A stretch of 34,908 bases of DNA from Alphaproteobacteria bacterium Ga0077535 (GTDB lineage Bacteria > Pseudomonadota > Alphaproteobacteria > Caulobacterales > Aquidulcibacteraceae). The stretch lies in the NCBI GenBank assembly GCA_001464425.1, contig LNEK01000023.1:1-34908 (forward strand), written 5' to 3'. The position numbers were made by a program, and so were the translations under genes. The first letter of the stretch is position 1. The number at the start of each line of letters is the position of its first letter. Of this stretch, positions 1 to 34,908 are shown piece by piece. The notes beneath the pieces were generated by a model. That model made no database searches, was not told the DNA's origin, and saw only the letters and a program-made list of their open reading frames with translations.

Positions 1-209
1 TCGGCGAAGAATTTCGCGGCTTCCGAGATCACGACATAAAGAATGCCGATGACGATGGCGACGGCGAGCGCGGCGGCCGCAAACAGCAGGCCCTCCATCA
101 GCCCCTCAACGGGGCGCGCGCGCTTTTTGGTGAAATCCCGTTCCACAGGCCCCTCGCCTTCTGCTCGAACAAAGCGCGCCCGCGTTGTCTTAACGCGGCA
201 CGCGCCCAT
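1..209 (-). CDS. Permease N-terminus, PstC-like (cut by window edge)
   Basis: Only the first 69 codons are in the window; the gene runs off the left edge. The reading frame opens with ATG at 209 and has a charged cytoplasmic start (around VERDFTKKRARPVEG), then one hydrophobic helix of about 20 residues and an EAAKFF segment. This arrangement resembles the first transmembrane helix of the phosphate ABC permease PstC, where a helix is followed by E-x-x-x-FF. A later GTG at the VERDF position is an alternative start. The gene is divergent from the prepilin peptidase gene. With only one helix visible, another ABC or membrane protein cannot be excluded. The PstC name is inference from the N-terminal pattern alone. 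Confidence 0.45.
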   Translation of the reverse strand, partial: MGACRVKTTRARFVRAEGEGPVERDFTKKRARPVEGLMEGLLFAAAALAVAIVIGILYVVISEAAKFFA

Positions 210-427
210 TCTTGTGATGTTCTAATTGAGAATAATCATTGGAAGAACACCATGCTCGGCCGCCGCGAAAGCACGCTTGACGAATAACGGCTCGGCCCTA
301 AAGCCACTTCCAGCTGAACGCGCTCTGTTAAGTCGGGCAATAGGCGGTTCACGTGAAGATTTGACGACGAGTAAATGAAGCTCATGCAACAGCTCAGGAA
401 ACGTAGCGACCCGGGCGTAGACGAGTG
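210..427. promoter_or_regulatory. Divergent intergenic region, no clear sites
   Basis: About 220 bases separate the left-edge permease start from the peptidase start and must hold both promoters. There is one AT-rich patch near 224-242. I see no convincing -35/-10 pair, Pho box or hairpin, and the only open frame here (minus, about 222-473) overlaps the peptidase and looks like chance. Confidence 0.3.
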
Positions 428-880
428 ATGCCAACTTTATGGGAGAGCGGAGTTCTAGCGGCCATTCTTGCAACGGCCGCGTGGATCGATTTCCGCACGA
501 TGCGCATTCCCAATGTTGTGAACCTAGCGCTTGGGGTGAGCGGGCTCATCGTCGCATGGATCAACGCAGACCTGCTGACCGCACTGCTCGGCGTGGCGTT
601 CGGCTATGCGTTGTTGTTCGGCGCCAATGCGCTTTACCGCGCGGTGCGTGGACGCGATGGCGTCGGTATGGGCGACGCTAAACTGCTTGCAGGCGCCGGC
701 GCCTGGATCGGCTGGATGGGGCTGCCTTTTGTCGTGTTGCTCGGCTCGGCATTGGGTTTGGTTTATGTCGCGGCCGTGCGCGTTGCAGGACGCGAGCTCA
801 AACGCACCGATAAATTGCCCTTCGGTCCGTTTCTATGCGTTGCAATCATGGTTGTTTGGATCGTGCTTGAATATAGCTAG
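428..880 (+). CDS. gspO: Short type A24 prepilin peptidase (GspO-like)
   Basis: Integral membrane aspartyl protease that would cut the leader peptides of the pseudopilins encoded by the facing gsp operon. The two catalytic Asp contexts are visible: D-x-R-x-x-x-IPN near residue 22 and GMGDAK near residue 80. A C-terminal PFGPF motif is also present. At 150 residues it is only the A24 catalytic domain; the N-terminal domain with the CxxC pairs and methyltransferase activity found in full-length PilD/GspO (about 270-290 residues) is absent. Length resembles TadV/CpaA, but no tad genes are nearby and its position beside gspC-N favours a T2SS role. GTG at 425 is an alternative start. Its stop overlaps the stop of the convergent lipoprotein gene in a shared CTAG. 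Confidence 0.85.
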   Translation: MPTLWESGVLAAILATAAWIDFRTMRIPNVVNLALGVSGLIVAWINADLLTALLGVAFGYALLFGANALYRAVRGRDGVGMGDAKLLAGAGAWIGWMGLPFVVLLGSALGLVYVAAVRVAGRELKRTDKLPFGPFLCVAIMVVWIVLEYS

Positions 881-1371
881 TTTTCGCAAGCGACCAATCC
901 TCCGACCGGGATGATTGTCTCCCAACCTTCCCGATCCGAGACGCGAATGACGCCGCGCTCAATGGCGGCGCCATCGACGATCCGGCGGGCGGTGTCGAAC
1001 GTCACGTCAACAGTGAGCGTCAACCGGCCATCAGTGTAGGTTTGGCGTTCGAAATGTCCGGACGCGGTAGCGCCTTCGGCGGCGCTGCGTGCAAGCCGAC
1101 GTTCTCGCCCTTGCAATTTGACGCGCGCCTCCGGTGGCTGAGCAAAAGCCGCCATCACGAAAACGGGCTCGCCCGCAGAGCGCGCCCACAAGAACATCCC
1201 GCACGCTCCGGCAGTCAAAGGCTGCGGATCCAGCGCTTCGAACGCCAGTTCGCCAGCATCGACAACGCCGGGCCTTGCGACGACCTGCTCGCGTGACCGC
1301 GATGTCGAACCGCAGGCGCTTACGGCCAGCGCCATCGCTAGTGCAGAGAGAGCAAACCTTAGGGCAGCCAT
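877..1371 (-). CDS. Small lipoprotein ending the gsp operon
   Basis: 164 residues with a lipoprotein signal: hydrophobic stretch then LAVSAC, cleavage before Cys at about residue 20. The mature part looks mostly beta-rich and contains two further cysteines (in TAGACGMF and at the extreme C-terminus, VACEN) that could pair in the periplasm. The start overlaps the end of gspN by 13 bases, so it is very likely translated as the last gene of the T2SS operon. Position and lipidation make it a candidate secretin-assembly or pilotin-type factor, but it does not show the four-helix pattern expected of GspS, so that role is inference only. I recognise no named domain. Confidence 0.75.
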   Translation of the reverse strand: MAALRFALSALAMALAVSACGSTSRSREQVVARPGVVDAGELAFEALDPQPLTAGACGMFLWARSAGEPVFVMAAFAQPPEARVKLQGRERRLARSAAEGATASGHFERQTYTDGRLTLTVDVTFDTARRIVDGAAIERGVIRVSDREGWETIIPVGGLVACEN

Positions 1372-2090
1372 CTTGTATCCTCACCATACCCAAGCGCGCC
1401 ATCGGCCGCGCCGCGTTCGAACCCGGCTGCATCGAGCGCAGCAATCGTTTCCGGTCTCTGCGTCAACACCGACACCCGCCACGCCGCAGCGCCATCACCT
1501 GCCAGCATTATGCGCATGTTCACCCGCTCACCGAGTTCATTGACACCGGTGAGGAGAACTTCGGCATCATCGCCTTCGCAACGCGGCCGCCCCTCAACAT
1601 CTGGGCCGGCCCATCCGATTGTCGAGCCTGCCTGCCGGAACACGTCGCTCACGATCCGACCTTGCGCCCGGACGCATGCCCCACCTTCAAACAAAACATC
1701 GACATCATAGAAACTCGTCAAACCAGGGAGTAGAAGCCCGTCGCCTACTTGCATCCCTCGCACACGCAAGTTCTGTGCGGCGAAACGACGATCGCCCTGT
1801 ACGTTGCCGAGCAGCACCACCCGACCCTCGATGTCGCCGCCTTCGAAAACTACGGGCACGATCGCCTTGCCCTGCACGACATCGAAGAAGGAGAGCGTCC
1901 AGTTCGCTTGATCCACGGCGTACGGCCCGATGTGAACGCCATGGAGCCTACCAGCCCATATCGTTCCTTCGGCGCGCTGATAGCTAAGATCACCCTGGCG
2001 CGGCGCAAGCAAGGATGCGGGCGCGAGCGCAATGCCGAAAGCAATGAGCGCAAGCAGAAATACCGCTATATGCCACCATCTGATCTTCAT
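1359..2090 (-). CDS. gspN: Type II secretion system protein GspN
   Basis: Inner-membrane T2SS component of 243 residues with one N-terminal helix (after MKIRWW) and a periplasmic beta-rich domain; recognisable GspN features are the early LAPRQGDLSYQRAEGTIW segment and the repeated short beta strands. The start at 2090 is preferred because it overlaps the gspM stop in TGATG; an upstream in-frame extension to 2198 lies inside gspM and has no protein-like sequence. GspN is absent from many T2SSs and its exact role is not settled. The gene follows gspM directly and overlaps the downstream lipoprotein gene. Confidence 0.85.
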   Translation of the reverse strand: MKIRWWHIAVFLLALIAFGIALAPASLLAPRQGDLSYQRAEGTIWAGRLHGVHIGPYAVDQANWTLSFFDVVQGKAIVPVVFEGGDIEGRVVLLGNVQGDRRFAAQNLRVRGMQVGDGLLLPGLTSFYDVDVLFEGGACVRAQGRIVSDVFRQAGSTIGWAGPDVEGRPRCEGDDAEVLLTGVNELGERVNMRIMLAGDGAAAWRVSVLTQRPETIAALDAAGFERGAADGALGYGEDTRWLP

Positions 2091-2560
2091 CACGATGTTC
2101 TCACCTCGAATTCCGCGTTGACCAATTCGCTTCCGGTCACGCGTACAATTGTGCTCGTAGCAACTGTATCGCCGCTGCGATTCACCTGATCGATCCACCT
2201 ATAAACTGCTAGGGAATCCGCCGGCTGGAATCCTATCCGCAGAGAATCGGCGCCTATCTCTTCCACGCGCGCGGCGCTCAGCCCGTGCGCTTGCGCCGCG
2301 GCCAAGGCTCGCTCGCGGATACTTCCGCCCCCGCTCGAGGGCGCCGGATGGGCGCGCTGCGCTGCGTTGATGCGCTCCACTTTGGCGGCAACTTCGCGCG
2401 CCTCAGCATAGCGGGCGGCAGCTTCATTGCGATACTCATAGGCGGCGAAGCATAACCATACCGGAACTAGCACGCCGCAGATGAACAGCGCGCCGAGCCT
2501 GATGATCTGGCGCTCACGCTCAGTTCGCGCGGCCCACCAAACGCCAAGCGTTTCCATCAC
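2090..2560 (-). CDS. gspM: Type II secretion system protein GspM
   Basis: 156 residues: a short cytoplasmic start (WWAARTERERQ), a transmembrane helix at about residues 22-42, an alpha-helical linker and a small periplasmic ferredoxin-like domain. The RTxRE pattern just before the helix is typical of GspM. GspM pairs with GspL in the inner-membrane platform, and here the two genes overlap by 4 bases (ATGA), in line with coupled synthesis of partners. Two consecutive Met codons start the frame (2560 or 2557). Confidence 0.9.
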   Translation of the reverse strand: MMETLGVWWAARTERERQIIRLGALFICGVLVPVWLCFAAYEYRNEAAARYAEAREVAAKVERINAAQRAHPAPSSGGGSIRERALAAAQAHGLSAARVEEIGADSLRIGFQPADSLAVYRWIDQVNRSGDTVATSTIVRVTGSELVNAEFEVRTS

Positions 2561-3762
2561 CGCGCCTCCACAATGAGCTGCGCGGCGTAACGCCCCTCGC
2601 GCGGTTGCACGCTCTGCGCCTCGACTTCCATCGCACTCTGGCGTAGCGCTGCGATGAAGGCTTCGATCTCTGGCTGTTGCGGCGCCGAGATCACGAGCCG
2701 CACACTGCGCTGCGGCGACTCGTGCCGCACTTCGTCAATACGCACGCCGGGATGTGCGCGTAGCGCACTGATCAGCGGGGCCGATGTGACGATGACAGGG
2801 TGCCGCGTCGCTTGGTCCAGCGCGTTCGCGGCTGCGTTCACCTGCGCTCTGAGATTCACCACACGTCGCAGCTCCGGGCGCGCGGCGCGGAAGTCACGCT
2901 CAGCCGCGGCGAATACCTGATCCGCTGCACGGTCATCGCGCCATCCGGCGATTCCGAGGGAGCCGACCTGCAACAGAAGAGCGGCAGCTGCGAGCAGCGC
3001 GGCAAAGCGCCAAAGCTTGAACGGCTGCGCGCCCTGTTCCGCCACCGCGGCGAACGCGCCTTGCCGGAGATTGGGCGCCCAGCGCGGCGGCGACACTGCT
3101 GCGAGCGCAATCGTGTGGGCTGGATCGCTCGTTTGCCGGCGCTCCGTACCCGCACCGAAGCCAGCTCGCGCCGCATCGGCTTCACTTCCTTCGACAATAA
3201 TCCGCGCGTTGTCCGCCCCGACGCTTTTGCCCCATCGGCTCAGCACTGCAGCTGCGAGGTCTGGTTCGATCGAGAAGCCGCCTTGCGGGCCGGCCGTCAC
3301 GATTGCGCGGGCCGGCGTCAGCGCTACCACGATTGCGCCATCCTCGGCTGGCCACAGACAACAATCCAAAGTGACATAGCGTGGATCGCATCCAAGGACG
3401 CGCGCGCTTTCGAGCCATTGCGTCATCCGATCGGATGCAATCGCAGCGACCAGTCGCTTGCCATCGCCATCCTGCTGGGCGCCAACGGCGAAATGCATGG
3501 ACTCGCCGCTGGACAAATCAGCGCCGAACAGAGCTGCCGCGCCGGCCCGCGCCTGGGCTTCGGAGCGCGCTGGCAAACGAAGCTGCTTCAGCCGCGCGTC
3601 CGCACCTGGAATCACCAGCACAGTGCGCTGCGGCGCAGCTGCAGGTGGCCGCCGCTCGGTGCTAACACCCTCAGCAATGACGCGACCAGAATCGCTTACC
3701 ACCAGCCAAGACAGCGGCGCTGAGGGCGTTTCTGCGCCGATGAGGACGACGATCTCACTCAT
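2557..3762 (-). CDS. gspL: Type II secretion system protein GspL
   Basis: 401 residues, typical for GspL. Residues 1-230 form the cytoplasmic actin-like domain that holds the GspE ATPase at the membrane. A helix at about 250-270 (ALLAAAALLLQVG) crosses the membrane. The last 120 residues form a periplasmic domain with a coiled region and a ferredoxin-like fold that meets GspM. It overlaps gspK upstream and gspM downstream by 4 bases each, so translation of K, L and M is probably coupled. Confidence 0.9.
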   Translation of the reverse strand: MSEIVVLIGAETPSAPLSWLVVSDSGRVIAEGVSTERRPPAAAPQRTVLVIPGADARLKQLRLPARSEAQARAGAAALFGADLSSGESMHFAVGAQQDGDGKRLVAAIASDRMTQWLESARVLGCDPRYVTLDCCLWPAEDGAIVVALTPARAIVTAGPQGGFSIEPDLAAAVLSRWGKSVGADNARIIVEGSEADAARAGFGAGTERRQTSDPAHTIALAAVSPPRWAPNLRQGAFAAVAEQGAQPFKLWRFAALLAAAALLLQVGSLGIAGWRDDRAADQVFAAAERDFRAARPELRRVVNLRAQVNAAANALDQATRHPVIVTSAPLISALRAHPGVRIDEVRHESPQRSVRLVISAPQQPEIEAFIAALRQSAMEVEAQSVQPREGRYAAQLIVEAR

Positions 3763-4766
3763 AGAAGGTTCTTTCCCGCCCCGGCGCCAAACACACGGCG
3801 CACGACGGTGGCATTTCCAGCAACGCCTTGCTCGAGCAGGACAGCGGAATTCTCGCGCGCGTCAACGCGCACAACTTCCGTGCGCAGCACGAAGTAGCGC
3901 GTTTGCAACGAGAATTGAGCGCGACCAGCTTCGTTCAATTCAAACTCGCTCAAACTGGGATGACGTAAAAAATCGTCGATCGTCTCCCAACCGCCGCGAG
4001 GGCGGTCGCGAATGATCTGCGCGGCGCGCTCGATCCGCAGGCCGTCAACCGCCATCGCCAGCAGCGGCGCCTGCTCCGGGCGCAGGGTGTTCGGATTGAT
4101 CACATTCGGCGCGCTGGTGGGACGAACACACGCATAAGGCGCGATCGCCTCGACGATATTCGGTGTGAAACCGCGAATGTTACTGAGTTCGCTTATGTCG
4201 GCCAACAGCGCATTTGCGACGACATAGGCGGCCGCCTCGCCCGCATAGGCGCCATCTTCGGCGCCGCCAGCCATGGCATGGCTATCGCTGTCCAGCCAAT
4301 CCACAAGGGCGGCGCCAAGCCCCGTTTGTTGCTGGCCGACATCGACGGCATCGAGCAGCCGCGCGAATTGCACCAAGCCACCGGGGCTGACGAAGCGCTC
4401 GCCGCCGTCGTCCGTCACCACCATACTGTTCAGGTTGAAGCAATTGCCGCCATCCCACAGCTCGACTTCCATGCTGCCGTCATCAAGCGGAAAGACGAAT
4501 GGCCGCCCTTGCCACTCCGACTCGTCTGTTCGCGTCGTCTCGGCGCGACGCCGCAACTCGCCGAGCTGAGACGCCGCAAAAGCTTCGGCGCCCATCAAAT
4601 ACCAACGCGTCTGCTCCATGCGGACGAGATTGCTGGTGCGCCGCACACCCATATTGGCGGCGTCGACGACAACAACCGCAAGCATCGACATGATAGCAAG
4701 CATGGTGAGCACGGCGGCGAGCGCCGCGCCCTGGTCGTGCACCCAGCGGGGATTGGACCGCTTCAT
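3759..4766 (-). CDS. gspK: Minor pseudopilin GspK
   Basis: 335 residues, the large pseudopilin that caps the T2SS pseudopilus tip with GspI and GspJ. The leader ends in DQG followed by AALAAVL and a long hydrophobic helix. As in other GspK proteins there is no Glu at position +5 of the mature protein. The large insert typical of GspK follows, with segments FNLNSMV, WLDSDS and the later NPNTLRPEQAPLLAM helix-hairpin-helix-like region. Overlaps gspJ and gspL by 4 bases each. The peptidase encoded at 428-880 would be its processing enzyme. Confidence 0.92.
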   Translation of the reverse strand: MKRSNPRWVHDQGAALAAVLTMLAIMSMLAVVVVDAANMGVRRTSNLVRMEQTRWYLMGAEAFAASQLGELRRRAETTRTDESEWQGRPFVFPLDDGSMEVELWDGGNCFNLNSMVVTDDGGERFVSPGGLVQFARLLDAVDVGQQQTGLGAALVDWLDSDSHAMAGGAEDGAYAGEAAAYVVANALLADISELSNIRGFTPNIVEAIAPYACVRPTSAPNVINPNTLRPEQAPLLAMAVDGLRIERAAQIIRDRPRGGWETIDDFLRHPSLSEFELNEAGRAQFSLQTRYFVLRTEVVRVDARENSAVLLEQGVAGNATVVRRVFGAGAGKNLL

Positions 4767-5368
4767 GCGCCGAGCCCAACCAGCGCTTCGATACGAATTT
4801 CACCGTAGCGCGCCGACGTGAACACCAGCGCCACAGCGCGCGGCGGGCTCGCGCCGGCGCCGCCTGCCAACCATTGCTCACGCCAGGTCACGCCGTCAAA
4901 AAACTCAAAACGCGCTTCGCCTGCATCGGCGACGATGACGCGTTCGGCCATTTCAGACTCTTCGACGCGATCCAGACGTGTTCGGGTGCGGCGAACAATA
5001 GCGCCCTCGTCGAAATCGTACTCCACAAAGGCAAGGCGGGTCGCCGCCCCACGGTCGGGATCGGGTTCTCCGGCAGCGCGCACGAAGGCGAGCGGCGTGT
5101 CTGCGTCGCCGCCAATGAAGCGGGGCCGCCCTCGCCCATCCGGCTCGCGGACTTCGCGGCCAACATATTGCGCGAGATCAGCGGCAAGCAGCGCACGGGC
5201 GTTCTGCACTTCGCGCAGGGAAATCTCGGCCTCCGAGACACGGCGCTGCGTATCGACGCTCTGCGTGAGCATCAGCACCGAGCCCGCAGCAATCAGGCTA
5301 AATACAAAAAGCGACACCAGCGCTTCGACCAGCGTGAAGCCCGACTCGTGAGCGCGTGCTTCACTCAC
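4763..5368 (-). CDS. gspJ: Minor pseudopilin GspJ
   Basis: 201 residues with a short leader and the classical type IV prepilin motif ESG|FTLVEAL followed by a hydrophobic helix, then a beta-rich C-terminal domain containing the FFDGVTWREQW segment usual in GspJ. I chose the GTG at 5368 because it overlaps the gspI stop as GTGA; the open frame continues upstream to 5500 but lies inside gspI and is not protein-like. GspJ joins GspI and GspK at the tip of the pseudopilus. Confidence 0.9.
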   Translation of the reverse strand: MSEARAHESGFTLVEALVSLFVFSLIAAGSVLMLTQSVDTQRRVSEAEISLREVQNARALLAADLAQYVGREVREPDGRGRPRFIGGDADTPLAFVRAAGEPDPDRGAATRLAFVEYDFDEGAIVRRTRTRLDRVEESEMAERVIVADAGEARFEFFDGVTWREQWLAGGAGASPPRAVALVFTSARYGEIRIEALVGLGA

Positions 5369-5745
5369 GACGCCGCCTCCGGTGAAACGAAGAAGCCGCT
5401 CACTCGGCTGACCGGGCGCGCATCCGCGGGCCCAACCTCCACCACCGCGCGACGGGTCCGCGGCGATGGCGTCGCCGCAATCTCCGTCGTGACGCGCCAT
5501 TCGCGGCCCGCGTAACTGATCGTTTGCTCTCGCTGACCGACTGGACGTTGCGCTTGTGTGGCAACGATCTGCGTGAGTTCATTCTGGGCGACGACGTCCG
5601 CCAACGCACGCGTCTCGACACGCTGGAACGTGCTGAGCGAGTGCGATTGCAGCTGCACAAGGCCGACGCCCGCCATCGCGAAGACGGCGAGAGCGACGAG
5701 CGCCTCAACAAGCGAAAAGCCGGACTCATTCGACGCGTTGGACAT
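5365..5745 (-). CDS. gspI: Minor pseudopilin GspI
   Basis: 126 residues, normal for GspI. The leader is followed by ESG|FSLVEALVALAVF, and the MxxxGLVQLQ continuation of the N-terminal helix is typical. C-terminal domain contains the REQTISYAGREWRV strand region. The start lies 20 bases inside the end of gspH. GspI is thought to start assembly of the pseudopilus tip complex with GspJ and GspK, whose genes follow immediately. Confidence 0.9.
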   Translation of the reverse strand: MSNASNESGFSLVEALVALAVFAMAGVGLVQLQSHSLSTFQRVETRALADVVAQNELTQIVATQAQRPVGQREQTISYAGREWRVTTEIAATPSPRTRRAVVEVGPADARPVSRVSGFFVSPEAAS

Positions 5746-6211
5746 CGACCTCGCCCGCTTCGTTAAGCCGGACCCGCCAGCGCGCGCCGGCTTGGTCCAG
5801 GATGATGTTGGTAGCGGTAGCGCCGCCTAGCGGGTCAAATCGCGCAACGCGCGGATCGTCCGCAGCCGGCTCGACGCGCACCTGGAGATCAGCGTCCCAC
5901 GCGCGAAAGCCGAGTGGCGAGCGCTGCTCTGCAGGAAGCCAACCGTTGTCTTCCAGGCGCTCGAAACCGTAGCCTTCTTCAGTCACTATGAGCGAAAGCG
6001 AGCGATTGACGATCACGCTTTCTTCGCTCGCCAACGCTATACGCGCGGCGAGTTGCTCAGCGGCCAGCCGCGCATGGCGATCCGTCCCCGGCGCAAGCAG
6101 CATCACCACGCCAACCACAAGGCTGACGATCAACAACGCCACCATCGCTTCGACGAGGCTGACGCCTGCATCGGGTGTGAGGCGCTTACTGCCAGTTGCC
6201 GATATCGCCAT
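5726..6211 (-). CDS. gspH: Minor pseudopilin GspH
   Basis: 161 residues from the ATG at 6211; an upstream ATG at 6238 would add nine residues, and both lie inside the end of gspG. The prepilin motif reads DAG|VSLVEAMVALL: position +1 is Val rather than the usual Phe, while Glu at +5 is kept. A GspH-type beta domain follows (ALASEESVIVNRSLSL, then GFERLEDNGW). GspH links the minor-pseudopilin tip to the major pseudopilin GspG. Confidence 0.85.
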   Translation of the reverse strand: MAISATGSKRLTPDAGVSLVEAMVALLIVSLVVGVVMLLAPGTDRHARLAAEQLAARIALASEESVIVNRSLSLIVTEEGYGFERLEDNGWLPAEQRSPLGFRAWDADLQVRVEPAADDPRVARFDPLGGATATNIILDQAGARWRVRLNEAGEVDVQRVE

Positions 6212-6644
6212 CGACGCCCTCACCGCCTTCCTGCGCATCAGCGCCCAAGGAATAGAGATCGAATGGCCCGCGTTCGCCCGGCGTCACATATTCATACGGA
6301 CGCCCCCATGGGTCATCTGGCAAACGGCGGATGTAGGATTCGCGCGCTGCGCCTTCAGTCGGCGGGTTGACGAGCGCCTCCAGCCCCTGATCCATGCTGG
6401 GGTAGCGTGAATTGTCCAGACGATAGAGTTCGAGCGCCTGCTCAATGACGCGAATATCGGCGCGCGCCTTTTCGATCCGGGCCGTATCCTGGCTCGGCAG
6501 CACGTTGATGACCACGATAGCCGTGACCAAACCGATGATGACGATGACCACCATCATCTCCACCAGCGTGACGCCCGCCTCGGGATGGAGCGGGTCACGA
6601 ACTCGCCGCCCGGCGCGAAGCCTTTTGAGCAATGATCTCAGCAT
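6186..6644 (-). CDS. gspG: Major pseudopilin GspG
   Basis: 152 residues. The start at 6644, four bases after the gspF stop, gives a 23-residue basic leader ending PEAG|VTLVEMMVVIVIIG; Val instead of Phe at +1 is unusual. The rest is canonical GspG: ALELYRLDNSRYP, the DPWGRPY strand, and the C-terminal calcium-binding segment GADAQ...GGEGVDGDIGNW. GspG polymerises into the pseudopilus that pushes substrates through the secretin. An upstream in-frame extension to 6719 lies within gspF and is not protein-like. Confidence 0.95.
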   Translation of the reverse strand: MLRSLLKRLRAGRRVRDPLHPEAGVTLVEMMVVIVIIGLVTAIVVINVLPSQDTARIEKARADIRVIEQALELYRLDNSRYPSMDQGLEALVNPPTEGAARESYIRRLPDDPWGRPYEYVTPGERGPFDLYSLGADAQEGGEGVDGDIGNWQ

Positions 6645-6648
6645 CGTT

Positions 6649-7875
6649 TCATCCAATCGCCAGACGGTTGAGTTGCAGAATAGGCAGCATGATCGCCAAC
6701 ACGATCGAAGCCACGACAAGCCCCATCAGGACGATGATCGCGGGCTCCAAAAGGCTGAGCGCTGACGTCGTGAAGGCTTCAAATTCTTGGTCCAGGTGTG
6801 CGGCGGCTTTGTCCAGCATCGCCGGAAGCTCGCCCGCGTTCTCACCGCTTTGAGTCATGTAACAGACCATCGCCGGCATTACGTTCGAGCGGCGCATCAC
6901 TTGCGACAGCGGCTCGCCCTCTTCGATGCGATCCGCCATCACGCCGATGGCTTTGGCCACTTCACGGTTCGAGACGGAGCCCCGCGCAACGCGCACGCCT
7001 TCGAGCAGCGGCATGCCGGCGGAGACGAGCGTCGAGAGCGCGCGAATAAAGCGGCTCGCATTGACGGCAACGACCCAGCGCCCAATCAACGGCGCACGCA
7101 ACAAGAAGGCGTCAAACGCTGCGCGCACCGGCTCGCGTGAAAACAGAGTGCGCAAAAACCAGAGGCCGCCAACGAGCGCGAGCAGCAGCAGCGGCCATGA
7201 CGTGGTGAGGAAGCGCGACGTGAAGATCAGAATCTGCGTGATAAGCGGCAACTGTTGATCAAAGCGCTCGAATTGCTCGATGAGGCTCGGGACCACGAAA
7301 ATCATCAAACAGACGACAACGGTCAGCGCGACTAAGCTGAGCACCGCCGGATAGATCAGCGCCGTTTGGATTTTGCTGCGCAGAGCTTGAGCCCGCTCGA
7401 GATAGTCCGCCAGCTTGAGCAGAACCGGGCCCAACCGGCCCGATTGTTCGCCGCCAAGCACAGCGGCGCGATAAAGGCCGTTAAAGCTCCACGGATGACG
7501 GTTCAGCGCATCGGCGAGTCGCTGGCCCTCAATCACGCCTTCCTGCACATCTGCTACAATGCGCCGTGCCGCGGGCTGCTCCTGCTGCGCCGCGATCATC
7601 GCCAAGGCTTCGTCAACGGGCACAGAAGCGTCGATCAAGGTCGCGAGCTGCCGGGTCACCATCACCAAGGCTTTGTGCGAGAGCTTGGCGCTCCGCGACA
7701 AACGCCTATCGGGCGCCGCCTCGCGCCGCTGCCCTCCGCCCCTTGCATCGACTTCGATGGGGAGCAGACGTTTGCGCACCAACAGCGCCCGCGCGCTGGC
7801 CTCGTCGACAGCCTCCAGACCACCGCTCTTGCGGCGACCATCAGCGTCGATCGCGACGTACTGGTAGCGGGGCAT
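6649..7875 (-). CDS. gspF: Inner-membrane platform protein GspF
   Basis: 408 residues, typical length. Begins MPRYQYVAIDADGRRKSG, the usual GspF start, and holds two T2SSF repeats (about residues 70-195 and 275-395), each ending in hydrophobic helices (ALIYPAVLSLVALTVVVCL; EPAIIVLMGLVVASIVLAI). It is the polytopic core of the assembly platform that couples GspE ATP hydrolysis to pseudopilus growth. It begins 6 bases after the gspE stop and is followed closely by gspG. Confidence 0.95.
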   Translation of the reverse strand: MPRYQYVAIDADGRRKSGGLEAVDEASARALLVRKRLLPIEVDARGGGQRREAAPDRRLSRSAKLSHKALVMVTRQLATLIDASVPVDEALAMIAAQQEQPAARRIVADVQEGVIEGQRLADALNRHPWSFNGLYRAAVLGGEQSGRLGPVLLKLADYLERAQALRSKIQTALIYPAVLSLVALTVVVCLMIFVVPSLIEQFERFDQQLPLITQILIFTSRFLTTSWPLLLLALVGGLWFLRTLFSREPVRAAFDAFLLRAPLIGRWVVAVNASRFIRALSTLVSAGMPLLEGVRVARGSVSNREVAKAIGVMADRIEEGEPLSQVMRRSNVMPAMVCYMTQSGENAGELPAMLDKAAAHLDQEFEAFTTSALSLLEPAIIVLMGLVVASIVLAIMLPILQLNRLAIG

Positions 7876-7881
7876 CGGTCG

Positions 7882-9387
7882 CTAACCTCCCTGCGCGCTC
7901 GCCGCGCGCAGGATGTCGCTTAGGGAAGTCACGCCGGCCGCGACGCACTTTAAACCGCTTCGCCGTAGCGGATCGGCCCGACGAAACGCATACGCGGCCA
8001 TCTCTTGTTCGGTGGCGCCCGCATGGATCATGCGGCGGATTTCATCATCGACGATCACAAATTCGTAGAGGCCGATCCGGCCAACGTAGCCGGCGCCGCG
8101 ACATTGCGGACAGCCCGCCGCTTCGTAGACGGTTGCGCTCTCCGCGCCGATGGTGGCCAACATAGCCTTTTCTTGCGGCCCAATGACTGCAGGCGTTTTG
8201 CATGCCGGACACAGACGGCGCACCAGACGCTGCGCGACGATGGCCCTTAATGTCGATGCGAGCAGATACGGCTCAACGCCCATGTCCTTCAGGCGCGTGA
8301 TCGCGGCGACGGCGTCATTGGTGTGGACAGTGGAAAACACGAGGTGGCCGGTGAGGCTCGCCTGCACCGCGATTTGCGCGGTTTCGGCGTCGCGGATTTC
8401 CCCGACCATTACGACATCAGGATCCTGGCGCAGAATCGCGCGCAAGCCCGCAGCGAACGTCATGCCGATCTTTGCGTTCACTTGCGTTTGACCGACGCCG
8501 TCGACTGCGTATTCGATCGGATCTTCGACAGTCAGAATATTGCGCGCACTATCGTTGAGCAGATTGAGCGCAGCATAGAGCGTCGTCGTTTTGCCTGACC
8601 CCGTTGGCCCTGTGACGAGAACGATGCCGTTTGGTGTTTCAAGCGCTGCTTTGAACTTGGTGAGGATTTCATCGCTCATGCCAAGCGCATCGAGGCTGCG
8701 TAGCCCCTGATCTTTATCGAGAATACGCATCACCACGCGCTCGCCGTAGCGGGACGGCAACGTAGAGACGCGCACATCGACGCTGCGTCCGCCCAAGGTC
8801 AGCGAGATACGCCCATCCTGGGGCAGCCGCTTTTCGGCAATATCGAGCCGCGCCATGACCTTGATGCGCGACACGAGACGGGCCCGCAATTGCGCCGGCG
8901 CACGCAACACCTCGCGCAGCACGCCATCGATGCGTAGCCGCACCACGACGGCTTGTTCCGCCGGTTCAATATGTATGTCGGAGGCGCTCTGGCTTATTGC
9001 TTCGGAGATCAGGCCGTTGATCAGCCGGATGATCGGCGCATCGTCCTGGCTGTCGAGCAAATCAGCGGCGGCGCCGACGCTGTCGGCCAACGCATCAAGA
9101 TCATCGAATGACTCGGCGATTGATCGCGCGGCTTCACTCGACACGGCGTAGCGCTTCGACAGCGCCTCATCAAACGCCTGCGCGGTCATATCGACCACTT
9201 CGAATGGGGCGCCCAGAACGCGTCGCGCTTCAATAAGCCCGGTCGGATCGGCGCCTGCCCGCACGCCGACACGCCATGGTCGCTCATCAGTGAGCAGAAC
9301 AAGGCCGGAAGCTTTGGCGAAGGCGTAGTCTAACCGCGGCGAAGCACTTGCCGAGGTTTTGTCGAGGTCAGTCCTGCTGGAGCCCAT
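7882..9387 (-). CDS. gspE: Secretion ATPase GspE
   Basis: 501 residues from ATG at 9387, 13 bases after the gspD stop; GTG one codon earlier is possible. Hexameric cytoplasmic ATPase driving pseudopilus assembly. Seen directly: Walker A GPTGSGKT at residues 260-267, Asp box and Walker B around 322-333 (DPDVVMVGEIRD), His box FSTVHTND near 351, and the zinc-binding pairs C393xxC396 and C426xxC429. The N-terminal domain (1-110) would dock on GspL. The chain is intact with no missing catalytic residue. Confidence 0.96.
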   Translation of the reverse strand: MGSSRTDLDKTSASASPRLDYAFAKASGLVLLTDERPWRVGVRAGADPTGLIEARRVLGAPFEVVDMTAQAFDEALSKRYAVSSEAARSIAESFDDLDALADSVGAAADLLDSQDDAPIIRLINGLISEAISQSASDIHIEPAEQAVVVRLRIDGVLREVLRAPAQLRARLVSRIKVMARLDIAEKRLPQDGRISLTLGGRSVDVRVSTLPSRYGERVVMRILDKDQGLRSLDALGMSDEILTKFKAALETPNGIVLVTGPTGSGKTTTLYAALNLLNDSARNILTVEDPIEYAVDGVGQTQVNAKIGMTFAAGLRAILRQDPDVVMVGEIRDAETAQIAVQASLTGHLVFSTVHTNDAVAAITRLKDMGVEPYLLASTLRAIVAQRLVRRLCPACKTPAVIGPQEKAMLATIGAESATVYEAAGCPQCRGAGYVGRIGLYEFVIVDDEIRRMIHAGATEQEMAAYAFRRADPLRRSGLKCVAAGVTSLSDILRAASAQGG

Positions 9388-9400
9388 GACGGTGTCGCGG

Positions 9401-11437
9401 CTAGCGCGCCTCCGGCGCCGGCACGGGCGGCGCAACCGTTACAACAGGCGGCGCAACCGTTGGCGCGACGATTTGGGGGCTCTGCCGATTCATCTCTTCG
9501 GCGAGCTGACGCGCCACGATCGGGTCGAGATCGGAACCATTGAGCCGCTGATAGCGCTCGCGCGTTATCGCTTCGGCTTGGCTCGGCGTGTTGACGATAG
9601 TCGGACGCAGAAACACCATAAGGTTCGTCCGCCGCCGCGATTGGCCCTCGCTGCGGAACAAGCGACCGGCAATGGGGATGCGCCGAAGGCCCGGAATGCC
9701 TGCGTCCGTGCGCTGGATGTCATCTTGAATGAGGCCGCCCAGGACAATGATCTGACCGGCGTCGACTTGGACGACGGTTCTGATCTCGCGGCGATTGGTG
9801 ATCAGGTCGGTCGAGCTCGAGACGATCTGACCAAAGATGCTGGAGACTTCTTGACGTATCTCAAGGCGGATCGCCCCACCTTCGCTAATTTGCGGCCGCA
9901 CTTCTAGCTGGACGCCAACATCTGCGCGTTCGATCGTTCGGAACTGGTTTTCGAGGTTTTCGCCGACCGCTTCACCCGTGGTGATTGGAATCTGCTGACC
10001 GACGAGGATAGAGGCTTGTTCGTTGTCTAACGTGAGCACCGACGGAGTCGACAGCACATTCGATTCACGGTCTTCTGCGAGTGCATTCAGCAGAACGCCG
10101 AAGATCGATCCGTCATCATTGACACCACCGCCGCCGAGCAGCAGGCCATTGGAGCCAATCAATGAATTGATCGCGGCGCGACGCAGATCGGCTATTGCAT
10201 CGCTGTCGCCGCTGTCGGCGTCATCATCGTCGCGGATAAGCGCAGCACCGGTAAGGGCCAACAAGTTTGGCGCGGAGCCGCCGTAAGAGTTAGACAAAAA
10301 CGGCAACGCATCTTCGCCGCTTCGCCCGCTCGCCACGTATTGAAGGCCAAGTTCGCGCGCCAGATCGTCTGATACTTCTACGATGATCGCTTCCACGAGG
10401 ACTTGCTGGCGGCGCACATCGAGAGAACGCACAACGCCGGCCAATGCTTCCTGAGTTTCCGGATCAGCGCTAATGATGAGCGAGTTGGTCGCCGCGTGAT
10501 GGGCGATATTTGCCCGCCGGTTGACCGCGGCGCCAGCATCCTCGCCGGGAGCCGCCGCTAGCGACGTCGACAACTGCTGAAGGATCGGAACAACTTCTGC
10601 GGCTACGGCGTAGCGGAGCGGGATCACCTGCACAGCGGACTGGAAATCCGCGCGCTGGTCGAGTTCCTGAATGAGTGGCGCCAATTGCTCCAGCGTGCGT
10701 TCGTCGCCGCGTAGCACCAGCATGTTGCTGCTGGCCACAGGCACGGCCTGCACCATCGAACGGCCTTCTTCACCAACCGCCGAGGCCAAGCTCCGGGCGA
10801 CGCGCGCCATCTCGTCAGCCGACGTGTTGCGCAATTGAATCGAGCGCATGGTCGCGTTGTCACGATCAAGCCGCCCCACGATCTGCCGCACGCGATCGAT
10901 AGTGCCGCCAAAATCGACCACCACGATCGAATTGCCGCGACGATTTACTGTCGCCTGCCCGCGCTCCGACAGCACCGGACGAATGGCGGCGGCAACGGAT
11001 TCGGCGTCAGCGAAGCGCAGGCTGAACACCTGCGACACGTAGGTATTTTCAGTTGCGCCGCCGCCATCCGCAGCGGACGGCTCACGCGCCGCAACCTCAG
11101 CAGGCACAATCCGGTAGGCACCGCTGGAAGTCGGCACGGCGACAAATCCGTTGACCCGAAGCGTCGACATGAAAACGTCCATGAGCTCGCGCTCGGACAT
11201 TGATTGCTGCGAAAGCACCGTCACACGCCCGCTGACGCGGGGATCAATGATGAAGGTGCGCCCGGTCGCGTTCGAAACGTCCTCGATGAATGCGCGAATT
11301 TCGACTTCGCGCATCGCAACGGCGCCGCTTGGCGCCGCCTCCGGCTGCGCTTGCTGTGCGCGGGCTATTGGCGCCAGAAGGGCAGCACTCGCAAGCCCTG
11401 CAAACAGGGCTTGCACCGATCGCTTTACCGATTTCAT
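9401..11437 (-). CDS. gspD: Outer-membrane secretin GspD
   Basis: 678 residues, cleavable signal peptide ending near ARAQQ. Periplasmic N0 to N3 domains occupy about residues 35-345, then the secretin domain with the VLSTPSVLTLDNEQASILVG strand and the IPGLRRIPIAGRLF motif near the C-terminus. It forms the outer-membrane gate of the T2SS. The Asp/Asn-rich insert around residues 375-435 (DDDDADSGDSD and a Gly-rich stretch) is the variable part of the secretin domain. The C-terminus ends in a Pro/Val-rich tail (VAPPVVTVAPPVPAPEAR). The start overlaps gspC by 4 bases (ATGA). Confidence 0.96.
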   Translation of the reverse strand: MKSVKRSVQALFAGLASAALLAPIARAQQAQPEAAPSGAVAMREVEIRAFIEDVSNATGRTFIIDPRVSGRVTVLSQQSMSERELMDVFMSTLRVNGFVAVPTSSGAYRIVPAEVAAREPSAADGGGATENTYVSQVFSLRFADAESVAAAIRPVLSERGQATVNRRGNSIVVVDFGGTIDRVRQIVGRLDRDNATMRSIQLRNTSADEMARVARSLASAVGEEGRSMVQAVPVASSNMLVLRGDERTLEQLAPLIQELDQRADFQSAVQVIPLRYAVAAEVVPILQQLSTSLAAAPGEDAGAAVNRRANIAHHAATNSLIISADPETQEALAGVVRSLDVRRQQVLVEAIIVEVSDDLARELGLQYVASGRSGEDALPFLSNSYGGSAPNLLALTGAALIRDDDDADSGDSDAIADLRRAAINSLIGSNGLLLGGGGVNDDGSIFGVLLNALAEDRESNVLSTPSVLTLDNEQASILVGQQIPITTGEAVGENLENQFRTIERADVGVQLEVRPQISEGGAIRLEIRQEVSSIFGQIVSSSTDLITNRREIRTVVQVDAGQIIVLGGLIQDDIQRTDAGIPGLRRIPIAGRLFRSEGQSRRRTNLMVFLRPTIVNTPSQAEAITRERYQRLNGSDLDPIVARQLAEEMNRQSPQIVAPTVAPPVVTVAPPVPAPEAR

Positions 11438-12285
11438 AGCGAGCCGCCGACGTCCAACGTGACCGCATGACGTGCACCGCCACGCTCAATCTCAAGCACA
11501 ACTTGCGAGGCACTGGCAGCAGCCACTGCGGCGGCCAAATCTTCAGCCCCCTGCCCGTTCACGCTGATCACGAGATCGCCAGCACGCAAACCTGCGCTGG
11601 CGACCGCTTCAGGCAAAGCGTCGGCCAAGCGCCACCCGCGCGTTCCGTCCATCCCGGCCTCGACATGCATGAGAGTGCGCGCGAGCCACGCCCGATCCGC
11701 TGTGGAAATAGTCGCTGACGTGGCGCTCGCGTCCACCGAGGACGTAAGCACCGGCGCGCCAGGTGCGGGCTCAAGCCCCATCATCGCGCGGGCGAACGAA
11801 AACGCCGAAGCCGCTGTCATTTCCAATCGCCGTTCGCCGCCTGCGTACGAGAGGGAAACATAACCGACGCCGACTTCACCGAGCACGACGCCGTCAACCA
11901 CTTCTTGGCCAACTAGAAATGCACGCTGCCCACCGTCGGGCAGCGTGAACATGGCGCCGCTGCGTGTCGGATCACTCGCCATGCGCAGGCCATTGAGCTG
12001 AATACTCGACAGCGTCGCGTTGACAGCGTGCGCGGCGGCGTCACTCGCATCGGGAGCAAATGGCGAGCGCACGTCAGCGGTTTCCAGAAACGCATCGGAT
12101 GGCGTATCGCCGCCCGCGGTTACAGTTGCACTAGCGGGACCAGGTGAAAGCAACGTCCAGCCGGCCTGCGCACAACCAAGCGCCACTGCGGCAAGCAAGA
12201 GCGCTTCTACACTCGGGCGCAGAGCGCCGTTCAAGCGCTCACCTAGAGGTCGGCCAAGACGCCCCGCGTCTCTACTCATCATCAT
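11434..12285 (-). CDS. gspC: T2SS linker protein GspC with PDZ domain
   Basis: 283 residues. A cytoplasmic start, one helix at about 27-47, a homology region (about 65-165; RSPFAPD, LNGLRMASDP, AFLVGQEVVDGVVL) that contacts the secretin N0 domain, and a C-terminal PDZ domain (about 205-280; GWRLADALPEAVASAGLRAGDLVISVNG) probably involved in substrate selection. Three consecutive Met codons (12285, 12282, 12279) can start it. First gene of the operon; its promoter must lie between 12286 and about 12440. Confidence 0.93.
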   Translation of the reverse strand: MMMSRDAGRLGRPLGERLNGALRPSVEALLLAAVALGCAQAGWTLLSPGPASATVTAGGDTPSDAFLETADVRSPFAPDASDAAAHAVNATLSSIQLNGLRMASDPTRSGAMFTLPDGGQRAFLVGQEVVDGVVLGEVGVGYVSLSYAGGERRLEMTAASAFSFARAMMGLEPAPGAPVLTSSVDASATSATISTADRAWLARTLMHVEAGMDGTRGWRLADALPEAVASAGLRAGDLVISVNGQGAEDLAAAVAAASASQVVLEIERGGARHAVTLDVGGSL

Positions 12286-12440
12286 GATCCCACCACTTAG
12301 CCGCTTTTATTTTCGTCGCTTAGTAACGCTCTAATGCGCAGAGACAAAAGTCTTTTCACACCTTTTTAGCATCTGACCTCTGGGCGTCGCTTGCCTACAA
12401 CAAACATTCGCAAATGCTTCAACTCACTGTCGCAAAAGTG
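12286..12440 (-). promoter_or_regulatory. Promoter region of the gsp operon
   Basis: This gap between the receptor terminator and gspC is the only intergenic space ahead of the whole minus-strand gsp operon. It has an AT-rich stretch around 12300-12365. I cannot assign -35 and -10 boxes with confidence. Confidence 0.35.
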
Positions 12441-12475
12441 TTGCGCACGCCGCGCGTGGAGCACGGCGTGCGCAA
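12441..12475 (-). terminator. Hairpin terminator after TonB-dependent receptor
   Basis: Perfect 12-bp inverted repeat: TTGCGCACGCCG at 12441-12452 and its reverse complement at 12464-12475, with an 11-base loop. It lies 6 bases past the receptor stop. On the minus strand the stem is followed by CACTTTTGCG, a short T run. It should separate receptor transcription from gspC. Confidence 0.7.
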
Positions 12476-12481
12476 TGCATT

Positions 12482-15085
12482 TCAGAAGCGAGTGGTGAGA
12501 CTTGCCGAGAGGCTCCGACCACGATCGTAAGTGTTGACCTCAAGCTCCCCCGCACCCGTGCTTTGATACTCTCGGTGTTGCTCATTGAGGAGGTTTCGAC
12601 CGCTAAGGCCCAGTGTGAAGCCACGGTCGCCGATATCGAAGCTATGCCGATACACAAGATCGAGATTGATGCCCGGATCTTCGATGATATCCGGCAATCC
12701 ACCGCCTACGCCGAAGCCGCGTTGTAGGATGCGCTCATCAACCCAGCCAACAAGCATGGTCAATTGAGCGTCGTCATCTTCAACACCAAATTGCAGATTG
12801 AGAATGTTCTCCGGCGTGCCTTGCATCTGAGCACCGTCGAGGCCGAACGCCGAAGCCGGTGTGACGACGCCCGTCAAAGGATTGATGACGGTGTCGCCTG
12901 CACCCGCCTGAATCTCAGATGCGGTGTAGGTATAGTTGGCTGAGAAAAACAGCGTCGGCGCCGTGAAGCCCGGGAGGTCGACCGGTGAGTCGAACGTGTT
13001 CCGGTACTCCAACTCTACGCCCTGAATTGTCGATCGCGGCGCGTTGATGAAACGAACCAGATAGTTGAACGTGCTGGGCTCAGTGACAACTTCTTCAACC
13101 GGGTTTTCAATCTCTTTATAGAAGACGCCGGCGGTCACGAAACTATTCGACCCGAGATAGTATTCCACACGGGCGTCGTAGTTTTGTAACTCGCTGTCGA
13201 CCAGGAACGGATTGCCGCGATAGTTACGGTCCGTCTCTGGATCGCTGTACGGCGAGATCGCCAGTTCGCGAAATTGCGGGCGCGCGATGGTCTGCGAGTA
13301 GCCGAGCCGCAATTGCATGTCCTCGGCGAAGTTCCACGTCAATGTCGCAGCCGGCAGGACATACTCGTTTTCGAGCGGCGGAGTCGGAGCGGTGGACGCC
13401 GCACCATAGCGGTTCGACGTAACGACGCTCTGTTCACCTTGCTCAAAGCGGGCGCCGACAGCGGCGCGAAGGCGCGGCGTGAACTCGATGTCTGCCGCAG
13501 CGTAGGCTGCATTGACAGTGAGTTCTCCGCGGTAGGCGTCGTCAGGGCCGGTCAGCTCGAAGATTTCAAAGCGCGCTGGGTCGATGTTGTCTGGGGAGAA
13601 GATGTAATCAACGCGTGCGCGCGCGACGTCATCCGGCAGACTGCTGCCGCCGCCAAAGACGAACGTCAGCGCTTCGTAATCACGTTCCGTACTCGAATAA
13701 TCGTAGCCGCCCGAGAGCGTGACCGAACTGGATTGCCCAAGCGGGATCAAATACTCGAGGGAGATGCCGCCGCTCGTGACTAGGTCGGTAAGATACGAAA
13801 AGCGCGTGCTGTTGTCGTTGGCGCGGCCGTAGTACGGGCCCGTGGCGTCGACGAGGAAGTTTACAGACCGCTCGTACGGCGCATCGCGCTGCGATTCCGC
13901 CTGTGCCACACGCCAATCGATATCGAGATCGCCAAATCTGTGCTCACCAGTGAGCTGCAGCATTGCGAGCTGGCGCTCGTACCAACCCGTGGACTCGCGA
14001 TAGCCTTGCTGAGTGCCGGGAAGGTTAAAGTCATAACCCTCAATTTGCTGGGCTTCTTTCGAGGTCGAGTGGATATAGAGACCCGTTAGAGCCAGCTCGT
14101 TTTGGTCCCAACCCAGTGAGACGCTGCCCAGGGCATTCGTCGTGATGTCCCAGGTCGTAGTGAAGCTCTCTTTGTCTTCGCCGACAGTGAAAATGCCGCC
14201 AGCGAAAGAGCCGATGCCTCTTTGAGCGCGCTGGCTCGACCATGAGCTGTCGTAGCCGGCAACGCCAATCAAGCCGAGATTGAAACGGCCAATGTCAAAC
14301 GCGCGGCCGCCGCTGAGCTCAACGTCTCCGCTCGCCCACAGCTCGTCCTGCGACTGGATCACCGACAATGGTGAGTTGACGAAGCTCTCGCCAATCTCCT
14401 CAAGATCGGCCTCGCTGAAATTGACATCTGAAACGAGCTGATTTTGGGCGATAGCAGCAGCCAAGGGGCCAGGAATGTCTCGCAGCCCGTCATCGAAGCC
14501 CGTCCAGTCCGTATCGCTTCCGTTGTAGATGAGGCCGGAGCGCAACGTGCTGGCGTCGTTGATGGTGCTCCCGACTTGGAGCGTCAGAAAAGCTTCGGAC
14601 GGAATTCTAATCGTCGTGAGATCGATGATGCCGCCACCGAACTCGCCCGGATAATTAGGCGAGAACGTCTTCTGCACCGCCGCCCCTTCCAGAATGTTCG
14701 AAGGGAAAAGGTCGAGCGGCACGGTACGCCGGAGCGGCTCCGGGCTCGGCAGCGGCGATCCGTTGAGAAGCGCCGAGGAATAGCGCTCGCCAAGACCACG
14801 GACGAAAACGAAGCGGTTGGAAACGACACTCAGACCGGTGAGACGCGTGAGCGCTTCCGAGGCGGTGTCGTCGCCGGTGCGGGCAAGGTCTTCGGCAGAT
14901 AGGAACGTGGTGACTTCGGACGTTTCCCGCATGGGTGCCGGAATATGGCGGCCCAGAACGACAATCTCGTCATCCTCAGACGCCGTTTCTTCGGCGGGAT
15001 CCGTCTGAGCCAGCGCCAACGAGGGCGCCACAAGGAATGAAGTCAGCAACAGTAGCTTCTGGAGCGACAGGGTTGGGAGTTTCAT
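12482..15085 (-). CDS. TonB-dependent outer-membrane receptor
   Basis: 867 residues from ATG at 15085 (a TTG six codons upstream is also open). Signal peptide ends near LALAQ; a TonB-box-like DEIVVLG follows, then the plug domain (LSAEDLARTGDDTASEALTRLTGL, VFVRGLGERY, EFGGGIIDL) and a 22-strand-type barrel whose last residue is Phe. It imports an unknown ligand across the outer membrane using TonB energy. The gene directly follows the duplicated lipoprotein gene, separated by 75 bases with a hairpin; receptor plus surface lipoprotein pairs often work together in ligand capture. No ligand can be named from sequence. Confidence 0.92.
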   Translation of the reverse strand: MKLPTLSLQKLLLLTSFLVAPSLALAQTDPAEETASEDDEIVVLGRHIPAPMRETSEVTTFLSAEDLARTGDDTASEALTRLTGLSVVSNRFVFVRGLGERYSSALLNGSPLPSPEPLRRTVPLDLFPSNILEGAAVQKTFSPNYPGEFGGGIIDLTTIRIPSEAFLTLQVGSTINDASTLRSGLIYNGSDTDWTGFDDGLRDIPGPLAAAIAQNQLVSDVNFSEADLEEIGESFVNSPLSVIQSQDELWASGDVELSGGRAFDIGRFNLGLIGVAGYDSSWSSQRAQRGIGSFAGGIFTVGEDKESFTTTWDITTNALGSVSLGWDQNELALTGLYIHSTSKEAQQIEGYDFNLPGTQQGYRESTGWYERQLAMLQLTGEHRFGDLDIDWRVAQAESQRDAPYERSVNFLVDATGPYYGRANDNSTRFSYLTDLVTSGGISLEYLIPLGQSSSVTLSGGYDYSSTERDYEALTFVFGGGSSLPDDVARARVDYIFSPDNIDPARFEIFELTGPDDAYRGELTVNAAYAAADIEFTPRLRAAVGARFEQGEQSVVTSNRYGAASTAPTPPLENEYVLPAATLTWNFAEDMQLRLGYSQTIARPQFRELAISPYSDPETDRNYRGNPFLVDSELQNYDARVEYYLGSNSFVTAGVFYKEIENPVEEVVTEPSTFNYLVRFINAPRSTIQGVELEYRNTFDSPVDLPGFTAPTLFFSANYTYTASEIQAGAGDTVINPLTGVVTPASAFGLDGAQMQGTPENILNLQFGVEDDDAQLTMLVGWVDERILQRGFGVGGGLPDIIEDPGINLDLVYRHSFDIGDRGFTLGLSGRNLLNEQHREYQSTGAGELEVNTYDRGRSLSASLTTRF

Positions 15086-15115
15086 CGGTCTAACCTGACT
15101 CAAACAAGGAAAGGG

Positions 15116-15144
15116 GTCGGGCGGCGGTTATTCCGCCGCCCGAC
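15116..15144 (-). terminator. Hairpin between lipoprotein and receptor genes
   Basis: Perfect 12-bp inverted repeat (GTCGGGCGGCGG, loop TTATT, CCGCCGCCCGAC) located 16 bases after the lipoprotein stop. On the minus strand it is followed by CCCTTTCCTTG, only weakly T-rich. It could be a partial terminator or RNA-stabilising stem that sets a higher level of lipoprotein than receptor. Confidence 0.6.
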
Positions 15145-15159
15145 TTAAGTGCGGGGCTG

Positions 15160-17844
15160 TTAGCAGGGAGTCGTGATTTCGAGTCCGCAGCTCCAATCCG
15201 CCCACCAACGATCACCGGAGTTCTGCACCGCACCGGCGTAGCTGCCGGCGTTGAAGAACGCGCCCAGGGTGGTCGGATTGACGGCTACGACCGCGTTTTC
15301 CGCTGCACCGTTGATGAAGATGCCGCTGAGCGTGTCAGGTGTTGTCGTCGAATTGTTCGCACCGGCCGTGATGAGAGCAACAGAGGGAGCTGTCGCCGCA
15401 GTCGGGCAGTCGAACAAGATCGAGTTGAACGTCGGTTGGTTCGGCGAAGCCGCCGCCGCATCGGCATTCAAGCAGGTCGTCGAGTTCACCACGACACCGT
15501 TCGCCAGGACGCCTGACGTACCGGAATTCATGATGATGTTCAGCGCACGATTACCAACGAACGTGAAGTTCGAGAGCGTCGGCCGCGAGCGCAGTTGCGG
15601 AGCGATCGAAGAACCGGTGGCGTTGCTAGCTTCGATGATGCGGTCGCCGCCGGCCGTGCGTTGCACGACGATGACAAACTGCATGTTGCCGACCCAGCCT
15701 GCGTCCCAGTCGATCGAGTCATCGTCGTTGCCGGTCAGCACGACGTGACGGAGATTGACGGTGCCGCCGAACATTTCGACGCCATCGTCCGCATTGTTGT
15801 GGACTTGGATGTAGTCAACTTCGGTCGCGCTGCCGACGCCGCCGAACGTGATGCCGTTCAGCTCGTTGCCAGCGGTGCCCGGGAGCGGGAAGCCAGCGAA
15901 CTTGACGCGCAGGTAGTTCAGGCGGCCGCTGTTGTCGTTCGCGGTCGCGCCACCATAGAGCGCCGGCGTGCCGGAGACGCCTTCGATCTCTTGTTGGCAA
16001 TTCACCGCGCCGCCAGCAACGGCGGTGTTGCAGTTGCCGATCGGTGCGCGACCGAGAATAACCAGGCCGCCCCACTCGCCGATGGCGTTGATCGAGTCGG
16101 CTTGCGAGTTGGTCAGGTCATTCAAGGAGGTCATCGTCACCGGTGCGCTACGCGTGCCGTTGGCGAAGATTTGCGAGCCGCGGTTCACCACCAGATAGTC
16201 CGCACCCGACGCACCGTAGAGCGTCACGCCAGCATCGATGGTGAGCACTGCTGCATCGCCGCCAACTGCTGTGCCGTCGCCACCAATATCGGTGCCAACG
16301 TCAACGCGGCCGCTGATGCGATAAATGTTGCCGCGGGCAAGACGCAGATCGGAGTTGTAGCGTCCGGCGAGCGTGCACTGACGCTGACCGCCGAACGAGC
16401 CTTCAGTCGTGCCGGTCGGGCACGGCGGGGCGTCGAACAGACGGAAGGTCCAGCCAGCCGCCCAGTTGCTTGCCTCAGTTTCGGTTGGCGAGAACGCACC
16501 AATATAGCTGCCGGCGCTGAAGAATGAGCCAAGCGTAGTCGGATTGACAGCCGTACGGGAGATTTCATTCGGGCCCGGGAAAACGCCCGCCAGCGTGTCC
16601 GGAGTCGCCGTTGAGTTGTTAGAGCCGGCGGCAATGTTGGTGTCGCCAACAGCGTCGGCCGGATCAGCGCAATCGAACAGAACCGAGTTGAACGTCGGCG
16701 CCGGCGAAGTTGCGGCGGCGGCGTTGTTCAAGCACTGGGCTGAACCGACAACCACACCGTTGACCAGGATGCCGGAAGCGCCCGAGTTTTGGATGATGTT
16801 GGTGCTGCGCGTGCCGATGAAGGTGAAGTTCGAGATCGTCGGCCGTGAGCGAAGTTGCGGCGCAGTCGACGAGCCCGTGGCGTTCGACGCTTCGATGATG
16901 CGGTCGCCTGCAGTCGGGCGTTGGCGCACCAACACGAACTGCATGTTGCCGACCCAACCGGCGTCATAGTCGAGCGAGTCGTCGTCATTGCCAGTCAGCA
17001 CGACGTGCTTTGCACTCACCGTGCCGCCGAAAAACTCGACGCCGTCGTCGGCGTTGTTGTGGACCTGGATGTAATCAACGTCGGTTTCGCTACCGACGCC
17101 CGCAAACGTGATGCCGTTCAATTCGTTGCCGGCGGTGCCAGGAAGCGGGAAACCAGCGAACAGCACGCGCACGTAACGGAGCGAGCCGCTGCGATCGTTT
17201 GCAAGCGCGCCACCGTAAAGCGCCGGCGTGCCCGAAATGCCTTCGACTTCCTGTTCGCAGGTGACCGTTCCAGCAGCGACGGCGGTGTTGCAGTTGCCGA
17301 TCGGAGCACGGCCAAGAATAACGAGACCGCCCCATTGGCCGATCGCGTTGACCTCATCGACGGTGCCAGCGATTTGCGTTTGGCTGGTGAAGGTGATCGG
17401 ATTGGTCGAGGTGCCTTCCGCAACGATCTGCGAACCGCGGTTGATCACCAGATAGTCGGCGCCGGAAGCGCCGAACATGGTTACGCCCGGCTCGACCGTC
17501 AGCGTCGCGCGCTGGCCGCCAGCGCGGTTGCCGTCGCCGCCGATATCAGCGCCGACGTCGACACGCCCGTTCAAGCGATACGCAACGCCTGGAACGTTCG
17601 GGATTGTGCGGTTGTTGAGGATCGCGCCAGACAGTTCGCAAACCGTGACGCCAGCAACGGCGGTCAACGTGTTGAAACCAGTCGGGCAAACGCCGCCGCC
17701 TGTGCCAGGACCCGTGCCAGGACCAGTGCCCGGACCAGTGCCCGGATCAGTCGCACCCGGCGAAGAGATGCTTGAACCGCCGCACGCTGCGACGCCCAGT
17801 GCTAGCGCTAACATCAGCGCCCGCAACGTATTTCGAGAGGCCAT
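15160..17844 (-). CDS. Large lipoprotein with two tandem homologous halves
   Basis: 894 residues. The signal ends in LGVAAC with lipidated Cys at residue 21, followed by a Gly/Pro/Thr linker with repeated PGTG units (about 33-50). Two homologous halves follow, about residues 52-465 and 473-894. Each starts with CPTG and contains YR(L/I)xGRVDVG, GASGADYLV(I/V)NRGSQI, IGxWGGLVILGRAPIGNCNTAV, GTPALYGG, FPLPGTAGNELNGITF, VDYIQVHNNADDGVE and HVVLTGNDDDS. The repeating Gly/Asn-rich strands suggest a beta-helix-like surface protein. Similar proteins occur beside TonB receptors in other proteobacteria. With a T2SS next door it is a plausible exported T2SS substrate (Caulobacter is known to secrete a lipoprotein, ElpS, by its T2SS), but that is inference. 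The start has a good upstream GGTGGGG. Confidence 0.85.
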   Translation of the reverse strand: MASRNTLRALMLALALGVAACGGSSISSPGATDPGTGPGTGPGTGPGTGGGVCPTGFNTLTAVAGVTVCELSGAILNNRTIPNVPGVAYRLNGRVDVGADIGGDGNRAGGQRATLTVEPGVTMFGASGADYLVINRGSQIVAEGTSTNPITFTSQTQIAGTVDEVNAIGQWGGLVILGRAPIGNCNTAVAAGTVTCEQEVEGISGTPALYGGALANDRSGSLRYVRVLFAGFPLPGTAGNELNGITFAGVGSETDVDYIQVHNNADDGVEFFGGTVSAKHVVLTGNDDDSLDYDAGWVGNMQFVLVRQRPTAGDRIIEASNATGSSTAPQLRSRPTISNFTFIGTRSTNIIQNSGASGILVNGVVVGSAQCLNNAAAATSPAPTFNSVLFDCADPADAVGDTNIAAGSNNSTATPDTLAGVFPGPNEISRTAVNPTTLGSFFSAGSYIGAFSPTETEASNWAAGWTFRLFDAPPCPTGTTEGSFGGQRQCTLAGRYNSDLRLARGNIYRISGRVDVGTDIGGDGTAVGGDAAVLTIDAGVTLYGASGADYLVVNRGSQIFANGTRSAPVTMTSLNDLTNSQADSINAIGEWGGLVILGRAPIGNCNTAVAGGAVNCQQEIEGVSGTPALYGGATANDNSGRLNYLRVKFAGFPLPGTAGNELNGITFGGVGSATEVDYIQVHNNADDGVEMFGGTVNLRHVVLTGNDDDSIDWDAGWVGNMQFVIVVQRTAGGDRIIEASNATGSSIAPQLRSRPTLSNFTFVGNRALNIIMNSGTSGVLANGVVVNSTTCLNADAAAASPNQPTFNSILFDCPTAATAPSVALITAGANNSTTTPDTLSGIFINGAAENAVVAVNPTTLGAFFNAGSYAGAVQNSGDRWWADWSCGLEITTPC
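15230..17695 (-). repeat. Internal tandem gene duplication
   Basis: The two halves of the large lipoprotein gene remain clearly alike at DNA level. For example, the stretch at 15839-15899 matches 17099-17159 at most positions, as do 16021-16075 and 17281-17335. This points to a duplication recent enough, or homogenised enough, to keep nucleotide similarity. Confidence 0.85.
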
Positions 17845-18178
17845 TTTGCGTCCCCACCTTTGATAAAACCAGTGAGGCGAACGACTCCATCATCACACGC
17901 CCCGCGGCGGGACCTAGGGCTGGGTATTAATGGTTTGATGGCGTTTGTTTTACACTTTTACGAAACAGGCCCCCCACGCGCCCCGGCCTACCTTAATGCT
18001 TCATTACACCCTTCGGTATGGCGGACGCGTTACGTCGCCAAGCCGTCACGAAACCGTCGCGAAGCCTTCATCAAAACTGAATCTTGGACAAAGGCTTGGG
18101 CGAATGTTCGACGTCGGCTGGAACGTCTCGTCGGGTCGCGATAGCATCGTGGTTTGCAGAGGCAGAACGCCAACGATC
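17845..18178. promoter_or_regulatory. Intergenic region upstream of the duplicated lipoprotein
   Basis: About 330 bases without a credible gene. It must contain the minus-strand promoter of the 894-residue lipoprotein gene. An AT-rich stretch at about 17925-17965 is the likeliest place. I could not identify a Pho box or other named operator. Confidence 0.35.
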
Positions 18179-18376
18179 ATGACGCTATATCAAGTGCTGA
18201 TGGGCAGCGGCCGGCTGCAGTTGAGTTGCTTGATGTGCGCGACTCGCACTTCGCTCGAAGCAAGTTTCTTCGCCCGCCGCTACGGCATCGACACGTGCAC
18301 GCATGTGGTCGCGAAGTCATTGGTATGCGCCGATTGCGGATCAGCGAGCGTAGTGCTTGGGGTCGAAGCGATCTGA
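18179..18376 (+). CDS. 65-residue zinc-ribbon-like protein
   Basis: Starts MTLYQVLMGSGRLQLSC and carries two knuckles, C17-x2-C20 and C50-x2-C53 (VCADCGS), about 30 residues apart, the layout of small alphaproteobacterial zinc-ribbon proteins of unknown function. The frame is open further upstream (to 17945), but that part has no protein-like character, so I choose the internal ATG at 18179. No strong ribosome-binding site is seen. Convergent with the DUF6265 gene. Function unknown; a nucleic-acid or protein-binding ribbon is the usual guess for such folds. Confidence 0.55.
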   Translation: MTLYQVLMGSGRLQLSCLMCATRTSLEASFFARRYGIDTCTHVVAKSLVCADCGSASVVLGVEAI

Positions 18377-18429
18377 GTGCTCAAAAGCAGAAAGCCGCCG
18401 CCACCGAACCGCATGGCGCGTGCACCCAA

Positions 18430-18906
18430 CTATTCAGGGCTCGCATTTGCGCAGGGCTCGAACTGTGTTTCCCAGCCTCGCTCATCTCCAGTTTGGAGAA
18501 CGATAAAAAGGCTGTCGCCCTCGCGGCGGTAGGTGATCTTCTGCACATCCGCATCGCCTGAGGTCTCAAACACCGCCTCAGACCCGGTGTTGCTCACGAG
18601 AGAAAAGGCGCGGGCAGGCTGACTGCCAATGTGCGCAAAAAATGAGACCCCGCCAGTTTCCGTAGTCGTAATGCGCAGAGACTGCGGAACTTGAGAACCA
18701 TCCGCGCTAGGAATGAGGGTGGAGCCGCTAATTGCCGGCCCCACAGCCGGCTCCCAGCGTTCGACAACGCCATCACGACTGAGCCAACAGCCAACGATCC
18801 AATCGAACCCTTCGAGCGTCGGGAGCGCACGTTCCGACACCGGCGGAGGCGCGCAAGTCATCACGATCAACGCAAACGGAAGAATGAGCGCGGTTGGCCT
18901 CGTCAT
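18430..18906 (-). CDS. DUF6265-type lipoprotein
   Basis: 158 residues. The N-terminus is a lipoprotein signal with lipobox VMTC at about residue 18, then a domain opening LEGFDWIVGCWLSRDGVVERWEP, the LxWLxGCW...EEW pattern of DUF6265. The strand-rich rest (ISGSTLI, RAFSLVSNTGSEAVFE, KITYRREGDSLFIVL) fits a small calycin-like barrel of unknown ligand. The start at 18906 is chosen over 18978 because it begins directly at the signal peptide. It is the last chromosomal gene before the presumed island boundary. Confidence 0.75.
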   Translation of the reverse strand: MTRPTALILPFALIVMTCAPPPVSERALPTLEGFDWIVGCWLSRDGVVERWEPAVGPAISGSTLIPSADGSQVPQSLRITTTETGGVSFFAHIGSQPARAFSLVSNTGSEAVFETSGDADVQKITYRREGDSLFIVLQTGDERGWETQFEPCANASPE

Positions 18907-19041
18907 TTGCCAGAAGCCCTGTGTTAGTTTTTTAGAAGCTTCAATTACCCTCTCCTCAGCGCAAGCACTTCCATTCACCTTCGTCGGAGGCGAGTATTGC
19001 AGCGCCTGCGGCGTTGGAGCATCCGAGGTACCTCTGCGAGG

Positions 19042-19061
19042 TGGCGGACAGAGAGGGATTC
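19042..19061 (-). other. tRNA-Ser 3'-end fragment, presumed att site
   Basis: Read on the minus strand this is the end of a tRNA-Ser gene: T-loop end GAAT, T-stem half CCCTC, acceptor half TCTGTCC, discriminator G and CCA. No anticodon arm or 5' acceptor half is present nearby, so it is a remnant and not a gene. Integrases often use tRNA-Ser 3' ends as attachment sites. The T-loop side faces right, so the inserted DNA should lie to the right and the undisturbed tRNA at its far end. Confidence 0.65.
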
Positions 19062-19392
19062 ACGGAAGGCGAAAAAACGCAATAGATCAAACGGAATGAA
19101 TTGCGCGGGCTGAAAAATACCCCGGCAGATACCCCATCTCATGTTGCATCAATTTTAGGTTCGAATCCTGAACACCGATCGGTGAAGCATCCGCCAACGG
19201 CCGCCGCGAACAGCGCGAATTGGACAACAATTCGCCCCGCCTGCCCCCAGGACAGCGGGCTGCTTCAATGGGCTTCCCAATGGGAAGTCCCATTGGGAAG
19301 CCCATTCGTTTGCATCTGGAATTTCGCTCTGCCGCGTGTTGAACTTCTGAACGCTCGCACCGCGTTGCGGCGTATAAGACGAGTGCCTGCTG
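19062..19392. other. Island end region without genes
   Basis: About 330 bases with no convincing coding sequence. It holds a T-arm-like sequence at 19155-19171 (5-bp stem around a TTCGAAT loop) and the long palindrome at 19267-19306. Both are listed separately as observations. Confidence 0.5.
19267..19306. repeat. Perfect 18-bp inverted repeat
   Basis: AATGGGCTTCCCAATGGG at 19267-19284 and its exact reverse complement at 19289-19306 are separated by AAGT. Smaller palindromes are nested inside (TTCCCAATGGGAA and TCCCATTGGGA). No T run follows on either strand, so it is not an ordinary terminator. Confidence 0.9.
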
Positions 19393-19944
19393 CTAAGTCC
19401 GGGCGGGACTGGCTGACCGCGCCTGGCGCCTGTGATGATGGCGAATGGCCAAAAGCAGCCACCGGAGTTGTTCGCGATCGAACCGTCTCAACGGGGCGTC
19501 CTCAACCACACTCGCACCGGCCATGGTGACGCCTGGCACCAAGCCTTCTCGCAGACGCCGCGCCACCGTTGCGCGCGAGACGCCAAAATAGAATCGCACG
19601 TCCTTGTAGGTGAACCAGAGCTGCGATGACGGGAGTTGTTGGACCGCTCGCGTCGCTCGTTCAATTGCCTCAACCGGATACTGGGGCATGTCATCCAGCG
19701 TCAGCACACGTGAGACAGGATGGCATGTCTTGGGACTGACTCGAACACGTTGAGCCGAAGCGCGCGTTCTTCGTGGGCTAGCATTTGCCGGGGGCGCGTC
19801 AGCCGGTGATACGGCACGTGGAAGCGGCTTGGTTGAGCGTGCAGTAGCGGCGGACTCAGGCTCCGTCTCCACATCGAACAGACAAAGCTGCGCGAGCATC
19901 GCGTTGTCTTTCGCAGTTCGGGCGCGCGCAGTGGTGGATCTCAT
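19393..19944 (-). CDS. Helix-turn-helix protein of mobile element
   Basis: 183 residues. The first 75 are low-complexity, Ala/Pro/Arg-rich. The C-terminal part (about 85-175) reads as a DNA-binding domain: WFTYKDVRFYFGVSRATVARRLREGLVPG is a clear helix-turn-helix with SRATVARRL as recognition helix. It is divergent from the relaxase gene and shares with it the repeat-rich gap, so it may regulate transfer or bind the origin of transfer. I do not recognise a named family. Confidence 0.7.
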   Translation of the reverse strand: MRSTTARARTAKDNAMLAQLCLFDVETEPESAATARSTKPLPRAVSPADAPPANASPRRTRASAQRVRVSPKTCHPVSRVLTLDDMPQYPVEAIERATRAVQQLPSSQLWFTYKDVRFYFGVSRATVARRLREGLVPGVTMAGASVVEDAPLRRFDREQLRWLLLAIRHHHRRQARSASPART

Positions 19945-20136
19945 GACCGCCTCTAAGGGCTGAAAGTTTATCCACAGATCGCCAAGCTTGCACGCTGGCG
20001 CGTTATTCCTGACTATTCCTTGTTCATCGGCAAGACCTGGGCGTCGCCGCTGGAGCGGCCGTGCTCTCGCGCTTCGCGTGGAGCCGCATCGCGTCTCTCC
20101 CCCTTCGGGCGTCGATCACTGACGCAAGAGCGCAGC

Positions 20137-20169
20137 GCATAACGAGGAAGACGTCAGCATAACGAGGAA
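20137..20169. repeat. Two 13-bp direct repeats, possible iterons
   Basis: GCATAACGAGGAA occurs at 20137-20149 and again at 20157-20169. The 20-base period is about two helical turns. The repeats sit in the gap between the helix-turn-helix gene and the relaxase gene, where an oriT or operator would be expected. Confidence 0.6.
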
Positions 20170-20252
20170 AAAGACGAAGGGTTGATGGCAAGATAGAATG
20201 CGCCGCAGTGCTGGATGCACAGCGGCTTGTCTGCACATCTTTTTTTCCACCT

Positions 20253-20283
20253 CGTCGCGGCCCGCGACGCCGCAAAATGCGGC
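20253..20283. repeat. Paired hairpins, oriT candidate
   Basis: CGTCGCGG at 20253-20260 pairs with CCGCGACG at 20262-20269 around a single base. It is followed immediately by GCCGC-AAAAT-GCGGC at 20269-20283. Two adjacent stems just upstream of a relaxase gene are typical of origins of transfer. The T run lies before and not after them on the plus strand, so termination is unlikely. Confidence 0.4.
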
Positions 20284-20302
20284 AAGGCTAAAAAGGACCG
20301 CT

Positions 20303-20324
20303 GTGCGCTAACAAACAGGCGCAC
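20303..20324 (+). promoter_or_regulatory. Hairpin at the relaxase start
   Basis: GTGCGC at 20303-20308 and GCGCAC at 20319-20324 flank TAACAAACAG, ending just before the relaxase start. The possible ribosome-binding CAGG overlaps the right arm. The stem could hide the start site or be an operator. Confidence 0.35.
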
Positions 20325-20327
20325 GTG

Positions 20328-22316
20328 ATGGACGACGAAGACAGATTCGAAGGCGATGTCAGCCGACGTCGCGCGAAACGCACCCCGGACGCCGGCTCGA
20401 TGTTTCGCCCGCCGTCCGCCGCCAGCTCCAAGCGCGTCGCCGCGCGCGCACGCGCGGCCTGGTACAATCGCAGCCGCGGCGCGGGCGCCGTCAAGCTGAA
20501 GCACGAGCGGCCCGCCGGCAGCCAGCGCGTGATCGTGAAGATACACCCCAAGGTCCACGCTAAGGCGGCGGGCGGCGCGGGGTCGCTGATGCGGCACACC
20601 CTCTATGTCGAACGCGACGGCGCCGGCCGCGATGGCGACGCGGTCCAGGTGTTTGACCGCGAGCACGATCGGGCCGACGGCGCTGCCTTCGTCGAACGCT
20701 GCGAAGACGACCGGCACCATTTCCGGGTCATCATCTCGCCTGAGCGCGGCGCAGCCATCGACGACCTCAAGGGCTACACCCGCGACCTGATGCGAACCGT
20801 GGAATCGGACCTCGGCACCCGTATCGACTGGATCGCGGCCGAGCATCATGACACCGGCCACGCCCACGTCCATTTGCTGATGCGGGGCGTCCGTGCAGAT
20901 GGGCGCGACCTGGTCATCCCGCGCGCTTATGTTTCCCACGGTTTCCGCGAGCGGGCGGAGCGCCTCGCCACCGAGCTGCTTGGGCCGCGCCTTGAACCCG
21001 ACTGCGCCGATCGCGCGGTGAAGCAGGAACGCCTTACTGAGCTGGACCGCGAGCTCGTCGCCCGCTCGCGCGGCCAAGAGATCGCGATGAGCGCGCTGCC
21101 CGACGATGGCGTGCGCGCCGCCCGGCTGGTGCAGCGGCTCAACCGGCTGGAAGAGCTGGGTCTTGCTGAACCGGCTCGCGCCGGGGTGTGGAGGCTCGAT
21201 GCCCAGCTTGAGGAGAAACTCATCCGCCTCGGCGATCAGCGCGACCGCGAGCGCGCCACCGCGCGGTTGCTGGCGCAGGAGCAACGCGGGCTCGAACCGC
21301 AGCGCACACGAGAACTAGAAGCGGCGCATTCAAGCCAGCGCGTCACCGGACGTCTGGTTGGCTTCGAGCGTCTAGGCGAGGACGCACGCGGACCGCAGCT
21401 TATCGGCGTGGAAGGCATCGACGGCAGATTTTGGACCGCGCGCGTTGCTGGTCCTGAAGATCTGCGCGGGCTCGCTGGCGTCGAGCGCGGCGCCATCGTC
21501 GAGATCGAGCGTGCGGCGCCGGACTTGAAGGCGTCAGACCGCACGATTTGGGAGATCGCGCAGGAGAACGATCTTACCTATTCGGCGGCGCTGCATCGGC
21601 AAACGCGGCCGACCGATCGCGCGAACTACATCGAAATGCACGAACGCAGGCTGGAAGCGCTCCGGCGCGACGGTGTGGTCAGCCGCGAGCGCGACGGCAC
21701 GTTCTATCTACCCCACGACTACCCTACCCAAGTGGCGATGCGCGAAGGGCGGGGCGGACGCGAAAGCGCCCGCGTGACGCTGATCGATCCGCATCCGCTG
21801 GATCGGCAGGCTGAGTACCCCGGTCCGACTTGGCTCGACCGCATCGCAGACGGCCGCGCAGACATAAGCCAGATGCGCAGCGAAGGTTTTGGCGCTGAGA
21901 TCGGCAAAGTCTGGAAGCAACGAGAAGCGACGCTAGAGAAGCTCGGCTTGGGCGAGCGCGGCCCAGACGGGTTCCAGGCCATGCCCGGCTGGCGCGACAG
22001 CCTGACTTCGCTTGAGCAGGACGCTCTTCGCGAGCGCATCGAGCGCGACACGGGGCGCGTGGCGCATTTCGCGCGCGACGGCGAGCGTGTGCACGGGCTC
22101 TACACGGGTCGCATCCATCTCGCCGAACAAAGCTTTGCATTGATCGAACACGATCGCACCGCAACTCTGACGCCTTGGCGGCCGGCGATGGACCGCGCGC
22201 TCAATCAAGTGGTAGCGGGCCAAGTCAAAGGCATGAGTTTCGACTTCAAATACGGTCGCGGCGCCGAGAAAGAGATCACCAAGGCGCTTGGGATCGACAT
22301 AGGCGGGCGCGGATAG
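20328..22316 (+). CDS. VirD2-type relaxase with DUF3363 domain
   Basis: 662 residues, normal for this family. It nicks DNA at an origin of transfer and leads the strand into a recipient. The N-terminal relaxase half shows HFRVIISPE at 131-139 and the metal-binding histidine motif HHDTGHAHVH at 173-182. Which Tyr is catalytic is not certain from sequence; Y93 and Y46 are candidates. The C-terminal half is the DUF3363 region (RVTGRLVGFERL, then DLTYSAALHRQ, and the end STVSFDFKYG-like MSFDFKYGRG). GTG at 20325 directly precedes ATG 20328. No coupling protein or T4SS gene follows in the window, so the element may be mobilisable and not self-transmissible. Confidence 0.9.
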   Translation: MDDEDRFEGDVSRRRAKRTPDAGSMFRPPSAASSKRVAARARAAWYNRSRGAGAVKLKHERPAGSQRVIVKIHPKVHAKAAGGAGSLMRHTLYVERDGAGRDGDAVQVFDREHDRADGAAFVERCEDDRHHFRVIISPERGAAIDDLKGYTRDLMRTVESDLGTRIDWIAAEHHDTGHAHVHLLMRGVRADGRDLVIPRAYVSHGFRERAERLATELLGPRLEPDCADRAVKQERLTELDRELVARSRGQEIAMSALPDDGVRAARLVQRLNRLEELGLAEPARAGVWRLDAQLEEKLIRLGDQRDRERATARLLAQEQRGLEPQRTRELEAAHSSQRVTGRLVGFERLGEDARGPQLIGVEGIDGRFWTARVAGPEDLRGLAGVERGAIVEIERAAPDLKASDRTIWEIAQENDLTYSAALHRQTRPTDRANYIEMHERRLEALRRDGVVSRERDGTFYLPHDYPTQVAMREGRGGRESARVTLIDPHPLDRQAEYPGPTWLDRIADGRADISQMRSEGFGAEIGKVWKQREATLEKLGLGERGPDGFQAMPGWRDSLTSLEQDALRERIERDTGRVAHFARDGERVHGLYTGRIHLAEQSFALIEHDRTATLTPWRPAMDRALNQVVAGQVKGMSFDFKYGRGAEKEITKALGIDIGGRG

Positions 22317-22606
22317 CGTGGTACCGCGTTTTCTCCTGTTGCCTGACGTTGCCTTGTTGAGCGTGCACCGACTTGAGCGCTGAACGCACTTGCGGCCAGG
22401 TGTCGCGACTTTCGTGCAATCGATGATTCCGCATTAAACGGCGTTTCGGCAGCGCCAACCGTAGCGACGGATGCTGTATCCCGGCGTTTCCCTGCATTTC
22501 ACTCGTGCGCGCGTCAAACGCGAATTCGCGCGCCAAGGCATGAGCGTTGACCCACTAGCGACTCGATGTTCGCCTTGTTGGGTGGAAAAGCTCGGAAAGG
22601 CAGAGC
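22317..22606. other. Gap after relaxase, nothing identified
   Basis: About 290 bases between the relaxase and the small helix-turn-helix gene. I see no conserved gene, tRNA or strong hairpin here; it may carry the promoter of the next gene. Confidence 0.4.
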
Positions 22607-22876
22607 ATGCAGGACGCACCACGCTTTATGGCCGAGGATCCGGATCGTCTGTATTCGCGCAAAGACGCGGCGCGCTATCTCACGGAATTAGGACTAGAGA
22701 CGGCGCCGCAGACATTGGCGCGCAAATTCCATGAGGGCACAGGACCGCTCTGCACGCATGTCGGCGTTCGGGCGATGTACTGGAAATCGGACCTCGACGA
22801 TTACTTCCAGGCACACGTTTCCGCGCCTCGGCGTTCGTCGAGCGAGCTCCGGCGGCCCGGTGGCGTCCGATCCTGA
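22607..22876 (+). CDS. Excisionase-like small DNA-binding protein
   Basis: 89 residues. After a short N-terminus the sequence RLYSRKDAARYLTELGL opens a winged helix of the MerR/excisionase type, and ends with YWKSDLDDYFQAH, the usual final helix of such proteins. An AAGG lies 9 bases before the ATG. Proteins of this kind often accompany relaxases on alphaproteobacterial mobile elements and can act as recombination directionality factors or regulators. ATG at 22628 is an alternative start. Confidence 0.65.
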   Translation: MQDAPRFMAEDPDRLYSRKDAARYLTELGLETAPQTLARKFHEGTGPLCTHVGVRAMYWKSDLDDYFQAHVSAPRRSSSELRRPGGVRS

Positions 22877-22955
22877 ACACGACAGCTTGAAACTTCCGCT
22901 TTTCGCAGAGCGCTGCCATTTGCGTTCTGACGCCAACGTCTCCCTTACAGCGCGT

Positions 22956-23930
22956 TCAGTGAAAACGACGAGGCTTTGCAACCGCTAGCGCGCGCGCCTC
23001 TACGATGACCTCGCGCACGGTTGCGATGACCAGCTCGGGATCATCCCACTCGACGGCGTGGGAACTGCCCTGCGCGACAATGAGCCTGCCGTGGGTACTG
23101 AGCGTCGCTAGGCGCCGCTGCCCTTCTGCCCAGCGCGTCTCGAGCATGTTCTCACCGGCTGCGATCGCCACCAGCGGGATATTGCCGAGCGACGGCGCGT
23201 TTCGCAGTATATCATCGCTTGCCGAGCGCGCGCGGGCTTCCTCGGTCGTCGCCGCGATTGCCTCCGGTCGCGTCGCCATCAGGGCAATCTCTCCACGCAC
23301 CCGCGGCGCCATTGAAGGCACGCCTGCAAGTTGATCACCGAACAAACGCACGACGCCAAGTCGCCGCGCCGCCGCATACTGGAAGCTCTGGCCATCAAGC
23401 GCGGACAAAAATGCCTGTTGCTCCGGAGCCGCCGTCTGCTCGTCTACGTACTCATGGCGTGCATCGATCAACACCATTCCAACGACATCTTCTCGATGTC
23501 GCATCGCAAACAGCCTGGCGCTCTTTCCCGCTAACGAATGCGCGACCAAGACGTAGGGCCCCTCAACGTTGGCTCGCTCCAGGAGTACCGCTAGTTCATC
23601 GGCAATGTGTTCGGGCGTGCGCTCACCTCGACCCAGATCGCTCCACCCCATGCCCGCTCGATCGAACGCACATGTGCGTGTGGCGCGGCTCAACTCAGGT
23701 TGCACCAAGGACCAATCCAGACTGCTCCCGCCGAGCCCAGCGTCGAGAATAATTGTTGGCGCGCCTTCGCCCGTGCAATTCAGATGCAGCCGATAGCCAC
23801 CTATATCGATGAGCGCGCCGGGTGCACGTTGATTGCGACTGTCGCCAGCAGAAGCAATGGCTTCGTAGCTCGCTCCAGCAAGCGGCAATAAAGTGAGCGC
23901 GGCAATAACGCTAAGCATGATCCGAAGCAT
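22956..23930 (-). CDS. Exported alpha/beta hydrolase
   Basis: 324 residues with an N-terminal hydrophobic segment (residues 1-25), so probably exported or membrane-anchored. The alpha/beta-hydrolase core starts at IDIGGYRLHLNCTGEG. Visible features are the oxyanion region DAGLGGSSLDW, the nucleophile elbow AHSLAG with S132 (Ala in place of the first Gly), an acidic candidate in VLIDARHE, and the late His in GSSHAVEWDD. Substrate unknown. It has its own promoter region carrying the same 22-bp element as the metallothionein promoter, and an AAGG 7 bases before the ATG. Confidence 0.85.
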   Translation of the reverse strand: MLRIMLSVIAALTLLPLAGASYEAIASAGDSRNQRAPGALIDIGGYRLHLNCTGEGAPTIILDAGLGGSSLDWSLVQPELSRATRTCAFDRAGMGWSDLGRGERTPEHIADELAVLLERANVEGPYVLVAHSLAGKSARLFAMRHREDVVGMVLIDARHEYVDEQTAAPEQQAFLSALDGQSFQYAAARRLGVVRLFGDQLAGVPSMAPRVRGEIALMATRPEAIAATTEEARARSASDDILRNAPSLGNIPLVAIAAGENMLETRWAEGQRRLATLSTHGRLIVAQGSSHAVEWDDPELVIATVREVIVEARALAVAKPRRFH

Positions 23931-23941
23931 TGCGATACCTT

Positions 23942-24004
23942 CATCGGCTAGACGCGACCTATCTAGACCGCCGGCTAACCAACCGCTTGAACGGAACAGC
24001 TACG
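23942..24004 (-). promoter_or_regulatory. Promoter P2 with shared 22-bp element
   Basis: The minus-strand element at 24004-23983 starts CGTAGCTGTTCC and ends GTTCAAGCGG. It is identical over 22 bases to 27125-27104. Downstream similarity continues without gaps (20 of the next 34 bases, including TAG[A/G]TAG and CG[C/T]GTC). It sits 52 bases before the alpha/beta hydrolase start, so it is best read as a promoter with an operator. Confidence 0.6.
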
Positions 24005-24018
24005 CCCTTTCTAAGTGC

Positions 24019-24993
24019 TCAGGCGGCAACTGACACGACGACTCCGCCCCGCTTCCGGCCCGTTTCAACGTAGCGGTGCGCATCAGCGATTGCATCAAGT
24101 GGATAGGTCCGATCGACAACCGGCTTGATGACCCCCTGGTCAATCAACCCGGCGATCTCAGCGAGATCTGACTTTGAGTCTCCGCCGGACATCCCGCAAA
24201 TCACGCGTTTACCAGGCCGTATCGACGTCCACATCGCCTGCAGAAGTTGCGGCCAATCCTGAACCACGAACACGTGGCGACCGTTCACCGCGAGCACTCG
24301 CTTGCTCCGCGAGAACGATGTTCCTCCCACGGTGTCGAGTATGACGTCATACACATCCTGAGTTTTGGTGAAATCAGTCGTCGTGTAGTCGACGACTTCG
24401 TCCGCGCCGAGCGACTTCACCAACTCCACATTGGCGCCTCTGCACACGCCCGTGACCGTTGCGCCCATGTGCTTAGCGATCTGCACGGCGAACACGCCGA
24501 CAGCGCCGCTTGCGCCATGAATCAGTATCCGCTCCCCGGCCTTCAGTTTTGCGATATCGCGAAGAAATTCCAAAGCCGACAGTGCGCCGAAAGGCGTTAC
24601 TGCGGCATCGGAAAATGCCAACGAATCTGGCTTGATCGCGATCGCCGCCGTTTCCCGGATCGCGACGTATTCGGCATTGGCGCTGCCAATCTTCATGCCG
24701 AACACCGGATCGCCAACACGGAAGGTAGCGACGTCCTTTCCGATTTCCGCAACGCGGCCAGAGAACTCCATGCCAGTGATCTGATTGCGCGGGCGCAGCA
24801 CGCCGAACATGAGCGCCATCGGCAACCAGTAGATGCCTGCACCCTTGAACGAGCGCATGCGTGCGTCGCCTGATGTCACCGACGTCGAGTGCACGGCGAC
24901 GAGAATCTCATCGGCCTTCGGGACGGGGCGCTCGACATCTTCGATCTGAAGCACTTTAGGCGGCCCGTATCGCCGGCACGCAACGGCTCTCAT
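24019..24993 (-). CDS. Zinc-independent MDR alcohol dehydrogenase/quinone reductase
   Basis: 324 residues, medium-chain dehydrogenase/reductase of the quinone-oxidoreductase type. It begins MRAVACRRYGPPKVLQIEDV; a GroES-like half is followed by the NAD(P)H-binding Rossmann half with GASGAVG near residue 160. The Cys/His ligands of the catalytic and structural zinc sites are absent, so it probably reduces quinones or activated C=C bonds with NADPH. Its ATG overlaps the stop of the upstream dienelactone-hydrolase-like gene by 4 bases, so the two are translated together. Confidence 0.88.
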   Translation of the reverse strand: MRAVACRRYGPPKVLQIEDVERPVPKADEILVAVHSTSVTSGDARMRSFKGAGIYWLPMALMFGVLRPRNQITGMEFSGRVAEIGKDVATFRVGDPVFGMKIGSANAEYVAIRETAAIAIKPDSLAFSDAAVTPFGALSALEFLRDIAKLKAGERILIHGASGAVGVFAVQIAKHMGATVTGVCRGANVELVKSLGADEVVDYTTTDFTKTQDVYDVILDTVGGTSFSRSKRVLAVNGRHVFVVQDWPQLLQAMWTSIRPGKRVICGMSGGDSKSDLAEIAGLIDQGVIKPVVDRTYPLDAIADAHRYVETGRKRGGVVVSVAA

Positions 24994-26021
24994 CGCGCTT
25001 CCTCATAGTTAAGACTGCGGGAAAAGAACGACACCACTTCACCATTGAACGTACGGTGGAACGCTGCGCGGTTAAATCCGGCCGCGTCGGCGCAAACTAT
25101 TGGCGGCATCAAAATTCCGACAACGCCGCACGGCGCCAAGAACGAAGCGTGGCCCGTACCCTCGACCAGATGAACGCTCGGGTGTGCTGGCAGGTAGCGC
25201 GCGATGGCGACAGCATTGGTAGCCGCAGGCGTGTTACCATCGTCTGCACCAACCCACACATCAACCGGTATTGTCACGCTCTCAAGCTCGGCTTGCGTGA
25301 ACACCATGCCAAAACCAGGCGCCGCCACAATCGCCGCCTTGATGCGCGGATCGTACACCTCTTGCTCAACTGGATTGGAAAGCACGACGCCCGGCGCCAA
25401 CAACTGACACACGAACTCGGGGCGAACTTGGCAAGTCTGCGAGACCAACGCGAAATCCGGTGTCGCGCCGATATTTGCCAGCGCCGTCGTGGCGCCAGCG
25501 CAAAATCCAAACAATCCGATCCGATCTGCATCGATCGAAAACCGTTGGCTCCACGCGCCGAGCAAATAGTCGGTGACGCGCACAACCTCATGGGCGCGAT
25601 CGCTGATCCAGTTCGGCGCGCCAACGGACGACTGGTCCTGATAGTTATCGCCGTTATGCACCAACGCCGCGACGATGAAGCCGCGCTCGGCCAACGCTAC
25701 GGCCGCATCGAGATGCCCGGTCGGCGAGCCAGCCGTTCCGTGTGAGATCAAGATCAGAGGATGTTGTCCGGCGCTCACCGGCGCCCCACGCGCGAGCATC
25801 GCTGGCGTCAGCCGTAACCAGGTCAGTTTGACCTCTCCCTCGGCGGGATAGTAGATCACCGTTGTGATGGGTCGGCTGCCTCCCTCCGCGGCGTTTACAA
25901 TCTCTATCCCCACAGTGCGTGACGGCTTGATCGCGCTCTGCACCAAGGCGACGCCAAAGCCAGCCAGCACCACTGCGACCAGCACGCTCAGGCCGACGAA
26001 TACTCTAACGAACAGCTTCAT
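24990..26021 (-). CDS. Membrane-anchored dienelactone-hydrolase-like enzyme
   Basis: 343 residues from ATG at 26021, which has a strong GGAGGAAG 5 bases upstream; the open frame to 26057 is less likely. An N-terminal helix (4-30) anchors or exports it. The catalytic domain has LILISHGTAGSP (oxyanion region), the elbow G172-F-C174-A-G176 with Cys in place of Ser, Asp260 in VGADDGN and His291 in GTGHASF. A Cys nucleophile is known in dienelactone hydrolases; the overall layout also resembles PAF-acetylhydrolase-like esterases. Substrate unknown. Begins 23 bases after the DUF3703 fusion gene and overlaps the MDR gene. Confidence 0.8.
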   Translation of the reverse strand: MKLFVRVFVGLSVLVAVVLAGFGVALVQSAIKPSRTVGIEIVNAAEGGSRPITTVIYYPAEGEVKLTWLRLTPAMLARGAPVSAGQHPLILISHGTAGSPTGHLDAAVALAERGFIVAALVHNGDNYQDQSSVGAPNWISDRAHEVVRVTDYLLGAWSQRFSIDADRIGLFGFCAGATTALANIGATPDFALVSQTCQVRPEFVCQLLAPGVVLSNPVEQEVYDPRIKAAIVAAPGFGMVFTQAELESVTIPVDVWVGADDGNTPAATNAVAIARYLPAHPSVHLVEGTGHASFLAPCGVVGILMPPIVCADAAGFNRAAFHRTFNGEVVSFFSRSLNYEEAR

Positions 26022-26044
26022 CGTCACTTCCTCCGCGAATGGGA

Positions 26045-26821
26045 TCAGTTGACCCACAGCCGCGGCGAGCGCGCGACATCGATCAGTTCAGCGAGATCGT
26101 CAGGGATAGCCATTGGCTCAAACGGGCTCACATTGGCGCCACCCGTATTTCCCGACGGTACGAGGCCAATCCAGGTCTTGGTGGCCGCGCCGATCACACG
26201 GGTGAATTGGCCGACGACTTCCCGCGCCCTGTGATGACGTAGGGCCCATAAGAGCATCAGCACGTGCACACGAACGTGCTGCACGGTCGATCTTTGTCCC
26301 AAAATGTGCGCGCGCTCCAGATGTCGAAACGCTGCTCCCGCATCGCCCGCCAGCTCCGCAGTCCGTGACACCGCAAGTTCGGCATCAACGTATGTGCGGA
26401 TACGATTGCCGAAGCTCGTAGGGTCGGTGGCAGTGATGCGCTTGGCGGAAAGCGCCCAAGCCAAATAAAGGCCGGCGACCGCATCGAAGGTCGCGCAGAA
26501 CATCGGCCACCAAATCGGCAGTCCAGTGTTCGTGATCACATGCCCATGAAAGACGTCGAGACCCGCGTGGCCCAGCAAGCCGGCAGCGGCCAGCCAGAGG
26601 TTCACTCTAAAGCCGAATACGGCGAGTGCGGCGAATCCGAGCGAGATCGCCAACTCCACGGCTAGTACGCCTTCGTCCCCGCCGATGACGGCAAAGAGAT
26701 CGTAGTAAGACGCGATGACGATCAACATCACCGGGTAGAAGACCCGGTCGCGCTCAAAGCCCGCGACGATTCCGAGGCCGCAGACGCCGAGCGCCAGGAC
26801 TGCTCCAATGGCGAATTCCAT
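26045..26821 (-). CDS. Membrane protein fused to DUF3703 domain
   Basis: 258 residues. The first 125 form about four transmembrane helices (FAIGAVLALGVCGLGIV; FYPVMLIVIASYYDLFAVIGG; LAISLGFAALAVFGF; FDAVAGLYLAWAL) with polar residues between, including GHAGLDVFHGH. Residues 145-245 match DUF3703: AFRHLERAHILGQ, HVRVHVLMLLWALRHH, REVVGQ and the end GNTGGANVSPFEPMAIPDDL. DUF3703 usually stands alone as a short protein of unknown function, so the fusion is notable. Second gene of the unit that starts with the metallothionein-like peptide. Confidence 0.75.
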   Translation of the reverse strand: MEFAIGAVLALGVCGLGIVAGFERDRVFYPVMLIVIASYYDLFAVIGGDEGVLAVELAISLGFAALAVFGFRVNLWLAAAGLLGHAGLDVFHGHVITNTGLPIWWPMFCATFDAVAGLYLAWALSAKRITATDPTSFGNRIRTYVDAELAVSRTAELAGDAGAAFRHLERAHILGQRSTVQHVRVHVLMLLWALRHHRAREVVGQFTRVIGAATKTWIGLVPSGNTGGANVSPFEPMAIPDDLAELIDVARSPRLWVN

Positions 26822-26890
26822 AACCTTGCCTTTCGATGGATGGCGCGACCGGCCCGGGACCGCGCTGACGCGGCCCGAGCCGTCACGTGT

Positions 26891-27028
26891 TCACGAGGCG
26901 CAGCCGCATGCTTCGCCGCACGAGCGGCCGGACTTGCAGCGGCAATCGGCGCCACAGCGGCACGTTTCGCTGCAGCCACAGCCGCTCGTGGTCATCGACG
27001 AGAAAAAGGTATTCAAAGCGCTCAGCAT
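26891..27028 (-). CDS. Metallothionein-like Cys-rich peptide
   Basis: 45 residues with nine cysteines (17, 19, 23, 25, 29, 31, 37, 41, 43), nearly all in CxC or CxxxC spacing: GCGCSETCRCGADCRC then SCGEACGC. Such density binds soft metals such as Cu(I), Zn(II) or Cd(II) in thiolate clusters. I chose ATG 27028 because GGAG lies 7 bases before it; ATG 27076 (longer) and 26995 (34 residues) are possible. It is the first gene after the AraC regulator and sits about 75 bases below the shared 22-bp promoter element. Fits the metal-resistance content of the island. Confidence 0.7.
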   Translation of the reverse strand: MLSALNTFFSSMTTSGCGCSETCRCGADCRCKSGRSCGEACGCAS

Positions 27029-27061
27029 TGGTATCTCCGTGTGGATCAGGTGTTGCGTTTT

Positions 27062-27125
27062 GTCCGTCTTGGACACGCTCTACCTAAAGCCACGGCCTGC
27101 GAGCCGCTTGAACGGAACAGCTACG
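27062..27125 (-). promoter_or_regulatory. Promoter P1 with shared 22-bp element
   Basis: The element at 27125-27104 is identical to that at 24004-23983. It overlaps the AraC stop codon at its upstream end, and the similarity to P2 continues for about 34 more bases. It precedes the metallothionein-like gene and the DUF3703, hydrolase and oxidoreductase genes. An operator for the adjacent AraC regulator is the simplest reading. Confidence 0.6.
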
Positions 27126-27888
27126 ACATTTCAAGCGCGGCGGCGGGCAAGCCAAACATCCGCTTGAAGGTGCGGCTCAGATGGGCCGAATCCGAAAACC
27201 CGGCTTGTTGCGCCGCTTCGGTGAGGTTGGCGCCCTGGGTGTGCGCGTCAACCGCACGCACCAGGCGCAGCCACAGAACATAAGTGCGGAATGGCAGGCC
27301 CGTTTCCTCCACGAACAGATGGCTCGCACGGCTTGGCGAGAGACCGACGGCCGCTGCCGCCTCACTCATGGCCACGGCGCCATCGAGATTGTCGGAGGCC
27401 CATTTGATGATCTGGCGCACCCGTCGATCGGGTTCTGTCGTACGCACGTGAGCCGCTATGCGCGCAGCAACCTCGCTTCCCGCCGTAACAAGTTCTTTGA
27501 TCGGATGGGTTGGGTGCTTGAATGCGGCTTCGAAGAGCGCGGGCGCATCTCGAACTTGCTCAGCGCTCAACGGACTCGCTGGCTTGCCCTCCATGAGTTG
27601 CGCAAGCGCGCGCCCCGCCCTGCTCTCAGGCTCGATGAAAAGCAACGAGATGAGCCCTTGTGCTTCGAAGGCGTGAGGAACGTTCGGCGCAACGATTGCG
27701 AACGGGCCGCCGATGACGGCGTCTTCAAGATGGAGACTAAAGTCACCGCCTAAGGAAAGGGTGAGCTGGTATGCGTGATGAGCGTGCTTGGCGATGCGAT
27801 CGGGGGCCTCGGCGCCGGTCGGCACATCAAACACCCAAAGGCTGCCGCCTTCCCAGAATGCAATGCGCCCAGTTGCAATCGTGTCCAT
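27121..27888 (-). CDS. AraC-family transcription regulator with cupin sensor
   Basis: 255 residues. The N-terminal cupin (about 1-100; HAHHAYQLTLSLGGDFSLHLED, GPFAIVAPNVPHAFEA) is the presumed effector domain. The C-terminal two helix-turn-helix motifs (about 155-253; MSEAAAAVGLSPSRASHLF, and LTEAAQQAGFSDSAHLSRTFKRMFG) are canonical AraC. The ligand cannot be named. It lies directly upstream of the metallothionein-like unit on the same strand, and a shared promoter element marks two likely targets. A hairpin terminator separates it from the copper ATPase gene. Confidence 0.9.
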   Translation of the reverse strand: MDTIATGRIAFWEGGSLWVFDVPTGAEAPDRIAKHAHHAYQLTLSLGGDFSLHLEDAVIGGPFAIVAPNVPHAFEAQGLISLLFIEPESRAGRALAQLMEGKPASPLSAEQVRDAPALFEAAFKHPTHPIKELVTAGSEVAARIAAHVRTTEPDRRVRQIIKWASDNLDGAVAMSEAAAAVGLSPSRASHLFVEETGLPFRTYVLWLRLVRAVDAHTQGANLTEAAQQAGFSDSAHLSRTFKRMFGLPAAALEMS

Positions 27889-27925
27889 GGCGCGACCCTA
27901 CAACCAAGACGCCCGGAGATTAAGA

Positions 27926-27955
27926 GGAGGGCGGCCGCGAAGCGGACCGCCCTCC
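27926..27955 (-). terminator. Hairpin terminator after Cu ATPase gene
   Basis: GGAGGGCGG at 27926-27934 pairs perfectly with CCGCCCTCC at 27947-27955, and an inner CCGC-GAA-GCGG stem extends it. It lies 16 bases past the ATPase stop. On the minus strand TCTTAAT follows, only moderately T-rich. Confidence 0.6.
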
Positions 27956-27971
27956 CCACCCGCAACCGGCG

Positions 27972-30383
27972 TCAGACCCGGACCGAGGTTAGACGCAGGG
28001 AGTTCGCGATCACCGAAACCGACGACAACGCCATCGCAGCTGCGGCAATCATCGGCGACAGAAGATCGCCGGTGATCGGATAGAGCACGCCAGCGGCGAT
28101 CGGTACGCCAGCCACGTTGTAGGCGAAAGCGAAGAACAGGTTCTGGCGGATGTTGTTCATGGTTGCCCGCGAAATCGCGCGAGCGCGCACGATGCCAGTA
28201 AGATCGCCATGAAGGAGCGTCACACCGGCGCTTTCGATCGCGACGTCAGTTCCAGATCCCATCGCAATGCCGACATCGGCTGCGGCAAGGGCGGGTGCGT
28301 CATTCACACCGTCACCTGCCATCGCCACGATCCGGCCTTCGCCCTTCAACCGCGCCACGATCCGGGACTTGTCCTCGGGGAGAACTTCCGCCTCCACCGT
28401 GTCGATGCCGAGCGTACGTCCTACCGCCTTTGCCGTGGTGCGATTGTCGCCGGTCAGCATCACCAGCCGGATACCTTGTGCTTTGAGGGCAGCGAGGGCG
28501 CTTGGCGTTGTCGCCTTGATGCGGTCAGCGATACCGAAGACCGCCGCGGCGACGCCATCAACGCTCAAGAAGATTGCCGTCGCGCCATCGCGTCGTAGCT
28601 CTTCCGCCTTCGCGCGCAGACCGGCGGTGTCCACCTTCAATTCGGCCAGATATTTTTCCGCGCCCAGCGCCACTTCGTGGCCTTCAACGACGCCGATCAC
28701 GCCCTTCCCCGTTGGCGAGTCGAAATCAGAGGCCTCAGCGAGCGTCAAACCACGCTCCTTCGCGGCTGCAACGATCGCCTGCGCCAATGGATGTTCGCTT
28801 TGGTTTTCTAAGCTCGCGGCGAGGCGCAGTACTTCGGCGTCAGTTCGGTCGGGCGTCGTTTGGATCGCGATCACCGCCGGTTTGCCTTCGGTCAGCGTGC
28901 CAGTCTTATCAAGAACGAGCGTGTCCACTTTCTCGAACCGCTCAAGCGCCTCTGCGTTCTTGATCAAGACCCCAGCGCGCGCGCCACGCCCAACTCCAGC
29001 CATGATCGACATTGGCGTTGCGAGGCCCAGCGCACACGGACACGCGATGATCAGCACCGAGACTGCGGCGATCAAGCCATAGGAAAACGCCGGCGAAGGC
29101 CCAAACGACCACCAGGCGATAAGGGCCAACACGGCCACCGCGATGACCGCCGGCACAAACCATCCAGAGACTTTGTCGGCTAGCCGCTGGATCGGCGCCC
29201 GCGAGCGTTGCGCCTCAGCCACCATGTGGACGATACGCGAGAGCATCGTATCTGCGCCAACCCGATCAGCTTCGATCACCAATGCGCCGGTTTGATTGAG
29301 CGTGCCGCCGATTACACGCGCACCCGCTTCACGAGTGACGGGCATGGATTCGCCCGTGACCATCGATTCATCAACCGTAGAACGTCCATCGCGAACGATG
29401 GCGTCCACTGGTATTTTTTCGCCTGGGCGCACCCGAAGACGATCACCGACGGCAATCTGGTCAAGAGCAACCTCTTCCTCGGTCCCATCCTTGATGCGCC
29501 GCGCGGTCTTAGGCGCAAGGTCCAGAAGTGCGCGAATGGCGCCTCCCGTTTGCTCGCGCGCCCGCAACTCCAACACCTGTCCCAGAAGCACCAGGACAGT
29601 GATCACCGCAGCCGCTTCGAAATAGACCGCGACCTGCCCGTGCGCATCACGAAACGCTGGTGGAAACAGGCTCGGCCCCAAGAGCGCGACAACGCTGTAA
29701 ACCCAGGCGACGCCCGTACCGAGCGCGATGAGCGTGAACATATTGAGGTTGCGCGTCTTGAGCGATTGATAGCCGCGTTCGAAGAACGGGAAGCCTGCCC
29801 ACAACACGACGGGTGTGGCCAAGAGAAACTGAAGCCACGAATTCCACATCGCCGGCACGATTTGGTCGATGCCAAACAGATGCCGGCCCATCTCCAGCAC
29901 CAGAACCGGGACCGCGAGCGCTGCGCCAATCCAGAAGCGGCGCGTCATGTCGATGAGTTCGGGGTTGGGGCCAGCATCGGCGGTCGGCGTCATCGGCTCC
30001 AGCGCCATGCCGCAGATCGGGCATGAGCCAGGACCATGGCGCACGATTTCAGGGTGCATCGGGCACGTCCACTTCGCGCCCTTTGGGGCCTGCGTTGACG
30101 CCGCGGGCGCTGTGTGTTGATGCCCGTGCGCGTGACACGCCACACGCGCCGCTTCGGGCTCTTCCTTCGCGCAGCACGAGCTGGCGGCGTCAGTCGCGAC
30201 GTATTTCAGAGGTGCGGCCTCGAACTTGGCTTTACACCCGGCGCTGCAGAACAACACCTCTTGGCCGTTATGCGAGAGCCGATGCGGCGTAGCGGGTTTG
30301 ACAATCATGCCGCAAACTGGGTCGCGCAGATCAACGCCGACATGAGCGTCGTGTCCGTGATGATGATGGCCGTGAGCGTCCAT
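27972..30383 (-). CDS. copA: Cu(I)-exporting P1B-type ATPase
   Basis: 803 residues from ATG at 30383. It exports Cu(I) (or Ag(I)) from the cytoplasm. The N-terminus is unusual: a His-rich start ([14 protein letters not shown]), a YHS domain (about 18-62, DPVCGM...[11 protein letters not shown]), a CC pair, then a heavy-metal-binding segment CPMHPEI...CPICGM at 107-126; no classical GMTCxxC HMA domain is present. The catalytic core is complete: [39 protein letters not shown]. The last helices carry YNVAG and MALSSVSV, the Cu(I) (P1B-1) signature. Transcribed from a CueR-type promoter at 30436-30456. An in-frame extension to 30437 overlaps that operator and is therefore unlikely. Confidence 0.93.
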
Positions 30384-30391
30384 GGCTTTTT

Positions 30392-30406
30392 CGCGAGTTA
30401 CTCGCG
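30392..30406 (-). promoter_or_regulatory. Short dyad in the ATPase leader
   Basis: CGCGAGT and ACTCGCG face each other around one base, 8 bases ahead of the ATPase start codon. In mRNA this stem would sit where the ribosome binds. Role unknown. Confidence 0.35.
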
Positions 30407-30424
30407 CTCCTGATTTCACTTGCC

Positions 30425-30462
30425 CCAGAGCCTGCACCTTCCCACAATGGGAAGGTCAACAT
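30425..30462 (-). promoter_or_regulatory. CueR operator and promoter of the Cu ATPase gene
   Basis: Perfect dyad ACCTTCCCA-CAA-TGGGAAGGT at 30436-30456, matching the CueR/HmrR operator plan. On the minus strand it lies between a TTGACC -35 box and a CAGGCT -10 box with a 19-base spacer, the over-long spacing that MerR-family activators correct by twisting DNA. The divergent cueR gene starts 27 bases to the right. Confidence 0.9.
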
Positions 30463-30482
30463 CGAAATTCAGGTTCGATCCC

Positions 30483-30905
30483 ATGAACATAGGGCAAGCA
30501 TCCGAACAAACGGGCGTGTCGGCCAAAATGATCCGCTATTATGAGAGCATCGGCCTGCTTCCATCAGCGGCGCGGCGCGCAAATGGCTACCGCGATTATG
30601 GCGACCAGGACGTCGCCGTGCTTCAGTTCGTGCGCCGCACCCGCGATCTGGGCTTTTCCCTGGAAGAGGTCTCGGCCCTGCTCGCCCTCTGGAGCGACAA
30701 GAAGCGATCCTCACGCGAAGTGAAGCGCCTGGCTGAGACGCACATCGCCGATCTCGAACGCCGGATACGCGAGATGCGCGCCGTGATGAAAACCCTGCGC
30801 CAGCTCGCGCACCATTGCCATGGCGACGAGCGCTCCGATTGTCCCATCCTTGACGATCTCGCAAAGCCGCGCACGCCGAGCGCCAAGAAGACGCGGCGCC
30901 ACTGA
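30483..30905 (+). CDS. cueR: Copper-responsive MerR-family regulator CueR
   Basis: 140 residues. MerR helix-turn-helix at the start (MNIGQASEQTGVSAKMIRYYESIGLL), wing (RANGYRDYG), dimerisation helix and the metal loop C112-x7-C120 (CHGDERSDCPI), with Cys at the same positions as in Escherichia coli CueR. This loop binds Cu(I), Ag(I) or Au(I) with very high affinity. Two CueR-type operators in the window, before the ATPase and the multicopper oxidase genes, are its likely targets. ATG 30483 is chosen because upstream sequence is the operator. Confidence 0.93.
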   Translation: MNIGQASEQTGVSAKMIRYYESIGLLPSAARRANGYRDYGDQDVAVLQFVRRTRDLGFSLEEVSALLALWSDKKRSSREVKRLAETHIADLERRIREMRAVMKTLRQLAHHCHGDERSDCPILDDLAKPRTPSAKKTRRH

Positions 30906-30921
30906 GTTCGCACTCAATCGC

Positions 30922-31176
30922 CTAGTGCTGAGGCGTCGCTTCGCCAGCACGCATTTCGGCGCAGTGGCGCATCATGTCCTCGTGGCTCATGCCGCCGTGC
31001 TCTGCGGGATTGTGATCGGCATGCGCAGCCGCTCCATCGCCGTGATGCTCTTGCATCATCTGACAATGACGCATCATCTCTTCATGGCTCATCGCGCTAT
31101 GGTCCATGCCTTGCGCGGTCGCGCAACCGCCCAGCAGAGCAAGCGACGCCAGCGCGGCCATCCAGCCCATTTGCAT
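30922..31176 (-). CDS. Met/His-rich copper-binding lipoprotein candidate
   Basis: 84 residues from ATG 31176, preceded by GGAGAGA at a good distance. The signal ends in LLGGC, giving a lipoprotein. The mature part is full of Met and His and contains a repeated unit: MSHEEMMRHCQMM and MSHEDMMRHCAEM. Such motifs bind Cu(I) or Cu(II) in the periplasm. The gene follows the DUF411 gene by 14 bases, so the two probably share a transcript, and it converges with cueR. Not a named family that I recognise. Confidence 0.75.
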   Translation of the reverse strand: MQMGWMAALASLALLGGCATAQGMDHSAMSHEEMMRHCQMMQEHHGDGAAAHADHNPAEHGGMSHEDMMRHCAEMRAGEATPQH

Positions 31177-31190
31177 AATCTCTCTCCAGA

Positions 31191-31685
31191 TCAACCGCGC
31201 GCCGGATAGCGCGCGAATACGTGGCGGGCGCCGTCGCCCGAGAATGCAATAACCGCGAACGCATCGCGGCCCATGCCAGCTTGTTCCATGCCTGGAGAGC
31301 CGATCGGCATCCCGGGCACGGCGATGCCTCGGACGCCCGCCGGCCGCGTCTCAATGAGCCGCAGCGCGTCCTCCACGGGCACGTGACCTTCGATGGCAAA
31401 GCCCGCCACCGTTGCGGTGTGACAAGAAGCAAGATCGAGGGGCACGCCGAGATTCTGTTTCACAGCGTTCATGTCGGCCTCGTCGGTCACCGTGACGGTG
31501 AAACGGCCACTGCGGCGCATGACCTCCACCCAGGCGAGGCAGCATCCACAACCCGCGTCACGGCGCACATGCATGGCGTGGCGTGTTGGCTGCGCCAGCG
31601 CCATCGGCGCCTGAAGTGCTATTGCGCCGCCAGCCGCCAAGGCCAACGCCGCGCGTCGATCGAGGCCTCTTTTTCTTTGCTGCAT
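31191..31685 (-). CDS. DUF411 periplasmic metal-binding protein
   Basis: 164 residues. It starts with a twin-arginine-like signal (LDRRAALALAAGGAIAL ... ALAQ). The mature domain opens with RDAGCGCCLAW (C46, C48, C49), the hallmark of DUF411, and later has SCHTATVAGFAIEGHVP and GIAVPGMPIGSPGMEQ, also typical. DUF411 proteins are found in copper and silver resistance clusters and are thought to bind or carry the metal in the periplasm. Has GGAG 8 bases before the ATG. Transcribed divergently from the sensor-sigma operon. Confidence 0.88.
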   Translation of the reverse strand: MQQRKRGLDRRAALALAAGGAIALQAPMALAQPTRHAMHVRRDAGCGCCLAWVEVMRRSGRFTVTVTDEADMNAVKQNLGVPLDLASCHTATVAGFAIEGHVPVEDALRLIETRPAGVRGIAVPGMPIGSPGMEQAGMGRDAFAVIAFSGDGARHVFARYPARG

Positions 31686-31725
31686 GCGTGGCTCCAGGGT
31701 CTTGTCACCCTCTATACGCAGCCCC

Positions 31726-31757
31726 TACGCGATCCCCTCCTCGGACCCTCTGAGGGA
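31726..31757 (-). promoter_or_regulatory. ECF-type promoter of the DUF411 operon
   Basis: On the minus strand CAGAGGGT is followed after 14 bases by GCGTA (plus-strand 31730-31726), 41 bases before the DUF411 start. The same pattern, with the same spacing, occurs at two other places in the copper block. The CCCTC-T-GAGGG dyad at 31746-31756 serves both directions. Confidence 0.6.
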
Positions 31758-31776
31758 AATCAATGGCTCTCGCGTA
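31746..31776 (+). promoter_or_regulatory. ECF-type promoter of the cnrYXH-like operon
   Basis: CTGAGGGA at 31750-31757, 14 bases, then GCGTA at 31772-31776, placed 27 bases before the first gene. It suggests that the ECF sigma factor encoded third in the operon drives its own expression, as is usual for such systems. Confidence 0.65.
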
Positions 31777-31803
31777 AGTTATGCGCAGGACAGAGAGTGC
31801 CCA

Positions 31804-32079
31804 ATGCGAACCGATCTTGATGAAATGCTGGCGTCATGGCGCCGGCGTGCGTCCCAAGCCGACCTTAGCCAGCTTGAACCGCGTGTTTGGGCCGCGATCG
31901 CTGCATCGCGTGCGCCCGATGTCGCGGGCCTATTGAGCATTCGTGCAGCCTTTGTCGCGGCGGTCATGATCGTCGGGGTCGCCGCAGGGGCCGGCTCCAG
32001 CGCCACGCCAGCGGAGGCCTCGCCCTTCTCTGTGCATTCGGCCTATGCGCCGTCCACGCTGCTTGAGGGCAGGCCATGA
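31804..32079 (+). CDS. CnrY-like membrane anti-sigma candidate
   Basis: 91 residues. A charged cytoplasmic part (1-43; DLDEMLASWRRRASQADLSQLEPRVWAAI), one transmembrane helix (about 45-64) and a short periplasmic tail. Size, topology and place (first gene before a CnrX-like sensor and an ECF sigma, with 4-base overlap to the next gene) match CnrY of Cupriavidus, which holds the sigma factor CnrH at the membrane. Direct sequence similarity to CnrY is weak, so the call rests on architecture. ATG 31804 is preferred because the sequence upstream is promoter. Confidence 0.65.
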   Translation: MRTDLDEMLASWRRRASQADLSQLEPRVWAAIAASRAPDVAGLLSIRAAFVAAVMIVGVAAGAGSSATPAEASPFSVHSAYAPSTLLEGRP

Positions 32080-32510
32080 AGCTCTCCTGGCAAGGATTGA
32101 TCGTCACAGCTTTTGTCGCCTTCGCCGCTGGGCTCGGGGGCGTATGGGTCGGGCTGCACGCCTTTCACCAAAGCACGCCAGGACTTCACGACATCGTCCA
32201 CGAGCGCCTTGACCTGACGGAAGAACAACTCGGCCGCATCGAAACCATCGAAGCCGATTTCGCCACCCGCCGCCAAGCGCTTGAGCTTGAGATGCGTGCG
32301 GCCAACGCCGACCTTGCCGCAGCCATTCGCGCCGAGCACGGCTATGGCCCCGGCGTCACCGCCGCGATCGAGCGCTTCCATCACGCCATGGGCGAGCTTC
32401 AATCGGAGACAATCCGTCATGTCTTCGCCATGCGCGAGGTGCTGACGCAAGACCAGCAGGCGATATTTGACGCAACCGTTGTTGAATCGCTGACCGCTGA
32501 ACAGCAATGA
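32076..32510 (+). CDS. CnrX-like periplasmic metal sensor
   Basis: 144 residues: N-terminal anchor helix (8-28), then an all-helical periplasmic domain of the metal-resistance (CnrX/ZraP-like) type. The five metal ligands of CnrX (H42, H46, E63, H119, M123) have counterparts H38, H42, E59, H115 and M119, all with the same spacing. It should bind metal outside and release the sigma factor through its membrane partner. Which metal it senses is not given by these ligands alone; the setting suggests copper while the ligand set is that of a Ni/Co site. Overlaps both neighbours by 4 bases (ATGA). Confidence 0.82.
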   Translation: MKLSWQGLIVTAFVAFAAGLGGVWVGLHAFHQSTPGLHDIVHERLDLTEEQLGRIETIEADFATRRQALELEMRAANADLAAAIRAEHGYGPGVTAAIERFHHAMGELQSETIRHVFAMREVLTQDQQAIFDATVVESLTAEQQ

Positions 32511-33067
32511 AGGATGACGATGAGCGCAGCGACGCCGCGCTCATCGCGGCCGTGTTGGCCGGCGAAGAGCGCGCATTCACGCAGCTGATGCGCCGCCACA
32601 AGGAAGAGCTTTATCGGTTTGTGCGCGCCTATTCAGGCGATCCCAGCGAAGCCTTGGACCTCGTGCAGGAGAGCTTCGTGGCGGCTTGGCGCGCGCTGAA
32701 GCGATTCGACGCGCAGCGTTCGTTCAGCGTTTGGCTAAAGCGCATTGCCATCAATAAGTGCCGCGATTGGCGAAGACGTCGCGCGGTGCGTCACTTCTTC
32801 TACCGCGCCGAAGACATAGACAAACCAGGCATGGAGATCGCCGAACCACCGGCCGCGGCCGGAGAGCGCGAAGCCGAACTCACTCGGTTGGACACAGCCA
32901 TTGCAGCGCTCCCCGACGGCCTCAAGGCGCCGCTGCTGTTGTCACTGACGGGCGAGACTTCCCATCGCGAAATCGGCAATGCGCTCGGGATCACGGCAAA
33001 GGCGGTCGAGGTGCGCATCTATCGCGCGCGGCGCGCGCTCGCTGCGGCGTTGGGGACCGATGACTGA
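32507..33067 (+). CDS. ECF RNA polymerase sigma factor (CnrH-like)
   Basis: 186 residues. Sigma region 2 (about 22-90; FTQLMRRHKEELYRFVRAYSGD, ALDLVQESFVAAWRAL, WLKRIAINKCRDWRRRR) and region 4 (about 125-180; LPDGLKAPLLLSLTGETSHREIGNALGITAKAVEVRIYRARRAL), no extra domains. Overlap with the sensor gene fits a sequestered, signal-released sigma factor. Three promoter-like sites with one shared pattern lie in this block, before its own operon, the DUF411 operon and the oxidase gene, and are its likely targets. Confidence 0.92.
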   Translation: MKDDDERSDAALIAAVLAGEERAFTQLMRRHKEELYRFVRAYSGDPSEALDLVQESFVAAWRALKRFDAQRSFSVWLKRIAINKCRDWRRRRAVRHFFYRAEDIDKPGMEIAEPPAAAGEREAELTRLDTAIAALPDGLKAPLLLSLTGETSHREIGNALGITAKAVEVRIYRARRALAAALGTDD

Positions 33068-33100
33068 GAGGCGTTCCAATCCAAACTACCGGCCTTGCCC

Positions 33101-33131
33101 CCCCCTGAGGGATCAGCCGGCGCCGTGCGTA
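33101..33131 (+). promoter_or_regulatory. ECF-type promoter upstream of the oxidase
   Basis: CTGAGGGA at 33105-33112, then 14 bases, then GCGTA at 33127-33131. The CCC(T/C)CTGAGGGA block matches 31746-31757 at 11 of 12 positions with identical spacing to GCGTA. It lies 87 bases before the oxidase start and just upstream of the CueR operator. Confidence 0.6.
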
Positions 33132-33154
33132 TTTCAGCATGACGACGATGGGGC

Positions 33155-33185
33155 TTGACCTTCCAGCGATGGGAAGGTGCACACC
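33155..33185 (+). promoter_or_regulatory. CueR operator and promoter of the oxidase
   Basis: TTGACC (33155-33160) is followed by a 19-base spacer. The operator ACCTTCC-N7-GGAAGGT spans 33158-33178 with perfect 7-base arms. It closely resembles the operator before the Cu ATPase gene and points the same way as the oxidase gene. Confidence 0.85.
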
Positions 33186-33217
33186 ATAACGGCTGAAGAG
33201 CAGGCGAGGAGTTCATC

Positions 33218-34908
33218 GTGGCGATAGAGCGCCGGACATTGTTGAAGGCGATGGCCAGCGGAGCGGGCTTCGCGGGCGTGCAAGCCTTGTTCCCGGCGTG
33301 GGCGCAAACCGGATCGCGTGGTGTAGCGCCGACGCTCGCCACCCTCAGCGGGCCTGACATCGCGCTCACCGTCGGTCACTCGCCCTTCAATGTCGGTGGC
33401 CGCACCGGTCACGCCATCACCGTAAACGGCACGCTGCCGGCGCCGCTCATTCGCCTGCGCGAGGGCCAAAACGTACGGCTCTCCGTCACCAACACATTGG
33501 ACGAAGACACCTCGATCCATTGGCACGGCATCCTCTTGCCATTTCAAATGGACGGCGTGCCCGGCATCAGCTTTCCAGGCATCCGTCCGGGCGAAACCTT
33601 CGTCTATGAATTCCCCGTCCGCCAGGCGGGCACCTATTGGTATCACAGCCACTCAGGTCTTCAGGAAGCGATGGGCCACTTCGGTCCAATGATTATCGAT
33701 CCTGCCGGCGCCGATCCTGTCGCGTACGACCGCGAGCATGTGATCGTGCTCTCCGACTGGAGCTTCCTCCACCCGCATGAAATTCTGCGCCGCCTCAAGG
33801 CGAGCCCCGGCTATTTCAACCAGCAGCGCACGACCGTTGCTGGCCTGCTCTCCGGCGAAGACCGCATGAGCGCTTCCGAGCGGCGCATGTGGGCCGAGAT
33901 GCGCATGGACCCGCGCGACATCTCCGACGTCACAGGCTCGACCTACACCTATCTCGTGAATGGTCACGGGCCGCAGGAAAATTGGACGGGATTGTTCGAA
34001 CCCGGCGAGCGCGTGCGCCTTCGCATCATCAACGCCTCGGCGATGACGAACTTCAACGTGCGCATTCCGGGTCTGCCCATGACCGTCGTGCAGGCTGACG
34101 GTGAGAATGTGCGCCCCGTTGAAGTTGATGAATTCCAGATCGCGGTCGCCGAAACCTATGACGTGATCGTCAGCCCGCGCGACAATCGCGCCTACACGAT
34201 CGTTTCAGAAGCCGTGGATCGCTCGGGGCTTGGCCGCGCTACGCTTGCGCCGCGCCTTGGCATGAGCGCTGAAGTGCCCCCGCTCCGCCAAGTCCCCAAC
34301 CTCACCATGCGCGACATGGGTATGGACATGGGCGCCATGGATCACGGCGCCGGCGGCATGAACCATGGATCGATGGATCATGGCGACATGAACATGCGCG
34401 ACCGCTCGCTCGCGCCCCCGAACATGGCAGTGGGTGTGGGTGTGCAAAGCATTTCGCCGATGCCCGACAACCGACTGGCGGAGCGTCCGCTCGGGTTAGA
34501 GAACGAGCCCCACCGCGTCCTCGTCTACACCGATCTCGTCGCGCTTAGTCCCAATCGCGACACGCGGGCGCCATCGCGCACGCTTGAGATCCATCTCACC
34601 GGCAATATGGAACGCTATATGTGGGGCTTCGACGGACGCCGCTTCAGCGAGATCGTCGAGCCTATCCGCTTTGAGCGAGACGAACGTGTGCGCGTCACAC
34701 TCGTGAACGACACGATGATGCAGCATCCGATCCATCTGCACGGACACTTCTTCGAATTGGTCAATGGGCACGCTGGGCATCAGCCCTTGAAGCACACTGT
34801 GAACGTCGCGCCGGGCGGACGTCTGTCCTTCGATCTCACGGCCGACGCGCCTGGCGATTGGGCGTTTCACTGCCACATGATGATGCACATGCACTCCGGC
34901 ATGTTCAA
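33218..34908 (+). CDS. Multicopper oxidase, CopA family (cut by window edge)
   Basis: 563 codons are present and the frame is open at the right edge. It starts with GTG at 33218 behind GAGGAG; the N-terminus IERRTLLKAMASGAG is a twin-arginine signal, so the enzyme is exported folded with copper. Copper-ligand motifs seen: HWHG at 101, YHSHSG at 142-147, HPIHLHGH, and HCHMMMHMHSGM near the edge; only a few residues are missing. A Met/His-rich insert (MRDMGMDMGAMDHGAGG and following) is typical of periplasmic Cu(I) oxidases of copper resistance. It would oxidise Cu(I) to less toxic Cu(II). Named CopA in pco/cop systems, distinct from the ATPase also called CopA. Confidence 0.93.
   Translation, partial: MAIERRTLLKAMASGAGFAGVQALFPAWAQTGSRGVAPTLATLSGPDIALTVGHSPFNVGGRTGHAITVNGTLPAPLIRLREGQNVRLSVTNTLDEDTSIHWHGILLPFQMDGVPGISFPGIRPGETFVYEFPVRQAGTYWYHSHSGLQEAMGHFGPMIIDPAGADPVAYDREHVIVLSDWSFLHPHEILRRLKASPGYFNQQRTTVAGLLSGEDRMSASERRMWAEMRMDPRDISDVTGSTYTYLVNGHGPQENWTGLFEPGERVRLRIINASAMTNFNVRIPGLPMTVVQADGENVRPVEVDEFQIAVAETYDVIVSPRDNRAYTIVSEAVDRSGLGRATLAPRLGMSAEVPPLRQVPNLTMRDMGMDMGAMDHGAGGMNHGSMDHGDMNMRDRSLAPPNMAVGVGVQSISPMPDNRLAERPLGLENEPHRVLVYTDLVALSPNRDTRAPSRTLEIHLTGNMERYMWGFDGRRFSEIVEPIRFERDERVRVTLVNDTMMQHPIHLHGHFFELVNGHAGHQPLKHTVNVAPGGRLSFDLTADAPGDWAFHCHMMMHMHSGMF

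Follow-up and report, generated by a model that had tools for sequence, protein, structure and literature searches.

Does the sigma factor encoded among the copper genes of this locus control them, and which metal would set it free? A preliminary description of the window, by which we mean the whole stretch of 34,908 nucleotides analyzed here, had tied a sensor-sigma operon and the neighboring copper genes together by one promoter signature. That link is strongly supported by the sequence comparisons below, namely co-occurrence with the sigma gene, rank in a de novo count, targets in relatives and likeness to the cnr promoters, and the signature is very probably read by the sigma factor encoded among the copper genes. 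What did not hold, or holds in part, are the minus-strand site, the metal and the control of the oxidase gene by this sigma factor alone. The features are collected in Table 1.

Table 1. Predicted promoters, genes and CueR-type boxes of the locus, in window coordinates.
Feature	Position	Strand	Remarks
Predicted sigma promoter, cnrY/X/sigma-like operon	31750..31776	+	GAGGG 31752-31756, GCGTA 31772-31776; predicted start ~31785
Predicted sigma promoter, DUF411 operon	31715..31739	-	GAGGG 31739-31735, GCGTA 31719-31715; predicted start ~31706
Predicted sigma promoter, multicopper oxidase gene	33105..33131	+	Exact string and matrix score 25.2; predicted start ~33140
Minus-strand site of the preliminary description, judged a chance overlap	31726..31752	-	Matrix score 3.1; not conserved; dyad absent in relatives
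CnrY-like putative anti-sigma factor	31804..32079	+	91 aa, one hydrophobic stretch
CnrX-like periplasmic metal sensor	32076..32510	+	Metal_resist family
ECF sigma factor	32507..33067	+	Closest solved relative CnrH; regions 2 and 4
CopA-type multicopper oxidase	33218..34906	+	TIGR01480, 819.9 bits, cutoff 478.95; cut by contig end
DUF411 protein	31191..31685	-	Pfam PF04214
Small His/Met-rich protein, lipoprotein-like start	30922..31176	-	Next gene after DUF411; no Pfam match
CueR-type box CCTTCC-N7-GGAAGG	33159-33177	+	Before oxidase gene, downstream of sigma element
CueR-type box	30437-30455		Between CueR gene and copper ATPase gene

Relation of the sensor-sigma operon to CnrYXH

CnrYXH is the model periplasmic nickel/cobalt switch, and judged by its sequence the system in the window is a relative of it. 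Among solved structures, the sigma factor finds CnrH first (E=1e-27; next 2.5e-17), to which it is 35% identical (tblastn), and the best matches of the sensor are CnrX and NccX (phmmer, E about 2e-15 to 3e-15). Taking the CnrX ligands to be H42, H46, E63, H119 and M123, the alignment places all five nickel/cobalt ligand positions in the window sensor (H38, H42, E59, H115 and M119). Of 89 aligned sensors, among them CnrX and NccX, 87 read HHEHM at these positions; the other two read DHEHM, one from contig C12 of the same genome and one from genome G097. As in CnrYXH of Cupriavidus metallidurans CH34 (pMOL28) and in NccYXH, the genes follow one another as anti-sigma, sensor and sigma and overlap at their ends, here by ATGA at 32076-32079 and 32507-32510. 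The putative anti-sigma factor suits a CnrY by its place, size and single hydrophobic stretch, but it cannot be aligned to CnrY (profile comparison, probability 1.1%) and has no Pfam match. The neighbors differ as well: oxidase, DUF411 and copper ATPase genes in place of the CnrCBA or NccCBA pump, and a scan of 20 window ORFs turned up no RND pump, a result that bears on identity with the cnr and ncc determinants and not on the type of switch.

Two further copper-linked systems were considered. SigF-NrsF of Caulobacter crescentus is a copper-induced ECF regulon with the targets DUF692, DUF2282 and DoxX (PMC8224329), and it shares with our locus an ECF sigma factor under membrane control, there in a related group of bacteria, and the link to copper stress; its anti-sigma factor and targets are others, no CnrX-type sensor is named in the part of the source available, and none of DUF692, DUF2282, DoxX and NrsF occurs among the 20 window ORFs scanned. 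As neighborhood and sequence differ, this identity was set aside. CorE of Myxococcus xanthus is likewise an ECF sigma factor tied to multicopper oxidase and copper ATPase genes, which it activates (PMC10141476, PMC3107203), and according to the accessible part of PMC10141476 its own Cys-rich C-terminal extension is what senses copper; identity with CorE was set aside because the window sigma factor has no such extension and only one Cys. In the available parts of the open-licence literature we found neither a copper-linked CnrYXH system nor such a motif, which does not establish absence from print, the subscription and ECF classification literature being outside this scope.

Promoter signature and its distribution

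The dyad GAGGG-N15-GCGTA stands upstream of both the cnrY/X/sigma-like operon and the multicopper oxidase gene. The longer string of the preliminary description, C(A/T)GAGGG(A/T)-N14-GCGTA, is present letter for letter at all three places claimed (three exact matches in the window; 0 expected and 0 in 100 dinucleotide shuffles). Its flanking letters are not the consensus: at 172 unique sites, GAGGG is preceded by T (78%) or C (18%) and followed by A (49%) or G (36%).

The spacing was examined in 957,582 bases from 80 loci, the best 80 of 206 in which a relative of the sigma factor was found. Hyphomonadaceae, Caulobacteraceae and sphingomonads supplied most of these loci, and close relatives were kept among them. 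GAGGG-Nk-GCGTA gives 243 matches at k=15 and 0-10 at any other spacer length in the range 8-24. Note that all 80 loci stand behind this count, the locus count that follows and the target assignment below, whereas dereplicated sets were used for the de novo dyad counts (52 or 53 loci) and for the spacing of promoter pairs (23 loci). In the de novo count of all 5-mer pairs GAGGG-N15-GCGTA ranks first: of the 52 dereplicated gaps that precede the operon, 37 contain it. Once coding DNA is added, a different dyad draws level with it, both at 38 of 53 loci. The scans of orthologous loci and of the whole genome that had been proposed as checks bore the motif out: at least one exact site is present in 76 of the 80 loci, and a relaxed search of the genome itself gives 13 matches, its control 1. 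Seventy-eight of the 80 loci have enough upstream DNA for the operon to be examined; an exact site lies 756-807 bases upstream of the sigma gene in 62 of them and is absent before the operon in 16, 12 of which have a one-mismatch version 751-785 bases upstream of that gene.

Four of the 13 relaxed matches fall in the window and three at a second copy of the locus on contig C22, one precedes a CusF gene (C12:38999-38975) and one a DUF308 gene (C12:70217-70193); three of the remaining four are chance-like in score. The matches on C31, on C40, where the site sits inside a 1139-aa frame, and at C12:83866 score at or below 1% of the training sites and were treated as chance. A match at C12:82847-82822 (minus strand) is directed against a CMAS-type gene, and its 26 bases are identical in G058, G097, G112 and G236. 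The window (34906) and C22 (87825) break off at one and the same frame point of the oxidase gene, leaving 563 aa in each, as expected if sequence common to the two copies broke the assembly.

With a matrix trained on 85 sites of relatives (control: 15 Markov-shuffled windows, maximum 15.6), the two plus-strand sites reach 25.4 before the operon and 25.2 before the oxidase gene, and a site at 31739-31715 (minus strand) is third best in the window at 21.4, the fourth scoring only 7.2. The operon site is kept in the C22 copy and in locus L020. By the rule from the mapped cnr promoters, the three sites would give leaders of 19 bases for the operon, 78 for the oxidase gene and 21 for the DUF411 gene.

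The motif goes with the sigma gene across genomes. Among 249 genomes of the host's order, in which the gene was called at E<=1e-25, a stricter pattern (YGAGGGR-N13-YGCGTA, with the reversed pattern as control) occurs 274 times in the 87 genomes with the gene (mean 3.15, control 46, mean 0.53), at least once in 83 of them, versus 51 times in the 162 genomes without it (mean 0.31, control 57, mean 0.35), at least once in 40. The link is weak in a more distant family of 96 genomes, where 17 with the gene hold 16 sites (10 of the 17 with one; control 6) and 79 without it hold 30 (25 of the 79 with one; control 26). When the search was widened to the class, 5 of 289 genomes proved to have the sigma gene, and 79 of 72,556 plasmid records contain a sensor match, 6 of the 79 being Cupriavidus. 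On a plasmid of S. yanoikuyae SHJ the motif lies upstream of copC, of the oxidase gene and of the sigma operon. On one of Sphingobium chlorophenolicum, copC and the oxidase gene are each preceded by an exact site and the operon is not. A Caulobacter plasmid encodes a related sensor, but ahead of its operon nothing matches even when two mismatches are allowed.

These counts bear on whether the motif could be the binding site of another regulator, be it an activator or some other sigma factor, that accompanies the clusters. Binding by the window's own sigma factor is something that we infer, and three further sigma relatives in the genome, 82%, 60% and 42% identical, could share its sites. Against this, it is the sigma gene itself with which the motif co-occurs, and both the two-part form and the position fit a promoter. 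The mapped cnr promoters, moreover, have like elements: at the transcription start positions of cnrY and cnrC in C. metallidurans CH34, taken from the available part of PMC9045368, the pMOL28 sequence reads GAGGGG (cnrC) and AAGGGG (cnrY). Between the first five of these letters and CGTATA lie 17 bases, and transcription begins 12 bases past the C of CGTA. The window has a spacer one base shorter (16 bases to CGTA). We thus regard control by another regulator as unlikely. The 60% and 42% relatives are encoded within C12:43500-63000, the former with only one-mismatch versions of the motif upstream, and the same segment encodes the C12 sensor that reads DHEHM.

Predicted divergent promoter pair and target genes

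The preliminary description had placed three sites, each pointing at a gene, and had made one CCCTC-T-GAGGG dyad (31746-31756) the upstream element for both directions of the divergent gap. The two plus-strand sites stand; the minus-strand site at 31752-31726 does not. With the same 85-site matrix it scores 3.1, which is background, versus 21.4 for the overlapping match at 31739-31715, a site that a looser search found and that was missing from the first list. In the alignment with the C22 copy and L020, the elements at 31739 and 31719 are conserved and the earlier site is not. We therefore assign the predicted minus-strand promoter to 31739-31715, with which the idea of a shared dyad falls. 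The string itself is present in the window, yet it is found at none of the plus sites of the 80 related loci and the C22 copy, none of the relatives' plus sites has a CCCTC in the 6 bases before it, and of 64 pairs a single one, the window's own, shows the 2-bp spacing. The shared dyad is thus highly improbable, and both it and its minus site were rejected.

The conserved feature is a pair of promoters set closely back to back. Among the 82 loci analyzed for pairs (80 relatives, the window and the C22 copy), 65, window and C22 copy included, have a plus site at the operon, and in 48 of the 65 an exact divergent site lies no more than 120 bp away. After dereplication to 23 loci, the distance from GAGGG to GAGGG is 9-18 bp in 20 and 11-14 bp in 15; the 13 bp of the window lies inside this usual spacing.

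A gene could be assigned downstream of 188 of the 243 sites in relatives, 59 at the sigma operon and 129 elsewhere, leaving 55 without assignment. Most of the assigned targets other than the operon are copper-type genes, a result that is partly built in, because the loci were fetched around the sigma gene. The 129 divide into 51 multicopper oxidase, 44 CopC, 19 copper ATPase, 6 Cys-rich Csp-like protein (a label given by the look of the sequence, in which Pfam has no match), 4 His/Met protein, 2 DUF411, 2 DUF305 and 1 CusF. Under looser clustering, 20 sites precede members of a single family, the longest of which matches DUF305. The minus sites of L022 and L028 and the plus site of L052 precede long frames of other kinds, one resembling polysaccharide pyruvyl transferase and the others acyltransferase-like by eye, perhaps surface-sugar genes.

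In the window the block also includes a copper P-type ATPase gene and a CueR gene. The same contig carries type II secretion genes (GspL, F, E, D and C, minus strand) and a DUF3363/relaxase-like gene, at 2557-12282 and 20325-22313. CueR, a cytosolic one-component activator, differs in kind from the sensor-sigma system and is represented by its gene and two CueR-type boxes (0.02 expected), one of which would add CueR to the sigma promoter of the oxidase gene; it begins 28 bases past the last base of the sigma element, with 27 bases in between. Boxes of this type come after 9 of 53 sites at oxidase genes, those of the window, the C22 copy and L020-L026, and after none of the other 44. The oxidase gene is therefore probably not under the sigma factor alone, and in the window's group the oxidase would answer to both a periplasmic and a cytosolic sensor.

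Possible inducing metal and reach of the proposed regulon

Overall, we propose, with a probability of roughly 85%, that 31804-33067 encodes a CnrYXH-type system whose freed sigma factor directs polymerase to (T/C)GAGGG-N15-GCGTA at its own and at copper genes. The products would be a membrane anti-sigma factor, a periplasmic metal sensor and an ECF sigma factor; by analogy with CnrYXH, metal on the sensor would loosen the anti-sigma factor and release the sigma factor, which would bring RNA polymerase to these promoters. The operon would be driven from 31752 (plus strand), a positive feedback, the DUF411 operon from 31739 (minus strand) and the multicopper oxidase gene from 33107 (plus strand). 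Outside the window, the second copy of the locus and the CusF gene would belong to the same regulon.

The name copper regulon, given in the preliminary description, fits the target genes and is less secure for the inducing metal, the sensor keeping the nickel/cobalt ligand set of CnrX. Copper may be the signal, alone or besides nickel and cobalt, and nickel is a serious alternative. With the same promoters and sigma factor, the sensor might answer mainly to nickel or cobalt, or to several metals, the copper genes then being part of a broad metal alarm and CueR the copper-specific input; we give this somewhat less than an even chance. It is favored by the near-invariant ligand set and by CnrX, which signals nickel and cobalt through M123 (PMC7689651, available part). 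In Sphingobium sp. ba1 the CopA, CopB and CopC genes are induced by 10 mM nickel (PMC5557971, available part), and on the S. yanoikuyae plasmid copC and the oxidase gene, like the sigma operon, have the motif in front; taken together, the two fit a nickel-responsive or mixed-metal sensor. However, ligand sets alone do not fix the choice of metal, a CopS-type two-component system is likewise induced in ba1 and, as far as the available part of that source goes, the ba1 copAB operon starts with other genes than that of the S. yanoikuyae plasmid.

A bolder and more doubtful extension is that a CnrX-type sensor with unchanged nickel/cobalt ligands has been wired to a copper-protection regulon by way of a promoter code that has hardly changed, so that in many Alphaproteobacteria copper genes would be induced by nickel in addition to copper. 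The two promoters, usually 11-14 bp apart, would be too close for two polymerases at once, so that regulator and divergent copper operons would compete for each released sigma factor.

The reading that we prefer, a sigma factor released by a CnrYXH-type switch onto its own and copper promoters, together with the genomic and plasmid counts, points to a widespread CnrYXH relative, chromosomal and plasmid-borne, attached to copper genes. Because its promoter code can be read, its regulons can be predicted from DNA. It raises the question of how a metal site can keep its ligands and yet be used for a nickel pump in one lineage and for copper genes in a second, and it may offer an explanation for the induction of copA, copB and copC by nickel in Sphingobium.
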